Source: Candidatus Woesearchaeota archaeon (GTDB lineage: Archaea; Nanobdellota; Nanobdellia; Woesearchaeales; JAAOYA01). Taken from it: 64,000 nucleotides of DNA. The stretch spans positions 221,733 through 285,732 of the forward strand of contig JAAOYA010000001.1 in NCBI GenBank assembly GCA_018221105.1, read 5' to 3'. A program made the position numbers and the translations under genes. Below are positions 1 to 64,000 of this stretch, in pieces (within the stretch, counting starts at the first letter, position 1; each line of letters starts with the position of its first letter). The notes beneath the pieces were generated by a model. It had not been told where the DNA came from. It searched no databases and was given only the letters and a program-made list of their open reading frames with translations.

Positions 1-227
1 TTGTCTTTTGTTTTTCCGAGTTTTGTTTGGTGATCATCAATTTCTTTATCAGTCCATGCTTCGCGCTCGCCTAGATCGTTTAATTCTTGTATTGTCATGC
101 CGCGCTCTATTGCCAAACGACCCCTTAGGGCTCCCATGCTGACATGTTCTAAACCTAGTTGATCAGCTATCATTCTTGCAACTGTTGTCTTGCCACTGCC
201 TGGCATTCCAGAAATTGTTATTATCAT
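1..227 (-). CDS. cytidylate kinase-like nucleotide kinase, N-terminal part
   Basis: The gene reads leftwards and runs off the window; the first 75 residues are visible. It starts with a P-loop, GMPGSGKTT at residues 7-15, followed by a helix and a segment (LGLEHVSMGALRG) that fits the short archaeal cytidylate kinase group of P-loop kinases, which phosphorylate CMP/dCMP with ATP. In that family the acidic-basic stretch ending in a lysine-rich segment precedes the NMP-binding part, which lies outside the window here. It is divergent to the RNase HII gene, with about 86 bp between the starts. Other P-loop kinases of the adenylate or dephospho-CoA kinase type cannot be excluded from the N-terminus alone. 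Confidence 0.6.
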   Translation of the reverse strand, partial: MIITISGMPGSGKTTVARMIADQLGLEHVSMGALRGRLAIERGMTIQELNDLGEREAWTDKEIDDHQTKLGKTKD

Positions 228-313
228 GCGCTAGCAATTCTTGTTTTATTTAAAAAAATATTGTTTTGTAAAAAAACATATTTTAATAAAACACAACATT
301 CTTTGAACTTAGT

Positions 314-964
314 ATGATTGTTGCAGGTGTTGAAGAAGCAGGCCGTGGCCCTGTCATCGGACCTCTTGTGATGGCAGTGTGCACTATTGAAGATTCTCGC
401 GAAGGAGAACTAGCGCGCATCGGCGTCAAGGACAGTAAGTTGTTAACTCCAAAGCAGCGTGAGCACTTGTTTGAAAAAATTAAAAAAATTGTTAAAGAAT
501 TTGACATATTGATTGTTTCAGCAGCACAAGTCGACAAAGCATTAGATGATGAAACATTGAATCTTAATTGGCTTGAAGCAATAACCAGTGCGAAACTAAT
601 AAATAATGTTACTTGTGACATGGCAATACTTGATTGTCCTTCTAATAATCTTAAAGATTACGAAAAGTATGTTGCGCGTTTACTTGATGCTCCAATAAAA
701 CTTGTTGTCGAGCACCGCGCGGACGTGAATTATTTGATTGTTGCAGCAGCAAGCATTTTAGCTAAGGTCACTCGTGATCGCGAGATTGAAAAACTTAAAA
801 AGAAAGTGCGCCACAATTTTGGCAGTGGTTACCCGTCAGACCCTACTACTAAAAAGTTTTTAGAAGACTATTATGATAAATATCCTGAGCTTTTTCGAAA
901 AACGTGGGCTTCATACAAAAACGTTGTAAAGCGTAAGGATCAGACTAAGCTTGATGGTTTTTAA
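314..964 (+). CDS. rnhB: ribonuclease HII
   Basis: This 216-residue protein cleaves the RNA strand of RNA-DNA hybrids and ribonucleotides embedded in DNA. The length and order of motifs fit archaeal RNase HII: the N-terminal catalytic motif at residues 5-12, VKDSKLLTPKQRE at 38-50, the Asp of AILD at 107, and ADVNYLIVAAASILAK at 136-151 with its Asp at 137. The odd point is the first catalytic acid. The usual motif is GIDEAGRG, but here it is GVEEAGRG, so Asp7 is replaced by Glu. The remaining three acids (Glu8, Asp107, Asp137) are present. It ends convergently with the next gene, overlapping by 4 bp. The family call is firm; full activity is not certain. Confidence 0.93.
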   Translation: MIVAGVEEAGRGPVIGPLVMAVCTIEDSREGELARIGVKDSKLLTPKQREHLFEKIKKIVKEFDILIVSAAQVDKALDDETLNLNWLEAITSAKLINNVTCDMAILDCPSNNLKDYEKYVARLLDAPIKLVVEHRADVNYLIVAAASILAKVTRDREIEKLKKKVRHNFGSGYPSDPTTKKFLEDYYDKYPELFRKTWASYKNVVKRKDQTKLDGF

Positions 965-1563
965 CCTAGTATTATCATTCTGTTATCGCGGTGTAGTGTT
1001 TGTTTGACACTCAAGAATGCTTTGTTCATTAATTCGTCACTAACATTTAAGATTGTTCCCTCGCGTGGGTCTAGGATTGTGTAATTGTTATTTTTGTAAT
1101 CTATTATTGGTATGAATTGGCTTTTGGCTTTGGTGCCACGAATTACTCCAGCGTTTAATCGAGCTATTAATTTTTTTGATTTGCCAAGTAATTTTTTGAT
1201 GTATGCTAGTTCAAAGTCTGACTCTAATATTTCTACTCCTTCTTTGACTGCATCCTCATATAATATTTTTGAAGTGTAGGTTGCGTCGTTGACATCGCTT
1301 AACTTGTAGCTTTCAAAGCGATAGTTTGGAAACTTGTAATTTTTATCGCCTACTAACACTTTTACTCTAAGACCTTGTTTTTTTGCAACTCTCGCTAAAC
1401 CATATATTGAGCAGCCTTTCATTGGTAGTGCAGCACTCTCGCGCCACACCCGGTTTTCGTTTTCTTTGTTTAGCTTGTAGCGTGGCAAGTAATAATGTAT
1501 TAAACTCATAAGCCCTGCTGCTGCTGAAGTGTACTCGCTTGAAGCCTTGTAAGGTTTTATCAT
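961..1563 (-). CDS. peptidase C39-like protein, apparently without catalytic Cys
   Basis: A 200-residue protein whose layout resembles the C39-like (DUF3335-type) cysteine peptidase fold: an N-terminal helix, a WRES/GCSIYGLARVAKKQG segment at about 41-65, a central helix with KKLL, then IPIIDYKNNNYTILDPREG near residues 150-169, which resembles the His/Asp-bearing strands of the family. The N-terminal nucleophile motif, normally of the TCGPA type, reads TSAAAGLM at residues 12-19, so no cysteine is available there. The position expected for the catalytic His (a GHWV-type strand) also lacks His. It is probably a non-catalytic relative, perhaps a peptide-binding protein. The similarity is judged by eye and is moderate. 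Confidence 0.5.
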   Translation of the reverse strand: MIKPYKASSEYTSAAAGLMSLIHYYLPRYKLNKENENRVWRESAALPMKGCSIYGLARVAKKQGLRVKVLVGDKNYKFPNYRFESYKLSDVNDATYTSKILYEDAVKEGVEILESDFELAYIKKLLGKSKKLIARLNAGVIRGTKAKSQFIPIIDYKNNNYTILDPREGTILNVSDELMNKAFLSVKQTLHRDNRMIILG

Positions 1564-1601
1564 TGCGTGAAGAAATTATTTTATAGTATAAAAACTTAAT
1601 C

Positions 1602-1997
1602 CTAAACCAAGTATTTATCGTTAGTATACTCGCGTTGTTCTCGTGCTAAATCGTAAGCTTTTTGTGTTGCTGCATCAACTGCGTCGTTTAGTGTGGCGCC
1701 AGCATCGTATGCACTTAGCATTGCTCGCAGTGCAGCCTCTACTTTCATAGGTCCTTTATCAGCCAACTCATATATACTTGTAAGTATCAAATTTTTGTCA
1801 GGGTGTTGTTCTAGTTCAACACTTAATAGTCCTCGACCGTTTGTTGGAATATCTAAATAAACTTCTAGCCCTTTTAGGTTATTAAGTACTAGTTCTTCAA
1901 TGCTATACTCTCGTGCTTGTTCTCTTAAACTATTTGTTGCATCTTTTGAATTTAGCAATAATTTCTTTATTTTCTCAATAAGGTTTTGTTGTTGCAT
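1602..1997 (-). CDS. hypothetical protein, 131 aa
   Basis: I do not recognise this family. It is a soluble, mostly helical 131-residue protein with no signal peptide or membrane segment. Residues 1-40 are a charged helix. A central strand-like stretch (LEVYLDIPTNGRGLLSVELEQ) follows, then an alanine-rich helical part (ALRAMLSAYDAGATLNDAVDAATQKAYDLAREQ). It lies on the minus strand between two other small uncharacterised genes, with 38 bp to the downstream gene. The ATG start is the only plausible one. Confidence 0.6.
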   Translation of the reverse strand: MQQQNLIEKIKKLLLNSKDATNSLREQAREYSIEELVLNNLKGLEVYLDIPTNGRGLLSVELEQHPDKNLILTSIYELADKGPMKVEAALRAMLSAYDAGATLNDAVDAATQKAYDLAREQREYTNDKYLV

Positions 1998-2047
1998 TTT
2001 CTTCTAGTTGTTCACTGGCTTTCTACAAAGAGTTTTTAGAATTGTGA

Positions 2048-2338
2048 TTACGCGTGTCCTGCAACAATTGATAGTTCTGGTTGTGGAGGGATTTTGGTTT
2101 TTGCAACGCTTAATATTTTATCCACTAGCCCGCCAAAAAGATCTTCATCTTCAATTTTTCGTGTTACTTCTCTAATTGATTTACCACTGTATGTGAAACT
2201 TCCTTCAGGGTATCTAACGTCTAAAATCGCTACTGAAACAGCATTTTTACCTTCGGAAATACTAATATGCTGTCCTTGCGGCCCGTAAACTGTTCTAGTT
2301 GGAGCGTTTTGAAGATGTTGAGGCATATTATAATCCAT
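2048..2338 (-). CDS. hypothetical protein, 96 aa
   Basis: No family is recognised. The frame is open from 2362, but the second Met codon at 2338 is preferred because a TATA box (TTTATATA on the minus strand, 2362-2369) lies 31 nt upstream of it, the spacing seen for leaderless starts across this window. The product has a short strand-rich N-terminus (TRTVYGPQGQHISISEG), a hydrophobic strand (VSVAILDV) and a helix with alternating charges (REVTRKIEDEDLFGGLVDKIL). No Cys clusters or membrane segments are seen. Confidence 0.6.
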   Translation of the reverse strand: MDYNMPQHLQNAPTRTVYGPQGQHISISEGKNAVSVAILDVRYPEGSFTYSGKSIREVTRKIEDEDLFGGLVDKILSVAKTKIPPQPELSIVAGHA

Positions 2339-2361
2339 ACTAATATAATGGAGGCAACCCA

Positions 2362-2369
2362 TATATAAA
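2362..2369 (-). promoter_or_regulatory. TATA box of the 96-aa gene
   Basis: TTTATATA on the minus strand, about 31 nt before the ATG at 2338. It decides the internal Met as the start. Confidence 0.55.
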
Positions 2370-2510
2370 CTTATTGTTTTTTCCGGTTTTAGGGGTTGTT
2401 TTCGCTTTCAAAATTCGAAAAAAAGCCCATTTTACCTTATTTTTTTTAAAAATAAGGTTTTTTAAGTCTTTTTCATTATTGTTTTTTATTAGTTATTTTT
2501 AAATCGTAAG

Positions 2511-2520
2511 TTTTAAATAA
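2511..2520 (+). promoter_or_regulatory. TATA box of smc
   Basis: TTTTAAATAA. The expected transcription start near 2540 lies after the upstream TTG at 2536 and before the ATG at 2551, which supports the ATG as the start of SMC. Confidence 0.55.
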
Positions 2521-2550
2521 CCCTTACTGCACTCTTTGTTTTGCATTCAA

Positions 2551-5500
2551 ATGACAAAAATTAATAAACTAGTATTGAGGGGTTTCAAAAGCTTTGCTCG
2601 AAAGACAGAGCTTGTTTTTGGCGACAATTTTAATTGTGTTTTAGGGCCTAATGGTTCTGGAAAGAGCAATATTATTGATGCTTTGTGTTTTGTTCTTGGG
2701 AAAACTAGTGCTAAGGGTTTGCGTGCTGAAAAAAGCGCTAATTTAATATATAATGGAGGCAAGAAAAAGAACCCTGCAAAAGATGCTGAAGTTAGCATTT
2801 ACTTTGATAATTCTAAAAAGATTTTTCCAACTGATGATGTTGAAGTTAAGATTTCTCGGATTGTTAAACAGAGCGGTCAATCAACTTATAAGATTAATGA
2901 TAAGACTCGTACTCGTCAGCAAATGCTTGATTTGATGTCTTTAGCAAAGGTTGATCCTGATGGCTATAATATTATTTTGCAGGGCGATATTGTTCGTTTT
3001 GTTGAAATGAGTACTGGCGAGCGCCGCTCTTTAATCGAAGAAATTGCGGGCATTAATGTTTACGAGGATAAGAAGAAGAAAGCTGTCAACGAGCTTAATA
3101 AGGTCGAAGAAAGGCTTAAAGAGGCCGATATTATTTTATCAGAGCGTCAAGTTCACCTTCAAGAATTAAAAAAGGAGCGTAATCAAGCGTTGAAGTTTAA
3201 AGAATTGAAAGATAAGATTAATCAAAACAAGGCAACACAATTGCACATTCAAATAACTAAAAAAAGTGATTCTCTTAAAAAATTGTCTGATGGTATTAGA
3301 AAAGAACAATTAAGTCTTGAGAGTTATGAAAAAGATATTGAACAATTAAAAAAAGTTATTGATGATAAACGAAGTGAAATTGACAGTATTAACAAAGAGA
3401 TTGAACAAAAAGGTGAAAAAGAACAGGTTGAACTTCACAAGATTATTGAGAATTTAAAAGTTGATTTGGCGACTGCAAAGCAACGTTTGGAAACTGTTAT
3501 AGAAGAGCAGGAGAAGATTGTTAGGCGTAAAGAAGAATTGCAAAAAAATATTTCTGAAGTTGAAGGTAAAATTAAACGGTTGAATTCTGAAAAAGAACAA
3601 ATCGCTAAAACTCTTGAAGTTGATAAAAAGCAAGTTGAACAAATTGAAGAAAAAATTAAAGTTTTCAAGACCAAGAACAAGTTAGATGATGCTGGCAGTA
3701 TAGAGCAAAGTATTGAAACAATTGATAAGAGTGCTGAAGAGCAAGAAAGAAATATTTTGTCGCTTCGCCAAGACCAACAGGAATTGCTTCGCAAAAAAGA
3801 CAAGTTAGAATTTCAAGTTGAAGGTATTGACGAGAAAATCAATAAGGTTTTAGAGGTTGAAAAAGAAAATAAAGAAGCTGTAGAAAAGCTTAAAGCTCAA
3901 AAGGCTGATTTTAAAAAAACCACTTTAGAACTGTCAAAATCTTTAGAGGAGAGTTCTTCTATGGCTGCACAGCTTGAGACTGCGCGCGCAAAAGTGTTGA
4001 GTGCTAAAGAAGAGCTTGCGAAACTTACTGCCCGCCAGGCAAGCATTTTAGAGTTTAGCGCTGGCAATAATGCTATTAGGACAATACTGGATTTGAAAAA
4101 TAAAATGCGGGGCATTTATGGTACTGTCAGCGAACTTGGAGAAGTTCAATCAAAGTATTCTCAAGCATTGCAAGTTGTTGCTGCGAGCAAACTGAACAGT
4201 ATTGTTGTAGAAGATGATAAAGTTGCTGCTGAGTGTATTAAGCATTTGAAAACTAATAGGTTGGGAACTGCTAGTTTTTTGCCGCTTAACAAGATTCGCT
4301 CTCGTCCAATTAGTCCTGAGGCCCTCACTGCTTCTAAAGCTGTTGGCGCTCACGGCTTAGCTATTGACTTGGTAAGCTATGATGTTAAGTTTAAAAAAGT
4401 TTTCAGTTATGCTTTTGGCTCTGCAATTGTTGTTGACAATATTGATGTTGCAAGGCGTATTGGAATTGGTGTTGCTAAAATGGCAACTTTAGAGGGTGAC
4501 TTGACAGACTTGAGCGGTGCTATGCATGGCGGTTTTAGATCAAAAACTCGGGGTTCTGGTTTTAAAGAAAAAGAATTGAATCGTGATATTAAAGAGTATG
4601 AGGAAGTCATCAATCAAAAAACTAGTGTTATTGAACGATTACAGAGTAATCAAAAAGCTAATGATGATAGTATTGAGCGGTTGCGCAATCACAAAGCAAG
4701 CCTTGAGGGCGATATTATAACTCTTGAAAAAACTTTACACTTAGACTCTGATGACATGCAAGCGTCAAGAGTTCAAAAAAGTGAATTGCAAGAAGAAATT
4801 GGTAGTGTTGATAAAACACTTAGTGAGTTATCAAACAATATTAGTAGTGCTAATAAAGAAATAGCACAGGTCAAGATAGAAAAACAACAGTTGCGCAACA
4901 AGATTAGTGAATTGCGCAATCCAAGATTGTTAGCAGAACTTAACGCTCTAGAACAAAAAAGAACTGAGTTGCGCGAAAAGAACATTCGTTACAGTAGCGA
5001 TATTAAAAACATTGAAGAAAATATAGGTTCTATTTTGAGCAGTGAGGTCGAGAACACTCAAAGGATTATAAAACAGTTAGAAAAAGAACGCCTTGATTTT
5101 ACTGATGAACAAAAAGGTTTGAAAGAAAAGATTAAAACTTTGCAAGAAGATGTTAAAATTAAAGAAGCAGCGCAAAAAGAGTTCTATCAAAAATATAAGG
5201 GTTTGTTTACAAAACGACAAGCTACTGACGATGCAATGCGTGCTAGCGAGCAAAAACTTGCAGTAGCGCAAGAAAAAACTAAGGATTTAGAGCTTAAAAT
5301 TAACGGTGTTAGTTTAGAGCAGGCTCGCATTAAAGCAGAAAAAGCAGCACTCGATAAAGAGTTCGAAGAGTACAAGGATGTCAAATTGTTAAAGAATGTT
5401 AGCGAAGCTGATGTTAATCGTGAAATTAATGCTTTTGAGCGAATGATGGAAAACATTGGCAGTGTTAACATGAAAGCTTTAGAAATTTATGATGTTGTAG

Positions 5501-6045
5501 AGAAAGAGTATAAGGAATTATTAAACAAAAAAGAAACTCTTGGTTTGGAGCGTGAAGACGTGCTGCTTTTGATGAACGAAATCGAGAGTAAGAAACGTGA
5601 ATTGTTCTTGCAAACTTTTGACGTGGTAAACCATAATTTTAAAGAAACTTACAAAGAATTGCAAGCTAAGGGAGAAGTCAACTTGATGCTTGAAGATCCT
5701 AATGACCCGTTCAATGGTGGCGTTTTGATAAAGGTTAGAATCGTTGGAAACAAATATTTAGATATTCGCAGTTTAAGTGGTGGCGAGAAAACAATGGCTG
5801 CTCTAGCATTCATTTTTAGTATTCAAGAACATGACCCTGCAAGCTTTTACTTGCTTGATGAAGTTGACGCTGCTCTTGACAAGCACAACAGCGAAAAATT
5901 ATCAAATTTGATAAGAGATTATTCAAAAAAAGCACAGTATATTATGATAAGCCACAATGATGGCATCATTAGTGAAGCAGACCAACTCTATGGTGTTAGC
6001 ATGCAAGCAGACAACATAAGCAAAGTAGTGAGCTTGAAAATCTGA
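2551..6045 (+). CDS. smc: chromosome segregation protein SMC
   Basis: A full-length SMC of 1164 residues. It is an ATP-driven DNA-organising dimer acting in chromosome compaction and segregation. The N-terminal ATPase half has Walker A GPNGSGKS at residues 32-39. A long coiled coil follows, then a glycine-rich hinge (around 500-660, with LGTASFLPL and SGAMHGGFR), and a second coiled coil. The C-terminal half has the signature LSGGEKTMAALAF at about 1075 and Walker B FYLLDEVDAALD at about 1100-1111. The frame is open from a TTG at 2536, but the ATG at 2551 gives the usual N-terminus (MTKINKLVLRGFKSF) and fits the TATA box. No ScpA or ScpB gene is adjacent in this window. Confidence 0.97.
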   Translation: MTKINKLVLRGFKSFARKTELVFGDNFNCVLGPNGSGKSNIIDALCFVLGKTSAKGLRAEKSANLIYNGGKKKNPAKDAEVSIYFDNSKKIFPTDDVEVKISRIVKQSGQSTYKINDKTRTRQQMLDLMSLAKVDPDGYNIILQGDIVRFVEMSTGERRSLIEEIAGINVYEDKKKKAVNELNKVEERLKEADIILSERQVHLQELKKERNQALKFKELKDKINQNKATQLHIQITKKSDSLKKLSDGIRKEQLSLESYEKDIEQLKKVIDDKRSEIDSINKEIEQKGEKEQVELHKIIENLKVDLATAKQRLETVIEEQEKIVRRKEELQKNISEVEGKIKRLNSEKEQIAKTLEVDKKQVEQIEEKIKVFKTKNKLDDAGSIEQSIETIDKSAEEQERNILSLRQDQQELLRKKDKLEFQVEGIDEKINKVLEVEKENKEAVEKLKAQKADFKKTTLELSKSLEESSSMAAQLETARAKVLSAKEELAKLTARQASILEFSAGNNAIRTILDLKNKMRGIYGTVSELGEVQSKYSQALQVVAASKLNSIVVEDDKVAAECIKHLKTNRLGTASFLPLNKIRSRPISPEALTASKAVGAHGLAIDLVSYDVKFKKVFSYAFGSAIVVDNIDVARRIGIGVAKMATLEGDLTDLSGAMHGGFRSKTRGSGFKEKELNRDIKEYEEVINQKTSVIERLQSNQKANDDSIERLRNHKASLEGDIITLEKTLHLDSDDMQASRVQKSELQEEIGSVDKTLSELSNNISSANKEIAQVKIEKQQLRNKISELRNPRLLAELNALEQKRTELREKNIRYSSDIKNIEENIGSILSSEVENTQRIIKQLEKERLDFTDEQKGLKEKIKTLQEDVKIKEAAQKEFYQKYKGLFTKRQATDDAMRASEQKLAVAQEKTKDLELKINGVSLEQARIKAEKAALDKEFEEYKDVKLLKNVSEADVNREINAFERMMENIGSVNMKALEIYDVVEKEYKELLNKKETLGLEREDVLLLMNEIESKKRELFLQTFDVVNHNFKETYKELQAKGEVNLMLEDPNDPFNGGVLIKVRIVGNKYLDIRSLSGGEKTMAALAFIFSIQEHDPASFYLLDEVDAALDKHNSEKLSNLIRDYSKKAQYIMISHNDGIISEADQLYGVSMQADNISKVVSLKI

Positions 6046-6078
6046 ACATTTATTAATTCTCAAAACATTTCTTTTTTC

Positions 6079-6771
6079 ATGACTGATAAAATTGTAATGG
6101 TCGATTTTGCAGGCACGTTGGTTAAGGCTTCTGTTATTGAAGAGGCTAACGAGTTTCGCTCAAAAGTCTTAGAGCGTGGGTTGCCTTCAATTGAAGAGCA
6201 CGCTCATCCTGACGAATTATACAAAGCTAATCGTGAATTTGTAGAAAAACTTACCGGGTTGACAAAAGACTTAAAAGTTCAGTATCGAAAAAATGATTTA
6301 GAGTTTATGGAGTTAACCGGCGAGCAATTACAAAACCAGGTCGCAACTAATCTTTTTCAGATTGGAATGTACATGAGCGCAAAAAAACACGGTCTTTCAA
6401 TTGTGCCCGAAGGTTTTGTAGAACAACTACAAAGAATTCAAAAGGCAGGCTATAAGCTAGCGATTGTTTCTGGTGTACGGACCGATATTATTTCAGGAAT
6501 GTTGCAAATCGCGAAGATTCCTGTTGCATTTGATTTTGTTATTGGCCAACCTCCAATTCTTGGAGTTAACAATGAAGAAAACATCAAATTATTACAAGAA
6601 AAAGGAACTGTCACGTTTGTTATTGGTGACAAGCTTAGCGACTTAGAACCTGCAAAAGGAGTTGGTGCTAAGACTGTTTTTGTAAAATGGGGTCATCCGA
6701 GCGGTGGCGAAGAAGAATTTGCTGATTATACAATTGAGAAACCTGAAGAGTTAGAAAAAATAATAAGTTAG
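6079..6771 (+). CDS. HAD-superfamily hydrolase
   Basis: A 230-residue HAD phosphatase-like protein. Motif I is VDFAGTLV, with the nucleophile Asp9. The second acid of the usual DxDGT is Ala11, a pattern known from phosphonatases (DxAGT) and some other HAD branches. Motif II is IVSGV near 133-137 and motif III/IV is VIGDKLSDLEPAKG at about 189-202, with the Mg-binding Asp residues. The insert between motif I and the core is a helical cap. A TTTATTAA element about 29 nt upstream suggests its own leaderless transcript, although it follows smc by only 33 bp. The substrate is unknown. Confidence 0.85.
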   Translation: MTDKIVMVDFAGTLVKASVIEEANEFRSKVLERGLPSIEEHAHPDELYKANREFVEKLTGLTKDLKVQYRKNDLEFMELTGEQLQNQVATNLFQIGMYMSAKKHGLSIVPEGFVEQLQRIQKAGYKLAIVSGVRTDIISGMLQIAKIPVAFDFVIGQPPILGVNNEENIKLLQEKGTVTFVIGDKLSDLEPAKGVGAKTVFVKWGHPSGGEEEFADYTIEKPEELEKIIS

Positions 6772-6782
6772 TTCTGAATAAT

Positions 6783-6790
6783 TTTATAAA
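6783..6790 (+). promoter_or_regulatory. TATA box of the HEAT-repeat gene
   Basis: TTTATAAA, whose first base is 29 nt before the ATG at 6812, the leaderless spacing of this genome. Confidence 0.6.
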
Positions 6791-6811
6791 TAAGTTATTT
6801 GCCAGTGTTCT

Positions 6812-7747
6812 ATGGAACATGTCAAATTCGATGGTTTTTCTTTTAATAAGAAACCTCTGGCTGTACTACAAGAAGAAGTTAATTCTCAAGGTTATCAAGT
6901 TGAAAAGACTTTTAATGAAGCTGAGCTTTTGTGGTTGCCAAATCTTGATAGGCAAAGACTTGAGCGCGGAGTGAGTGATGATCACATGAGAGAGCAATAT
7001 CTTTTGATGAAGGGCTTGCTCACAGATCCTGATATTCCTGGACAAGCTACTTTGTATGGTGAATTTGTTTATGATTGCGGCAATAGTTATGAGTGGGTTG
7101 AAGACGAGTTTGGCAGGATTGGAATGATTGTAGATGTTGGCGATTTACAATTGGAAGAACTATTAGATGATCTAAGGGAAGTTGTATTGCATGACACTCA
7201 CCCACTATGTCCTATGGCTGCTTGTGAAGCTATTGGCAATGTTGGCACTGAAAAAGCTGCTGAGTATTTGTGCGATATTGCAGAAAGTAGTGGCGAGCAT
7301 GGTATGTGGGCTGCCGAGCAATTAACTAGACTCTCATACACTTCTGTAGGTCCAAAGTTATGCCATATTCTTGATAAGGAATTAGAAAAAGTTCCAGATT
7401 ACGCGCGCTCAGTTAGTTTTGAGTCAGGGGTTAATACTTTAGGTTTTTGTATTAAAGCCCTTGGTGAACTCACAACAGTTGATGCGCTAGAAGGATTGAA
7501 AAAAGGTGTTGTGTTTGATAATGATCATGTTCAAGCGTGGTCCCGCTTAGCTTTAGATAGGTGGATACATAAGTCTTTAGTTAGTATTGCAGATAATAGT
7601 GCAATGTTTAATGTTGAAGAAAGAACGGGCCTAGTTAAAAAAACTATTATTGCTTATGGTATTGAAACAAGAAAAAGTTTTTATGATACTGGGCGATTGC
7701 CTGTTAGTGCTGATATGGTTTTGTCAGTTGTGCAAGGAAAAACATGA
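6812..7747 (+). CDS. HEAT-repeat protein, deoxyhypusine-hydroxylase-like
   Basis: A 311-residue soluble protein. The middle region (about 120-290) consists of paired helices with HEAT or PBS-lyase-like repeats, clearest at residues 134-155 (PMAACEAIGNVGTEKAAEYL) and around 220-240 (CIKALGELTTVDALEGLKKG). HEAT proteins of this kind act as binding scaffolds. In eukaryotes the same repeats form deoxyhypusine hydroxylase, but the paired His-Glu iron ligands of that enzyme are not clearly conserved here. The N-terminal 110 residues are not recognised. It has its own TATA box and no close operon partner, so a specific role cannot be given. Confidence 0.7.
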   Translation: MEHVKFDGFSFNKKPLAVLQEEVNSQGYQVEKTFNEAELLWLPNLDRQRLERGVSDDHMREQYLLMKGLLTDPDIPGQATLYGEFVYDCGNSYEWVEDEFGRIGMIVDVGDLQLEELLDDLREVVLHDTHPLCPMAACEAIGNVGTEKAAEYLCDIAESSGEHGMWAAEQLTRLSYTSVGPKLCHILDKELEKVPDYARSVSFESGVNTLGFCIKALGELTTVDALEGLKKGVVFDNDHVQAWSRLALDRWIHKSLVSIADNSAMFNVEERTGLVKKTIIAYGIETRKSFYDTGRLPVSADMVLSVVQGKT

Positions 7748-7823
7748 TATATTAATATCAACAAACCATACAACTTCTACAAATTCAACAACTTCTACGA
7801 AAAAGCTTTCAATATACAATTAA

Positions 7824-9065
7824 CTATATTAGTTTAGTTATTAATTGCTTTTTTTCTTTGCCGCTAGCAAGATCTCGCACTGTGACCTTGTTTTGTTTTA
7901 GGTCTTTCTCGCCAACAATAACAGCAAATTTAGCACCGCTCTTTGAAGCAGCACTAAGCATTTTAGAAAGGTTGCGCTCGCTAATGTCAACTTCAACAGA
8001 ATACTTTTGTCGCAGCTGCGTTGCAATAGTATTGACTGTTTTTTCACTAACACCGCTAAGTGGCGTGATATAATAATCAACGCTGGAAATGTTTGATGGT
8101 AGCTTGCCTAATTTTTTCAAAAATAATTCTAGGACTACATCGCCAAAAGCGTAGCCTACACCAGGACATTTTTCTCCGCCAAAGTCAGTGACTAAGTTGT
8201 CGTAGCGCCCACCACCAGCAATCGCGCGAAACTCTCGACGTTTGTCAAAGACTTCAAAAACAGTTGAAGTATAATAGTCAAAGCCTCGCATTATGCTAAG
8301 ATCTAATTGTATGAATTTGTTGTAGCCTTTGGCTTTTAGTAAACTAATAACTTCGTCTAATTCGTCGTAGCCATCGTATTCTTTTAGTTTTGACAAATCT
8401 GTTATTGTTAAAAAATTGTTTAATTCTTTCAATTGTTTATTGTCAAGTCCTAGTTTTTTTGCTTCGCTGTCAAACTCTTTTTTTGAAATCTTATCTTTTT
8501 TGTCGACTAAACGTGATAGTTCTACAATATTTTTTTTGTTTGTGATACTTGTAAAAGCGTTTTCTATTAATTTTCTATTGCCTAGTCGTATGTAGAAGTC
8601 TTTTTCGTTGCAATCATAACTTTTCATTAATTCTATTGCTGTTGCAATGATTTCCGCGTCTGCTTTCATAGAATCTAACCCTAGACAGTCAATGTTAAAT
8701 TGAAAGAATTCTCTGAGGCGTCCGCTTTGTGGTTGTTCGTAGCGCCAAAATCGTCCTATAGAATACCAGCGTAATGGTTTTGATAGTTCTTTTTGTTTGG
8801 CGGCAACCATTCTAGCTAAAGTTGGTGTTAGTTCTGGTCTGATAGCAACTTTGCGCCCTCCTTTGTCTTTGAAAACATACATTTGCTGTGGAATCTCGCT
8901 GCCGCTTTTTAACTCCCATAATTGTGATGGCTCTAACAGTGGCCCTTCATAGTCGAGGTATCCAAAAGCTTTCGCTACATTGATCATTTTTTCAAACAAA
9001 TAGTTTTGTACTGCTTTGTTTTCGGGATAAAAGTCCCTTGTGCCTTTTAGGCTTTGTACTTTCAT
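7824..9065 (-). CDS. hisS: histidyl-tRNA synthetase
   Basis: A 413-residue class II aminoacyl-tRNA synthetase that charges tRNA-His. Motif 1 and 2 regions are visible (KGTRDFYPE at 6-14; IRPELTPTLARM; RFWRYEQPQSGRLREFFQFN with the motif 2 Arg). The HisRS-specific histidine-binding segment GGGRYDNL is near 284-291, and motif 3 follows at about 301-312 (PGVGYAFGDVVL). The C-terminal anticodon-binding domain covers about 320-413. Length is normal for the family. It follows bud32 on the same strand with a 26-bp gap, and a TTAAAAAA element about 30 nt before the start may give it its own promoter. Confidence 0.95.
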   Translation of the reverse strand: MKVQSLKGTRDFYPENKAVQNYLFEKMINVAKAFGYLDYEGPLLEPSQLWELKSGSEIPQQMYVFKDKGGRKVAIRPELTPTLARMVAAKQKELSKPLRWYSIGRFWRYEQPQSGRLREFFQFNIDCLGLDSMKADAEIIATAIELMKSYDCNEKDFYIRLGNRKLIENAFTSITNKKNIVELSRLVDKKDKISKKEFDSEAKKLGLDNKQLKELNNFLTITDLSKLKEYDGYDELDEVISLLKAKGYNKFIQLDLSIMRGFDYYTSTVFEVFDKRREFRAIAGGGRYDNLVTDFGGEKCPGVGYAFGDVVLELFLKKLGKLPSNISSVDYYITPLSGVSEKTVNTIATQLRQKYSVEVDISERNLSKMLSAASKSGAKFAVIVGEKDLKQNKVTVRDLASGKEKKQLITKLI

Positions 9066-9091
9066 AAGAATTAGTGAACCAAATTGGTTTT

Positions 9092-9676
9092 TTAAGCCTT
9101 TCCTTTATTCTTGCCTCTGGACTCGACAATGACTAAACGTTTTTCAACCTCATCATCATTGTAGGCTTTTAGTACCATCTTAAAGGCTTTTTTTGATATT
9201 GTGTGATGTTTACTCTCTAATGCTTGTCTTAGTAAATGCAGGTCTACTGCTTTGTCTTCGATTTTTGTTGAATTAAAACTCAGTCCGTAATCAATAAAAT
9301 ACACTTTGTCTTCACATAATATCATGTTGCTTGTTGTCAGATCACCGTGCATTATGTCATTGTCATGTAATTTTTTTATTTGCTCTCCGATAACACTTGC
9401 TAATGTTGGGTTTTGTTCAATCACATCACGAACTTTTGGTCCGTCAACATATTCCATTTTGATTAAATGCTTTTTCTCATCAACTTCTATTAAGTGTGGT
9501 GTTGGAATTAAAGTTGATATTTTTTCTAATACTTTTGCTTCGCGTCGAGTTCTTTTTTTTCGCAGTTCAGAGTCGATTGTTTCGTGGCGATAACTTTTTT
9601 TGACGCGTTCTTTAACAATAATATTGTCAGCTAATGTTATTGTTGCTTCTGCTCCAACAGCAATTATTTTACTCAT
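9092..9676 (-). CDS. bud32: KEOPS complex Ser/Thr kinase Bud32
   Basis: A 194-residue small atypical protein kinase of the KEOPS/EKC complex, which makes the t6A37 modification of tRNA with Kae1. It has the compact Bud32 layout: a nucleotide-binding GAEA at 8-11, Lys22 in the IIVKERVKK strand, EYVDGP at 75-80, catalytic HGDLTTSN at 110-117, and IDYG (DFG equivalent) at 128-131, with a basic C-terminal tail. In many archaea Bud32 is fused to Kae1; here it stands alone, upstream of hisS. The call is firm from motifs and length. Confidence 0.93.
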   Translation of the reverse strand: MSKIIAVGAEATITLADNIIVKERVKKSYRHETIDSELRKKRTRREAKVLEKISTLIPTPHLIEVDEKKHLIKMEYVDGPKVRDVIEQNPTLASVIGEQIKKLHDNDIMHGDLTTSNMILCEDKVYFIDYGLSFNSTKIEDKAVDLHLLRQALESKHHTISKKAFKMVLKAYNDDEVEKRLVIVESRGKNKGKA

Positions 9677-9724
9677 AACATAATGGAAAACTGTTTTTTA
9701 TTAAAAAGATTTGTGAGAAAACTT

Positions 9725-9733
9725 TTTATATAA
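9725..9733 (+). promoter_or_regulatory. TATA box
   Basis: TTTATATAA, 29 nt upstream of the ATG at 9754; a leaderless promoter. Confidence 0.6.
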
Positions 9734-9753
9734 GTATCACGCGAGAGTAGAAA

Positions 9754-10458
9754 ATGCTCGAACCTAAGGATAACCCAGAATATCAACCCGGAACAATAGT
9801 CTGTAGCAATGTTTATGAATTCTCAAAACCTTATTGGGGCATAGTATTACCAAAAGAAGCGTTTGTTACAGCATTCGAAGAAGAAAAAGGAGCTTGGCCT
9901 GCTGGCAGAAAAATTCAAGGAAAAGGTGTTAAAGGTCGAAAAATTACTGAAAGATTTCTCAATAAATATGGTTATTTCATGCCTTGTTATGATGACGATA
10001 ACGTCATATTTAGCTGCGTAACCGGAGGGACCCCTACGGTAGTTGCCGATCCTAAAGAATTTATTGAAGATGCTCGATTTGTAGGAATTAAATTTCCATC
10101 AGATACTTATAATACAACATTAGGGCGAACGATGGGTTTAGAAGTTATAAGTGCTTATCCACCGCCACTAGTAAGCGCAACAAATCCCGAAGAACTATTA
10201 ACTCTTATCAAACATCGCAAAGCCTTTACCCAAGAAGTTGGAGGTGTGCATTATGAAAGCCAACGTGCATCTTCTTGGTTAGACACCCTCTATGCATTTT
10301 TTACAGGTCAATTAAAAGGCCAACCAACACTTCCTGAAGCCGAAGCAGTAGCTAAAGGGTATGACAATCAACGCGTAAAATTCATACAATTACTAAGAGC
10401 TTGTGATTTTGACGAAGGACAAGGTATTGAAGGAATAGTTAATATAGAATTGGAATAA
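9754..10458 (+). CDS. hypothetical protein, 234 aa
   Basis: I do not recognise the family. It is a soluble mixed alpha/beta protein without a signal peptide or membrane segment. Seen in the sequence: a strand-rich N-terminal half (GTIVCSNVYEF, YWGIVLPKEAFV), a basic segment (KIQGKGVKGRKITERFL) at about 53-70, a GGTPTVVADP turn near 96, and a helical C-terminus. Codon use favours final A, unlike the T-ending codons of its neighbours. It is a single-gene transcript with a clear TATA box, and it converges with the eS1 gene. Confidence 0.6.
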   Translation: MLEPKDNPEYQPGTIVCSNVYEFSKPYWGIVLPKEAFVTAFEEEKGAWPAGRKIQGKGVKGRKITERFLNKYGYFMPCYDDDNVIFSCVTGGTPTVVADPKEFIEDARFVGIKFPSDTYNTTLGRTMGLEVISAYPPPLVSATNPEELLTLIKHRKAFTQEVGGVHYESQRASSWLDTLYAFFTGQLKGQPTLPEAEAVAKGYDNQRVKFIQLLRACDFDEGQGIEGIVNIELE

Positions 10459-10461
10459 TAA

Positions 10462-11232
10462 TTATTTAGAAGTATTCTTAACTGTTGTTTTCTCTATTTT
10501 TTTAACATTAACAGCTTTTTTTAGTTCTTCTTTAATAGGTTCTTTTTTCGCTTCTACTTTCTCTACTGTTTTCTCTTCTGTTTCAACTTCTTCTTTTGTT
10601 TCTTCTGTTTTTGGTTGTTCTTTTGCAATTAATGCTTTTTTTTGCATTTTTTGTGTTGTCTCAATTTTGAAAAGTCTTACTTCTGAGTTTCTAAGCGGAG
10701 TGATTTTTTTTAGTGTGCTTGATAGTTCGCGTTGTAGTTTGTGACGTATTAATTCTTGTATTATGTGCTCGTATGTGTTGTTTGAAACGTATGATACTAG
10801 AAAATCGATTGTTTTTTGTCGTAGCGCTTTTTGTACTGCTCTTGAAACAACACTGTTTGTTATAACTAATGGTTTTACTCTGACGTGTACTGAATCTTGG
10901 GTTTTGCACACGAATGAATCGTCAACTCTTGAGCGTCTCCTGCGAATAAGTCTTTTGACTGATGATGGTGTTAGCTCGTACTTAAACAGTCTGGTGTGGC
11001 CTTTGTTTTCTTTTACTTGTATTACTTCAAAGGTTGCTTGAATGTTTCGCTGTCGCATGTCGCCTGTCACATTCATTAAAGTGTCAGTGATTTTTTTACC
11101 TACTAATTTGTTGACGTCTATTGTTGGAGTGTGACCTATTACTTTGTTGTTTAAGTAATTTGGCGCTATTAAATCGTACCATTTTTTGCGCTTCCACTTG
11201 TCAACTGTTTTTGTTTGTCGTAATTTTGCCAT
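10462..11232 (-). CDS. rps3ae: 30S ribosomal protein eS1 (S3ae)
   Basis: A 256-residue ribosomal protein of the archaeal/eukaryotic eS1 family, a component of the small subunit near the mRNA exit. The core (1-195) has the family hallmarks: KWKRKKWYDLIAP at 12-24, MNVTGDMRQRNIQATF near 53-68, and RRRRSRVDDSF at about 96-106. Residues from about 200 to the end form a Lys/Glu-rich tail typical of archaeal S3ae but longer than most. Its TATA box overlaps the stop codon of the upstream methyltransferase-kinase gene, so it has its own promoter although it lies 31 bp downstream of that gene. Confidence 0.95.
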   Translation of the reverse strand: MAKLRQTKTVDKWKRKKWYDLIAPNYLNNKVIGHTPTIDVNKLVGKKITDTLMNVTGDMRQRNIQATFEVIQVKENKGHTRLFKYELTPSSVKRLIRRRRSRVDDSFVCKTQDSVHVRVKPLVITNSVVSRAVQKALRQKTIDFLVSYVSNNTYEHIIQELIRHKLQRELSSTLKKITPLRNSEVRLFKIETTQKMQKKALIAKEQPKTEETKEEVETEEKTVEKVEAKKEPIKEELKKAVNVKKIEKTTVKNTSK

Positions 11233-11262
11233 TTTAGTGAATTTTGAGGAAAAGGTCTCCTA

Positions 11263-11270
11263 TTTATAAA
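11263..11270 (-). promoter_or_regulatory. TATA box of the eS1 gene
   Basis: TTTATAAA on the minus strand, overlapping the stop codon of the upstream gene and 31-38 nt before the eS1 start. Confidence 0.5.
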
Positions 11271-12406
11271 ACTTTTGCTAGTGTAGCGACTAATTTTTTA
11301 TAGTTTTGTGCTGTTGGTTTGCTCTTATAATTTTTTGCTAGTGAGCGCAAAACATCAATGTTTTTTTTGTCATGAACTAGCATTCTAATAATGTATTGTG
11401 TGAACTGTGTGATGTTTGATGGCTTGACTGTTTTTTTGGAGCGCTCAAAATCTATTAGTACTGGTTCTTGTTTTTTTGTTATTAATATGTGCTTGTAGGG
11501 GTTTGTCAGTTCTTTTTTGTTAAGTCCTAAACTGTCAAGTGTTCTTAATTGTTCTAAGATTTTTTTTATGATTTGATAGTTTGTTGTTTTATTGTTATTT
11601 TTTAAAAATTCCCCGATTAATTCTCCTTCTATAAACCAGTACACGAAATAATTCTTGCCTGAGAATACTATTTTTGGGCCAATGTTTTTTTTCTTGAGCA
11701 TTGTTAGCTGCGTTATTTCGTTTGTTATCGTGTCAACCTTGCTAATTGGGTTGTGAAATTTCGCGGCTATTTTTTTGTTTTTGTAAACTCCTGTGTATAT
11801 CAATCCTCTGTGGCCTCTTGCGAAAAGCATTACATTGCTGACTTTTTTTTGGTTTAGTGTTTTGAGGTGTTGATTTTTTGTGAGTTGGTATACGTAGAGT
11901 GTTTCAAAAAACTGTGTTTTTTTTGTTAATTGTTTTTTTTCAAACCCGTTCTCTGCTATTATCGATTCTACTTTGTTTTTTTTTGTTTGATTGCTAAACA
12001 AAAATAGTATTTGCCCGTCATCTGCTAGATAATCGCTTGCATTGTCTAAGAATTTTTTGCTTACTTCCCAACCTTTAGGACCGCCGTCAAGTGCCACGTC
12101 AGGTTCTGCCAATTCGTCGTTTGGCAGGTATGGAGGATTGAAAATTATTGTGTCAAACTGTCCTTTAATGTTTTTGAACATATCACTTTGCGCGTACTCT
12201 ATTTTTTTGTGGGAGTTGTGTTTTTTTGCGTGGCTTATTGCTTTTTTGTCAATGTCTACTGCTAGCACACTATTGACTGATTTGTTTTTTGTGGCGCTTA
12301 ATGCTTGCACTCCACTTCCTGTGCCCATGTCTAAGACTTTGCCACGTGCTAGAATGTTTACTTGTTGTGCTAGTAGTTCGCTGTCCTCTAGTGGTTCGTA
12401 TACCAT
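11264..12406 (-). CDS. HemK-like glutamine methyltransferase fused to a COG2112-type kinase
   Basis: A 380-residue two-domain protein. Residues 1-175 are a compact Rossmann methyltransferase of the HemK2/Mtq2 type, with SAM-binding DMGTGSG at 26-32 and NPPYLP at 90-95; this family methylates the Gln of the GGQ motif in class I release factor aRF1. Residues about 185-380 are a protein-kinase-like domain of the archaeal COG2112 type: RGHRGLIYTGV at 197-207, the Lys of IAAKF at 216, YWFIEGELI at 256-264 and LIDFERSKK at 317-325. That group lacks the standard HRD motif, as here. The two parts are usually seen as separate proteins. The methylase role is firm; the kinase substrate is unknown. Confidence 0.85.
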   Translation of the reverse strand: MVYEPLEDSELLAQQVNILARGKVLDMGTGSGVQALSATKNKSVNSVLAVDIDKKAISHAKKHNSHKKIEYAQSDMFKNIKGQFDTIIFNPPYLPNDELAEPDVALDGGPKGWEVSKKFLDNASDYLADDGQILFLFSNQTKKNKVESIIAENGFEKKQLTKKTQFFETLYVYQLTKNQHLKTLNQKKVSNVMLFARGHRGLIYTGVYKNKKIAAKFHNPISKVDTITNEITQLTMLKKKNIGPKIVFSGKNYFVYWFIEGELIGEFLKNNNKTTNYQIIKKILEQLRTLDSLGLNKKELTNPYKHILITKKQEPVLIDFERSKKTVKPSNITQFTQYIIRMLVHDKKNIDVLRSLAKNYKSKPTAQNYKKLVATLAKVL

Positions 12407-12414
12407 TTTTTAGT

Positions 12415-12903
12415 TTAGAAGTAGTCTTTTATTTTATGTTTTACTTGTTCGTGGCCAAGCCAAGCTAAAAGTATTATGGCGTCAAGTGCTGGCATGAGCT
12501 CGTTTGTGAAAAGTCCAGGGCATATTTGACCACTGTAAAATGGAAATAGTGGAGCGTAAGCTCCAAGTATTAAGCAGTCGAGTGCTATGTGTAATGTCCA
12601 ACCAAAAGCTATAATGTATAATGCTAATGCGATCTTTTTTTCTTCCCACACACTAAAAAATATTGCGACTGTTAAAATAATTAGTGGCAATGCTATTATG
12701 TGAGTGAAGCCGCCATGGAAGAAAAATGTTTTACCAGTGAACAATTTTTGAAATCCTCCTAGTACGATGTCAATATCAGGCAAGAGTCCTGCAATACCTG
12801 CTAAAAATATATAATTAGTGCCAAAACGATTGTTTGCAATGTAGTGGCGGTACAAGTCAACCAAGACTATTGCTATTATCACGTGTGTTACTGCGTTTGG
12901 CAT
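12415..12903 (-). CDS. YdjM-like membrane-bound metal-dependent hydrolase
   Basis: A 162-residue integral membrane protein with four to five hydrophobic segments. The conserved metal-site residues of the YdjM/LexA-binding inner-membrane hydrolase family are visible: His7 in the first helix (AVTHVIIA), PDIDIV at about 42-47, and HGGFTH at 63-68, with a further HIALD near 105. The family is a predicted metal-dependent phospholipase or hydrolase; its substrate is unknown. It sits 9 bp upstream of the methyltransferase-kinase gene on the same strand, so the two may be co-transcribed. A TATA-like TTTATAAA lies about 30 nt upstream. Confidence 0.8.
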   Translation of the reverse strand: MPNAVTHVIIAIVLVDLYRHYIANNRFGTNYIFLAGIAGLLPDIDIVLGGFQKLFTGKTFFFHGGFTHIIALPLIILTVAIFFSVWEEKKIALALYIIAFGWTLHIALDCLILGAYAPLFPFYSGQICPGLFTNELMPALDAIILLAWLGHEQVKHKIKDYF

Positions 12904-12952
12904 ATGACTAGTAAACCAATTGTTGATTTATAAAGGTTGTCAATTAAATAAG

Positions 12953-12961
12953 TTTATATAA
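12953..12961 (+). promoter_or_regulatory. TATA box
   Basis: TTTATATAA, 33 nt before the ATG at 12986. Confidence 0.55.
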
Positions 12962-12985
12962 CATCGATTTCTTAATAATCAAATC

Positions 12986-13390
12986 ATGACTAGGAAAAAA
13001 ACAACATTATCTGAAGAGATTAACATTTTGGGAGAGGAGTTATCGCAGATTAAAGAATTAGAAGATCTTATTGGTGTTGATGATGATCTACTAAGAGCAC
13101 AGTTTAAAGCAGACACTAGCGCTGGCAGATTACTCAAGAAGATGGAGCATAATATTATTTTGATTCAAGAACAGTTAAACCTTAAAAAAGAGGGTGCTGA
13201 CTTGAATCACGGAGTATTGCAAGAAGCGCACCAAAGCATCAGGTATTGGATGAACAAGCTTACAGACTTGCGTGATAAAATGCAAATGCGCCAGAAGATG
13301 GAAAGAAGTTTTACTGATCATTTCTTATCACTTTTAGACCAGGCTGAAGAATTGATGAAAGAAGCCTTCGAGCACTTAGAAGACTCTTGA
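12986..13390 (+). CDS. hypothetical coiled-coil protein, 134 aa
   Basis: An all-helical, charged protein of 134 residues with heptad-like spacing of Leu/Ile along most of its length (about 8-30, 50-75 and 85-132). No enzyme motif, Cys cluster or membrane segment is present. It has its own TATA box and is followed, 50 bp later, by an aminopeptidase gene with a separate promoter. No family is recognised. Confidence 0.6.
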   Translation: MTRKKTTLSEEINILGEELSQIKELEDLIGVDDDLLRAQFKADTSAGRLLKKMEHNIILIQEQLNLKKEGADLNHGVLQEAHQSIRYWMNKLTDLRDKMQMRQKMERSFTDHFLSLLDQAEELMKEAFEHLEDS

Positions 13391-13440
13391 ATTAAAAATT
13401 TTCCAATAATTTTTTAAAAAGCTACAATTGACAATATACA

Positions 13441-14550
13441 ATGTTGAACACTGAAGAATTTCTAGAATGGTTAAACAAGGAAGGATTGCAAAGCTATGTT
13501 GACAAAAATTATTTGTATTTTAAGAGTTTGCTCAATAAATGTTTTGTTCCAAAGTCTAAAGAGAACATTTTGATTTTTACTGATCTTGGCTTTCCAGCAA
13601 GGCGTATTGCGCCACTACTAGCAGCTAATTATTATAGTGCTGCTAAAGGGTTAGGCCATGATGCTAAGATTATTGTTCAAAACCCTAAGTTTGGCGGGGA
13701 GTTGGCTGATGAGAACGTTAGAAAGGCTTTGATTGACGCTCCTGATGGAAGTATTTTACTTTTGGCTTTTTCTGGAAAGCTTGGTTTTTTGCAAAAGAAT
13801 AAGATGAGTTTTCGGTCGTTTATCAAAGAAAACAAACATCATTTCGCGTCAACTATTGGACTTCAAGGATTGGATACTAAAATGATTGAAAAGTTAGTTC
13901 CAATGTTCACTATTGATTATGAACAATTACAGGATAAAGCTTCTAAACTTAAAAAAGTATTGGAAGGCGCTAAAACAATGAGCGTGAAAACCGCTAGTGG
14001 CACTGACTTGAATTTAGAACTTGACAATAATCCTATGAGCGTTGTTGATGGTAGTTTTTCAAGCCCTGCAAGCGGTGGCAACCTTCCAGCTGGAGAAATT
14101 TATTTTCCGCCAATCACGTCTTCTGTCAATGGAGTGGTAGTTGTTGACGGTTCAGTAAAAGTAAGTGATGGAACCCTTAAAATAAAAAATCCTATAACAC
14201 TAACAATAAAAAATGGTAGTGTGATAAAAATTAGTGGTCAAGAAGAAGCAAGAAAGTTTCGTGAAACTATTGATAAAGCAGTGAAAAATAATGGTGAAGA
14301 TGCTCGTGTTGTTGGAGAGTTCGGAATTGGTTTAAACCCGGCGGCAAAGATTATTGGCGCTATGATTGCTGATGAGAAAACTTTGGGCTCGGCACATATT
14401 GGTATTGGTTCGAATTATTGGTTTGGTGGCAGCATCAATATCAAAACGCATTTAGACGCAGTATTTTTAAACCCTCAAATATTTATAGATGGAGAAGAAT
14501 TAACAATAATTAAAAATGGTTTACAAGCAAGCAATACTAATTCGCAATGA
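13441..14550 (+). CDS. leucyl aminopeptidase / aminopeptidase T family (M29-like)
   Basis: A 369-residue metallopeptidase-like protein of the archaeal COG2309 group, which removes N-terminal residues from peptides in the cytoplasm. The C-terminal half carries the conserved motifs: GGNLPAGEIYFPP at about 213-225, GEFGIGLNPAAKI near 295-307, DEKTLGSAHIGIGSN near 315-329, and the final HLDAVF. These hold the Glu, His and Asp metal ligands of the family. A T-rich TATA element (TTTTTTAAAAAG) lies about 30 nt upstream of the ATG. Its 3' end overlaps the pth2 start by 35 bp, so the two are probably coupled. Confidence 0.85.
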   Translation: MLNTEEFLEWLNKEGLQSYVDKNYLYFKSLLNKCFVPKSKENILIFTDLGFPARRIAPLLAANYYSAAKGLGHDAKIIVQNPKFGGELADENVRKALIDAPDGSILLLAFSGKLGFLQKNKMSFRSFIKENKHHFASTIGLQGLDTKMIEKLVPMFTIDYEQLQDKASKLKKVLEGAKTMSVKTASGTDLNLELDNNPMSVVDGSFSSPASGGNLPAGEIYFPPITSSVNGVVVVDGSVKVSDGTLKIKNPITLTIKNGSVIKISGQEEARKFRETIDKAVKNNGEDARVVGEFGIGLNPAAKIIGAMIADEKTLGSAHIGIGSNYWFGGSINIKTHLDAVFLNPQIFIDGEELTIIKNGLQASNTNSQ

Positions 14551-14860
14551 TTTGAAATTGCCAAAGGGTAAGATGGCGGCGCAAGCAAGTCACGCGTCAG
14601 TTGACGCTGTTCTCAAAGCTGACAAGAAAATTGTTAGTGAGTGGCAATCCTGTGGAATGGCTAAAATAGTCCTAAAAGTTGCCAGTGAGAAAACTCTTGT
14701 GAAATTTTTCCAATTAGCAAAAGATAATGGTTTGGCGGCTTCACTGATTACTGACGCTGGAAAAACTGTTATTGCTCCTGGGACAAAAACCGCTGTTGGC
14801 ATTGGCCCTGCCAGCGAAGAAGAGATTGACATTATCACTAAAGACTTGCAATTGATGTGA
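14516..14860 (+). CDS. pth2: peptidyl-tRNA hydrolase, archaeal/eukaryotic type
   Basis: A 114-residue Pth2 enzyme that releases peptides from peptidyl-tRNAs dropped by the ribosome. Family motifs are complete: LIRNDLKLPKGKMAAQASHA at about 8-27 (with the catalytic Lys/Asp region), TLVKFFQLAKDNGL near 58-71, and the C-terminal PGTKTAVGIGPA at about 89-100. Length is exactly that of the family. The start lies inside the end of the aminopeptidase gene (35 bp overlap, different frame). It converges with lysS with no gap. Confidence 0.95.
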   Translation: MVYKQAILIRNDLKLPKGKMAAQASHASVDAVLKADKKIVSEWQSCGMAKIVLKVASEKTLVKFFQLAKDNGLAASLITDAGKTVIAPGTKTAVGIGPASEEEIDIITKDLQLM

Positions 14861-16438
14861 TTATAAACTATCAAATAATTTTGCTACTTTTTCTTGTCCT
14901 ATTATTAGCACAAAGTTTGCTAGTTGTGGTCCTTTATCTTTTGCTATTAGAGTGTTGTACGCTGCTTTGAAAAAATCTTTTACTTCCAAATTATTGTTTT
15001 TTATTATTTTGTAGAATTCTTCGTGTAATTCTTTGTCAGTCCAAGTTTTTTCTTGTAGTGTTTGCGCTGCTTGTTTTAGTGCTGTTTTTGTTTTAGTGTC
15101 AAGTTTTAAGTCTGTTGGCGCTTTGTCTTGTACTCTGAATTTGTAATCGTCTGGAGCGTGTTTCTCTAGCCATCGCTCTACACATTCTGCTCTGTTGAGT
15201 AACCGTTTTTTGTCATTGTCATCAGCTAAGTGTTCGCTGTAATGATCTATTATTTTTTCGTTATTGAACGAGTAAATTTGCACTACAGTGCTCAAGTGTC
15301 GAAAGCTTGGTTGAAAGGGTATTTTTTTGCTTGGGGCCTCTACACAGCTTAACTCGTAAATTCTTTTTTGTTTTAGTGTTTCTTTTTCACTGGCGTCTTC
15401 TGCTTTGTAGTATATTCTTTCGCATTTGTCAAAGTCTTCATAGATTTTTATTACGTCAACGTCAAAACTTATTGCGAATTCAGCGTTTGGTCTGGTGCCT
15501 GCGAACAACCATCTGACAATTGCTGGCTCGTAGACCTCAAGACATTCTGCTAGTGTTATAACATTGCCTGTGGAGCTTGAGATTTTGCCCCCTACTCCTT
15601 TTACTCTGACAAAATCATACATTGTATATGTTGGAGCAGTCCAATCATAAATTTTTACTATTTCTTGCCCTGTAGTGTACGAGCTTCCTTGTGTTGAGTG
15701 GTCTTTGCCTCCTGGTTCAAAATCGACTTTTTCATAAGCCCAGCGCATTGGCCAGTCAATGCGCCATGGTAGTTTTAGAATGCTTGTTGTTAGTATATCG
15801 ATTTTTTCTTGATAATTGCAAGTTTTGCAGTTGATTGTTATTGTTTGTTTGTTGTCATAGTCGCAAAACGTGACGTCGTCAGTGCCGCAAGCCGGGCAAT
15901 AACCGCTTAATGGCAGCCAATCATTGGCTAATGGCTCTTTGCGATACTTGTTGAGAACATCTTTTATTTTTTGAGTGTTTTGCAATGCCACTATAATATT
16001 TTTTGCGTACTCGCCTGCCCTGTACTTTTTTGCCTGGTACAAGTATTCAGGGTTTATGCCAACAATTGCCACGTCACGCTCTACTTGATTTTCAAAATGC
16101 TTAGCATAACTTTCAACTTTTGAGTAAGGGTCTGGTATGTCAACTATTGCTTTTCGCAAAAGTTTTTGCAAATCTTCTTGTCCTGGCAGGTTGGAGGGTA
16201 CTTTTCTAAAAACGTCATAATCGTCCCAAGAGTAAATAAAACGAACTTTTTTGCCAGCGTCAATGAACGCTCTGGCTACTAAGTCGACTGTGATGATTTC
16301 GCGAAAGTTTCCAATGTGGACAGTTCCTGATGGTGTAATGCCTGCTGCCAAAACATAAGTCTTTTTGTTGCCTTTCTGTGCTATTACTTTATTTACAGTG
16401 CTGTCAGCCCAGTGCATTGCAACTTGTTTTTTTGTCAT
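14861..16438 (-). CDS. lysS: lysyl-tRNA synthetase, class I
   Basis: A 525-residue class I LysRS, the archaeal form, which charges tRNA-Lys. The signature HIGN is at 41-44 in a TPSGTVHIGNFRE context. The KMSKS loop is KISSSTGN at about 284-291. A Cys-rich zinc-binding insert (CPAC, CDYD, CKTC) occupies about 175-210. The C-terminal helical cage domain is complete. A TATA-like TTTTTAAATAC about 30 nt before the ATG gives it its own leaderless promoter, divergent from the RimB-like gene. Confidence 0.96.
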   Translation of the reverse strand: MTKKQVAMHWADSTVNKVIAQKGNKKTYVLAAGITPSGTVHIGNFREIITVDLVARAFIDAGKKVRFIYSWDDYDVFRKVPSNLPGQEDLQKLLRKAIVDIPDPYSKVESYAKHFENQVERDVAIVGINPEYLYQAKKYRAGEYAKNIIVALQNTQKIKDVLNKYRKEPLANDWLPLSGYCPACGTDDVTFCDYDNKQTITINCKTCNYQEKIDILTTSILKLPWRIDWPMRWAYEKVDFEPGGKDHSTQGSSYTTGQEIVKIYDWTAPTYTMYDFVRVKGVGGKISSSTGNVITLAECLEVYEPAIVRWLFAGTRPNAEFAISFDVDVIKIYEDFDKCERIYYKAEDASEKETLKQKRIYELSCVEAPSKKIPFQPSFRHLSTVVQIYSFNNEKIIDHYSEHLADDNDKKRLLNRAECVERWLEKHAPDDYKFRVQDKAPTDLKLDTKTKTALKQAAQTLQEKTWTDKELHEEFYKIIKNNNLEVKDFFKAAYNTLIAKDKGPQLANFVLIIGQEKVAKLFDSL

Positions 16439-16494
16439 AGTATGATTTAAGCGTTGTAGTATTTAAAAATTCTTCTATGAGAAAAAACACTAGT

Positions 16495-16503
16495 TTTATA
16501 TAA
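16495..16503 (+). promoter_or_regulatory. TATA box of the rimB-rimK pair
   Basis: TTTATATAA, 31 nt before the ATG at 16526. Confidence 0.6.
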
Positions 16504-16525
16504 TAATTTGTCATGCTAGTTTTTA

Positions 16526-16858
16526 ATGAGAGAGGTTGTTGGGTTGGTCGAGAAAATAGTTATTTTTGGCGTTACGCAAAAAAGTGTTAATGCTAAAATT
16601 GACACTGGCGCGGTGCGCTCAAGCATCTGCCAATCACTGGTAACTGAATTAAAACTTGGCCCTGTTAACAGAGTGAAAGTTTATAAGAGTGCTCTTGGAA
16701 AACAACAAAGACCTCTTATTAGAATAAAAATCAAGATTAAAAACAATGTTTTGACTGAAGAGTTCAGTGTTAGCAAGCGTGAAAACCTTACGACTCCTGT
16801 GCTGATAGGTCAGAACATACTAAAAAAAGCAAGTTTTATTATTGATCCACTAAAATGA
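16526..16858 (+). CDS. RimB-like retropepsin-fold aspartyl protease
   Basis: A 110-residue protein of the RimB / ATP-dependent zinc protease family (COG4067). Despite the name, it is predicted to be a retropepsin-like aspartyl protease. The active-site motif is KIDTGAVRSS at 24-33 with Asp26. The C-terminal VLIGQNIL matches the family's second motif. It normally partners an ATP-grasp ligase of the RimK type that adds Glu tails to proteins; here the RimK-like gene follows directly, with its original ATG overlapping this stop codon (ATGA at 16855-16858), a sign of translational coupling. Confidence 0.85.
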   Translation: MREVVGLVEKIVIFGVTQKSVNAKIDTGAVRSSICQSLVTELKLGPVNRVKVYKSALGKQQRPLIRIKIKIKNNVLTEEFSVSKRENLTTPVLIGQNILKKASFIIDPLK

Positions 16859-16910
16859 AAGCAGCAATTATTAGTATGGCAGTGAGAGTTCGAAAAAAAC
16901 ATATGATGCT
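16855..16910 (+). pseudogene. out-of-frame N-terminus of the RimK-like gene
   Basis: The ATG at 16855 overlaps the stop of the RimB-like gene and begins MKAAIISM, a normal RimK-type N-terminus. It runs out of frame at the GG of 16878-16879 and stops at TGA 16912. If one G were added there, the frame would continue through SESSKKTYDA into the main ORF. So the gene has lost one base near codon 8, either as a true mutation or as a sequencing/assembly error. Reinitiation at 16911 would lose about 19 residues. Confidence 0.7.
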
Positions 16911-17948
16911 ATGAAAAAAGTTTTCGAAAGTGTTGATTTTTTGGATGTTAGAAAAATCGAGATTCAAATAGGTCGTGATAGTGCAAAAGTGTTCCATGAT
17001 GGAACCTTATTGCCATCGTATGATTGTGTTTACGCTAAAGGATCGCACAATTATAACACTATTTTGCGCTCTTTAACAAGTATTTTATCAAAAAACACTT
17101 ATTTGCCGCTCAGCCCTGCAGCTTTCACTATTGGTCATGATAAACTATTATCACAATTAAAATTACAACAGGCTGACTTGTTAATGCCTAACACTTACTT
17201 GGCAGCCAGCATTAAAAGTGCTAAGAATTTGCTTGACAAACTAAACTATCCAATAGTCTTGAAGTTTCCTCGTGGAACACAAGGCAAGGGAGTGATGTTT
17301 GCTGATTCTAAAAATAGTGCAGTATCTTTATTGGATGCTTTTTCAACTCTTAAACTGCCAGTTTTAATACAAGAGTTCATTGACACTGAAGGAAGCGATA
17401 TTAGAGCTTTTGTTATTGGTGATAAAGTTGTTGGTGCAATGGTGCGCCAGGCAAAAGATGGCGAGCAAAGAGCTAACATTCACCTTGGAGGTGTTGGCAA
17501 GCAAGTATTGCTTGAGCCAATAGCCAAAAAATTAGCTGTTAGCGCTGCAAAAGCTATTGGAGCGCAAGTTTGTGGTGTTGACTTGTTGCAAACGCACACT
17601 GGCCCAGTGATTTTAGAAGTGAATTTGTCGCCCGGAATAACTGGAATTAGTGGCGCTACAAAAATTGATTTTGCAAAAAAAATTGCTGAATACTTATTTG
17701 AGAAAACTAGAGAGTTCAAAAAAGATTATAATGTTAACGGCTCAAAAAACTTGTTCTCAGACCTTGGCATTAGCAAAGGAGTTGCATTAATTGACAAAGA
17801 ATTATTAATGCCCCTACAATTTAAAGGTGACAGTGTACTATTGCCAGAGCACCTTGTGAGAACTGCTGGTTTTGAAGAAAACACTACCTATCACGTGCTA
17901 GTAGAAAAAGGCCGTTTAACAATAAAAACTTCTAAGAGTCCCAATTAA
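16911..17948 (+). CDS. rimK: RimK-like ATP-grasp ligase
   Basis: A 345-residue (as read from this ATG) ATP-grasp enzyme of the RimK family, which joins amino acids, typically glutamate, to a protein or small-molecule carboxylate. Motifs: PIVLKFPRGTQGKGV near 114-128 (ATP-binding Lys and glycine loop), LIQEFI about 151, and the Mg-binding GVDLLQ and ILEVNLSPG near 222-243. After about residue 280 comes an extra C-terminal domain of about 65 residues that is SpoVT-like in its strand pattern but not identified. The true start is probably 16855 with a one-base frameshift. It converges with the AbrB-PhoU gene, overlapping by 17 bp. Confidence 0.85.
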   Translation: MKKVFESVDFLDVRKIEIQIGRDSAKVFHDGTLLPSYDCVYAKGSHNYNTILRSLTSILSKNTYLPLSPAAFTIGHDKLLSQLKLQQADLLMPNTYLAASIKSAKNLLDKLNYPIVLKFPRGTQGKGVMFADSKNSAVSLLDAFSTLKLPVLIQEFIDTEGSDIRAFVIGDKVVGAMVRQAKDGEQRANIHLGGVGKQVLLEPIAKKLAVSAAKAIGAQVCGVDLLQTHTGPVILEVNLSPGITGISGATKIDFAKKIAEYLFEKTREFKKDYNVNGSKNLFSDLGISKGVALIDKELLMPLQFKGDSVLLPEHLVRTAGFEENTTYHVLVEKGRLTIKTSKSPN

Positions 17949-18942
17949 TAACAGCTTTTGCAATTCTAGTAACATAATTCTCATAACGCTGCAATTTTTC
18001 AAGTATTGAAGAAATTTTAGCGCTGAACTTTTGAGACCCTTTAGGGTGTTGTTTACACGCCAGGCGATGCTCTAATAATGCTTCAATATCTTTCATCATC
18101 TCACTTTTTTTTGCCAGTGCAGCAAAAGAAGCTGTTTTTTTACGCTTGTAAAACTCATTCAATATATTCAAATAAGTCTTGTTAATCTCATCAAGCAGCA
18201 CGATAAATTCTTTGTGACAAGGGTTTTTTGTGTTCTTGCAATCCTCAAACAAAATATATTGTGTTTCAGCAAGCAACCTAGCAAGTCTTTTTATTTGATC
18301 AGCTGTTGACTCTAAAGCTTCAATAACCCTAAAATAGTTTATTGCATCTTTAAAGCGTATTTCTACTTGGCTTGCAAGACTCGGGTGTTGCATTACTTTA
18401 TTGAGTATTTTATGTCCTACAATAAATAATCTGTTGACGTCTTCGTCACGTTTTGCAAAATCTACTGCTTGGCGTTGTCTTATAGCATCATCCAAATCTT
18501 TAATCATTGAACGTATGATAACATCCATTCGTCGTACAATATTAATTATTGAAATGTCGTTCATGTTCAAAAAATCTTTAATGACAACCTTTTTTTTGCT
18601 TTGCTCCATTATCTCCAAAGCAATCATTTCACGAGTCGAATCCTTAATTATGTCTAAGTGTTTTTCGATGTCATGATCGATTATTTCTATCACATTATAA
18701 TTTCTGATGTATGCAGAAATTATGTATTTTCGCAAATATAACGGGTTGACAACTGTCAAATCAATAGTTTTGACCCTGGGCTGTATTTGTGCTTCAGAAT
18801 TATTATCCACTACTAATTTGTCACCCTCAAAATGAATATTTACTTCATCGCCTTTTTTTAAATCGTGGTCTGTAATCCAATTTTTTGGCAAGCTGATAAC
18901 AAAACTATTACGACCAAATTTTATTAGTTTTCTTGATACCAT
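17932..18942 (-). CDS. AbrB-domain / PhoU-domain regulator
   Basis: A 336-residue protein. Residues 1-48 are a SpoVT-AbrB swapped-hairpin DNA-binding domain (RKLIKFGRNSFVISLPKNWI, KKGDEVNIHFEGDKLVV). The rest is all-helical and PhoU-like in two three-helix halves. Archaeal proteins of this build are thought to control phosphate transport genes; no pst genes occur in the window. The frame is open upstream to 19149, but the ATG at 18942 begins the AbrB domain and has a G-rich upstream element (GGGGGTG). It shares a 123-bp intergenic region with a divergent small gene, and the two G-rich leaders look alike. Confidence 0.85.
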   Translation of the reverse strand: MVSRKLIKFGRNSFVISLPKNWITDHDLKKGDEVNIHFEGDKLVVDNNSEAQIQPRVKTIDLTVVNPLYLRKYIISAYIRNYNVIEIIDHDIEKHLDIIKDSTREMIALEIMEQSKKKVVIKDFLNMNDISIINIVRRMDVIIRSMIKDLDDAIRQRQAVDFAKRDEDVNRLFIVGHKILNKVMQHPSLASQVEIRFKDAINYFRVIEALESTADQIKRLARLLAETQYILFEDCKNTKNPCHKEFIVLLDEINKTYLNILNEFYKRKKTASFAALAKKSEMMKDIEALLEHRLACKQHPKGSQKFSAKISSILEKLQRYENYVTRIAKAVINWDS

Positions 18943-19065
18943 AAACCCTACACCCCCAATAAAAGCATATAGCCAAATGCAAAACATATTAGCTATATAT
19001 ACTATATCGTAAATGTATATATATTTAAAAGTATCTATAGTATGTATAAACAAGGGGGTGGGTTT
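18943..19065. promoter_or_regulatory. divergent promoter region with an inverted repeat
   Basis: It lies between the AbrB-PhoU gene (minus) and a small acidic gene (plus). TATACTATA at 18998-19006 and TATAGTATG at 19036-19044 form an imperfect inverted repeat (8 of 9). A TTTAAAA TATA-like element lies between them for the plus strand. Both genes have a GGGGGTG tract just before their ATG. An AbrB-type protein could bind such a palindrome, but that is inference. Confidence 0.4.
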
Positions 19066-19227
19066 ATGACAACCGACTATTACGAGTACGAAACATTCGA
19101 AGACGTTGACGAAGCACACGACATGTACTACGACGATTACGTAGAACACGAACTAGAAGCAGACAGTGTGAGCGGCTGGGAAGCAGCATTCATGCACGGC
19201 TACAATCGCGACATAGCAATACTATAA
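19066..19227 (+). CDS. small acidic protein with AFMxGY motif
   Basis: A 53-residue, strongly acidic protein rich in Asp, Glu and Tyr, ending in EAAFMHGYNRD. The start is the ATG at 19066, right after a G-rich GGGGGTGGG tract. The same AFMxGY block occurs in the acidic protein encoded at 19495, so the two look like paralogues that keep only this block. No function is known to me. It diverges from the AbrB-PhoU regulator. Confidence 0.6.
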   Translation: MTTDYYEYETFEDVDEAHDMYYDDYVEHELEADSVSGWEAAFMHGYNRDIAIL

Positions 19228-19270
19228 ATTTAGTAAGTGTTAAAAATACTCAGTTGTATGAATTATTTTA

Positions 19271-19456
19271 ATGAAGAAAACCGTTAGTAAAAAAGAGCAT
19301 GATCGTGTTGTTGGACAATTGCACGAGGAATTACGACGTCAAACCGGGCTGATTAAACAATTAAAAGAAGAAAACCTGATTCTAATAAAAGCAGCATTAA
19401 AACAAGCAACAAAAACTAGCGAGCTTTCAAAAAAAGTTACTACACAACGAAAATAA
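19271..19456 (+). CDS. small basic coiled-coil protein, 61 aa
   Basis: A 61-residue helical, Lys/Glu-rich protein with Leu/Ile heptads between about residues 14 and 55 and a basic C-terminus. No family is recognised. It lies between the two AFMxGY acidic proteins, all on the same strand with gaps under 45 bp. Confidence 0.55.
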   Translation: MKKTVSKKEHDRVVGQLHEELRRQTGLIKQLKEENLILIKAALKQATKTSELSKKVTTQRK

Positions 19457-19494
19457 CGAAAAACTTATAAAGTTGTTATCAAAGTGCAAGTTTT

Positions 19495-19686
19495 ATGATG
19501 TTTCAAGAAGAACCAAAACCTGCAGAAAGCGAAGAAAACGTTTACTCAGAAGACCACCGCTCAGACATGGTCGACAATGATGAGATAAGCGCAGAAGAAG
19601 AAGCTTTCATGAAAGGCTACGATGACGCAGACGACGACGAAGACAACAAAGAAGAAGAAAAAACAGAAGAAAACGAAGAAGAATAA
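19495..19686 (+). CDS. small acidic protein with AFMxGY motif
   Basis: A 63-residue, extremely acidic protein (about half Asp and Glu). The block EEEAFMKGYDDA at about 39-50 matches the AFMHGY block of the product at 19066. The C-terminal 15 residues are a Glu/Lys/Asn tail. A TATA-like AAACTTATAAAG lies about 30 nt upstream of the ATG. Short acidic proteins of this kind occur in DPANN genomes, but no role is known to me. Confidence 0.6.
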   Translation: MMFQEEPKPAESEENVYSEDHRSDMVDNDEISAEEEAFMKGYDDADDDEDNKEEEKTEENEEE

Positions 19687-19737
19687 CTAATTCTTTTTAA
19701 TTCTAATACCTGAAAGACTCTTGTTCAAACAATAATA

Positions 19738-19747
19738 TTTTATATAA
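19738..19747 (+). promoter_or_regulatory. TATA box
   Basis: A TTTTATATAA element about 28 nt before the ATG at 19766. Confidence 0.55.
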
Positions 19748-19765
19748 TTTCTTTTATGCTTTAAC

Positions 19766-20377
19766 ATGCGTTTAGCTTTAGACTTTGAACCTTCAAAAGC
19801 ATCTTTTGAAGAATTGTCAACAATTGTAAGCTCAATTCAGGGTGATTGGCACTACAATAGTGTTTTTGCTATGATTGATAACAATCCTTTAACCAGAGCA
19901 TCTATAGACGATATTTTAGAGGATGGTTGGAAAGTAGAATTTACTCCTTTGCCGTTTCAACTGGCCGGCATTGACTGGAAGTTAAAACTTATAAAAATTG
20001 AAAAACAATATCAATCTCCAAAAACCAGAATTGATTGTTATGTTCGAGATGTCACTTTATTTCATGAAGTTATACACATTCATTATGAAAAACATGGTGA
20101 CATGCTTGCCGACGCAACATTTTTTGATATCACACAAGAACGCAGAGTAAACGGAGCAATAGTAGAATGGCTAGCCAGAAAATCAAGAGCTAATTCAAAA
20201 CTATTAAAAAAAGCAGTAAAAGGATTTGGTTTCACACCACTACAATACGACATTGCAAGTCTTGAAGCATTCAAACCCTACACAGACATAAGACAAGAAA
20301 CACTACCATTCAAAGAAAAAGAAACAACAACAGCAACAATTCCAAACTTCAACAACACACTAATGGAAGGATACTAA
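19766..20377 (+). CDS. putative HExxH zinc metallopeptidase
   Basis: A 203-residue protein with HEVIH at about 99-103, preceded by TLF and followed by IHYEKHGD. This HExxH pattern marks gluzincin-type zinc sites such as those of ImmA/IrrE-like peptidases. A possible third ligand is Glu in NGAIVEWLAR about 30 residues later, the ExxxA-type spacing of gluzincins. The N-terminal 90 residues are strand-rich and unrecognised; the last 25 residues look unstructured. A TATA box at leaderless spacing fixes the start at 19766. It borders the accessory island at 20.4 kb. The peptidase assignment rests on the motif only. Confidence 0.6.
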   Translation: MRLALDFEPSKASFEELSTIVSSIQGDWHYNSVFAMIDNNPLTRASIDDILEDGWKVEFTPLPFQLAGIDWKLKLIKIEKQYQSPKTRIDCYVRDVTLFHEVIHIHYEKHGDMLADATFFDITQERRVNGAIVEWLARKSRANSKLLKKAVKGFGFTPLQYDIASLEAFKPYTDIRQETLPFKEKETTTATIPNFNNTLMEGY

Positions 20378-20425
20378 AAACAAAGAAAATTCTGATACGT
20401 GAAAGACACTAAAACAAAAAAAATC

Positions 20426-21373
20426 TTAAGATACTTTTATTTTATGCTTTATCACTCTTTCTAACAAATAGTCTATCACATCTTCAGTAATATTAAAAAA
20501 TAAGTTCATATCAAAATAATTAATTTCTTCTTTTTTATGATCTTTATCTTTTAAAATCCTATAAACTCCCTGAAAAAGGGATTTTTGAAGACTTCCGCAA
20601 ATTTCATTAGAAATAAATTTTGCATCCTTTAGTTTTTCAATATTTTTTTCAGGTTGGTGTAATTGTGCCGGTTTTTCAACAACTTTATCAGTGATTAAAT
20701 AAAGGAAGTTTTCTATAACGCCTAATAAATCAGGAATTCCATCTTCTCCTCTTTCAAGTTTACTTCTTCCTTTTTCTAATAGTTCTGCAATTTTATCATA
20801 TTTATATTCTTTTAATGTATCGCTTATTTTAGTTTTTACATAATGAGACATTGCTTGAGGTGGTTCTATTGGAACTGCATGAATCGCATCCATAACCTCT
20901 TTAATAAACTCTATGTTTGTATAAACTATATTGCTATGATCAAAATCAGATAACACAATTTTATTACTTAATTGAGCCATTTTATAATAAATTACGGGAA
21001 TAGAAATGATTTTAATACTTATTATATCTCTCCCATTCTTTTTTTCTGAAGTGAATCTAAACTGAACCTCAAAAGGAAGCTCATTACGTAACTTTCTCAT
21101 ACGTTCAAAATATAAGTTATTCGATAATTCGTCCTCAGAAATAAGTCTTAAAAATTTCTTAATTTGAAATTTTAAAGGTATATCATCTTTACCCAAAAAT
21201 CTCTGAAAGTTGATTGTTGAAAAACCATCAAGAGAAAATAAATCTCTTGTATCTTCAGGTTCATAAGATTTTTTACCCATATAATTCATTATAATTCTTT
21301 TAATATCTTTAATTCGTTCAAATTTACCTGGAAAATAATATTTGCCCCGGATTATAATATTTTCTACTTGCAT
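20426..21373 (-). CDS. hypothetical protein next to the PHP-ATPase, 315 aa
   Basis: I do not recognise this family. It is a soluble, mostly helical 315-residue protein. The C-terminal 110 residues (from about 200) form a helical bundle with a pattern that loosely recalls abortive-infection C-terminal domains, but no diagnostic motif is present. Arg is almost always AGA/AGG, as in the neighbouring island genes and unlike the CGC/CGT-rich housekeeping genes. It is divergent to the PHP-ATPase gene; the intergenic 160 bp contains an unusually GC-rich patch. Confidence 0.6.
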   Translation of the reverse strand: MQVENIIIRGKYYFPGKFERIKDIKRIIMNYMGKKSYEPEDTRDLFSLDGFSTINFQRFLGKDDIPLKFQIKKFLRLISEDELSNNLYFERMRKLRNELPFEVQFRFTSEKKNGRDIISIKIISIPVIYYKMAQLSNKIVLSDFDHSNIVYTNIEFIKEVMDAIHAVPIEPPQAMSHYVKTKISDTLKEYKYDKIAELLEKGRSKLERGEDGIPDLLGVIENFLYLITDKVVEKPAQLHQPEKNIEKLKDAKFISNEICGSLQKSLFQGVYRILKDKDHKKEEINYFDMNLFFNITEDVIDYLLERVIKHKIKVS

Positions 21374-21408
21374 AAAAAAAAAGTATTAAAACAGATATTT
21401 AAGTCTTT

Positions 21409-21460
21409 AGAATTCACCGCATAACAGCGAAGGGGGAGTCCGTGCTACGCACATATGAGA
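21409..21460 (+). repeat. GC-rich flank element, left side of the PHP-ATPase module
   Basis: The pattern TTAGAATT, about 18-20 nt, GTCC, TACG and ATAT seen here recurs in order at 25299-25345, just past the last gene of the PHP-ATPase operon. The shared blocks are short, so this is only a candidate direct repeat or boundary mark. It contains a small palindrome GTGCTACGCAC. Confidence 0.25.
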
Positions 21461-21505
21461 GTTTAAAACCGAGTCAGATTTTCTGTTTTTCCATTCTTAA
21501 AAAGA

Positions 21506-21514
21506 TTTATATAA
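21506..21514 (+). promoter_or_regulatory. TATA box of the PHP-ATPase operon
   Basis: TTTATATAA, 29 nt before the ATG at 21535. It excludes the longer open frame that begins at 21442. Confidence 0.65.
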
Positions 21515-21534
21515 AAATTGTCTTTAATATATCT

Positions 21535-24357
21535 ATGAATAAAGGTTCAATTTGGAGAAAATGGGATTTTCATCTACATACACCCTGTTCTATTTTGAAT
21601 AATGGGTACGGTGATTCTTCTAAAGATGAAACTTGGGATAACTACATAGAACAAATTGAGAAAGTAGCAAAAGAAAAACACATTTCAGCTATAGGAATAA
21701 CTGATTATTTCATGATTGAAGGATATAAAAAAGTTGAAGAGTATAAAGAAAAAGGAAGATTGGAAGATATCTTCATTTTTCCAAATATTGAATTCAGAGC
21801 AGACAAAATTATTACAGTAAAAAAAGAAGGAAAAACAACTGTCACAAAAAGAATTAATTTTCACATCCTATTTTCTCCCGATGTAGATATAAATACTATA
21901 AGAGAGCATTTCTTAGATGATATTGAATTTATTTATGAAGAGGACACCTTTTCTTCAGGTCAAAAAAGGAAACTAAAAATAAGTAATATAGCAGAGTTTG
22001 GAAAAACTCTAAAAAGTCAACATAAAAAATTCAAAGACATGTCTGATTTATTTGTTGGTTGTATGAATGCCGTTGTTGACCCTAATGCCGTAAAGGAGAT
22101 ATTAGAAAAAAATGATAAATTTAAAGGAAAATATTTGATTTGTCTTGCAGAAGACCATACATCTTTAATGGGATGGGATAGTGCAGCTCATGGCACTAGG
22201 AAACAACTTTTACAGATGTCACATTGTGTTTTTTCATCAAATAAAAAAACGAGAGACTTTTGTTTAGCGACAGGTAAAAATGTTAATGAACACCTTGCTG
22301 AATTTAAATCATTAAAACCCTGTATTTGGGGTTGTGATGGGCATGATTATAAAGATAGGTTTTTAATTCCTGAAAAGAACCAAGAAGGAAAAATTAATTT
22401 TTGTTGGGTGAAATCTGATTTAACTTGGAATGGATTAATGCAAATATTATATGAACCAAGACAAAGAATAAGAATCCAAGAAGATAACCCTGAAACACAA
22501 AAAAGTATCCATACCCTTGATAAGATAAAAATTGAGGAAACTGAAATAAATGCTGGACTAAAAATAAAAAAAACAGATATTGATCTAAATCATAATTTAA
22601 TCTCTGTAATAGGTGGTAGAGGTTCTGGAAAAACTGCAATTCTTGATTTAATAGCTTCATGTTTCAAAGAAGGAGAAAAATTAGAACAATTAGATTCTTC
22701 TTTTTATAAGAGACTTTATGGTAAAAAGACTTCTAATAAGCCAATTACAGTTAAACTAAGTACAAAATCTAAAAAGGATGTTATCTCAAAGAAAATAGGA
22801 GAAGAAAAGAAGATTATTGACGAAGCAGATATTAGGTATATTACTCAGAAACATTTTGAAGGTTTATCATCCGATTCCCAGCAATTAAGTAAATATGTTT
22901 TTGATATTATCTTTGAGAAAAGTCCTGATGAGTTAGAACAATATTACACCAAAAAAGAAAGCATCAAAAATAAAGAAAAAGAGATTGAAAAAATTAATTT
23001 ATCTATTCAACAATTATTAAATGAAATCAATGAAATTTCTGTTTTGAACGAAGAAAAGAAGAAAAAAGAAGGGGATAAAAAAGACTGTGAAGAAAGGATA
23101 AAGGAAATAGAAGATAAAGAAAAGATAGATGAGAAACTAGATGAGGTCGCTAAAAAACTTAAAGAAAAGAGGGATGAACGTAAAGATCTTGAGAGTGCAA
23201 AAACTAGACTTGAGACTATTAAAACAAGTATGGAACAAATACATAACTTTAATTCCTTGGTGGAAGGATTTAATGATGAGTTTAGTGAAAAACTTAAGAT
23301 TGGTAAGCTAGATATGTTTGATATTGGATTATTTGAAAAAATAAGTTCGAGTATAAAAACTAATGAAGAAACTATTTTAAAAAAAATAGAAGAAATAAGC
23401 AAAGAAATAGAAGAAATAAATAAGGAGTTTAAATCTTTTGAAGAAACTCATAAAACTATTAGTGAATTAAAGAAAAAATTGATAACTATTAATGAAGATA
23501 TCGAAAAAATAGATAAAAAAATAGAAGAAATGAAAGAGAAAGAGAAAGAAATAAAATCTCTACAAAATAATATATTTGATATAACAAAAGAAATAATCAA
23601 AGGACATATAGAATTAAGTGATTTCTTAAATAAACATATTAAAAAAATTGAACAAGGAAAGAACGAATTGCTAAAAAATCTAGACTTTTGCATAGTGCTT
23701 GAAATCGATAATAGTTCTTTCTGTGATAAGATAAATGAGCATGTGAACAATCAAACTATTTCTCGAAGGGAATTATCTTTAAATATAGAAAGAGAAATAA
23801 TTAAACCCTTAAACGATATTATAAATGATTCCAAAGATGAATATGATAAACTCAAAGAAGGTTATGAGAAAGTACACGAAATTATAGAAGATAAGTTGAA
23901 AAAAAAGGTAAAATACGCCGAGGTTAATAATTCATTATTTGAAATACCTATAAATACAAAAATCAATATAAGTTTAGATAAAATACCTTTAGAGAGTTTA
24001 TCTATGGGACAGAGAGCTATAGTATTAATGCAAACTATACTAGCTTACGATGATAAACCTTTACTAATTGATCAGCCAGAAGAGGATTTGGATAATAAAT
24101 ACATCTATGAACAACTAGTATCAGCTTTAAGAAAAGCAAAAGAAAAAAGACAAGTGATAATAGCAAGCCACAATGCAAATTTAGTTGTAAATACAGATTC
24201 TGAGCAAATTATTATTGCAGATTATAAAGATGGGGAAATATCTTATACGGTTGGCACTATTGAGAATTTAGACACACAAGGTAAAATTAAAAGCATTTTA
24301 GAAGGAGGAAAAGAAGCTTTTGAAAAGAGAAAAGAAAAGTATGGCTATAAATTTTAA
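21535..24357 (+). CDS. PHP-domain/SMC-like ATPase (TrlF/Ppl type), probable defence protein
   Basis: A 940-residue protein joining a metal-dependent PHP phosphoesterase domain to an SMC/Rad50-like ATPase. PHP part (1-330): DFHLH at 11-15, GITDYF near 60, FPNIEF near 83, AEDH near 207 and CDGHDYKDR near 267. ATPase part: Walker A GGRGSGKT at 360-367, a long charged coiled coil at about 470-790, signature SLSMGQRA at about 822, Walker B LLIDQPEEDLD at about 843, and the H-loop ASHNAN. This is the layout of the TrlF/Ppl family; a PHP-ATPase of this kind has been reported as a single-gene anti-phage system. Codon use is AGA/AGG-rich. Three small genes follow with gaps of 0-13 bp. Confidence 0.85.
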   Translation: MNKGSIWRKWDFHLHTPCSILNNGYGDSSKDETWDNYIEQIEKVAKEKHISAIGITDYFMIEGYKKVEEYKEKGRLEDIFIFPNIEFRADKIITVKKEGKTTVTKRINFHILFSPDVDINTIREHFLDDIEFIYEEDTFSSGQKRKLKISNIAEFGKTLKSQHKKFKDMSDLFVGCMNAVVDPNAVKEILEKNDKFKGKYLICLAEDHTSLMGWDSAAHGTRKQLLQMSHCVFSSNKKTRDFCLATGKNVNEHLAEFKSLKPCIWGCDGHDYKDRFLIPEKNQEGKINFCWVKSDLTWNGLMQILYEPRQRIRIQEDNPETQKSIHTLDKIKIEETEINAGLKIKKTDIDLNHNLISVIGGRGSGKTAILDLIASCFKEGEKLEQLDSSFYKRLYGKKTSNKPITVKLSTKSKKDVISKKIGEEKKIIDEADIRYITQKHFEGLSSDSQQLSKYVFDIIFEKSPDELEQYYTKKESIKNKEKEIEKINLSIQQLLNEINEISVLNEEKKKKEGDKKDCEERIKEIEDKEKIDEKLDEVAKKLKEKRDERKDLESAKTRLETIKTSMEQIHNFNSLVEGFNDEFSEKLKIGKLDMFDIGLFEKISSSIKTNEETILKKIEEISKEIEEINKEFKSFEETHKTISELKKKLITINEDIEKIDKKIEEMKEKEKEIKSLQNNIFDITKEIIKGHIELSDFLNKHIKKIEQGKNELLKNLDFCIVLEIDNSSFCDKINEHVNNQTISRRELSLNIEREIIKPLNDIINDSKDEYDKLKEGYEKVHEIIEDKLKKKVKYAEVNNSLFEIPINTKINISLDKIPLESLSMGQRAIVLMQTILAYDDKPLLIDQPEEDLDNKYIYEQLVSALRKAKEKRQVIIASHNANLVVNTDSEQIIIADYKDGEISYTVGTIENLDTQGKIKSILEGGKEAFEKRKEKYGYKF

Positions 24358-24360
24358 AAA

Positions 24361-24681
24361 ATGAAAGAAGAAATTAAAGAATTTGTTTCAAGCAGTATAA
24401 AGCAAATACAAGATGCATTGTCTGAGGGATTTATTTTAGATACTAAATTAGATTTTGATATTTCAGTTTCAACAAAGTTAGATGTAGATGGTAAAATTGA
24501 TATCAAACTTGCAGGCATTGGTTCTAACCTACAACAATCAAACACTCACAGATTAAAATTTTCAATAATTGATGAAATAGCCCAAGAAAAATTATCTAAA
24601 CAAAGTCTTCAAATGATAAATGGTTTTTTTACAAATATGGTAAAATTAAGTCAAGAATATGAACAAATTGATAATAAATAA
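24361..24681 (+). CDS. Trypco2-like small protein of the PHP-ATPase operon
   Basis: A 106-residue protein that starts 3 bp after the ATPase stop. An N-terminal helix (EEIKEFVSSSIKQIQDALSEG) is followed by two paired strands (LDFDISVSTKLDVDGKIDIKLAGIG) and HRLKFSI, then a C-terminal helix. This order of helix, strand pairs and a short HR-beta strand resembles the trypsin-co-occurring domain 2 (Trypco2) found in conflict systems, but it was matched by eye only. Its position ties it to the function of the ATPase. Confidence 0.5.
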   Translation: MKEEIKEFVSSSIKQIQDALSEGFILDTKLDFDISVSTKLDVDGKIDIKLAGIGSNLQQSNTHRLKFSIIDEIAQEKLSKQSLQMINGFFTNMVKLSQEYEQIDNK

Positions 24682-24694
24682 TTATGAGGTAAAA

Positions 24695-24814
24695 ATGGCT
24701 ACGAAAACTAAGAAAACTAAAAAACGTGCTACGCCTAGAAAACGTGTCACTTTCTATGTTCAAGAGAAAGGTAAAAAACGAAAGAAAAAGGTTTCTTTTT
24801 TAGCAAGAAGGTAA
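24695..24814 (+). CDS. small highly basic protein, 39 aa
   Basis: A 39-residue ORF with an ATG at 24695 and a GAGGT Shine-Dalgarno element 5 nt upstream. Nearly half the residues are Lys or Arg; the core is KRVTFYVQEKGKKRKKK, followed by VSFLARR. The twofold xVxFY/F strand pattern with basic linkers resembles short basic proteins common in DPANN and phage-related loci. It ends one base before the next start. Such composition suits nucleic-acid binding, which is inference. Confidence 0.6.
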   Translation: MATKTKKTKKRATPRKRVTFYVQEKGKKRKKKVSFLARR

Positions 24815-24815
24815 A

Positions 24816-25301
24816 ATGGTTACTGAATATCACAAAAGAATCGAAGACGAATTGTTAAAGTATGGACAAGAATTAGTCTTGAATAAAAAGATTAGGAAGG
24901 TATATCAAGGTAATAAAAGTCCTTTAAGCATTGTTGATCCTAAAACTAAAATGATAGTTAACTATCAACCAGACATATATTTTATTCTTAAGAATAATAA
25001 AAAACTGATTATTGAAATATTAGATAGTGAAGAAAAGAAACAAGATATAATCATTGCAGACATTATACGTTCAATACTTGTTGAAAATGTAAATACTATT
25101 GCATTCATTTTTCCTGGTGATATCAAGGATGAACAAACGATTATAGCAGCATTAAAAACTATATATAAAGGTCTTACCCATTTAGGAATAAAATTAAAAG
25201 ATTTACCAGATGATAAAAAAACTGGTCCTTATTCTATTACTAGAACAATAGCAGGAAATAAAGTGAGATTAAAGGAAAAGATAAGAGAATACTTTCCTTA
25301 G
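24816..25301 (+). CDS. possible PD-(D/E)XK nuclease-fold protein
   Basis: A 161-residue protein, the last gene of the PHP-ATPase operon. The stretch YQPDIYFILKNNKKLIIEILDSE (split as YQPDIYFIL at about 51-59 and KLIIEILDSE at 64-73) has the spacing of the PD...ExK nuclease core, but the last position is not Lys, so activity is doubtful. The flanking predicted order, helix, strand, strand, helix, strand (TIAFIFPG), fits the fold. The C-terminal 30 residues are basic. Its place directly behind a defence-type ATPase supports a role in the same system. Confidence 0.45.
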   Translation: MVTEYHKRIEDELLKYGQELVLNKKIRKVYQGNKSPLSIVDPKTKMIVNYQPDIYFILKNNKKLIIEILDSEEKKQDIIIADIIRSILVENVNTIAFIFPGDIKDEQTIIAALKTIYKGLTHLGIKLKDLPDDKKTGPYSITRTIAGNKVRLKEKIREYFP

Positions 25302-25439
25302 AATTTTTTAGAACGCCCCCTGTCCTACGGATATATAGTCTTGACTTCGAGAAAAAGATTTTTTCTATTATTAATTGTGCAATCCTATCACCACGCTAAT
25401 CTTGTTTTTTTCTTTTGTTTTTAGAATGTGTTTTGTTTT
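25302..25439. other. intergenic segment, right edge of the accessory island
   Basis: No gene is seen. It contains a GC-rich patch, GCCCCCTGTCCTACGG, that matches parts of the left flank at 21409-21460, and a near-palindrome (AGAAAAAGATTTTTTCT). The latter could be a transcript end, which is uncertain. Confidence 0.3.
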
Positions 25440-25859
25440 TTATTCGAATGGTTCTTTTTCTGGTATGTAGTCTGCTATTTTGAATAGTGTTTGTTCTTCG
25501 AATGATATTCTGTTTTTTATTCCTTCAATGAAATTGTTTATTAATAGCTTGCTTTTTGATAGTTCACAACTTTTGTTTATTTGATTTAATGTTGTTACTT
25601 CTTTTGTGATAACTTCTTTTGATTTTGCTAGTTCTTTTAGGTCTGCTTTGTTTCCTAGTTCTTTATTGATGTATTCGTAGAATAGTTCTTCTTTTGTTAA
25701 ATGGTTCATTATATACTTAGAATTGTTTTTGATGAATTTTTCGATAATGTTTAATACTGTTTTTTCGTTTTTTGCAGTGTTTGTTTTCTTTTCTAGTTTG
25801 TCTAATTCTTTAAGAATGTTTTTGTGCTCTTCTTTTAATACGTTAATATACGGTATCAC
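25440..25859 (-). CDS. hemerythrin-like HHE-domain protein
   Basis: A 139-residue four-helix protein that resembles the hemerythrin HHE domain: LKEEHKNIL in helix 1 with His12, NHLTKEELFYEYI in helix 2 (His and Glu ligands), and SFEEQTLFKIADYI in the last helix, where the family has HEE...LFP. The final helix has Phe in place of the usual His, so the di-iron site may be incomplete. Possible roles are binding of oxygen, iron or nitric oxide; none can be chosen from the sequence. It stands alone on the minus strand. Confidence 0.6.
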   Translation of the reverse strand: MIPYINVLKEEHKNILKELDKLEKKTNTAKNEKTVLNIIEKFIKNNSKYIMNHLTKEELFYEYINKELGNKADLKELAKSKEVITKEVTTLNQINKSCELSKSKLLINNFIEGIKNRISFEEQTLFKIADYIPEKEPFE

Positions 25860-25989
25860 ATGTTATATCTTGTAAGCACATATAAAAATTTTGTGCTTCA
25901 CGTCTAAAAAGACTGTTTAATGTCATAATACCTCTTTGTAATGCTCAACTGCTAGTAATCTTTGAATAAAGTCTTGTTTTGGTAACAAC

Positions 25990-25997
25990 TTTTAAAT
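25990..25997 (+). promoter_or_regulatory. TATA box of the UPF0182 gene
   Basis: TTTAAATA, about 32 nt before the ATG at 26022. It supports that Met over the upstream TTG-type start at 26001. Confidence 0.5.
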
Positions 25998-26021
25998 ATT
26001 GTGTTGTTTTTTGGTGTTTTC

Positions 26022-28733
26022 ATGAATAAGAATTTGCTTTTGAAATTGACTGTTTTTGTTATTGTTTTAGTCTACGTGTTCACTTCTGGTTTGGCTGGAT
26101 TGTTTACTGATTATTTGTGGTTTGACGCTTTGGGTTTTGAACAAATTTTTTTGATATCTTTTTTTGCTAAGATTCAATTGTTTTTTGTTGCCGCAATAAT
26201 TTTTTTCTTTTTTGCAATTGTTAATGTTTTTATATCATCAAAAATAATCAGAAAAAACAGGTTTCCTTTCAAATTAAAATTACTTATCATAACAGTTTTA
26301 TCTGTTATGGTTGGCTTTAGTGTTTCTTCAAAATGGTTTAAGTTTTTGCAATTTTTTAATCAAACATCTTTTAATATCCTAGATCCTATTTTTGCGAAAG
26401 ATGTTTCATTTTATGTTTTTTCACTTCCTTTATACCAAACAATTTTAGGTTTTTTTGTTAGCACAGTAGTTCTGACTACTATTTTGGTAGTCTTAGATTA
26501 TTTGAACTCGTTTATAGATTTTAAGCAATTATTTACTGATTCACAATTTCCTAAAGAAGTTGTCACAATGCCTCATAAATCGTTTGATTTTAAAGTATTG
26601 TTCACTAAAAGAAAAGCAATAATTCATTCTGGAATTTTAATATCAATATTCTTTTTATTATTAGCTGTAAAACATTATCTTTCAAGATTTTCTATAATGT
26701 ACTCAAAGAAAGGCATTGTTGTAGGAGCAGGTTATTCTGATGTTGTAGCGTACTTGCCAATGATCAAAATTTTAATGTTTTTGGCTGTTATCATGGCAGT
26801 AATGCTATTAGTTTGGGTTTTTTATATTTCAAAACAGCCAAAATTAAGAAAAAGGCACGTTTTTGCTTATGCGCTAATAGTTTATTTATTGTTTGGTTTC
26901 GTAGGCCCTACTATGATTCCTGGGCTTGTGCAAACATTAAAAGTTTCGCCTAATGAGATCAATCTTGAAAAGCCATACATTGAAAATAATATAAAGTTTA
27001 CAAGGTTAGCGTATAATCTAGCAGATGTTGAAGAGAAAGATTTTGATGTTGAAACAGCTTTAACTTCTACAATTTTGGACGGTGCAAAAGAAACTATTGA
27101 TAATGTTAGAATATTAGATTGGCGTCCACTAACTAAAACTTACAAGCAAACACAAGAGATAAGATTGTATTATGATCTTGCAGGTATTGACATTGACAGA
27201 TATATTATTGATGGAAAATACACTCAGGTCATGCTGTCCCCTAGAGAACTAGACCAAAATCAAATAACTGCGAACGCAAAAACTTGGGTTAACTTGCACA
27301 TGGTTTACACTCATGGTTTTGGTGTTGTGATGAGTCCAGTGAACAAGGTTACAAAGCAAGGATTGCCTAATTATTTTATTAAAGACATCCCGCCAGTTTA
27401 CACAGTTGACGAAACTAATTTAAGAATTTCAAAACCGCAAGTGTATTATGGAGAAAGAGACAATGATTATGTTTTAGTTAACACAAAAACACAAGAGTTT
27501 GATTTTCCTAAAGGCGATACTAACGAATACATTAATTATGATGGTAAAGGAGGAGTAATATTAGATTCTTTCTTTAAAAAATTATTATTTGCTGTAAAGT
27601 TTACAGATGTTAAAATTTTATTATCTTCAGATATAACAGTTGATAGCAAACTAATGTTCACGCGAAATATTGTTGATAGAATATCAAAGCTCACACCATT
27701 TTTAGGATTGGATAGTGATCCTTACTTAGTTATTGATAATGGCAAATTATTATGGATTGTTGACGCGTACACACTATCAGGAAATTATCCTTATTCTGAA
27801 AAATATGGACAAATAAATTATATAAGAAATTCTGTCAAAATAGTTGTTGACGCGTACGATGGCAGCGTAACATATTATGTTATTGACACAACTGATCCTA
27901 TAATAATGACTTATGCTAAAATATTTCCTAAACAATTCAGACAATTTGAAGATATGCCGGCAAGTTTAAAAGCTCACATAAGGTATCCTGTGGACTTGTT
28001 TAAAATACAATCACAAATTTATAGCATTTATCACATGGACGATGTTAAAGTTTTTTATAATAAAGAAGATGCATGGCAGATTCCAAACGAAGTTTACGGT
28101 GTTGGAGAACAAGTAACAGTTGAACCTTATTATATAATAATAAAACTTCCCCAAGAGACTAAAGAAGAATTTGTTTTAATGACATCTTTCACGCCAATAA
28201 AAAAGGATAATATGGTCGCTTGGATGGCCGCAAGGTCAGATGGTGATAATTATGGAAAGTTAATACTTTACAAATTTCAAAAAGATAAATTAATTTATGG
28301 ACCCCTGCAAATTGAAGCAAAAATTGATCAGGACTCTGAAATTTCACAACAACTCACTCTTTGGAGTCAGCAAGGCTCAAGGGTTACAAGGGGAAATTTG
28401 CTCGTAATACCAATAAAGGACAGTATTTTGTATATTGAACCATTATATATTCAAGCAGAAACAGGCCAACTTCCAGAACTAAAAAGAGTTTTAGTGTCTG
28501 ACGGTGTACGAGTCGTGATGGAAGAAGACTTATCTACTGCTTTAGAAGTTTTGTTTGGCAAATCTAAACAAGTTTTTGTTGAAAAAGAAGAAAAATCAAC
28601 AATTGAACTTATTGAAGAAGCACAAACTTATTATGATCTAATACAAGATTCAATGAAACAAGGAGATTGGACGGGCATAGGAGACAGTTTAGACAAATTA
28701 GGCACTGTTCTTGACAATCTAAAAAGTGATTAA
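26022..28733 (+). CDS. UPF0182 family membrane protein
   Basis: A 903-residue protein with the layout of UPF0182 (COG1615). About seven hydrophobic membrane segments lie in the first 310 residues (first at about 5-27, with TSGLAGLFTDYLWFDALGF after it, which is typical). A large extracytoplasmic domain of about 550 residues follows, with the conserved NWR/WRPLTKTY, YTHGFG, YYGE and LWIVDAYT-like blocks, and a short C-terminal acidic helix. The biochemical role of the family is unknown; it is common in Actinobacteria, cyanobacteria and some archaea. The gene stands alone with its own TATA box. Confidence 0.85.
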   Translation: MNKNLLLKLTVFVIVLVYVFTSGLAGLFTDYLWFDALGFEQIFLISFFAKIQLFFVAAIIFFFFAIVNVFISSKIIRKNRFPFKLKLLIITVLSVMVGFSVSSKWFKFLQFFNQTSFNILDPIFAKDVSFYVFSLPLYQTILGFFVSTVVLTTILVVLDYLNSFIDFKQLFTDSQFPKEVVTMPHKSFDFKVLFTKRKAIIHSGILISIFFLLLAVKHYLSRFSIMYSKKGIVVGAGYSDVVAYLPMIKILMFLAVIMAVMLLVWVFYISKQPKLRKRHVFAYALIVYLLFGFVGPTMIPGLVQTLKVSPNEINLEKPYIENNIKFTRLAYNLADVEEKDFDVETALTSTILDGAKETIDNVRILDWRPLTKTYKQTQEIRLYYDLAGIDIDRYIIDGKYTQVMLSPRELDQNQITANAKTWVNLHMVYTHGFGVVMSPVNKVTKQGLPNYFIKDIPPVYTVDETNLRISKPQVYYGERDNDYVLVNTKTQEFDFPKGDTNEYINYDGKGGVILDSFFKKLLFAVKFTDVKILLSSDITVDSKLMFTRNIVDRISKLTPFLGLDSDPYLVIDNGKLLWIVDAYTLSGNYPYSEKYGQINYIRNSVKIVVDAYDGSVTYYVIDTTDPIIMTYAKIFPKQFRQFEDMPASLKAHIRYPVDLFKIQSQIYSIYHMDDVKVFYNKEDAWQIPNEVYGVGEQVTVEPYYIIIKLPQETKEEFVLMTSFTPIKKDNMVAWMAARSDGDNYGKLILYKFQKDKLIYGPLQIEAKIDQDSEISQQLTLWSQQGSRVTRGNLLVIPIKDSILYIEPLYIQAETGQLPELKRVLVSDGVRVVMEEDLSTALEVLFGKSKQVFVEKEEKSTIELIEEAQTYYDLIQDSMKQGDWTGIGDSLDKLGTVLDNLKSD

Positions 28734-28800
28734 TTTATTATTGCATTAAAAACTTTTTCTTATTTTCCACTGCTTCCGAATCCTTTGAACAGTTTTTAGT

Positions 28801-29883
28801 TTATCCATTTTTTAATAGTATTTTTGTTATCTCGTTTTTGCTTCCTACTCTCATTGGTGGACCCCAAGTTCCTGTTCCAGGACTAATGTAGAGGTAACCA
28901 TCGCCTATTTTGTTTAATCCTTTGTAAGGTCTAAACTCTATCATTACCATTAAATCGAATGGTGTTATTTGTCCTGCGTGCGTGTGCCCTGTTATCATCA
29001 AATCAACTCCTTTTTCCAGTAATGCTTTTGCTTGTTTTGGCCTGTGATTTAATAGTATTGTGTACTTAGAATCGTTAACTTTTAGTTTGTCAAGTTTTGA
29101 AATATTTGCTTTTTGTCCTTCTATGTCATCAAAGCCTATGATGTCAACTCCTTTGACACTGACTTTTTTATCCAAAAGCAATGTCATAGTAGTTTTAGAA
29201 AGTAATCCTAACACTGCACTTTTGCCTGCGTAGGTTTCGTGGTTTCCTGTGACAAAATAGGTTGGAGCTTTTAGGTTATTAAGTGGTAAAAACATGTCAG
29301 CAGTGTACTTTCCAGTACCATCGACCAAGTCTCCTGTGATGACTACTATGTCTGGTTTTAAATTATTAGTTCTCTCTACTAAATGTTCTAAAAATTTTGT
29401 GTTGCGAATTGTTCCGTAGTGCACGTCTGAGAGTTGTACTATCACTAAATCATTTTTTATTTTTTTAGATTTTATAACAACTGTTTTTTCATGAATTGTT
29501 GCACCACCGATCAAACCAATGATTGATAGCAAAACTGCAACAGTTATTAGTACAACTCCTGATACAGGCGTTGCAATATTGAAAAACAAATTCAGTATTT
29601 TATACGCTAGAGTAATAATAAATAAGTAGAATATTATTCCAAGCCATGTTGCTCCAATAAAGTATACTGCTCTTGTTAGTGCGTTATACAAGGCGTTTTC
29701 GATTAGTGTTGCCACGACATATGACAGGCTTAGCCCTACTAATAACAAGTAAAAACCTGCAGTTTTTTCTAAATTAAATAGTGTGTAAAGGTTTGAGAAC
29801 ACGAATAGGTGCATCAAGAATAGAAAAGTGAAAAATATCGCAAAAAATATTAAAAATTGTATTGCTCTCCGCATTTCAATCAC
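28801..29883 (-). CDS. membrane-anchored metallophosphoesterase (YkuE/YaeI-like)
   Basis: A 360-residue protein with four membrane helices in the first 130 residues, then a calcineurin-like phosphoesterase domain. Motifs in order: QLSDVHYG, VITGDLVDG, TGNHE, LLNHRP, and GHTHAGQ, which carry all the dimetal ligands. Proteins of this build hydrolyse phosphodiesters, for example lipid or UDP-linked ones, at the membrane; the substrate here is unknown. It is divergent to the thioredoxin-fold gene at 29973, and the 89 bp between them hold a strong TATA box. Confidence 0.88.
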   Translation of the reverse strand: MIEMRRAIQFLIFFAIFFTFLFLMHLFVFSNLYTLFNLEKTAGFYLLLVGLSLSYVVATLIENALYNALTRAVYFIGATWLGIIFYLFIITLAYKILNLFFNIATPVSGVVLITVAVLLSIIGLIGGATIHEKTVVIKSKKIKNDLVIVQLSDVHYGTIRNTKFLEHLVERTNNLKPDIVVITGDLVDGTGKYTADMFLPLNNLKAPTYFVTGNHETYAGKSAVLGLLSKTTMTLLLDKKVSVKGVDIIGFDDIEGQKANISKLDKLKVNDSKYTILLNHRPKQAKALLEKGVDLMITGHTHAGQITPFDLMVMIEFRPYKGLNKIGDGYLYISPGTGTWGPPMRVGSKNEITKILLKNG

Positions 29884-29920
29884 AAGTTATTGCTTGTTTA
29901 ATAAGTTTTTGATGATAAAC

Positions 29921-29930
29921 TTTATATAAT
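29921..29930 (+). promoter_or_regulatory. TATA box and leader of the thioredoxin-fold operon
   Basis: CTTTATATAATA about 50 nt before the ATG, so transcription should begin near 29948. The leader carries the Shine-Dalgarno sequence GGGGTGAGG at 29960-29968, just before the ATG at 29973. Confidence 0.55.
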
Positions 29931-29972
29931 ACTGTATAATAGTTTTTCAAAGTATTCAGGGGTGAGGCATTA

Positions 29973-31679
29973 ATGGCTAAGAAAAAAAGCGTTAAGAAAA
30001 AGACAACAAAGAAAACTGTTAAGAAAACTATTAAAAAAAGGCCTGTTAAAAAAAAGACTGTTGCCGATCAATTACTCTCAAAAGTTAATACTCATAAACA
30101 ACCTTTAGCTTTGATACTAATTATTGCTATTGTCGGTGTTAGCGCGTTGTACATACTAAGTGATAAGCCAACAACTTCAAGTAATGTTGTTGACGTGGAA
30201 TTTTTTATTATGAGCCAGTGCCCATACGGTACTCAGGTTGAGAATGCTTTCGCTCCAGTTCTTGAAGAATTTGGCAGTTCGATAAACTTCAATTTAGGTT
30301 TTATTGGAAAAGTCAATGATGACGGTAGTTTGCAAAGTTTGCATGGCCAAAAAGAAATTGATGGTAATAGAATTCAGGCTTGCGCACAAGAGTTACAACC
30401 TGAAAAACTTATGGATTTGGTTCTTTGCATGAATGAAAATGCTGGAACAATTCCTGATAATTGGCAGTCTTGCGCAAAGCGCGAAAACCTTGATGAAAAA
30501 GCTTTACAAGAGTGTTACGCTGGCACTCAAGGACAAAATTTAATCCTTGATGCTTTCACCCAGAGTGTTGAGCGCCAGGTTACTGGCAGTCCTACAATGT
30601 ATTTTAATGGAGTTCTTTATGGTGGTGCTCGTGACACTGCTGCTTTCAAATTAGAAATTTGTAATCAATTAAACTTCAAACATTCTAAGTGCGACAGTAT
30701 ACAAAAACCTGTAGAAGTAGAACTTACAATTCTAAACAGTGAAGATTGCACTTCGTGTAATCCCGCGCAAGTTGTTGGTGCTAGCAAACAATTTTTTCCA
30801 GGTGTCACACTAAAAGAAGTTGACGCCAGTACTAAAGAAGGTAAGGCTTTGATTGAAAAGTACGACCTAAAGCTTGCGCCAGCGTACATTTTTGATAGCA
30901 CCATTACCCAAACTGCTACTTGGAAGTCTAATGAACAATTAAAAAACGCTTTTGTTGACTTAGGCGATGGCAATTATAGAATTATGGATCAATCTACAGG
31001 CGCATCATATTATTTAGATGATACCGAGCGATTAAAAGCTTTTGAGCGTTTAGGAATAACTCTTGGTGATAACAAGCCACAAATTGACTTTTACGTGATG
31101 AGTTATTGTCCTTACGGTAATACTGCTGAAGAAGCAATAAGTCAAGTGTTTCACAAGTTTGAAGGCTTGGCAGAGTTCACACCGCATTACGTGATTTATT
31201 CTAATTATCAAGGCGGCGGGCCAAAGTATTGTTTAGATGCTGATAGCAAGTATTGTTCTATGCATGGAATCACAGAGTTGAACCAAAACTTGCGAGAAAT
31301 GTGCGTGCTACAAGAGTATGATGTTGGCAGGTGGTTTCAATTTGCTATTGCTATGAATTCAAAGTGCAATTATGAAAACGCTGACACTTGCTGGGAGCCA
31401 GTAGCAACAGATTTAGGATTGGACACTCAAACAATCACTGATTGTTTTGACACTAACGCAGAAGCTTTTGCAGCTAATGAACTAGCGCTTAATAATTTGT
31501 TTGGTGTTAGTGGCAGCCCGACTGTTTTTATTGATGGAACATTATTTTCTGGTCAGCGAACTGCTGACGGTTACCAAAAAGCTTTATGCGAGGCTTTTGA
31601 CGAAAAACCAAGCATTTGTGATACTCCACTTGGCGATCCTTCAGTTAAACAGATAGTTCCAAGCGGTGCTTGTGGTTAG
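29973..31679 (+). CDS. membrane-anchored protein with three thioredoxin-fold domains
   Basis: A 568-residue protein. Residues 1-33 are a Lys/Thr-rich cytoplasmic tail, and 43-61 is one membrane helix (PLALILIIAIVGVSALYIL). Outside follow three thioredoxin-like domains: domain 1 (about 73-230) with SQCPYG at 81-86; domain 2 (about 235-320) with CTSC at 259-262; and domain 3 (about 365-545) with SYCPYG at 377-382. Domains 1 and 3 each have a cis-Pro GSPT loop and look like GILT/DsbA-type units with many extra Cys. Together they suggest thiol-disulfide exchange at the cell surface. The DsbA-like gene overlaps or adjoins it and probably works in the same pathway. Confidence 0.8.
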   Translation: MAKKKSVKKKTTKKTVKKTIKKRPVKKKTVADQLLSKVNTHKQPLALILIIAIVGVSALYILSDKPTTSSNVVDVEFFIMSQCPYGTQVENAFAPVLEEFGSSINFNLGFIGKVNDDGSLQSLHGQKEIDGNRIQACAQELQPEKLMDLVLCMNENAGTIPDNWQSCAKRENLDEKALQECYAGTQGQNLILDAFTQSVERQVTGSPTMYFNGVLYGGARDTAAFKLEICNQLNFKHSKCDSIQKPVEVELTILNSEDCTSCNPAQVVGASKQFFPGVTLKEVDASTKEGKALIEKYDLKLAPAYIFDSTITQTATWKSNEQLKNAFVDLGDGNYRIMDQSTGASYYLDDTERLKAFERLGITLGDNKPQIDFYVMSYCPYGNTAEEAISQVFHKFEGLAEFTPHYVIYSNYQGGGPKYCLDADSKYCSMHGITELNQNLREMCVLQEYDVGRWFQFAIAMNSKCNYENADTCWEPVATDLGLDTQTITDCFDTNAEAFAANELALNNLFGVSGSPTVFIDGTLFSGQRTADGYQKALCEAFDEKPSICDTPLGDPSVKQIVPSGACG

Positions 31680-31690
31680 GTGAAAAAAGT

Positions 31691-32614
31691 ATGGCAATTT
31701 GTGTAATAGCGTTAGTTGTTTTTAGTGTTTTAGGAATTTTTAGTGCATCGCACAGAAAGATTGCCAAAGAAGCTTTTGATTGTGTGTTTCGACGTCTTAC
31801 TTTGCGAAAGTGCGAGACTGGTCTTGACAAGCGCTTGAAAAGTCAGATTACTGGCAGTCTAATGCTAAAAGCTCCAAGAGTTGCAAAGTTCACTTACAAA
31901 AATTTTGAAGTATTAAGTTGGATTCTAACAATACTACTAATCGCATCATTAGGTTACAGCACATTTGGAGCGTATAATTTTGTGCGCTACGGCAATTGCA
32001 ATGGTGATAGTGACGAATTCTGTATTTTTGACGCTTTAATACCTGAAGGCGAAAGTGAAGCTATTAGTGCTTGCGGTACTGTAGAGCCAAACCTTGATAA
32101 TCTTATAGTGCCACAAATTGGCGACTCTCACACTATAGGCCCAGAAGATGCCAAGGTCATAATCATAGAGTTTGGCTGTTATTCTTGCCCCTTTAGTCGG
32201 GAAGCACAACCAGTAGTTGAACAAGTACTAGAAGAGTACAAAGACGAAGTTTTGTTTGTGTTCAAACATTTTCCTATAATGACTCATAATGATAGTTTGC
32301 AAGCTGCTATCGCGTCTGAGTGCGCTGACGAGCAAGGCTTTTTTTGGGATTATCACACAATACTTTTTGAAAATGATAATCACTCAAAAGAAGCTCTAAT
32401 TGAGCACGCAGGATTAATTGAAGGTTTAGATGTTGCACAATTCAGTCTTTGCCTGGCAGTGCAAGAGTACGTTGATGTTGTCAATACTGAAATTGATGAA
32501 GGCAAAGCTTCTAACATTTACGGAACACCAACATTCTTTATTAATGGCGAGCCATTGGTTGGACCAAAAACCTTCAGACAATTCAAAAGAGTCATCAATA
32601 GAGAATTAAAATAA
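31691..32614 (+). CDS. membrane-anchored DsbA-like thiol oxidoreductase
   Basis: A 307-residue protein with two membrane helices (about 2-18 and 78-98), then a DsbA/thioredoxin-4 type domain from about 140. The active site is CYSC at 163-166, and the cis-Pro loop is YGTPTFFING near 280-289. Family members form or shuffle disulfides in exported proteins. The start is the ATG at 31691: a GGTGA Shine-Dalgarno site lies 9 nt before it and overlaps the stop of the preceding gene, so the two are one operon. The open frame extends upstream to a TTG at 31670, which is less likely. Confidence 0.85.
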   Translation: MAICVIALVVFSVLGIFSASHRKIAKEAFDCVFRRLTLRKCETGLDKRLKSQITGSLMLKAPRVAKFTYKNFEVLSWILTILLIASLGYSTFGAYNFVRYGNCNGDSDEFCIFDALIPEGESEAISACGTVEPNLDNLIVPQIGDSHTIGPEDAKVIIIEFGCYSCPFSREAQPVVEQVLEEYKDEVLFVFKHFPIMTHNDSLQAAIASECADEQGFFWDYHTILFENDNHSKEALIEHAGLIEGLDVAQFSLCLAVQEYVDVVNTEIDEGKASNIYGTPTFFINGEPLVGPKTFRQFKRVINRELK

Positions 32615-32631
32615 TGCTTATTTTGATAACC

Positions 32632-32640
32632 TTTAAATAA
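32632..32640 (+). promoter_or_regulatory. TATA box of the cysteine desulfurase gene
   Basis: TTTAAATAA, 30 nt before the ATG at 32662. Confidence 0.6.
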
Positions 32641-32661
32641 TATCATCTCGTTGTACGCACT

Positions 32662-33873
32662 ATGGCAAATGTTGAAAAGTTACGAAAAGATTTTCCAATA
32701 CTAAATTCTAAGAATGCTCCAATTTACTTTGATAACGCTTGCAACACTTTAAGGCCCAGGCAAGTTCTTGATGTAATGAATGAATATTATGAAGATTTTC
32801 CATCTTGTGTTGGCCGCTCTCACCATAAACTATCACAGTTAGCAACCCAAAAAGTTGATGCTGCCAGAAAACAATTACAAAATTTTGTTGGAGCAAAAAA
32901 ATCTAGTGAAATTATTTTCACGCGTAATGCTACTGAAGGCTTCAACTTAATTGCTAACAGCCTCGACTTTGAAAAGAATGATATTATTGTAAACTCTGAC
33001 AAAGAGCACAATTCTAATCTTGTTCCATGGCTTGTAATAGAGCAAAAAAAAGGCCTTAAGCGCGTTATGACAACAAGCAATACTGACAACACTTTCGATG
33101 TTGAAGCATTTGAACAAATGATGAACAAAGGAGTCAAACTAGTAAGTATTGTGGAAACGTCTAACATGGACGGGGTTACTAACCCTATTAAAAAAATCGC
33201 CAAAATTGCGCACGATTATGGCGCTTTAGTGCTTGTTGATGGTGCACAGTCAACTCCGCACTTTGAGACTAATGTTAAAAATAGTGGTGTTGATTTTATG
33301 GCATTCTCAGCTCATAAAATGTTAGGCCCTAGTGGCATGGGAGCATTATATATTAATCAAAAGCACGAAGACAGCCTGGCACCTTTTATTGTTGGCGGCG
33401 ACACTGTCAGCGATACAACTTACGAGCAAGCAATTTTTGAGAAACCTCCTAAAAAGTTTGAAGCGGGACTGCAAAATTATGCTGGAATCATTGGTTTTGG
33501 CGCTGCAGCAAATTACTTAAAAAAACGTGTTGGTTTTTCTACTATTAAAAAACAAGACTTGGCAATCAACAATTTAATAACTGATAAATTGTTAGAGCAC
33601 AACGCCACAATTATTGGTCCAAAAGACGCTAAAGAGCGCTCTGGAATAGTATCCTTCTACTTGCAAGGCCTCGACAATCACCAACTAGCAATGATGCTTG
33701 ACAAATCTGCCAATATCGCTGTTCGCAGTGGAGTGCATTGTGTTCACTCATGGTTTAACGCTCATAAACTCGATGGCAGCGTAAGGGTCAGCAGTTATTT
33801 CTATAACACAATAAAAGAAGCGCAAAAGTTCAATGATGCACTTGACAAAGTATTAAAGGTCATGATTAAATAA
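32662..33873 (+). CDS. sufS: cysteine desulfurase, SufS/CsdA type
   Basis: A 403-residue PLP enzyme of the class V aminotransferase fold that takes sulfur from cysteine for Fe-S clusters or thio-tRNA. It has an N-terminal FPIL...YFDNACNTLRP, TRNATEGFN at about 93-101, VDGAQS near 193-198, the PLP Lys219 in SAHKMLGP, and the catalytic-loop Cys360 in RSGVHC. The length is that of the SufS group. No SufU, IscU or SufE partner is nearby. It has its own TATA box. Confidence 0.88.
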   Translation: MANVEKLRKDFPILNSKNAPIYFDNACNTLRPRQVLDVMNEYYEDFPSCVGRSHHKLSQLATQKVDAARKQLQNFVGAKKSSEIIFTRNATEGFNLIANSLDFEKNDIIVNSDKEHNSNLVPWLVIEQKKGLKRVMTTSNTDNTFDVEAFEQMMNKGVKLVSIVETSNMDGVTNPIKKIAKIAHDYGALVLVDGAQSTPHFETNVKNSGVDFMAFSAHKMLGPSGMGALYINQKHEDSLAPFIVGGDTVSDTTYEQAIFEKPPKKFEAGLQNYAGIIGFGAAANYLKKRVGFSTIKKQDLAINNLITDKLLEHNATIIGPKDAKERSGIVSFYLQGLDNHQLAMMLDKSANIAVRSGVHCVHSWFNAHKLDGSVRVSSYFYNTIKEAQKFNDALDKVLKVMIK

Positions 33874-33884
33874 TTCTAGTAAAT

Positions 33885-33893
33885 TTTATATAG
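33885..33893 (+). promoter_or_regulatory. TATA box of the VTT gene
   Basis: TTTATATAG, 30 nt before the ATG at 33915; it decides that ATG over the TTG at 33909. Confidence 0.55.
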
Positions 33894-33914
33894 TCCTCAA
33901 ATCACAAGTTGTTA

Positions 33915-34574
33915 ATGCAAGAGCGCAAGCACATTTACAGGTTTTGGCTTTTAATTTTTATTATTGTAAGTTTTGTAGTTGTTTACCAGTTCACTGCACT
34001 GTCAGACTTTTTTTCTCCTGAAAGTCTTGTTAACACAATTCATAATGCTGGAATGTGGGCTATACTGATTTTCATAACGCTAATGATTTTTGGCGCTATT
34101 ATAAATGTTCCAAGCCCATTATTTTATGTTGCTAGTGGTATGGCTTTCGGAGCGTATTTTGGAACAATGATAAGTGTCCTTGGAGCAGTGCTAGCGTCAA
34201 TTATTGTTTTTGGTTTTTCAAGAGCTCTTGGTGAAGAAGTTGTTAAAAAAGTTTTAAAAGAAAAATTTAAAAGATTTCATAAAATATTAGACAATAATGG
34301 TTTGGAAATAATTCTTATAAGTCGCTTGACGCCTTTTAGTCCTTATAATGCTGTCAATTACGCTGCAGGAGTCACCAATATTAGTTTTAAAGATTATTTT
34401 GTTGGAACACTAATTGGAATAATCCCAAAAGTTTTCGCTTTTAATTACCTATCAAGTCCTTACACAGTATATTGGAGTGGAGAATTTTTTATGATGTCAT
34501 TTGTTTTTTTACTGGTACTTTTTTACTGGCCTGCACACTATTGGCGCAAAGAAAAAAGAAAGAAACTAGTTTAA
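33915..34574 (+). CDS. TVP38/TMEM64 (VTT) family membrane protein
   Basis: A 219-residue membrane protein with five to six hydrophobic segments. The centre carries the VTT/DedA-type signature: GMAFGAYFGTMISVLGAVLAS, then a re-entrant-like segment and RLTPFSPYNAVNYAAGVTNISFKDYF near 138-163. DedA-like and VTT proteins act as lipid scramblases in several systems; the role here is inferred from the family. The gene overlaps the convergent glutaredoxin gene by 4 bp. Confidence 0.85.
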   Translation: MQERKHIYRFWLLIFIIVSFVVVYQFTALSDFFSPESLVNTIHNAGMWAILIFITLMIFGAIINVPSPLFYVASGMAFGAYFGTMISVLGAVLASIIVFGFSRALGEEVVKKVLKEKFKRFHKILDNNGLEIILISRLTPFSPYNAVNYAAGVTNISFKDYFVGTLIGIIPKVFAFNYLSSPYTVYWSGEFFMMSFVFLLVLFYWPAHYWRKEKRKKLV

Positions 34575-34807
34575 GACTCTAATGCTTTATCAATTGCTTC
34601 TTGGTTAAAACCTACTATGATGGCGCCGCCAATGTCAAGTACTGGAACTCCCATTTGACCGCTTTTTTCTATCATCTCGTGAGCTCTCTCATGATCTTGT
34701 GAAACATCAACATGATCATACTTAACATTTTTTTCGTCTAAGTATTGTTTTACTCGAACACACCACGGGCAAGTCGGTGTTGAATATACAATGATTTTTT
34801 TGCTCAT
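34571..34807 (-). CDS. glutaredoxin-like protein
   Basis: A 78-residue glutaredoxin: STPTCPWCVRVKQYL with the redox pair Cys13/Cys16, the cis-Pro in GVPVLDIGG near 54-62, and GFNQEAIDKAL at the end. It reduces disulfides or mixed disulfides in the cytosol. The ATG at 34807 is preceded by a GAGGTGG Shine-Dalgarno sequence at 34815-34821, 7 nt upstream, which rules out the longer frame starting at 34840. A TATA box (TTTATAAA) lies just upstream at about 34843-34851. Confidence 0.9.
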   Translation of the reverse strand: MSKKIIVYSTPTCPWCVRVKQYLDEKNVKYDHVDVSQDHERAHEMIEKSGQMGVPVLDIGGAIIVGFNQEAIDKALES

Positions 34808-34914
34808 TTTGTATCCACCTCGAATTTTTGCAGTGCGCAATTATTTATAAAAGTATTGTATTAGTTAATTTTATAAACTCGCAAGGTGTTATTTTGCTTT
34901 AAAGGGTGTGATTA

Positions 34915-36612
34915 TTGACTAACGTGTTTTTTGATTTTGGACTGATTATTGTAATAGCTACTTTTTTTGCGATTATAGCTCGTTACTTGCGCCAACCACT
35001 TATTCCTGTTTACATTATTACTGGTTTAATAATTGGTCCTGGTTTGGGTTTTATTACCGACATTGAAATGATTAAGACTGTTTCAGAAATCGGTATTGCT
35101 TTTTTGCTTTTTATTGTTGGTCTAGAATTAGATTTTAGAAAATTACAAAATATTGGTTTTGTAGCGTCAGTTGGCGGCTCACTGCAAGTAATCACAATTT
35201 TTATTTTAGGATTTTTAATTTCTATGCTTTTAGGTTTTGGTTATCCAGCAAATATTTATTGGGGTTTGATAGCTGCGTTTTCTTCTACAATGGTAGTTAT
35301 TAAAATGCTTGCTGACAAGGGAGAATTGTCAACTTTACACGGTAGAATAATAATTGGAATATTATTAATGCAAGATGTTTTTGCACTGATTGCGATAACA
35401 ACTCTTTCAACTTTGAATAATTTATCATTTTTCTTAGTGATATTTTTTATTTTTAAGGGTTTGTGGGTTATGATTTTCGCGCTTGTTAGTGGTAAATTTT
35501 TGCTGCCACCACTTTTTAAGTTTGCAGCAAAAAGCCAGGACTTGCTTTTTTTGTTGTCAATTAGTACTTGTTTTGGTTTTGCAATGCTTTTTACCTACGC
35601 TGGATTTTCACTAGCTATCGGAGCTTTTATTGCCGGGCTAGCGCTTGCTAGTCTTCCTTACAGCACTGAAATTATTGGCAAGGTTAAAAGCTTGAGAGAT
35701 TTTTTCGCCACAATATTTTTTGTGTCATTAGGTTTAGAATTATCACTTGTTAGCTTATCACAACACATTCCAACAATAATTATTTTTTCAGTACTTATTG
35801 TTATACTAAAACCGTTATTTATCGCGTTTATAGCCTCTATTTTTGGCTACACAAAACGCAATAGTTTTTTATCAGCGATATCTTTAGGCCAGGTTAGCGA
35901 GTTTTCACTTATTCTAGTGGCTCAAGGATTACTATTAGGTCACATAACACAAGAAATTTTTTCTCTAACTATTGTTTTGACAATAATAACTATCGGTATT
36001 AGCTCTTATTTTATCAAGTTTGATAAGACAATCTATAACAAGATATCTCATAAGTTAAAAATTTTGGATAGGGTGGCTCTTGATAAGTCATTGCAGTATG
36101 GAAGTCATAAAGAAAAAGAAGTCATCCTAGTGGGCTATCATAGAATAGCTTATAGTATTGTTGAAAAACTTCACAATTTAAGAAAAGATTTCATAGTCAT
36201 AGATTATAATCCTGATATTATCCGAGAGCTTGCCAGTGAAAAAATTACTTGTTTGTATGGTGACATATCTGACCCTGAAATATTGCAAAAAATTGATTTT
36301 AAAACTGCAAAGCTCATTGTTTCAACAATTCCTGAAGAAGATGACAACAAACTATTATTACAAAAAGCCAAGGATGCCAACCCTAAGGTTATGGTTTTTG
36401 TTACGGCAAACCAGATTGATGAAGCACTAGAATTGTATGATCGCGGCGCGGACTATGTTATAATGCCGCATTTTCTTGGCGGAGAACACACTAGTTTGAT
36501 GATTGAAGACACTCAAGATTTTGAAAAATTATTAAAAAATAAAATGCGCCACGTTGACCAATTGCAAAAGCGTCGAGGTGTTGGCCAAACACATCATAAA
36601 AATGTCAAGTGA
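34915..36612 (+). CDS. CPA2-family cation/proton antiporter with RCK domain (KefB-like)
   Basis: A 565-residue membrane transporter. About 12 hydrophobic segments cover 1-370 and fit the Na+/H+ exchanger fold of CPA2 (TGLIIGPGLG near 37-46, GIAFLLFIVGLELDF near 60-74, and a GQVSEFSLIL helix near 330). Residues about 400-520 are an RCK N-terminal Rossmann domain (VILVGYHRIAYSIVEKL; VIDYNPD) that would sense nucleotide or K+. The start is a TTG at 34915 with a GGGTG Shine-Dalgarno site about 8 nt upstream and a TATA box (TTTATAAA, about 34870). It overlaps the CRM-domain gene. Confidence 0.88.
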   Translation: MTNVFFDFGLIIVIATFFAIIARYLRQPLIPVYIITGLIIGPGLGFITDIEMIKTVSEIGIAFLLFIVGLELDFRKLQNIGFVASVGGSLQVITIFILGFLISMLLGFGYPANIYWGLIAAFSSTMVVIKMLADKGELSTLHGRIIIGILLMQDVFALIAITTLSTLNNLSFFLVIFFIFKGLWVMIFALVSGKFLLPPLFKFAAKSQDLLFLLSISTCFGFAMLFTYAGFSLAIGAFIAGLALASLPYSTEIIGKVKSLRDFFATIFFVSLGLELSLVSLSQHIPTIIIFSVLIVILKPLFIAFIASIFGYTKRNSFLSAISLGQVSEFSLILVAQGLLLGHITQEIFSLTIVLTIITIGISSYFIKFDKTIYNKISHKLKILDRVALDKSLQYGSHKEKEVILVGYHRIAYSIVEKLHNLRKDFIVIDYNPDIIRELASEKITCLYGDISDPEILQKIDFKTAKLIVSTIPEEDDNKLLLQKAKDANPKVMVFVTANQIDEALELYDRGADYVIMPHFLGGEHTSLMIEDTQDFEKLLKNKMRHVDQLQKRRGVGQTHHKNVK

Positions 36613-36862
36613 AAAAAAAGAATTGTTAGTCAAGGCTAGTGCCTTAAAGCCTATTGTTCAAATTGGCAAGAATGGTTTGACAAAGACTGTTATTGAAGAA
36701 ATAATCAAGCATTTAAAAAAAAGAAAGTTGATAAAAGTCAAACTCTTAAAAAGTATTGTTAGTAACGCTGACAAAAAATTGCTTGTTGATGAGCTTGTAG
36801 CAAAGACTAACTCTACAAGATTACAAGTTGTTGGCAGTGTTGTGACATTGTATAAAAAATAA
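36602..36862 (+). CDS. CRS1/YhbY (CRM) domain RNA-binding protein
   Basis: An 86-residue single CRM domain: LVKASALKPIVQIGKNGLTKTVIEEI with the GKNGLT loop at about 21-26, a basic HLKKRKLIKVKL strand, and VVGSVVTLYKK at the end. YhbY-type proteins bind rRNA in ribosome assembly. The ATG at 36602 overlaps the 3' end of the antiporter gene by 11 bp, so co-transcription is likely. The open frame goes back to 36554, but the domain starts at this Met. Confidence 0.9.
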   Translation: MSSEKKELLVKASALKPIVQIGKNGLTKTVIEEIIKHLKKRKLIKVKLLKSIVSNADKKLLVDELVAKTNSTRLQVVGSVVTLYKK

Positions 36863-36878
36863 TGTTTTTTCCATTAAT

Positions 36879-36887
36879 TTTATAAAG
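36879..36887 (+). promoter_or_regulatory. TATA box of the 36.9-41.9 kb gene cluster
   Basis: TTTATAAAG, 30 nt before the ATG at 36909. It chooses this Met over the GTG at 36894. Confidence 0.6.
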
Positions 36888-36908
36888 GCACTCGTGCACA
36901 ATACTGGT

Positions 36909-38471
36909 ATGGATGTCACAAAGTTTAAAGAGTTGCTGGCAAGTCATGGTTTTGGAGAGTTTGACGAGGACGGCACTGCAATTGCCAGTATTGACGAGCA
37001 CGAAGTAGATATTAATGGCAATAAGGTTGTGACTCGTTTTCCTGATAGTAAGGGCAATTATTACAGGCTTGTTTTTGAATCATACACTCATTCTGTTGAG
37101 GAAAGTTATTATTGGATTTTAAATCACCTAAAAGAAGATTTGGGTTTTACACTGCAAGAAAAAGTTATTGACACTTTTACTGCTAGTGAACAATCAGCTT
37201 TTTGGGGTGCTTCAGCTCAAAGGCTTAGCTTGCAACAACAAAACGCTCAAAATTATTTGCGAACTATCAGTGAAATGCTTAACGGTGTTTACCAATTGGT
37301 TCGAGAGATCAGAAATATTGATATTAACCTTTCATATTATGCTGACGTGCAAAAAGCTATTGAAGAAGAAAAAAAGCTTGGCAGGAATAAAATCTCTAAA
37401 GGATTGCTTGATAAGCGTAATGATGCTGAAATCGTGCTAAAAGACAAGTGGGTAACACAAGTTGAGGGCGGCACTAAAAGTCCTACTAGTGTTCTTGGAT
37501 TGTCACAACAGGTCGGTTTTGCAACTTTGCCAGACTTATTTTATAAAACGCATGTTAATTCTAAAGAAGACATCGGCTCTAGAATGGATAAACTGGCTAA
37601 AGATTTTAATCCTTCAGTTTTGAGGGTTTTGCGCGAGAAACTTCGAGAGTTTTTTGAGTGGAAAGAGCACACTCAAAAAGAGTTGGAAGTTCGCAAAAAC
37701 TTCCAGGTCAAGTATTTAAGACAAATGTTTAATAGTGTTCGATTGTATGCCCAATGGGCCAGGCCTTACATGAAGCATGCTAACAGGTTGTCTTCTAAGG
37801 ATCGCATGATTGAAGACCCTTCTCTTATTGCTGCTTTTGATGGAGCGCTTATCGAAATTGAAACATTATGTATGAAAAAATTTTCTGAAAAAACTGCTAA
37901 CAAAGACTTTTATAGCGTGATTAGCGTTTCAGTAAATCATAAAACCAGGCCTAGTCTTGATTACCAACGTGATCAACATCAGCACCGCGGCCCTATTCAC
38001 GTTGGAGCTACTGAGATTGTGTTGCGCGCTTACGCTTGGGATGATGAACAATTGCAAAATTATCGTGATATGAGAAAAGAAGAAGATTTGGCATTGCTTG
38101 CAGAGATTGACACTGGCATTAAAGATTCTCTTGAGAGTTTAGGTGATGAGATGAAAACATATTTGAAAGAGGCTGGTGAATCGTTTGAGCTTACCCGTGA
38201 AGAGAAAAAGGCTGAGACTGTTAGTAAAAAGAAAAAAGATTCTCATAAACAACATTTTTTCGAGCCTTTCTACGCGCCATTCGCACCTATAGTAATGTTT
38301 TATAAGAGAAAGAGCGGCGAGAAAACCCGTTTGCCTAGTGGTAAAAAAGAGACAAAGCATCATAAATGGTTAAAAAAAGGTGTTAAGGATAGTGCACTAA
38401 AGACTGCTAGTGGTATGATGTGGCACGTTTACAAGAATTATAAGAAGAGTCATCGAATGCTTGCATGGTAA
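36909..38471 (+). CDS. uncharacterised protein, 520 aa, first gene of a cluster
   Basis: I do not recognise the family. The protein is soluble and largely helical. The N-terminal 80 residues are mixed alpha/beta (FGEFDEDGTAIASIDEHEVDING), the middle (100-330) has long charged helices, and the C-terminus holds His-rich and Lys-rich stretches (KKKKDSHKQHFFEPFY near 432-447). No enzyme motif or membrane segment is evident. It is the lead gene of a same-strand run of five genes; the next gene starts directly after its stop codon. Confidence 0.65.
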   Translation: MDVTKFKELLASHGFGEFDEDGTAIASIDEHEVDINGNKVVTRFPDSKGNYYRLVFESYTHSVEESYYWILNHLKEDLGFTLQEKVIDTFTASEQSAFWGASAQRLSLQQQNAQNYLRTISEMLNGVYQLVREIRNIDINLSYYADVQKAIEEEKKLGRNKISKGLLDKRNDAEIVLKDKWVTQVEGGTKSPTSVLGLSQQVGFATLPDLFYKTHVNSKEDIGSRMDKLAKDFNPSVLRVLREKLREFFEWKEHTQKELEVRKNFQVKYLRQMFNSVRLYAQWARPYMKHANRLSSKDRMIEDPSLIAAFDGALIEIETLCMKKFSEKTANKDFYSVISVSVNHKTRPSLDYQRDQHQHRGPIHVGATEIVLRAYAWDDEQLQNYRDMRKEEDLALLAEIDTGIKDSLESLGDEMKTYLKEAGESFELTREEKKAETVSKKKKDSHKQHFFEPFYAPFAPIVMFYKRKSGEKTRLPSGKKETKHHKWLKKGVKDSALKTASGMMWHVYKNYKKSHRMLAW

Positions 38472-38993
38472 ATGAAGCTTGAAGAATTTATTGAACGCTT
38501 GCGCAAAGCTAAAACACAAGAAGAACGTGATGAAATTTTGCGTGAGTACGAAGAAGAATTAAAGAAACAGCTTGCAGAGCGTCAAAAGCTTGCAAGCGCG
38601 CGCGAAGAAGAAGTTGAAGAGTTGCAGCGCCAAATAAATGTTGCTGAAAACCTCGCGCAAGCCGAGAATCTTCAAGATTTGCAAGAGCGCCTTGAAGTGT
38701 TGCGAGAGCAAGAACAACAAGAGCGTGAAAAAGCAGAGCAAGAGCAATCTCGACTAGAAGAAATCGCTGCACAGGAGAGTCAATCACGCGAAAACAATGT
38801 TGCATCGCAAGATTTTGATCCTAAAGAACTTTATAGTTCAGGAGTAGAAAAAGTTTATGAAGAATCAACCCAAAGTGATAGTGGTGGCGAGTTGCCATCA
38901 AGTGTTTACAAATCCTCAGATGGCGGGGGAGTTAGTACTGATTCAAAAAAAGCACTAAAAAAGTTAGGACTTGATTATAGTAGTGATGATTAA
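38472..38993 (+). CDS. acidic coiled-coil protein, 173 aa
   Basis: Residues 1-110 form one long charged coiled coil rich in Glu, Gln and Arg. Residues 110-173 are Ser/Gly/Asp-rich and probably unstructured. The ATG follows the stop of the upstream gene with no gap, and the next gene starts one base after this stop, so all three are translationally linked. A structural or adaptor role is likely, but no family is recognised. Confidence 0.65.
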   Translation: MKLEEFIERLRKAKTQEERDEILREYEEELKKQLAERQKLASAREEEVEELQRQINVAENLAQAENLQDLQERLEVLREQEQQEREKAEQEQSRLEEIAAQESQSRENNVASQDFDPKELYSSGVEKVYEESTQSDSGGELPSSVYKSSDGGGVSTDSKKALKKLGLDYSSDD

Positions 38994-38994
38994 A

Positions 38995-40665
38995 ATGGCA
39001 GACTACACTCATTCAATGGATCGTGCTCATGGAGGGCAAGACTCTTATACTCCTGTAGATATTACACCTCGAGAGCTTGGAGCTAATGTTAATCCTTTTG
39101 TGCAACCGCGCGAAGGCCTAAAAGCGCGTATTTTTGAAGGATTATCAAAGATTGAGTTTGAGTTTATGGGTGCTGGCAAGGGCAACAGTCAAAGTTTTAC
39201 TCCTGAAACTTTTGGCGCTTTGGAGCGCAAGGAATTGCGCGAACTAGCACATCTTAATGAGATGGAAACAACTACTCACGCCAGTCCTAACGCTGGCGCT
39301 ATTAGCGGTTTTACACAAAACGGTTTTAATGATCAGGCTAGTGAGCGCTCAATTAAAGAGTTAAAAAAAGCTATTGATTTTGCTGGCGAAGCATCAACCG
39401 GCGGAGCGGTAGTGTTTCACATTGGAGAGTGGATTAGGCCAATATCAACACATACCAGTTTTGAAGGTTTTGAAGGAGAAAAAAATAAAGAATTGTACAC
39501 TTTAGCTGACGAGGAAACAGGACAGTTGATCAATATTAGCCGCGATCAAAAGTTTTACTTGGCAAAAGAAAAAGATGGTAAAGTAGAGCATGACGATAAA
39601 GGATTGGTTGCTGTTGAAGAATTGCGCTTTGATGATGTTTACAAAAAAGCATTAGCTGATGAAGAATTCAAAAAAAATAATCCTGATTACAAAAGCCTTT
39701 CACAACAAGCGATTGTCTTACGATTTGCACATTTTGATCCTGAACTAAAAACTGCTCGCGGCAGAGCAGTGCGCTACGCTAAATGGGCTGAAAAAAATGG
39801 TAGTGCTCAAGGCAGTCCTTTTGAGATTGGCGAAGAAGAAGCTATTGGTGCAGCGCAACAATATGAAAAACTAAAAACGCAAGTTGGTCGTTGGCGCTCT
39901 GTTGAAGAGATTGGTCTTAAAAAGACTGCTCAAGCAATGTCCAAAACTGCAATGCACACTCGAGCGGTGTACCAAAAAAATAAAAGTCATTTGAAAAAGC
40001 AGTTGTATTTGGCACCTGAAGCTTTCATGCCTGAACAATACGGCTCGCACCCTGACGAGTTTGAAAAAATCATTAATAAATCACGCGAAGAATTTGCAAG
40101 ACGATTACACGATGATAAAGGTCTAAGTACAGAGCAGGCTTCAAAAGAAGCAGCACAGTATATCAAGGGAACAATTGATATTGGTCACATGAATCAATGG
40201 CGCCAATATTATAAAGCTAAAGAGCCACAAAAGAGCGATCAAGAGTTTGATAAGTGGTTGGTTGGAAAGTTTTCAAAACTTGCAGAGAAAGGTTTTGTCG
40301 GTCATGTTCACTTGAGTGATAATTTTGGCTATGATGACGAGCACATCACGCCAGGCGAGGGTAACGCTCCGATTAAAGCTTTTGTAAAAGCCATGAAAGA
40401 AGCGTCAAAAAAGAGCGGTACAGACATCGATTTTATTATGGAAACAGGCCCTTTTAATCCTACTACTGCATGGAGTGATACACTGGCACATTTTGACAGT
40501 CCTGTTTTTGGCGTTAGTCGTAAAATGCCTCCTGTTGATGGTTTTGGACAAATTCATGATAGTTATTTTGGCAAGACCAAAAGCGCTAATTATATTGTTG
40601 GCGATTATGCTCCAAGCGAGCGATTTCGGGGTGCACCATTTTATAGTGGTTTGCCATTAGAATAA
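38995..40665 (+). CDS. endonuclease IV / xylose-isomerase-like TIM-barrel protein
   Basis: A 556-residue protein. The C-terminal half has hallmarks of the AP-endonuclease-2/xylose-isomerase TIM barrel: DIGHMNQWRQYY near 396-407, HVHLSDNFGYDDEHITPGEG near 441-460 and FIMETGPF near 485-492. These supply the metal-binding His, Asp and Glu residues. The N-terminal part also fits a barrel start (KIEFEFMGAGKG, FHIGEW). Inserts make it much longer than true endonuclease IV (about 280 residues), so the substrate may differ. Upstream and downstream genes are linked by very short gaps. Confidence 0.7.
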   Translation: MADYTHSMDRAHGGQDSYTPVDITPRELGANVNPFVQPREGLKARIFEGLSKIEFEFMGAGKGNSQSFTPETFGALERKELRELAHLNEMETTTHASPNAGAISGFTQNGFNDQASERSIKELKKAIDFAGEASTGGAVVFHIGEWIRPISTHTSFEGFEGEKNKELYTLADEETGQLINISRDQKFYLAKEKDGKVEHDDKGLVAVEELRFDDVYKKALADEEFKKNNPDYKSLSQQAIVLRFAHFDPELKTARGRAVRYAKWAEKNGSAQGSPFEIGEEEAIGAAQQYEKLKTQVGRWRSVEEIGLKKTAQAMSKTAMHTRAVYQKNKSHLKKQLYLAPEAFMPEQYGSHPDEFEKIINKSREEFARRLHDDKGLSTEQASKEAAQYIKGTIDIGHMNQWRQYYKAKEPQKSDQEFDKWLVGKFSKLAEKGFVGHVHLSDNFGYDDEHITPGEGNAPIKAFVKAMKEASKKSGTDIDFIMETGPFNPTTAWSDTLAHFDSPVFGVSRKMPPVDGFGQIHDSYFGKTKSANYIVGDYAPSERFRGAPFYSGLPLE

Positions 40666-40703
40666 AAAGCTTTAAAAACATGCTTTGCAATTGATTGATA
40701 AAA

Positions 40704-40710
40704 GAGGTGG
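40704..40710 (+). promoter_or_regulatory. Shine-Dalgarno site that sets a TTG start
   Basis: GAGGTGG, followed after 4 nt by TTG at 40715. It favours this start over the upstream TTG at 40685. Confidence 0.6.
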
Positions 40711-40714
40711 AAGT

Positions 40715-41515
40715 TTGGAATTTGATGTTGACAAACACGAGTTTAACAAAGAAAAGTATTCTAAAGATGACTTTGATATAGTACTCTCTTTTGCAAAAGA
40801 ATTATCTAGTGAAATCAAAGAATTATTAAGAGCTGTAGTAATCTTCGGCAGTGCAGCTCGCCACGAAAAAAAAGCTAATGATATTGATGTGCTAGTGGTT
40901 TTGGATGATGCTAGTGTTGAGATTACTTCTGAGCTTTCACAAGCTTACTCTAGTATCACTTCTAAAATCGTCAATAAAGTAAGTCGTAAACTTCACATTA
41001 CAACACTTAAATACACAACTTTTTGGGAGTATGTTAGAAGTGGCGATCCTGTCGGAGTAAATATTTTGCGCGATGGCGTTGCAATACTTGATAAAGGCGT
41101 TTTTGGCGTTATGCAAACACTTCTCTTTAAAGGCAAGATACGGCCTTCTAGTGAAGCTGTGTGGAATTATTTTGATCGCGCTCCTAGAACATTGGCCAAT
41201 GCTAAATGGCATGTTGAACAAGGTGTTATTGACTTGTACTGGGCGTGCATTGACTCTGCTCACGCAGCTTTAATGCATAAGGGTCAAGTGCCTCCTAGCC
41301 CTTCGCATGTTGCTTTAATGATTGAAAAAGTGTTGGTTAAAAAAAAGTTAGTTCCAAAAACTGCTCCTAATACTATGCGAAAGTTTTACAATCTTAGCAA
41401 AAGCATTGCAAGGCGCGAGATTAAAAATATTAGTGGTTCAGAGTTTGATAAGTTGTACGCTCAAGCGCATTCATTTGTTGCTAGTATGCAGCGCGTTGTT
41501 AGTCAATCAGCATAA
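40715..41515 (+). CDS. MNT nucleotidyltransferase fused to a HEPN-like domain
   Basis: A 266-residue protein. Residues about 38-110 are a minimal nucleotidyltransferase: VVIFGSAARHEKKANDIDVLVV, with Gly45-Ser46 and the metal-binding Asp56 and Asp58. Residues about 155-260 are an all-helical HEPN-like domain (VIDLYWACIDSAHAALMHKG). MNT and HEPN are usually separate toxin-antitoxin partners in archaea, where the MNT AMPylates the HEPN RNase; here they are in one chain. The RNase motif RxxxxxH is not clearly present, so toxin activity is unproven. The start is a TTG with a strong Shine-Dalgarno site. Confidence 0.7.
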   Translation: MEFDVDKHEFNKEKYSKDDFDIVLSFAKELSSEIKELLRAVVIFGSAARHEKKANDIDVLVVLDDASVEITSELSQAYSSITSKIVNKVSRKLHITTLKYTTFWEYVRSGDPVGVNILRDGVAILDKGVFGVMQTLLFKGKIRPSSEAVWNYFDRAPRTLANAKWHVEQGVIDLYWACIDSAHAALMHKGQVPPSPSHVALMIEKVLVKKKLVPKTAPNTMRKFYNLSKSIARREIKNISGSEFDKLYAQAHSFVASMQRVVSQSA

Positions 41516-41547
41516 AATTAATAAAACATTATAGGTTGGTTCTTGTT

Positions 41548-41862
41548 ATGGTTCGATTATCTAAAGAAGAATGGGAGGAATGGTATGATGAGCAGGCTAA
41601 CATTCTGTGGGATTCTTATGAAACTGAAATGATCAAAGAACACCCTGATAAGCGAAGCGCAATTCATAGAGCATACTCTCATAAGTTTAAACATTTGAAA
41701 AAGCGTTATGAGAGGGCTGTGCAAAAGGAGATTTTGCGCGAGAATAAGGTTTTGACTAGAAAACCTACAAGACTAGCAGTATTATTTAATGATTATAAAG
41801 AGCAAATAATGTTTTTTCTTGAGCGTAAAGGAATAATTAAACAAAAAAAAGAAAAAGAATAA
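41548..41862 (+). CDS. hypothetical protein, 104 aa
   Basis: A basic, helical 104-residue protein with many Glu, Lys, Trp and Tyr residues (EEWEEWYDEQANILW near the start) and a Lys-rich tail. No family is recognised. The ATG at 41548 is chosen over an upstream in-frame TTG (41536), as no ribosome-binding site supports the longer form. It is the last gene of the 36.9-41.9 kb run. Confidence 0.55.
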   Translation: MVRLSKEEWEEWYDEQANILWDSYETEMIKEHPDKRSAIHRAYSHKFKHLKKRYERAVQKEILRENKVLTRKPTRLAVLFNDYKEQIMFFLERKGIIKQKKEKE

Positions 41863-41951
41863 TGGTATGACAGTATACTAATTAGTATCTTAAAATATCT
41901 TTTTGTTTTTTCTATAGTTTTTTAAAAACCCACTCATTTCAAAAAAACAAC

Positions 41952-42530
41952 ATGACATTCACCGAGGAAAAAAAAGAATACTTGCAAGCATTGCAAAAGC
42001 CTGACAGCTCAAAACAAGGCCACATTGACAAAGAAATATTGCCATTAGTGGACACCATCAACAAATTAGAAGATTATTATACGACAAGCTCGTGCGCAGG
42101 CAGAATAATACTAATAGAATTCAAAGAACCACTACGAAAAGATAATACTCACTGGCACTACACAAGCCACCAACAAGCAAAACTATCAGACATTCAAAAA
42201 GCATTACAAAAACCTTCACAGTTTGACGTTTGGCTAAAAGTTGAAGGAGCAATACTGCACGTATGCGCAAAAGACCTAGACTCTGCACAAATTCTATTAA
42301 ACACTGCACGTGCTTGCGGCTTTAAACGATCAGGAATAATGAGTGTGAACAAAAGAATAATGCTAGAGTTAACAGCAACAGAAATGATGGACTGCCTAGT
42401 AAAACGCGAAGGAAAAATAATAATCCCTGATGATTACCTAAAAATCTTTGTAGAAGAAGCAAATAAAAAACTATCAAACAACACACAAAAAGTAGCAAGA
42501 TTGCACGAGAAAATAAACAAATTGCACTAG
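41952..42530 (+). CDS. taw3: tRNA-Phe wyosine methyltransferase Taw3/TYW3
   Basis: A 192-residue enzyme of the TYW3/Taw3 family, which N4-methylates the 7-aminocarboxypropyl-demethylwyosine at position 37 of tRNA-Phe. Visible family blocks: [26 protein letters not shown] near 27-52 with the SSCAGR motif, [22 protein letters not shown] near 96-110 and [11 protein letters not shown] near 120-130. The end is normal. Wyosine synthesis is an archaeal/eukaryotic trait. No other taw gene is in the window. Confidence 0.93.
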
Positions 42531-42531
42531 T

Positions 42532-42542
42532 TTTATATATAA
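42532..42542 (+). promoter_or_regulatory. archaeal TATA box of the sigma-fusion gene
   Basis: TTTATATATAA. The predicted transcription start near 42558 leaves a 25-nt leader with a GGGAG Shine-Dalgarno element (42574-42578), 4 nt before the ATG at 42583. So the gene for the sigma-like protein itself has an archaeal-type promoter. Confidence 0.6.
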
Positions 42543-42582
42543 GAAACTTGCAAAATTAACAACAGTTATAGCAGGGAGTTTC

Positions 42583-45500
42583 ATGACGGGAGAAGTAACG
42601 CTAGAGAAAGTAACATTAGTTGATGAATCTGTGCGCCGCACTTTAATAGCAATGGGTTATGAAACTCTACAAAAAGGCGAAGAACTATCAAAAAAAACCA
42701 GTTTTTTAGTGGCTTCTCGCCCAGAAGATGATGTAAAAGGCGTGTTTGCTGTTCGCCAAACCAACAATGGAAATCTTATAGGAGAAGTAGGAAAACTTGT
42801 TTTAGAATATGTTGATGGGCGCATTGTCTACACATTATTTGAAAGTTATAACAGTTCTAAACCACCAGTACAAACTTATAGCGCTTCTATTGAAGCCACT
42901 AAAAGAGAATTCTTAGATATTGCAGGAGCACAAAGTATGTGCATCGAACAAACAAAAAAAAGAACAAATAGTGTACCACGACACCATCCAATAGCAATAA
43001 TCACACAACACGGCAAAGCCTACAAAACAACAAATCTTGAATCAATACTTAACACTCAGGCAACAGAACCTTCAGAGCCAATAGAATCTGAAACAATCCC
43101 TGAACCAGTAAAGAAGCCAAAAATCATAGAGTATGACATTCCTGAAGACTTTGTACAAGTAAGAGAAGGAAGTTTCAATGAACTTTCAACAATTTATGAT
43201 TCTACAAGAGCAACTATCTCTAGTAAAAGAAAAAGGTTTCCAGAGGAAATAATACCATTAAGAAAAGAAGGCGAGACTACAATTTTTGGCGTTTCATCAA
43301 AAGGCAATCAAATACTGCAATATAAAGGTATGATGCCAAAAGAAAAAGCAAAACAAATAGGAATAGAAGACACTCCAATGCGTGACCGTGAAGAAGTCAA
43401 AGCAATAATAGCTCAGGGTTTTGAACTCATAGAAGACTTAGTACAACAGTTAGGGGCGTCATATTCTAAGTTGAACAATTTGTTTAGCGCACATCCTGAT
43501 CATGTAGAACGACAAAAAGTTGGAAACCGCACACTATACAAGCCTAATGATGAATTGTTAGCCAAGATAGAAAAAACAAAAATAATTAGGCCCAGCGAAG
43601 TATTAGAAGATGATATAATAGTACATCAAGGAGTTATCAGCGAACTTACAAAAATCTATGGTTGTTCAAAGTCAAAAATACGCGATGTTCAAAAAAAATA
43701 TCCTGATGCTATACGATTTGTCACTATAGAAAATGCGAAAAAGATTCTTGCAATCACCCAGCAAGGAGATGAACTATTACAAAGTGATGGCAGAGGAAGA
43801 CAAAAGAAAAAAACAGAAAGCTTGCCAACTGCAAAACCAGAACCTTCGATACTTGAAGAAAAAGTTGAAGCTTTGCCGCAGACGGAAGTTGTTGAAGAAA
43901 CTGCCAGTGCAAAATTAAAAACTCAAAGAGAACAAGAAATTGCTTCACTAAAAGCTCAAGGCTGGCAAGATATGACAGGATTAGAAGAATCATTAGATCG
44001 TCACTTTACAGATATTTACAAACTACTAAAAAAACATGCTGGCGACGGAATCGAAAGAACACAAATTGGCAAAAAAGTAGTTTATAAGCTTCCAGAATAT
44101 TTAATAGAAGAATTTAGAAAAAAAGAAAAGCCCCCGCAAAAAGATAACGCGATAAGTTCACAAGAACCTTCAACTCTAAAAGAAGACTTAAGTCAAATAG
44201 TTCAAACAACTCCACACTCTCATGTTGTTGAAGATGATGATGTTTTAGCGTGCCAAGGCACTGCTGATCAGATCGCTAGCAAAATAGGGTGCACTAAAAG
44301 AGAATTGATACAATTAAAAGAACGGCATCCAGAGTTTATTACTACAATAAAAAAACGTGGCAAAAAAACAATTCTTGGTCTGACACAACAAGGTTATAAC
44401 ACTTTTTTGGATATGAATATTCCTAAAGCTTTAGAATTGCCAAGCACTCAACCAACAACAACCAGTGAAATAGAAGAAAAAGTTGAAGGTCCACAAGCTA
44501 ACACTCTTTATTTTCTGCCTGACTTGGCAGAAGTTGTTGGCACAAGCATTGAAGTTATTGATGCAATGCTTAAAGATCACCCTTCAACACATGACCGTTA
44601 TGGAGAAGGGTTCATTCTAACACCTAGCGCAGTAAAGCGTCTAGCTAACGAGCAACTAATAAAGAAGTACGAAATCATTGTGAAAAAACAGGCAAGCGAA
44701 AGTATTCCAAAACAAAGTTCTGCTTCAAAAAAGGCACCAACACAAGAAGAAAAAATTGAAAATGATTTAGAATGTGTTGTAAAAAAAGAAGTAAAGAGCG
44801 TTAAAAGAACTATGGAAAAATATAAGGAGCTAAAAAAAGCTCCCGAAAGTTTAGAAGATATTGACGTTCAAGCAAGTTATCTTTGTTTTGATATCGACTC
44901 GAAGTTATTGCCTAAAGACATTCATGTAGCATCTCATTATAAAAGTGCTGCCAGGAAAAAATTGCCTAGTGAAAGTTTAACAAGTCGTGATGGTTATATC
45001 GTAATAAAAGGTTCTGTTGTTTCAGATTATATTCAAACAATTGTAGAATCCGCTGATTTAAGAGAGTTCAAACAATTAATTTTGACAATGCCTTTTGAAA
45101 AAGCAATAGTTCAAGTTTCTACTAATGGATTCGTAGAAGCTTCAAAAGCAGCAAACTACACTTCAATAGCTTTAAAACTCGCTTGTGAAAATCCTGAGGA
45201 ATTATTGTCACAAAATAGTGAAGATGGCTCTAAATTAGCTTTTAGAACTCTTGAAGATGGTCAAAGAGTTGTTGAAGTTGAAGAAATATCGAGGTTTGCC
45301 AAAACAAATAAAACTAAAGAAAGTGAACACTCGTTAGTAATTAGCAAAATAAGACATCATACTGATCAAGGTGCTATCGCGCAATTATCGATTGATAATC
45401 ATTTGAGTGTTGAAGACACTTTGAAGTTCTTAGAAATAAAACTACCTAATTTAGAGTTTAGTTTTGAAAATAGTTTTACTAGTGACGCTGACAAAAAAGA

Positions 45501-47808
45501 CAAAATGTCGTATAAGACAATAGATGGAAAGCAAGTTGTAGCAGCACAAGAAGTCTTAGAGTTTTTTGAAAAACAAAAAGAAATACAAAAAGTAATAGTT
45601 ATAGCGGCTAGAGAAGCAAAACTTGTTGAAGAACACTCTTTTTTAGAACAATATGAAGGTCTGCAAAGCACTACTGATTCTGAAAAATTTTATTTAGCTT
45701 CACAGTTAGAAAAAAGTATTCTTGAAGAAACTAGAATTCCGGCGTATACTGCAAAAGTGTTAAAGGGGAAAATTCCTGCTGCAATGAAAAAAAAAGTTAG
45801 TAAAACTGTTGCAATACGAGGCGATTTTGTAAAGGAGTATCAACGCCTTGTTAAGCTAGAATCAACCAAGGGAAAATTAAGAAATAAATCTTTTGAAAGT
45901 ATAATAAGTGAATTTCCAGAAGATATTAGTTTAGATGAGGTTGTAGTATTGTTAAGTGCTGAATTTGGCGACACTTCATTTTATGAAGCTTTAGACAATG
46001 ATGATGCAGACCTTCAAATGATCTTGCCACTATTAAAAGTTGATGATTATGATGGCATTAAAAGTGTTAAGTCTCAAGACTTTTTAGAGTTTTACAATTA
46101 TGAAAGAAAAATACGCGATACTATGATTGAACTAGCACTTGCAAAAAAAGGTTCCAAAAAAGAAAAAATGTTAGACCTCAATCATAGAGAGTTCAATGGC
46201 GGAAAAGTAAATACTGGAGAAATCTATTCGTTTAATAGTGTTACAACTTATGCTTTGACAAAGATTGGAAAAGTTGCTCCTGGCAAGATTACACAAATAT
46301 TTGAAGGTCTTTCTAAAGGAGCTCTTGAAGGCAAAAATAATAGAAGATTTTTGCGAGGCAATGCTGTAAGCGAATACTTGCTTATGCATTCAGTTGGTGT
46401 TTTTGAAGGACAATTAAGTATTAGAACTCCTGAAAACTTTTTACACACTAACTATAATGGTGGCAATGTTCCTTTAAATGATGCTCTAAAAATATTGTAT
46501 GCTAAACTAAAAGATGAATATTTTTTGAAAAAATTGATGGGAAAAAGCAAGAAAAAACTTCCATCAAGTCTTGTAGTAATAGAGGATAATGGTTCTCAAA
46601 GCGTGACATCAGAATCTATAACAAAGTATCTTCGAGATAAAAAAGCAGTTATTGATGCTATTGATGAAGCGCAAAGATTAGAAGAGGAGCGACTCGAGCA
46701 AGGATTAGAAAATGGTGAGCAAGAAACTAAACAGAGCGAGGATCAAGAATTAGAAGTTGACGATGATCAAGTTTTAGAAGTTATGGCAAGTATTGCATCA
46801 CAAGATTTAGAATCAATGATTGAGCAAGAGAATGAAGAAGTATCAGAAAACGATCAAACAGAAGCAGGTTATAGTAATGGCAATAGCATAATTGAAAATC
46901 CAGTGAACACAAGAAAAAAAAGAAGAAGGCGACATTCAATTGATTCTTTTGGAATTTATTTATCTGAGATGGGACAGTACCGTTTATTATCAAGAAAAGA
47001 AGAGGTTATTCTTGCAAAAAAAATGGCTAAAGGCGATCCTCAAGCTAGAACAGAGTTTGCAACTCACAATCTTCGTTTGGTTATAAGCATTGCAAAACGA
47101 TATTTTGGCAGGGGGCTTGAGTTTCCAGATTTAGTTCAAGAAGGAAATCTTGGGCTTATGAAAGCTGTTGAAAAGTTTGAACATGAAAGAGGGTTTAAGT
47201 TTTCAACATATGCTACTTGGTGGATTCGCCAATCAATAACTAGAGCCATTGCTGATAAGGGAAGAGCTATAAGAATTCCTGTTCACATGATAGAGAACAG
47301 AAACAAGGTTTTAAGGACTATTGAACAACTTTCTTCGCAACAATACACCGATCCTAATGTTGAACCTGGACAATATAACAGGCCTAGTGTTGAACAAATA
47401 GCAGAAAAATCAGGGGTGCCTGAAAAAACTGTTAGAAAAATTTTAGAAAGTCCTGTAATAAGACCTAATGTTTTATCAATTAACACACCTGTAGGAGATG
47501 GCGAGGATTCTGAACTGTTAGACTTTGTAGCAGATCCTAAAAGTTTAAACCCTCATCAAATTCTTGAGCAAAAAGATTTAGAAAGAGTTGTAGAAGAAGT
47601 TCTAGAAACATTAAGTGAAAGAGAACGAGATATTGTCAAGCACCGTCTTGGTATTGGCACAGGCATTCCAATGACTTTAGAGGAAGTTGGAGAATTAAAA
47701 GGTGTTACTCGCGAGCGGATTAGACAAATCGAATCTAAGGCCCTTAGAAGATTAACGCATCGTAGTAGAAAGAAGATTTTAGAAAAATCAGGTTATGCAC
47801 ATAATTAA
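42583..47808 (+). CDS. giant protein: tandem HTH-like modules fused to a complete sigma-70 factor
   Basis: A 1741-residue soluble protein. Residues 1-140 are an unrecognised domain. About 190-690 contain alternating wHTH-like modules: type A (starting QGxxxEL, near 192, 347, 556) and type B (near 272, 450, a variant at 643), joined by acidic linkers. About 700-1430 is helical and unrecognised. An acidic linker and RKKRRRR lead to a sigma-70 primary-type factor (about 1454-1741; nt 46942-47805). Its parts are region 1.2 ([15 protein letters not shown]), region 2.2 ([17 protein letters not shown]), 2.3/2.4 ([14 protein letters not shown], with the -10-recognising Gln and Thr), region 2.5/3.0 (RIPVHMIE), a region 3.2 finger ([14 protein letters not shown]) and region 4.2 ([24 protein letters not shown]). 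All key residues match bacterial primary sigma. Archaeal genomes are not expected to encode sigma. Confidence 0.85.
46942..47805 (+). other. sigma-70 domain block (regions 1.2 to 4.2)
   Basis: This is the sigma part of the 1741-residue protein, in the same frame as the rest, with no stop or break between. It includes every element for contact with core RNA polymerase, the -10 element and the -35 element. Region 1.1 is missing; the HTH-rich N-terminus stands in its place. Confidence 0.9.
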
Positions 47809-47849
47809 AACTAAAAGTTAAAAAAAAGTTTAAAAAAATAAAAATTGTT

Positions 47850-49235
47850 TTATTTTTTCTTTGTTGATAGTGTTATTAAGAACACTGCTGCTGCGATTGC
47901 TGCTATGTTTGCCAGCACTAATAGTAGTACGAACAATGCGTTTCTCAAGCTTGTGTTTTCTGTTGATTGTGTTATTATTGCTTGTGTTGGTATTGTCGCT
48001 CCACCTGTTACTATTGGTGGTGTTGTGATTGGTGTTGTTGTGCCGACTGCTTGTTCGTGTTGTTCTACAATATTTTCTATTGGTGCCTGAGGCGTTGTGG
48101 TTGTTGTGTCTTTGCAATCGTTTATTGTTATGCGCAGTATGTCTTCGTCCATTAAATCGTCGCCGTCAATGAATGTGTCGATTATTAAATCGTATGTTCC
48201 TGATAGCTCGTCGTCACCAAATTCTAGGTTGAATATTGCTTTGTAATCATTGTCTTTTTTATCAGGGTCTTCGTCTAATTCTATTGGTCTGACTCTTTCA
48301 CTGATATCAAGTAGGTTGTTTTCAACTTTTATGCTTACGTCGTCTTGGTCTCGGCTTCCATAATTGGTTACTTCTACTGTTAGTGTTGTTCGTCTATCAC
48401 AGCTTAGAACGTCACGGTCCAAAAATGCTTCTGTTATTCTGATGTCGTCTTTTTCGCGCTCTACTGTTATTGTCAGATCCCATCTTAAGTAGTGGATTGC
48501 GCCGTTTTCGTCTTCGCCTTCAACTTCTAGTATTGCGTCGTATTCATCGTCTTCTGCGTCGTTTGGAATGTCGATTTCGAATTCGAATGTGTCGTCTTTG
48601 TCTGCGTCGATGTCTCCAACACTGATGTCTTCATCAATGTTGTCTCCGTCATCAATGTCTTCTATTAGTAAGAATACTTCGATGTCTTCTATTTGTATGT
48701 CATATTCTCTTTCTCTGTCATCGAATAGGTTTTCTATTTCTCCTGTTATTGTGATTGTTTCACCGCGTCGTATTTCATCAATTTCGTCTCCGTCGTCTAC
48801 GTCTGCTGTGTCTTCTTCATATTCGAATTCAACGTTTTTTAGTTTTAATTGTGATTTTCCATTAACATTGATTGTTGTGCTTGTTGATGTGCTACCATCA
48901 CTTACTGTTAGTGTGCTGGTAAATGGGTTGTCTCGTGTGTCAATATCTTCCGGTATGAATCCTTGGACTGTTATGACTTGTGTTGCTCCTGCTGCTAGGC
49001 TTGCTATGTTTGATGGGCTTGCGTTTAAGTTAAAGCCTGATAGTGGTGCAATGCCAACATTTAAGTTAGTCAGTGTTGTGTTGCCATCGTTTGTGATTGT
49101 GATTGTTTGTGAGAAATCATCATTTGGTTGTTGTGTTATATCAAGTGTTGCTGGAGCGCTTAGTGCTGTTGCACTGATTGCTAGCAGTAACACTGTTAGA
49201 ATGATTGTTAGTAGTGTTAGCGTGTTTTTTTTCAT
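47850..49235 (-). CDS. surface protein with signal peptide and C-terminal membrane anchor
   Basis: A 461-residue exported protein. It has a signal peptide (basic MKKN, hydrophobic LLTIILTVLLLAISATALSA, cleavage near 24), then a CARDB/NEW1-like beta domain (ITITNDGNTTLTNL), an Asp/Glu-rich middle with several beta domains (TADVDDGDEIDEI), a Thr/Pro-rich stalk and a final helix (LFVLLLVLANIAAIAAAVFLI) with KKK at the end. This is the build of archaeal envelope or S-layer-associated proteins. The ATG at 49235 has a GGAGGG Shine-Dalgarno site 9 nt upstream, so the longer frame to 49286 is rejected. Confidence 0.75.
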   Translation of the reverse strand: MKKNTLTLLTIILTVLLLAISATALSAPATLDITQQPNDDFSQTITITNDGNTTLTNLNVGIAPLSGFNLNASPSNIASLAAGATQVITVQGFIPEDIDTRDNPFTSTLTVSDGSTSTSTTINVNGKSQLKLKNVEFEYEEDTADVDDGDEIDEIRRGETITITGEIENLFDDREREYDIQIEDIEVFLLIEDIDDGDNIDEDISVGDIDADKDDTFEFEIDIPNDAEDDEYDAILEVEGEDENGAIHYLRWDLTITVEREKDDIRITEAFLDRDVLSCDRRTTLTVEVTNYGSRDQDDVSIKVENNLLDISERVRPIELDEDPDKKDNDYKAIFNLEFGDDELSGTYDLIIDTFIDGDDLMDEDILRITINDCKDTTTTTPQAPIENIVEQHEQAVGTTTPITTPPIVTGGATIPTQAIITQSTENTSLRNALFVLLLVLANIAAIAAAVFLITLSTKKK

Positions 49236-49244
49236 TGTTGTTAA

Positions 49245-49250
49245 CCCTCC
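49245..49250 (-). promoter_or_regulatory. Shine-Dalgarno site of the surface protein gene
   Basis: GGAGGG on the minus strand, 9 nt before the ATG at 49235. Confidence 0.6.
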
Positions 49251-49320
49251 GGTTTTTGTTTTTTGATAACGCGTTACCGCCCACAAAAAGGCAGGTTTTC
49301 TATTCCAGAGTAGTTACAAG

Positions 49321-49330
49321 TTATATAAAA
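49321..49330 (-). promoter_or_regulatory. TATA box of the surface protein gene
   Basis: TTTTATATAA on the minus strand. Transcription should begin near 49300, giving a leader of about 65 nt that carries the Shine-Dalgarno site. Confidence 0.55.
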
Positions 49331-49408
49331 GGTTTGTGGTTAATCGAGAGAATAACAATAAATTAATTTGTTAAAAAATATAGAAGTCTTCTGTATATAT
49401 AATAGTGT

Positions 49409-50680
49409 TTATTTGGCTTCGCCCCATTTTATGAGGGCTTTTTTTAGCTCTACACGGTTTTGTGCCCAATCAGTCAAAGAACTCTTGTGTTGTACTGCGT
49501 CCATTGCTTGTCGTACAGCTCTAGCGCCTGATAGTGTGCCGTTTGGGTGTCCGTGAACGCCGCCACCGAATTGCATTATCACATCAGGACCCATTCTAGC
49601 GTGAACTTTTGGTATGCTGCCAGGGTGGAGTCCCCCGCTAGCTACTGCGAATACTGGTTTTACCCCGTGCCAGTCTTGTGCTAAAATATGATTTTTTCCT
49701 TTAATCATTGGTTCTTCAATTTCTCGCTCTATCTCTAGCACTTCATCTGGACTCCCTTCCATTTTCCCAACATCCGCTGTCCCAATGTGCAATTGGTCAA
49801 CACCAATAAGACGACTAATCATTGCTAACACATGCATTGTGATGCCGTGCTTTGGATTGCGTGTTAGCGCGCCGTGACCTGCCCTGTGAGCGTGCAATAC
49901 TTGAAACACGTGATCGCGAACTGTTTGCAGTCCTGCAAAACCTGCTGTTAGAACATCCACCATCACGTATTCTCCGCCATGACGCTCTACATACTTTGCT
50001 CTTTTTAACATTTCAAAAGTCTCAGCAGTGATGTTTGGCATGTAAATCTTTTTCTCTCCTGTTTCACGCTCTGCCTTATCGCGCAATTTTAATGTTTTGT
50101 CGATTCTTTTTTGAAAATTGTTAAAACTCATGCTTGTAAGGTTTTCGTCATCTTTTACAATGTCAAGTCCTCCAACCCAAGAATCATAAGCTACTTTTGC
50201 GTGATGCGCCTCGTCAAGGCCAACTTTTGGTTTTACAATAGTGCCAAGTAATGGTCTTTTTGGCAATTTTAGCATTTTGCGAATCCCTTTGATTCCATAG
50301 CGCGGTCCTTTAAAGCTTTGAACCATTTTTTTTGGAAATGTTATGTCAGTTAATCGCAAATTGTCAATTACTTTCATTCCATAAATGTTTCCAGCAATAG
50401 CCGATAGTATTTGCGGCATGTTGCCTGCCTCAAATAGTTCTTGAGGGTATGCTATTCTTGCCAAACGCTTTTTTTTATTGATAGAATATACTGATGGTCG
50501 TAGTTTTGTAGCAATTTTTTTGTTCATTGTGGACAGTTCAGTCCATGTTCCGATGCTGCTCTCGGCTGCTACTTGCTCGCAAGCTTGCTCGAATGTTAGG
50601 CCTTTGGCTGGCTCTACATAATATTGTACAACAAGATCGTTCTTTGTTGGTTTGTACTTTAAGTCAACATAGTCTAGCAT
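49409..50680 (-). CDS. rbcL: ribulose-bisphosphate carboxylase, form III-type large subunit
   Basis: A 423-residue RuBisCO large subunit. Catalytic blocks are all present: GTIVKPKVGL (the Lys of the TxKPK loop), GGLDIVKDDENL with the carbamylated Lys, HAHRAGHGALTR, HIGTADVGKMEG with loop 6, SGGLHPG and GGGVHGHPNG. The length and archaeal context suggest form III, which in archaea works in AMP/nucleoside recycling with AMP phosphorylase and ribose-1,5-bisphosphate isomerase; neither is in this window. Start: ATG at 50680 with GGGGTGG 8 nt upstream (a GTG at 50692 is also possible). It is the last gene of a three-gene operon. Confidence 0.95.
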   Translation of the reverse strand: MLDYVDLKYKPTKNDLVVQYYVEPAKGLTFEQACEQVAAESSIGTWTELSTMNKKIATKLRPSVYSINKKKRLARIAYPQELFEAGNMPQILSAIAGNIYGMKVIDNLRLTDITFPKKMVQSFKGPRYGIKGIRKMLKLPKRPLLGTIVKPKVGLDEAHHAKVAYDSWVGGLDIVKDDENLTSMSFNNFQKRIDKTLKLRDKAERETGEKKIYMPNITAETFEMLKRAKYVERHGGEYVMVDVLTAGFAGLQTVRDHVFQVLHAHRAGHGALTRNPKHGITMHVLAMISRLIGVDQLHIGTADVGKMEGSPDEVLEIEREIEEPMIKGKNHILAQDWHGVKPVFAVASGGLHPGSIPKVHARMGPDVIMQFGGGVHGHPNGTLSGARAVRQAMDAVQHKSSLTDWAQNRVELKKALIKWGEAK

Positions 50681-50700
50681 TGCGCCGACCACCCCTCTCT

Positions 50701-51207
50701 TTACTTACTGCCAAAATAGAATACTTTTTCCATGGCAACATCTTCTGGTTTGTAATTGCCGCTTCGCACGTGCCCACCTTCAGTTTTCGCATCTTTTAAT
50801 TTTTCTTCTTTAGGCTTGGACTTTTTTGCGGCTTGTTCAATTGTTGTTTGCGCTGGTTTTAAATTGGTTAATTGTTCTTCTAGATTTTTAACATATGATA
50901 TTAGCTCGTTGATCTTGTCTTGCATCACATTTATTTGGTTTGTGTGATCTTCTAATTTCACGTTTTGTTTTCTCATTTGTAGTGATGTCTCGTCAGCGTC
51001 AACTGTGACGCCTGTTGGCGTGATGCTTGACTCGTCAACTTGTGATGTCGGGCTTTGCATTGCCTCGCCAATGAATCCTGCTTCGTTGTTCGCGTCAGGT
51101 ATTATTTGTTGTGCTTGTTCGCTCGCGCTTTGCGAGTCTAGTGCTATTCCGTGTTTTTGTAGTTCTTTTGATAACTTGTTTAGTTTTTGTAGTTTTTCAA
51201 CATTCAC
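50701..51207 (-). CDS. coiled-coil protein of the RuBisCO operon, 168 aa
   Basis: No known family is recognised. The N-terminus (LSKELQKHGIALDSQSASEQAQQI) parallels that of the next gene up (LAKTLKQYGIVASGDAQKLADDI). A coiled coil follows at about 85-120, then a Lys-rich part and a short aromatic end (VFYFGSK), matched by IFNFGNR in the upstream protein. The GTG at 51207 is preferred because AGGTGAT lies 4 nt upstream; an earlier GTG at 51216 overlaps the previous stop. Both genes precede RuBisCO in one operon. Confidence 0.65.
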   Translation of the reverse strand: MNVEKLQKLNKLSKELQKHGIALDSQSASEQAQQIIPDANNEAGFIGEAMQSPTSQVDESSITPTGVTVDADETSLQMRKQNVKLEDHTNQINVMQDKINELISYVKNLEEQLTNLKPAQTTIEQAAKKSKPKEEKLKDAKTEGGHVRSGNYKPEDVAMEKVFYFGSK

Positions 51208-51212
51208 TATTA

Positions 51213-52001
51213 TCACCTATTGCCAAAATTAAAAATATCTGATAAGTCAACATTTGGTCCTTGTTCTTGTTGTGTCTGTTCTGGTTCAGGTTCGCTTTGC
51301 TGCTCTGGTTGTGCCTCACTTGAAGGTTCGGGTGTTGGAGCTGTTGGTTGAGTTTGTTGTGGTTCTGTTTGATCACTCATTAGCTCGTCTGCAGCTTCGT
51401 CTTCTTCGCTTTGAGCCACTGTTGTCTCTTGAGGTGTTGTTGGTTGTTCGTAAGTTTGTTGCTCTGCTGGTTGTTCTTGGCTGATAACTTCTTCTTGCTG
51501 TGGCTCTTCAACTTCTCCTTGAGTTTCTTCTTCACCATCATCTTCTTCTACTTCAGCTTCTTCTTCGCCTTCGTCCTCTTCAACTTGATCATCATCCTCT
51601 TCTTCTTCCATCATTTCATCGACAGTCTCTGAGAGTTCTTCATGAGATTCTGTTAGTTCTTTGTGAGAATCCGCGAGTTGTTCTTGTGATTGTGTTAAAT
51701 CTGTCTGAGTTTGTTCTAAACTGCCAACTTTTGTCTTTAAATCATCAAGTGATAAAGTGACTTTTTTGATTTCAGAATTTAGTGTGCTTATCAAGTCTTG
51801 TAATGCGTTTAATGCCTTTTTGTCAGCGTCACTTGTTTGAACTGCATAATTTGCAGTTTTTTGAACGTACGATCCTGTGCTAGAGCTCATTTTTACAATG
51901 TCATCAGCCAGTTTTTGTGCGTCGCCAGATGCCACTATCCCATATTGTTTTAGTGTTTTTGCCAAGTCTGACATGTCTTGTTTGTTTTGTTCGATTCTCA
52001 T
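51213..52001 (-). CDS. acidic coiled-coil protein of the RuBisCO operon, 262 aa
   Basis: First gene of the operon. The N-terminal domain (1-50) matches the following protein. The middle is a coiled coil (about 60-125) with repeated LTESHEEL-type heptads, and about 130-240 is a very acidic, Gln/Pro-rich, probably unfolded segment (EEEEDDDQVEEDEG, QPEQQSEPEPEQTQQ). It ends in LSDIFNFGNR. The TATA-like CTTAAATAC about 30 nt before the ATG drives the operon. No enzymatic role can be seen; a scaffold for the operon's proteins is possible. Confidence 0.65.
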   Translation of the reverse strand: MRIEQNKQDMSDLAKTLKQYGIVASGDAQKLADDIVKMSSSTGSYVQKTANYAVQTSDADKKALNALQDLISTLNSEIKKVTLSLDDLKTKVGSLEQTQTDLTQSQEQLADSHKELTESHEELSETVDEMMEEEEDDDQVEEDEGEEEAEVEEDDGEEETQGEVEEPQQEEVISQEQPAEQQTYEQPTTPQETTVAQSEEDEAADELMSDQTEPQQTQPTAPTPEPSSEAQPEQQSEPEPEQTQQEQGPNVDLSDIFNFGNR

Positions 52002-52067
52002 AGACGATAAATATGCTTGAGCGCGTATTTAAGTTTATCGGTTGTACAGTAGATGTTTTTTCAAAAG

Positions 52068-52079
52068 CTTTTTAAAAAG
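52068..52079 (+). promoter_or_regulatory. TATA box of the MscS-C39 fusion gene
   Basis: A TTTTTAAAAAG element about 30 nt before the ATG at 52099; it discards the open frame back to 52042. Confidence 0.5.
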
Positions 52080-52098
52080 TGGTCGCTATTGGGCTAAC

Positions 52099-53658
52099 AT
52101 GGCATTCCCTATTGATCAAACAACTCAAGCAGTCATAACACTTGTCAATAATCCAACAACATTGACTTTACTCTACACTGTTGCAATACTTTTGGGCGGT
52201 TACTTATTTGCACAGATTATTTCCAGAATAATGGGATATTCTTATGGGAAGCGAAAAATCAATACTAAAGAATATAAACTTACTGACAAAGAACATTCTA
52301 AAGCCATAAAACTTGCAAAAAATACTATCATGATAATAACTGTCATTGTAGCATTAATGTACTTGCGAGCCCCTATTGTTGAAAACTTCTTTATGAATAC
52401 TTACGTGTTGATTCCTAATATTTTAACCACTATTTTATTATTAATTCTTGGAATTACTGTTGCTAATTTGTTAATACAATTATTAGAACGTTTTTTTGAA
52501 ACTATCGGATTGACAGATTTTATGAGAGCAACAAAAAATGCTACTTTTAACAGATTTATTTTCATTGCTGCAAAACTGTTCTTGTATGTTTTAGTAATAG
52601 AAATCGCATTATCAATTCTGGGTATTAACTTGCGAATCGTAAGCACTTTTTTATCAGTAGCACTATATATTGTTTTCGGATTATTTTTCGTGTTATTGTT
52701 TTTTGCACTAAAAGAACCTGCAGAAAACATGGCTGCAGGTTTTTACTTGCGAGGGCTTAAAGGCTTTAAAGAAGGACAATTATTGCGTGTTGGCGAGACT
52801 GTTGGCAAAGTAGAACAAATAACTAATCTTGCAACAACTATTAGCGCAGACTCAACTTATACTGTTACTATTCCTAACAAAAAATTATTGAGTGAAGAAT
52901 TGTATTTTAAAACAGCGGGAATTGACTTGCAAACTATTGAAGACTTAAAAAATCATTTTATACCGCAAAAAACTCCTTCTTCTTGCGGTCCGGCAGTTGG
53001 CGAGACTGTACTAAAAATTTTTGGCATCAACAACATTGATCACGACAAAATCTACAAAGGTATTGGTCTTAAAGAAGGTCAAGGTGGCACTGCACCTAAA
53101 GATTTGATACTTTTTTTAGAAAAAGCTACAAAGAAACAAGTGTTGGGCGCTTGGATTGACACTAATCACATGGGAAGCTTGCGTGATGAAACAAAAACTT
53201 GGCTTTCAGAAGGAGGCTTAACAGTTGTAGATTATAAAAAAAGCGTGTTTTTTGCAGAGAGTCGTGGTGGAGCGCATTACGGAGTGTGTGTTGGTGTTGA
53301 CGGCGACGAACTAGTGATTATTGACCCTTCACGCAAAAGTGGCGGAGTGTTCTTGGCAAATTATCGCTTAATGTTTAAAGGGATGGACACCACAAGCAAA
53401 TTGTTCAATGGCAAAAGAGGCTATATTGTTTTCGCACCGAAGGGCACTATAGCACATCATAGAATAGAAGAAGGGCTTATTTATTCAGATATTAGTTTTT
53501 ATGATAAACTATCTAAGACTTTAGAGCGAAAACTTAATGATTTGATTGATAAAACAGAGCTTTTAGAGACAGTGCTGCCCCCAGCACTAAAAAAGTATTT
53601 GGAAAAGAGAAAAGGCAAAGATAAGATTTCTAGACTGTGGAGACCGAAAACTTTATAA
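52099..53658 (+). CDS. MscS-type channel fused to a C39-like cysteine peptidase
   Basis: A 519-residue protein. Residues 1-225 hold about five membrane helices, and 226-275 hold the MscS beta domain (GQLLRVGETVGKVEQI, TVTIPNKKLLSE), as in small mechanosensitive channels. From about 285 a C39/double-glycine-type papain-fold domain follows: SSCGPAVGETVL with Cys296, GAHYGVCVG with His393 and IIDPS with Asp409, a full catalytic triad. The C-terminal 70 residues are a basic helix. C39 domains often process peptides or act on substrates near membranes; the fusion suggests a peptidase tethered to, or gated by, a tension-sensing pore. Confidence 0.8.
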   Translation: MAFPIDQTTQAVITLVNNPTTLTLLYTVAILLGGYLFAQIISRIMGYSYGKRKINTKEYKLTDKEHSKAIKLAKNTIMIITVIVALMYLRAPIVENFFMNTYVLIPNILTTILLLILGITVANLLIQLLERFFETIGLTDFMRATKNATFNRFIFIAAKLFLYVLVIEIALSILGINLRIVSTFLSVALYIVFGLFFVLLFFALKEPAENMAAGFYLRGLKGFKEGQLLRVGETVGKVEQITNLATTISADSTYTVTIPNKKLLSEELYFKTAGIDLQTIEDLKNHFIPQKTPSSCGPAVGETVLKIFGINNIDHDKIYKGIGLKEGQGGTAPKDLILFLEKATKKQVLGAWIDTNHMGSLRDETKTWLSEGGLTVVDYKKSVFFAESRGGAHYGVCVGVDGDELVIIDPSRKSGGVFLANYRLMFKGMDTTSKLFNGKRGYIVFAPKGTIAHHRIEEGLIYSDISFYDKLSKTLERKLNDLIDKTELLETVLPPALKKYLEKRKGKDKISRLWRPKTL

Positions 53659-53661
53659 ATA
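53653..53661 (+). promoter_or_regulatory. TATA box of tfe
   Basis: TTTATAAAT overlapping the stop codon of the MscS-C39 gene. The expected leader from about 53681 to the start is about 80 nt. Confidence 0.5.
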
Positions 53662-53691
53662 GTAAAACACGGTGTTGTATTAGCAGAAAGG

Positions 53692-53713
53692 TCATTATTT
53701 AGTGAAATAATGA
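53692..53713 (+). promoter_or_regulatory. perfect stem-loop in the tfe leader
   Basis: TCATTATTT, loop AGTG, then AAATAATGA: a 9-bp perfect stem with a 4-nt loop, placed about 50 nt before the tfe start and after the likely transcription start. It could be an RNA regulatory hairpin or an operator palindrome. Confidence 0.5.
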
Positions 53714-53762
53714 ATAAATAAGGTATTGTTTCTATACTAAACAACTGGGGTGGATAGAGGCA

Positions 53763-54440
53763 GTGCCGCAAATTAAGCAGAAAATGATTAAGATAACAGC
53801 AAGTCTTATAGAAGAAGTGGTCAGTGAAGTGGCCGGCAAAGACACAATACCACTAGTTAATTTACTAAAAGGCCAAAAAGAAAAGATTTCAGAGTTTAAA
53901 ATCGCTGATGACTTAGACTTAGACATTAAAGAAGTTCGCAACATGCTTTACCGATTGTACAAGCACAACCTAGTGAGTTTTAATCGTAAAAAAGACAAGC
54001 AAAAAGGATGGTATATTTATTATTGGGATTTTAACAAACCACTAATCGAACACTTATATTTCATCATCAAAAAAGACAAGCTTGAAAAACTAAAAGAACG
54101 CTTAGTGCGCGAACAAACTCACAAGTTCTACTTGTGCCCTCGCGGTTGCGTGAGAGCAGATTTTGATCAAGCAACAGAATGGTTTTACAAATGTCCAGAG
54201 TGTGACAGTATAATGCAAGAACAAGATAATGAGCGAACAATAGACCATTTAACAAAACTTATTGCAGAGCTAGAAAACGACCTAAAAAAAGAACGTCAAA
54301 GCTCTATACTAAAAAACGCGAGAAAGAAAACAGCAACAAAAAAAGTTGTGGCACCAAAGAAAACCAGCAAGAAAAAAACCGTTTTAAAGAAAAAAACAAC
54401 TACTTCTAAAAAGAAAATCACCACAAAGAAAAAACGTTAG
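53763..54440 (+). CDS. tfe: transcription factor E (TFE alpha)
   Basis: A 225-residue archaeal general transcription factor that helps open promoters with TBP, TFB and RNA polymerase. It has an N-terminal winged helix (about 1-100; FKIADDLDLDIKEVRNMLYRLYKHNLV), a coiled linker, and a zinc ribbon with Cys125, Cys129, Cys144 and Cys147. The first pair is CPRGC, with three residues between cysteines instead of the usual two. The C-terminal 45 residues are Lys/Thr-rich, an extension not found in classical TFE. Start: GTG at 53763 with GGGGTGG 9 nt upstream. It shows that the standard archaeal initiation machinery is present. Confidence 0.9.
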   Translation: MPQIKQKMIKITASLIEEVVSEVAGKDTIPLVNLLKGQKEKISEFKIADDLDLDIKEVRNMLYRLYKHNLVSFNRKKDKQKGWYIYYWDFNKPLIEHLYFIIKKDKLEKLKERLVREQTHKFYLCPRGCVRADFDQATEWFYKCPECDSIMQEQDNERTIDHLTKLIAELENDLKKERQSSILKNARKKTATKKVVAPKKTSKKKTVLKKKTTTSKKKITTKKKR

Positions 54441-54452
54441 TTTTATTAATAA
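54441..54452 (+). promoter_or_regulatory. TATA box
   Basis: A TTTTATTAATAAG element about 31 nt before the ATG at 54472. Confidence 0.5.
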
Positions 54453-54471
54453 GCTTGCAACTGATTTTCTC

Positions 54472-55362
54472 ATGAACAAGGGGAGTTTAACGGTCATCTG
54501 CATCGCATTAATGATTCTATCAAGCATAGCGGTCAGCGCTTCATGGGAGCTTATCAGCAGCGAACTAGTATTAAAAGAAGGTGATAGCACATTTGTTGGA
54601 GCTTACAGCGTAGAAGTCTATTCTGTAGACGTTGACGAACAAAGCGCTGCACTAAAAATCTATAATACTAACAGAAAAGAAATAAGTCTTGATGACAAAA
54701 TTGTAAAACCTACAAAAGAGTGGGTTTATAGAAACATCAAAGTACAAGCACTAGCAATTTTTGATGATGAAGCAGGTCGTGACACAGTAGTAATAAACAC
54801 ACTATTCGACCAGCAAATAAAAGTATTAAACGAGTTCGTTCCGCCAATAATTAAAGTTGGCGAAGATAATGAAGGAACCTTTGCATATGAAAACACTGGC
54901 GAACCAGTAAACCTTAAAATAATCTTTTACCCACAAAACAAACTAGTAATCAATCCAGACCAAGCAGTATTGCGATTGGCAAAAGGCGAGCGAGGAGAAG
55001 TAGATTTTAACCTGTACACTAACAAAACAGGCAATTATTCACTGCGAGTTCGCGTAATGCAAGACGACTTGCAAGTAATGCAAATGTTTTATAGCACGCT
55101 AGCAGTAGTAGATCTCTCAAGCAAATCAATAACAAAAGAAATAAACTCCGACAGTACAGCTCCAATAATCACAGGCGCAGCAACACTTGAACCACAAGAC
55201 GTAATAGTACAAGACGTCAAAGTAGTAGATCAAAGCAGTGGTTTAGAAATAATAGAATACGAAGAAAACGATGGTAAATCACGAATGCCACAAGTCATTG
55301 GAGTAACACTGCTAATAATAGCCTTTCTAGTAATAGTAAGTGCACTACGAAAAAAAGTATGA
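54472..55362 (+). CDS. exported membrane-anchored protein, 296 aa
   Basis: The signal peptide (MNKGSLTVICIALMILSSIAVSA, 1-23) is followed by a beta-rich extracellular part with two immunoglobulin-like modules (KLIINPDQAVLRLAKGERGEVDFNLYTN-type strands near 160-190). A membrane helix (VIGVTLLIIAFLVIVSAL at about 273-290) and RKKV complete the anchor. No enzymatic motif is seen. It probably belongs to the envelope, like the surface proteins at 47.8 and 57.4 kb. Codon choice is A-ending, as in the following two genes. Confidence 0.65.
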   Translation: MNKGSLTVICIALMILSSIAVSASWELISSELVLKEGDSTFVGAYSVEVYSVDVDEQSAALKIYNTNRKEISLDDKIVKPTKEWVYRNIKVQALAIFDDEAGRDTVVINTLFDQQIKVLNEFVPPIIKVGEDNEGTFAYENTGEPVNLKIIFYPQNKLVINPDQAVLRLAKGERGEVDFNLYTNKTGNYSLRVRVMQDDLQVMQMFYSTLAVVDLSSKSITKEINSDSTAPIITGAATLEPQDVIVQDVKVVDQSSGLEIIEYEENDGKSRMPQVIGVTLLIIAFLVIVSALRKKV

Positions 55363-55374
55363 TGTTGTGAATAA

Positions 55375-55384
55375 TTTTAAATAC
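55375..55384 (+). promoter_or_regulatory. TATA box
   Basis: TTTTAAATAC, 31 nt before the ATG at 55407. Confidence 0.5.
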
Positions 55385-55406
55385 TTGTTCTACACAACAG
55401 TGTGTT

Positions 55407-55634
55407 ATGGCAATCAATGAAACAATAATAGTATTAGAGCCTATACTAAAACCATTGCAGTTTATTGTAAATTCATTAAAATTCTTAGTAGGAGGAATAT
55501 TTGGCTTATACGTAATAATGGTAGCGATGAAATACATTGAAGCACGCCAGAATCGCAAGATACTACAAAGCATCCTTAATGAATTGCGCCATTTAAACAA
55601 GAAACCAACAACTAAGAAAAAAACAAAAAAATGA
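55407..55634 (+). CDS. small membrane protein, 75 aa
   Basis: A 75-residue protein with one or two hydrophobic segments (about 10-48; VNSLKFLVGGIFGLYVIMVAMKYI split around residue 30), then a basic tail (KKPTTKKKTKK). The stop codon overlaps the ArgS start (ATGA), so it is co-translated with argS. No family is recognised. Confidence 0.6.
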   Translation: MAINETIIVLEPILKPLQFIVNSLKFLVGGIFGLYVIMVAMKYIEARQNRKILQSILNELRHLNKKPTTKKKTKK

Positions 55635-57295
55635 ATTATAAAAATACAATAATAAAATTATTGAAAACAAAAAGTTTGAAAGTTGATCAAATAGAAATAC
55701 CTCCAGACTCATCATTTGGCGATTTTGCAGTACCATGTTTTATCCTCGCTAAAGAATTAAAAAAAAGTCCAGACCATATTGCAAAACATTTTGCAAAAAC
55801 TTTGAAATTATCAAAAGAATTTATCAAAGTTGAAGCAGTAGGACCATATCTGAATTTTTTTGTTGAGCGAAACAATTTTTTTGAAAACGCGTTAACAGAA
55901 AAACCAAATTTTAAGGTTGGAAAATCACAAAAAATTGTCAACGAGTTCTCTTCACCTAACACTAACAAGCCATTGCACTTAGGCCACATACGCAATAACT
56001 TGCTTGGTGAGAGCGTCAGCAAACTATTAGAAAAAACAGATAATACAGTAATTCGAACTTGTTTAGTAAACGATCGCGGCATCCACATTTCAAAATCAAT
56101 GCTAGCGTATCAAAAGTTTGGAAAAAATAAAGCTCCAAACAAAAAAAGCGATCATTTTGTTGGCGACTGGTATGTTCGCTACAATACTGAAGCACTAAAA
56201 AAACCAGAAATTGAGCAAGAGGCTCAAGCAATGCTTGTAGACTGGGAAAAAAATGATAATAAAGTCCGGGCTCTTTGGAAAAAAATGAACACTTGGGTGT
56301 ACGCTGGTTTTAATGAAACTTACAAAAAATTAGGCATCAAATTTGACAAAACATACTATGAAAGCGACCATTATGACAAAGGCAAAAAAATAGTTAGTGA
56401 CGCTTTGAAAAAAAACATTTTTTACACAGATGATGACGGTAACGTGTTAGCACCACTAAAAAAACATGGTTTGCCGGCTGACAAAGTGGTGCTGCGCTCT
56501 GACGGTACATCAGTTTACATCACACAAGACATTTACTTGGCAAAACAAAAACATGACGATTACAAGCCTGCAAAATCAATTTATGTTGTTGGCAGCGAGC
56601 AAAAACTACACTTTCGACAACTCTTTAAAATCTTGCAACTTTTAGGAATGGCAAAATTTTGGGATTTATATCACTTATCATACGGCATGGTTTACTTGCC
56701 ACAAGGCAAAATGAAAAGTCGTGAAGGAACAGTAATTGACGCAGACGATTTAATAGAACAAATGACTAGTTTAGCAAAAAAAGAAGTGTTAAAGCGTTAC
56801 AAAAAACTAGACAAGCTAGAAGTTGAAAAACGCGCTAATGCTATTGGTCTTTCAGCCCTAAAATTTTTCATGTTAAAAATTGACCCTTCAAAAGACATGA
56901 CCTACAATCCTACCGAAAGTATTAGTTTTGAGGGTGAGACAGGACCATACGTGCAATACACTTACGCGCGTATAAAAAGCATCATCAGAAAAGCAGGGAA
57001 AAAACCTTCAAAAATTAAAGTTGAAAAAGTCAGTGATAAAGAATTTGCCCTGGCAAAAAAACTTTCTGGTTATTCTGCTGCTGTGCAAGACGCCGCATTG
57101 CATTATAAACCTTCAACAATTTGTCATTACTTGCTTGATTTATGTCAAAGTTTTAACAACTTTTACGCTGACCACCCTGTGATTAGTAGTGATAAAAATG
57201 TTATGAACAAACGATTATTATTAATCTCTAAAATTGCAAGTACGATAAAAGACAGTCTAGCAGTTTTAGGAATTGAAGTTCTTGAACAAATGTAA
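55631..57295 (+). CDS. argS: arginyl-tRNA synthetase
   Basis: A 554-residue class I synthetase that charges tRNA-Arg. It has the N-terminal Add-1 domain (1-95), HLGH at 116-119 in NKPLHLGHIRNN, the central YITQDIYLAKQK block, a KMSKS-like KMKSREG at 360-366, and a DALR-type anticodon-binding helical domain to the end (YFQYTYARIKSI-like segment). Length and domain order are complete. The start overlaps the stop of the small membrane protein by 4 bp. Confidence 0.95.
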   Translation: MNYKNTIIKLLKTKSLKVDQIEIPPDSSFGDFAVPCFILAKELKKSPDHIAKHFAKTLKLSKEFIKVEAVGPYLNFFVERNNFFENALTEKPNFKVGKSQKIVNEFSSPNTNKPLHLGHIRNNLLGESVSKLLEKTDNTVIRTCLVNDRGIHISKSMLAYQKFGKNKAPNKKSDHFVGDWYVRYNTEALKKPEIEQEAQAMLVDWEKNDNKVRALWKKMNTWVYAGFNETYKKLGIKFDKTYYESDHYDKGKKIVSDALKKNIFYTDDDGNVLAPLKKHGLPADKVVLRSDGTSVYITQDIYLAKQKHDDYKPAKSIYVVGSEQKLHFRQLFKILQLLGMAKFWDLYHLSYGMVYLPQGKMKSREGTVIDADDLIEQMTSLAKKEVLKRYKKLDKLEVEKRANAIGLSALKFFMLKIDPSKDMTYNPTESISFEGETGPYVQYTYARIKSIIRKAGKKPSKIKVEKVSDKEFALAKKLSGYSAAVQDAALHYKPSTICHYLLDLCQSFNNFYADHPVISSDKNVMNKRLLLISKIASTIKDSLAVLGIEVLEQM

Positions 57296-57325
57296 AACAC
57301 CTTCTTCGACGATATTTTTTAGAAA

Positions 57326-57336
57326 ACTATATAAAG
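57326..57336 (+). promoter_or_regulatory. TATA box of the giant surface protein
   Basis: ACTATATAAAG, whose first base is 28 nt before the ATG at 57354, the leaderless spacing of this genome. Confidence 0.55.
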
Positions 57337-57353
57337 CACTATCGTCAAAAATA

Positions 57354-60300
57354 ATGTTAAGGGAGACTAAGGGTGTAGTGCATTACACAAACAAAGAAAA
57401 CTAGCTACAGTAATGTAAGTAACAGTAGCAAGCATAACAGATTCTTAGCGTTAGCAACAACGCTCTTCTTTTTGATAATATTGTCTTTTTCTGTAAGTGC
57501 AACAAATTATTATGTGAATAATAACGCGTCAGGAACTAATAATGGTAGTGATTGGAATAACGCGTGGGAGAGTTTTGCAGATATTGCTTGGGGCAGTATT
57601 AACCCTGGAGATTACATTTATGTTAGTGGGGGGAGCACTAACAAAACATATAATTCAAGATTAGTTGTTGGGGCTAGCGGAAACGCCACGCACCATATAA
57701 CCATCAAAGTCGGCCAAGACACAGGGCACAATGGCAAGGCAATAATAACAGACTCGACAGCGTTCTACACAAGTATAAAAATAGAAGACCAACACGACAT
57801 CATAATTGATGGAAGAGTCGAAAATGGTACAGGTCAAAACTTTATTCTTAAAGGCTCGGACGCTGGAGGGGTGTATGTTTTAGATAACGTCACAAACATA
57901 AGATTAAGCTACTTGGACATATACAATAATTCTGGGCACGGAATCAACATTATAATCAGAGAACAAAACGGGACAATACAAGTTGATAACTCCAAAATTC
58001 ATGATAACAAAGCAGGAATAAACGTTACCGTAACACAATTATGGATTCATCACAACGCAGATGGTGGAAGAGGAAACAATTATTCAAGAATCTTAATACA
58101 CGATAACAAAATTTTTGATTTTTCTGGTGATGCTGTGAAACTAGATTTTGACGGAGTCGATTTTTATGATAACGAAGTTTTTAATCGTTCTATAAGAACT
58201 AATGATCACATTGATGGAATACAAGGAAACGGTGATTGGAGATATTGGAGGATTTACAATAATTACTTCCATGACTTTAACAGATTAGATCAAGAAGACG
58301 AATACAACGCGTGGATACGATACGGAGACGCGTTTGGAGCTGGCAACAATATTAGCAACATCTTGATTTACAATAACATTTTTGAAGAGACAAGACCACC
58401 TCCTCCAGGAACAGTTTTTAGAGGTTTAGAAATCGCGATACAAGCACCACACGTAAACACAGTGATTGTCGCAAACAATGTTTTACTAGGAAATCCAACA
58501 AATTCTATACTTATTGACTTTTTTAGAAGCGTTGGAGAAGGATACGCAACTGACGAAAACACATCCAATGTTATAGTAGCAAACAACATAATTATAGATA
58601 GCTCCTCAGAAGCAGGCAGCACAATTGGGTGGGACCTAGGAACAACATCTGATAATATAACAATAGGTTCATTTGGAGATAATGTAAGTTTTATAGTAGA
58701 TAACAACATTATATACGCAAGCAACGCTTCATACTCAACAGACATGGACGGGACAAGTTATTCAACAGCAAAATCAAATAGTGGAGTACAAAATAATGAT
58801 GCGGGCAGTCCAATAAATCCTGATCTAAATATTTCATATTATCCTTATACAAACTCTTCAGCAATCGACGCCGGATTTAACTTATCAACTTATTTCACAA
58901 ACGACTTCGACGGTGTAACTAGATCACAAGGATTAGGTTGGGATATAGGAGTGTTTGAGAGCAATTACACAGCCGGTGTTTGCGAGAACGTATCCGTTTT
59001 ATGTGTTAATTGGGATGGGAGCGCAGAGTATACAACAGTCCAATCCGCAGCGAATGTTGCGAGTGCTGGCGACACAGTTCTGGTTTATAACGGTTATTAT
59101 GATGAGAGTGTCACGTTTAATAATAATGGTAATATAACACATCCTTTACTTGTTAAAGCAATAGACAATGATACTATTGTTCGACGTTTTGACATAAATC
59201 GCAATTATGTTACTATTGAAGGTTTTACTTTAACAGGTCATACTGTAGCGTACCAGGGAACTGTTAATATTAGAGACACAGTTAATAATATTCAAATAAT
59301 CAATAATAGTTTTGTTAATCAATCACACGATATTTACAGTGTTTATTTTGCTAATGGTGGAACAAATCCTTCTAGCTCAGCAAGTGATTGTTTAATCAAA
59401 GATAATGTTTTTGACAATCAAGAATCTTTAATTAACAGTTTTAATGCTTCTCACATGTTAAATCTCATGGGAGTGAATAACACTGTTGAAAACAATGTTT
59501 TCAAGTATTCTGCAGGCGCGGACGCGATAAGAATATTTGGCGCTAATCACACTATTAGAAATAACACTTTTACACATATAGAAGAAGTTCCTTACAATGG
59601 TAACCACGCAGACATCATCCAAACATTTGGATCAAACGGGCATGCTAGTTATGGACACGTATTCGAAAACAATTTTGTATATGATTGTGCAGAGGTGCAA
59701 CTTGGACAAGTAACTCAAGATTGTGGTCCTGGAGGGACTAACTGCACTAATAGGACCGATGTTAACGGGCTTATTGATTCAATCACCGGAGAAAACATTA
59801 CAGACACTTCGCAATCCTGGAGTGTTGATAACTGGAATGATATATACGTAGTTCACATACTTAACGGTAGCGCTAACGGAGCTATTTATTTAATAAAAGA
59901 CACCCAGTCAGACACTTTAACATTATCACATATCAATAATTCGATTGCAAACTTAACAAATGACGGCGTTTTAGCAGGAGATTATTATCAGATACACACT
60001 CGAATTGGCTGGATGACTTTTAGAAACAATATTTATGTTAACATGGGGTATCTTGCCGGAGGCGATTTTAACAACGTAGCACCTCACATGTACTGGTACA
60101 ACAACATTTTTTACAACAGTACAAGCACACAACCTAACGTATTAGATTTCGCAAGACATGATTGGGGAATAGCTGATCATGCAATCATAAAAAATAATGT
60201 GTTTTTAAAATCCGGAAACGTTCCTTCTAATCCAACAAGAGGATTCTACGATTTTTACGGCACAAGAGTAATCGATGTCGGAGCCCCTATAGGATATGAT

Positions 60301-63300
60301 ACTTCTAACAATTACTTTGGCGGACCAAACTACGCAGAAAAAACAATCAATGAATCAAACGCTGTTAACGGAAGCAACCCATACTTTGTAAACGAAGGAG
60401 GAATCACTAAACAAGACTGGATGTTACTTAGCAACAGCACATTAATAGACTCTGGAGCAACAATAACAACTTTCAACTACGACACATTCCTGACAACACG
60501 ACCGCAAGGTAGTGGTTGGGACATCGGAGCTTATGAATTTTTAGGCAATGCTTCTTTCCTACCTATTTATTCTAATTTTAATGGTGCGACTACTAACTTT
60601 AGTTCGCACAATAGTTCTAGTATTCAAAACGTTTCTAGTCTTGTTTTGGAGATTGTTGGTTTTGGAAAGATAGAGTTTAATCAATGGGTTAATGTAAGCG
60701 GTGCCAATTTGGATCGTGATGTGCTCATTCAAAACAAGTTGATTGGTGTTGATAGTGTTCTAGAACCACGCCTCAATAAGAGCGCTACAATCACTTTTTA
60801 CAACATTGAATACTCCAATCCTATAGTATACAAGGATGGTGTTGTTTTTACAACTTATAATTACACATTAACAGGAACTAATCTCAGTTTAAACGTTAGC
60901 AGTTTTTCAAATTTCACTGCTGGCAGTAATGCTAATCTGACAATTTTCGATGATACTGACGGCACAACAAAGTACACTGGCGAGATTGTAACGTTTTACG
61001 CGAATTATACTAATAGCACGAGCGGTTCTTTGATTACTGGAGCTTCTTGTAACATAACTTTTAATGGCACTTGGTTTTCAATGAATGAAACACCAAGTAT
61101 TTACGAGTACAATAACACTTTCACGACTAATGGAACATATTTATTCAATGTAACATGTGCTAAAACTGGTTTTGATACTTTGAACTTGACGGACAATTAT
61201 GTTATAAATTCCAGTAACATAAATTGTAATAATTGTTCTGATTGTTCTAGTAAACTACAAAATTCAAGCAATGAAAATAGCACTGTGTTCCTTGCTCAAG
61301 ACATTCTAAATTACGATGGTGATTGTGTTGAGTTTGGCGGCGCAGATAATATTAATTTTAGTTGTAATGGTTTCACACTAGAAGGTATTGGCAGTAATTG
61401 GAATAGTGAAGGAATACTAGCCAGTAATTCAGACAATGTTGCCATAATTGATTGTCCAAATATTACAGGTTGGGCTAATGGGATAGTCGTCACAAACGCG
61501 GATAGTGTTTTAGTAAGAAATGTGTCAACTATTAATAATCTACAAGCAGGATTAGACTTGAGCACGGACAATAGTGTATATGAAAGCATAAACTCTAGCT
61601 ATAACGGTCAAAGAGGGATTTACCTTACTTATTCAGACGGAAACATAGTCAATAACACTGAATTAAAAGAAAATGATAATTATGATTTAGATTTTGGCAC
61701 TAACGGACCACAGGATTGTGATAACACTTTTGAAAATATTTCTATCTCTGGTGACAGACCTTTAGGTTTTTACAATGATACTGTTAATCTGCAAGACCAG
61801 GAGTATTCTCTTTTAATTCTTTGTGATGCTGATAACAGCAATTTGACCAATATTACAGTTAAAGGCTCTAACGCATTAAATAATAACTACTTCAAAACAT
61901 TATTTGTTGATAATTCAACTTTTACTAATATTAATTCATCAAATAATTATGAAGGTGTTTACATTTATTATTCTAATAATAACACCTTTGATAATATAAT
62001 AGCCAATAACAACGCAGACGATGGCATTCTTTTGCGAGACTCGCAAGATAATAACATATCAAACGCAACATTGATAAATAATCAGTACGGATTCAGATTT
62101 CGTGGCTGGAACGATCCAAGCACAAATAATATCATAAGAGATTCGATTGTTCAAAACGCAACAAATAGCAGTATCAATTTTTTAATGAATTCCTATGCTG
62201 TTACAAACAACTATTTTTACAACAACATTTTCAATAGCACACTAAATTTTTACTCAGACAATATCAATCACAGTCCAAACTATTTCAACACAACACTAAC
62301 AGTTGGCACTAACATCATCGGCGGCAGCAATATTGGAGGTAATTTTTGGGCACAACCAAACGGGCAAGGCTGGAGTGAAAATTGCTCCGATAGTAACGGC
62401 GATGGAATTTGCGAAGCACAATATGACTTAGCAATCAACAACACTGACTATTTGCCATTAACACTTAACGGAGCGTCTCCAATAATTACTCTAAACAACC
62501 CGCCTAATGGTTCAAGCATTGTCAACAATTATCAATTGTTAAACGCTACAGTTACCAGCGAGGGCAATAATTCAATAACAGCAAAACTACTTGGATATTA
62601 TGCTGACGAAATAAATCCAAGCGAAGAAACAGGACTTGTTTTCTTAATGCACTTAAACAACAATAGTGATATTGGAGAGAATGACACTGTTTTTGTTGAC
62701 GAATCAGGATTAGGTAATAATGGTACCTGTGGCGATCCATCGCTTACTAATTGGACAACTTATTGCCCAACACTAAACACTAATGGAAAATTCTACAATA
62801 GTTATTTGTTTGATGGAGAAAACCAAGACGAAGCAATCTTAGTGCTTGATGACCCAACTATATCCGGACTCTCCGAGATAACTGTTAGTGTTTGGATTTA
62901 TCCGACAGAACACCCTGTTGATTGTTACGGTATTTCATGCTATAATACTATTGTCACAAAAGGTAATTACACAGAAGATAGGGAGTTCAGACTAAGATAT
63001 GAAGATGTAGGGGATGGTTTTAATGGCTATGTATGGCATGTTAGTGGTAACGGTAGTGACCCCGACACTAACGAAACACGAATTAATGTCTCAGAAGTTT
63101 CGTTAAACGAGTGGCATCACCTAGTAGGCACTTGGACAAATACTACGGGCCAGTTACGCTTTTACTTAGATGGTACACTAAAACATACAGACTATTACTC
63201 TGCCAGCAGCATTTTTGATGGATCAGCTCATCTTGCTATTGGTAGCAGCAGTGATAACGGCGGTGGCGGCGCCAGCCCTAATAATATAGATGATTATAGG

Positions 63301-64000
63301 GGGACAATTGACGAAGTAGCAATTTATAACAGAACATTATCAGACCAAGAAATATTCAGAATATATGACAAAGGAAGACACAAAATATTATATCGGGCAC
63401 AAAACCTTTCTAATGGTACAGAGATTAATTACAATTTGACTTCAATACCACTAAGTGTTAACAAAGACATGGTACTCTTGATGCACTTTGACAATGACAG
63501 TTCAAAAGGAGAAAACAATACCTTTGTTTATGATTGGACAGGCCTTGGAAACAAAGGTACCTGTAGTGGCTCTGTTTGTCCAGCAATGAACGTTAGCGGT
63601 GGAAAATTCGCTGGAGCATTCGAGTATGATGGTAGCGATGATTACATAAAAATTGATGATGATCCAATGTTAGACCTCGTAGGCAATTTCACAATATCAG
63701 CATGGATAAACCCAGCGTCATTTGGTGAAAATAATCAAGGAAGAATTGTTGATAAAGGTGGAGGTGGGGGAGATGGTTGGTCATTTCACGTAGATAATAA
63801 TACCCCAACAAATGCATTATCATTACAAATTGATGGTGCTGAATTCAACTCAAATAATAATTCTATCGAGCTTAATAAATGGCAATTAGTTACTGTAACA
63901 CTTGAAGGGTCAACAGGTTCTTTCTATGTTGATGGAGTTTTCATAAATAGTGTTGATACAGGCGGTAATGAACCTGCAAATCCTAACGATTATAATGTAA
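57354..64000 (+). CDS. giant Asn-rich surface protein, beta-helix and LamG domains, runs off the window; frameshift near start
   Basis: One frame is open without a stop from 57379 to the window end (over 2200 codons). It encodes a signal peptide (FLALATTLFFLIILSFSVSA), then right-handed parallel beta-helix (pectate-lyase/NosD-like) domains near 57.5-58.9, 58.98-60.5 and 61.3-62.4 kb, the first two closing in GWDIGVFES/GWDIGAYEF. An immunoglobulin-like stretch lies near 60.6-61.2 kb. Two concanavalin/LamG-type domains follow at about 62.6-63.4 and 63.45-64 kb (LMHLNNNS..; FYLDGTLKHT). Asn and N-x-S/T sequons are very frequent. This frame has no ATG, GTG or TTG at its 5' end; the likely ATG (57354, leaderless to the TATA box) is in another frame and would join it if one A were lost from the run at 57397-57400. 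A start at ATT 57382 is the alternative. Confidence 0.7.

Follow-up and report, generated by a model that had tools for sequence, protein, structure and literature searches.

What does a bacterial-type sigma-70 factor do at the end of a giant protein in an archaeon, where textbook transcription relies on TBP, TFB, and TFE? The question is raised by a locus in a Candidatus Woesearchaeota genome (assembly GCA_018221105.1), for which the original prediction proposed an undescribed hybrid initiation or regulatory system. We analyzed a 64,000-nucleotide stretch of contig C5 (the window), the rest of the genome, and related archaeal genomes. Positions are those of the window unless another contig or locus is named; G, C, and L numbers are our handles for genomes, contigs, and loci.

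A single frame joins a long N-terminal part to a sigma-70 part

The gene is an ORF of 1741 amino acids (42583-47808, forward strand) with an ATG start and zero internal stops in its translation. Four Pfam families matched above their curated cut-offs: Sigma70_r1_2 (residues 1454-1486, E 5.7e-11), Sigma70_r2 (residues 1494-1561, E 3.9e-23), Sigma70_r3 (residues 1600-1658, E 3.1e-8), and Sigma70_r4 (residues 1673-1724, E 7.8e-15). Regions 2 and 4, together with 1.2 and 3, place the protein in the sigma-70 family; the TFB (TFIIB) repeats PF00382 were absent among the four families matched. The open frame and the Pfam matches confirmed the claim of a complete sigma-70 block in frame with the rest of the protein. 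The start predicted for the block, 46942, is the first base of the Sigma70_r1_2 match, and the two recognition-helix peptides cited earlier (16 and 10 residues) are both present in the translation. Region 1.1 (PF03979) gave no Pfam match anywhere in the protein and an N-terminal part (N-part) of ~1440 residues stands in its place, as had been predicted. The scores fell below the NCBIfam equivalog cut-offs for primary RpoD (TIGR02393, 292.6 versus 354; NF006666, 314.8 versus 572). A genome-wide profile search returned a single region-2 match, the fusion gene itself. The features of the gene are as follows.

42526..42539, forward strand: TATA-like promoter element (ACTAGTTTTATATA) upstream of the sigma gene, starting 57 nt from the ATG (pattern match)
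42583..47808, forward strand: single gene comprising the N-part and the sigma-70 part (ORF call, translation, Pfam)
43138..43587, forward strand: modules A1-B1, predicted winged helices, residues 186-335 (AlphaFold2)
43600..44130, forward strand: modules A2-B2, repeat of A1-B1 at 25% identity, residues 340-516 (sequence comparison)
44224..44676, forward strand: modules A3-B3, repeat of A1-B1 at 22% identity, residues 548-698 (sequence comparison)
44854..46644, forward strand: further module-like stretches, residues 758-1354 (marked by eye)
45373-45576, forward strand: one later module, predicted beta-helix-helix-beta-beta-helix, residues 931-998 (structure model)
46660..46929, forward strand: acidic linker, residues 1360-1449 (sequence; NF006666 aligns from residue 1380)
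46942..47040, forward strand: sigma region 1.2 (Pfam)
47062..47265, forward strand: sigma region 2, core binding and -10 recognition (Pfam and residue comparison)
47380..47556, forward strand: sigma region 3 (Pfam)
47599..47754, forward strand: sigma region 4, -35 recognition helix (Pfam and residue comparison)

The GC3 along the gene was even (0.176-0.235 over nine 600-base steps, sigma part included, without a step); that of nine other window genes was 0.234-0.355.

The fusion gene lies in an archaeal genome

The genome comprises 1.15 Mb in 11 contigs (completeness 92.24, contamination 0.21), of which C5 accounts for 286 kb. Its size, the neighbouring genes, and the literature fit a DPANN archaeon, probably one of the Woesearchaeales. 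The archaeal character claimed for the surroundings, based on TFE, eS1, class I LysRS, and Taw3, was borne out: the window holds these four genes, and C5 also carries Rpo1 and TFB.

41952-42530: Taw3 (Pfam)
53763-54440: TFE
10462-11232: eS1/S3Ae
14861-16438: class I LysRS
49409-50692: type III RuBisCO (NCBIfam)
C5:147930-148850: Rpo1, same contig as the fusion
C5:188369-188626: TFB, same contig as the fusion

The TBP gene lies on contig C7. The genome has one Rpb1-type domain, which is archaeal, and therefore no bacterial beta-prime.

Bacterial contact residues are retained in the sigma part

Across 80 bacterial sigmas picked by likeness to the query, 97 columns show at least 95% conservation; the sigma part retains 83 of them. 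Five of the six E. coli positions that we take to be core-binding residues of region 2.2 (402, 403, 406, 407, 409, and 413) are retained, the exception being 402 (P, not L). All eight residues presumed to contact the -10 element (W433, W434, Q437, and T440) and the -35 element (R584, E585, R588, and Q589) are kept. Among 22 archaeal sigmas, D403 and Q406 occur in 22/22, E407 and N409 in 20/22, and R584/E585/R588/Q589 in 95-100%. Mean retention was 0.82 in region 2.2, 0.81 in 2.3, 0.81 in 4.1, 0.77 in 4.2, and 0.55 in 3.2; these 22 are 30 rows minus 8 short, partial, or weak ones, the removal of which raises the figures. Regions 2.2 and 2.3 (core binding and melting) were thus retained best and the finger 3.2 worst, a pattern that would be expected of a protein still meeting an RNA polymerase. 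The sigma part is thus strongly constrained at the positions with which bacterial sigmas touch RNA polymerase, -10, and -35.

The nearest named relatives, the 80 best among 545 confirmed loci, carried bacterial titles throughout, from many phyla, at 46-55% identity to the sigma part, with the best bacterial proteins at ~53%; the closest solved chains were SigA (8x6f and 7ckq). Over columns 383-600, the median identity of the fusion's sigma was 0.55 to 80 bacterial and 0.45 to 21 other archaeal sigmas. The values for the archaeal sigmas were 0.41 among themselves versus 0.47 to bacterial ones, so they are less alike to one another than to the bacterial sigmas. In a 50-row tree, the archaeal rows did not form one clade (at least three changes forced, AU p 0.039), a borderline result open to long-branch error. 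As for a donor, the same tree, built after 11 of 61 rows had been removed for their long branches, gave no placement of the fusion's sigma.

Compared with bacterial primary sigma-70 (RpoD/SigA), the fusion protein thus shares regions 1.2, 2, 3, and 4 and most of the conserved columns. It differs in lacking region 1.1, in its 1440-residue N-part, in its scores below the NCBIfam RpoD cut-offs, and in residing in a cell with archaeal RNAP, TBP, and TFB.

The N-part contains predicted winged helices

Modules A1-B1 were modeled by AlphaFold2 on a 3-row alignment (mean pLDDT 77.3, pTM 0.40) and are predicted winged helices. With no relatives found for the N-part, this fold prediction relies on shallow alignments among its internal repeats. 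The fold search with module A gave weak winged-helix matches, TFE-alpha among them. Residues 931-998 were modeled with a mean pLDDT of 82.5 and a pTM of 0.66, and the fold search with this model gave no significant match (best E 0.5). The HTH-rich N-terminus of the original prediction is in keeping with the winged helices predicted for the two parts that were folded; the further stretches within residues 758-1354 were marked by eye. The fusion protein is comparable to archaeal TFB/TFE, initiation factors that bind the clamp, and TFE-alpha is one of the weak matches above; it differs in having no TFB or TFE Pfam match, and the genome has separate TFB and TFE genes.

A search of the N-part (residues 1-1440) against 5.8 billion proteins returned the protein itself as the one match among 7120 candidates; the search is word-based, so distant relatives may escape it. 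Pattern matches were obtained in genome contigs (61) and viral contigs (11), and none was confirmed. Among 193 genomes of the order, the N-part was found in one, its own. Module HMMs run against 475 proteins gave, besides the protein itself, nothing better than E 0.06, and BLAST against 123 extension or neighbour segments reached a best E of 0.2. For the 119 best-ranked of 1613 long sigma proteins, the best E was 0.66 by BLAST and 0.037 by module HMM. Giant sigma proteins are thus not unique, and the N-part of this one appears to be so in the searches made. The lack of relatives with the same fusion, which the original prediction counted as a point against itself, holds for the N-part in the searches made, whereas other archaeal sigmas bear other long extensions.

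Sigma genes are common in related archaea

We detected sigma region 2 in 70 of the 193 order genomes (67 over the cut-off) and in 54 of the 135 of good quality. A phylum-wide sample that overlaps the order set had it in 127 of its 371 genomes. Sigma match and Rpo1 share a contig in at least 10 of the 70 order genomes (9 of these 10 sigma matches are over the cut-off), including a single-contig genome, G010. Sigma-70 is described as prevalent in Woesearchaeota, with mis-binning ruled out and its role and control unclear, in the accessible text of Castelle et al. 2021 (PMC8204110), and that of PMC6126073 credits Rinke et al. with the first description of archaeal sigma factors. With archaeal sigmas in print and in 70/193 order genomes, the fusion's sigma is no isolated oddity, and the term "undescribed" does not hold as such. 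Like our case, these reports concern sigma-70 in archaeal genomes, with mis-binning argued against; unlike it, they contain, as far as their accessible text goes, neither this fusion nor promoter, clamp-helix, or residue-retention tests. No experimental study of an archaeal sigma was found in a literature search with limited coverage of subscription journals. What is new in the literature searched, where we found no earlier description, is the giant fusion of winged-helix N-part and sigma-70 part, together with the promoter and polymerase tests.

At 20 further archaeal sigma loci, which were chosen for long frames, the sigma frame spans at least 400 amino acids in 18. At 10 of 20 sigma loci, at least one neighbour has a homologue on the window's contig. 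A domain of ~130 residues recurs ahead of the sigma block in L180 and L183 and twice in L208. GHKL ATPase genes adjoin the sigma genes in L182, L183, and L207. In L207 (G145), the sigma gene lies 26 nt from a gene for a 635-amino-acid protein with HTH matches (HTH_23, E 4.9e-14) and, by reading, four Fis-like repeats. No sequence similarity was found between this protein and the fusion's N-part; L207 presents the architecture of the window gene in unfused form, without detectable homology. Relatives of the L183 GHKL protein occur in 16/193 genomes and not in that of the fusion, so a GHKL partner does not explain the fusion gene.

The same-strand run at L207:3122-10213 encodes the HTH-repeat protein, the sigma, an unknown protein, and two GHKL ATPases, and resembles bacterial defence modules of sigma plus MutL-like proteins. 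At L208:8551-14514, two sigma genes are followed by genes for 609- and 1369-amino-acid proteins without a Pfam match; the former has the N-terminal domain common to the L208 sigmas and the latter a C-terminal domain common to the GHKL partner of L183. Such sigma pairs recur: in nine of the 26 order genomes with at least two region-2 matches, two of the matches share a contig and lie no more than 6 kb apart (for example G053:C31, G041:C42, G170:C4, G064:C55, and G081:C9; loci L185, L186, L187, L189, and L208). A PHROGs scan of 116 neighbours gave no dominant phage family among the first 25 of 69 entries.

No sigma signature was seen in promoters or polymerase clamp

Promoters were examined on C5, so the detailed tests cover about a quarter of the genome; gene calling there gave 228 genes, and 140 upstream regions entered the analysis. 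The strongest upstream motif was BRE/TATA-like, and in 43 of the 100 regions bearing it the start falls into a single 5-nt bin, 36-40 nt ahead of the start codon. Scores of at least 5 were reached by 105/140 upstreams versus 26.5 in shuffles. The TATA-like element of the sigma gene, which overlaps the end of the Taw3 gene, scored 10.74 with the motif learnt from C5, a value reached by 0.7% of shuffled 80-nt upstreams. Most C5 upstreams examined, that of the sigma gene included, thus appear to bear BRE/TATA-like promoters. A further motif, AC(A)AG followed by a T-rich stretch, emerged from the 35 of 140 upstreams with a weak TATA score (log-likelihood 63.5 versus 36.7-42.7 in five mononucleotide shuffles); we set it aside as a possible control artefact, since the shuffles break poly-T runs.

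Sites resembling -35/-10 promoters were found on C5 in 17/140 upstreams at a score of at least 8 (11.0 +- 3.7 shuffled), 7/140 at 9 or more (4.5 +- 1.8), and 0/140 at 10 or more (1.7). Intergenic sites of at least 11 bits numbered 3 versus 4.0 on C5 and 6 versus 4.9 around 40 sigma loci. The exact consensus occurred three times in the whole genome (control 1; 2.5 expected from composition), each time inside a long open frame. Across the order, there were 111 hits in the 70 sigma-bearing genomes (control 74, ratio 1.50) and 234 in the 123 sigma-free ones (control 132, ratio 1.77), with a permutation p of 0.78 for an excess in the former; the reversed-pattern control is imperfect, as both groups exceed it. 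Consensus sites were at chance level in five tests, and a small or non-consensus set may exist.

The accessible text of PMC3223566 describes the clamp coiled coil as a common landing site for TFB/TFE and Spt5 in archaea and for sigma70 in bacteria. Of the 187 genomes with Rpo1, we compared 51 at eleven sites of the clamp helices. The 32 sigma-bearing genomes were uniform except for two changes at one site, and the 19 sigma-free genomes were the same except for a few scattered changes. The Rpo1 of the fusion's genome has E, L, and H at the equivalents of E. coli beta-prime R293, E295, and A302, which we take to be sigma-critical sites (at another site, R275, the alignment may be off by one column). 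The bacterial clamp residues of a sigma partner RNAP are thus not found in it, and the same E/L/H residues occur in sigma-free genomes, except for one D at 293. With clamp residues like those of sigma-free genomes, nothing shows adaptation to sigma. That sigma uses the archaeal clamp helices, as originally suggested, is possible, but the helices, being alike in both groups, lend it no positive support. The other suggestion, control of an imported promoter set, is not supported, given consensus sites at chance on C5, genome-wide, and across the order, BRE/TATA-like promoters, and unadapted clamp helices.

A specialized regulator as the preferred reading

We favor, with a probability of about 0.4, the reading that the fusion is a specialized transcription regulator in its own archaeal cell, its sigma part docking on the RNAP clamp and its winged-helix array aiming it. 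Sigma region 2 would bind the Rpo1 clamp coiled coil, and the array and region 4 would select a few DNA sites. The outcome would be activation, repression, or sigma-style initiation at few non-consensus promoters, not general transcription. In its favor, 83/97 conserved columns are kept, and the clamp is the landing site of TFB/TFE in archaea and of sigma70 in bacteria. The reading also gains from the archaeal cell, the TATA-like promoter of the sigma gene, the spread of sigma genes through the order, and the unfused pairing in L207; it is weakened by the unadapted clamp, the target promoters not found, and the shallow alignments behind the N-part fold. Unlikely, in our estimate, is TBP/TFB-independent initiation, in which sigma would load via the clamp coiled coil, its intact region 2 would open the DNA, and the winged-helix array would replace the -35/-10 code. 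If this were true, the archaeal sigmas of the lineage would form an indigenous family of regulators that combine sigma with HTH arrays, either by fusion or by pairing within an operon.

The long array of predicted winged helices, the sigma-type promoters not found, and the unadapted clamp helices would also suit a sigma block that now only binds DNA, within a multi-winged-helix regulator or nucleoid-type protein without RNAP contact. We hold this to be rather unlikely, since regions 2.2 (0.82) and 2.3 (0.81), needless for a plain DNA binder, are kept at least as well as the -35 region (0.77), which argues against it. The kept bacterial contact and promoter residues, set against a polymerase and promoters of its own that do not match them, leave room for action on the bacterial RNAP of a partner cell, to which the archaeon would deliver the protein to redirect transcription. 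This appears quite improbable: reading the N-terminal sequence by eye reveals no signal peptide, a 1741-amino-acid cargo is large, sigma genes sit amid housekeeping genes, and the partners of DPANN archaea known to us are archaea.

Even less probable is that the gene belongs to a mobile or defence module like MZA of bacteria, where sigma factor and GHKL (MutL-like) ATPase are encoded together. MzaA, too, is long, ends in a sigma-70 block, and is among the sigma matches of the fusion (NCBIfam, PADLOC); mzaA is described as a sigma factor of the mzaABCDE system (PMC9523054), and GHKL genes adjoin sigma genes in L182, L183, and L207. Yet the MzaA match scores 304.9 bits, far short of the cut-off of 800, and is confined to the sigma part, no MZA partner genes were seen beside the fusion, no GHKL gene was among the window genes scanned, and the genome gave no match to the L183 GHKL protein. 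An assembly chimera or contamination would fit the fact that our searches returned no second copy of the exact fusion, yet it is hardly credible. The grounds are indirect: a single frame, even GC3, archaeal genes to either side, a contig that also holds Rpo1 and TFB, the contamination estimate of 0.21, sigma genes in many related genomes, and sigma and Rpo1 on one contig in at least 10/70 sigma-bearing genomes, G010 included.

The fusion is an extreme archaeal sigma: its recognition residues are complete, a candidate targeting part is fused to it, and the obvious targets gave a clear negative. The role of archaeal sigma can therefore be put to the test by asking whether such a protein binds archaeal RNA polymerase and, if it does, where on DNA. 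Binding to the archaeal enzyme would make it the first sigma-driven archaeal polymerase known to us; if it bound the bacterial polymerase alone, a role inside a partner cell would be indicated.

Other genes in the window

Three further genes of the window drew our attention. The frame at 57472-64000 (at least 2176 codons, running off the contig end) encodes what appears, by eye, to be a secreted repeat protein with parallel-beta-helix and LamG features. The 971-amino-acid protein at 21442-24357 combines an AAA_21 domain with a C-terminal PADLOC match to the defence protein Ppl (E 4.3e-27). At 26001-28733 lies a full-length UPF0182 protein (E 1.7e-280), here in an archaeon.
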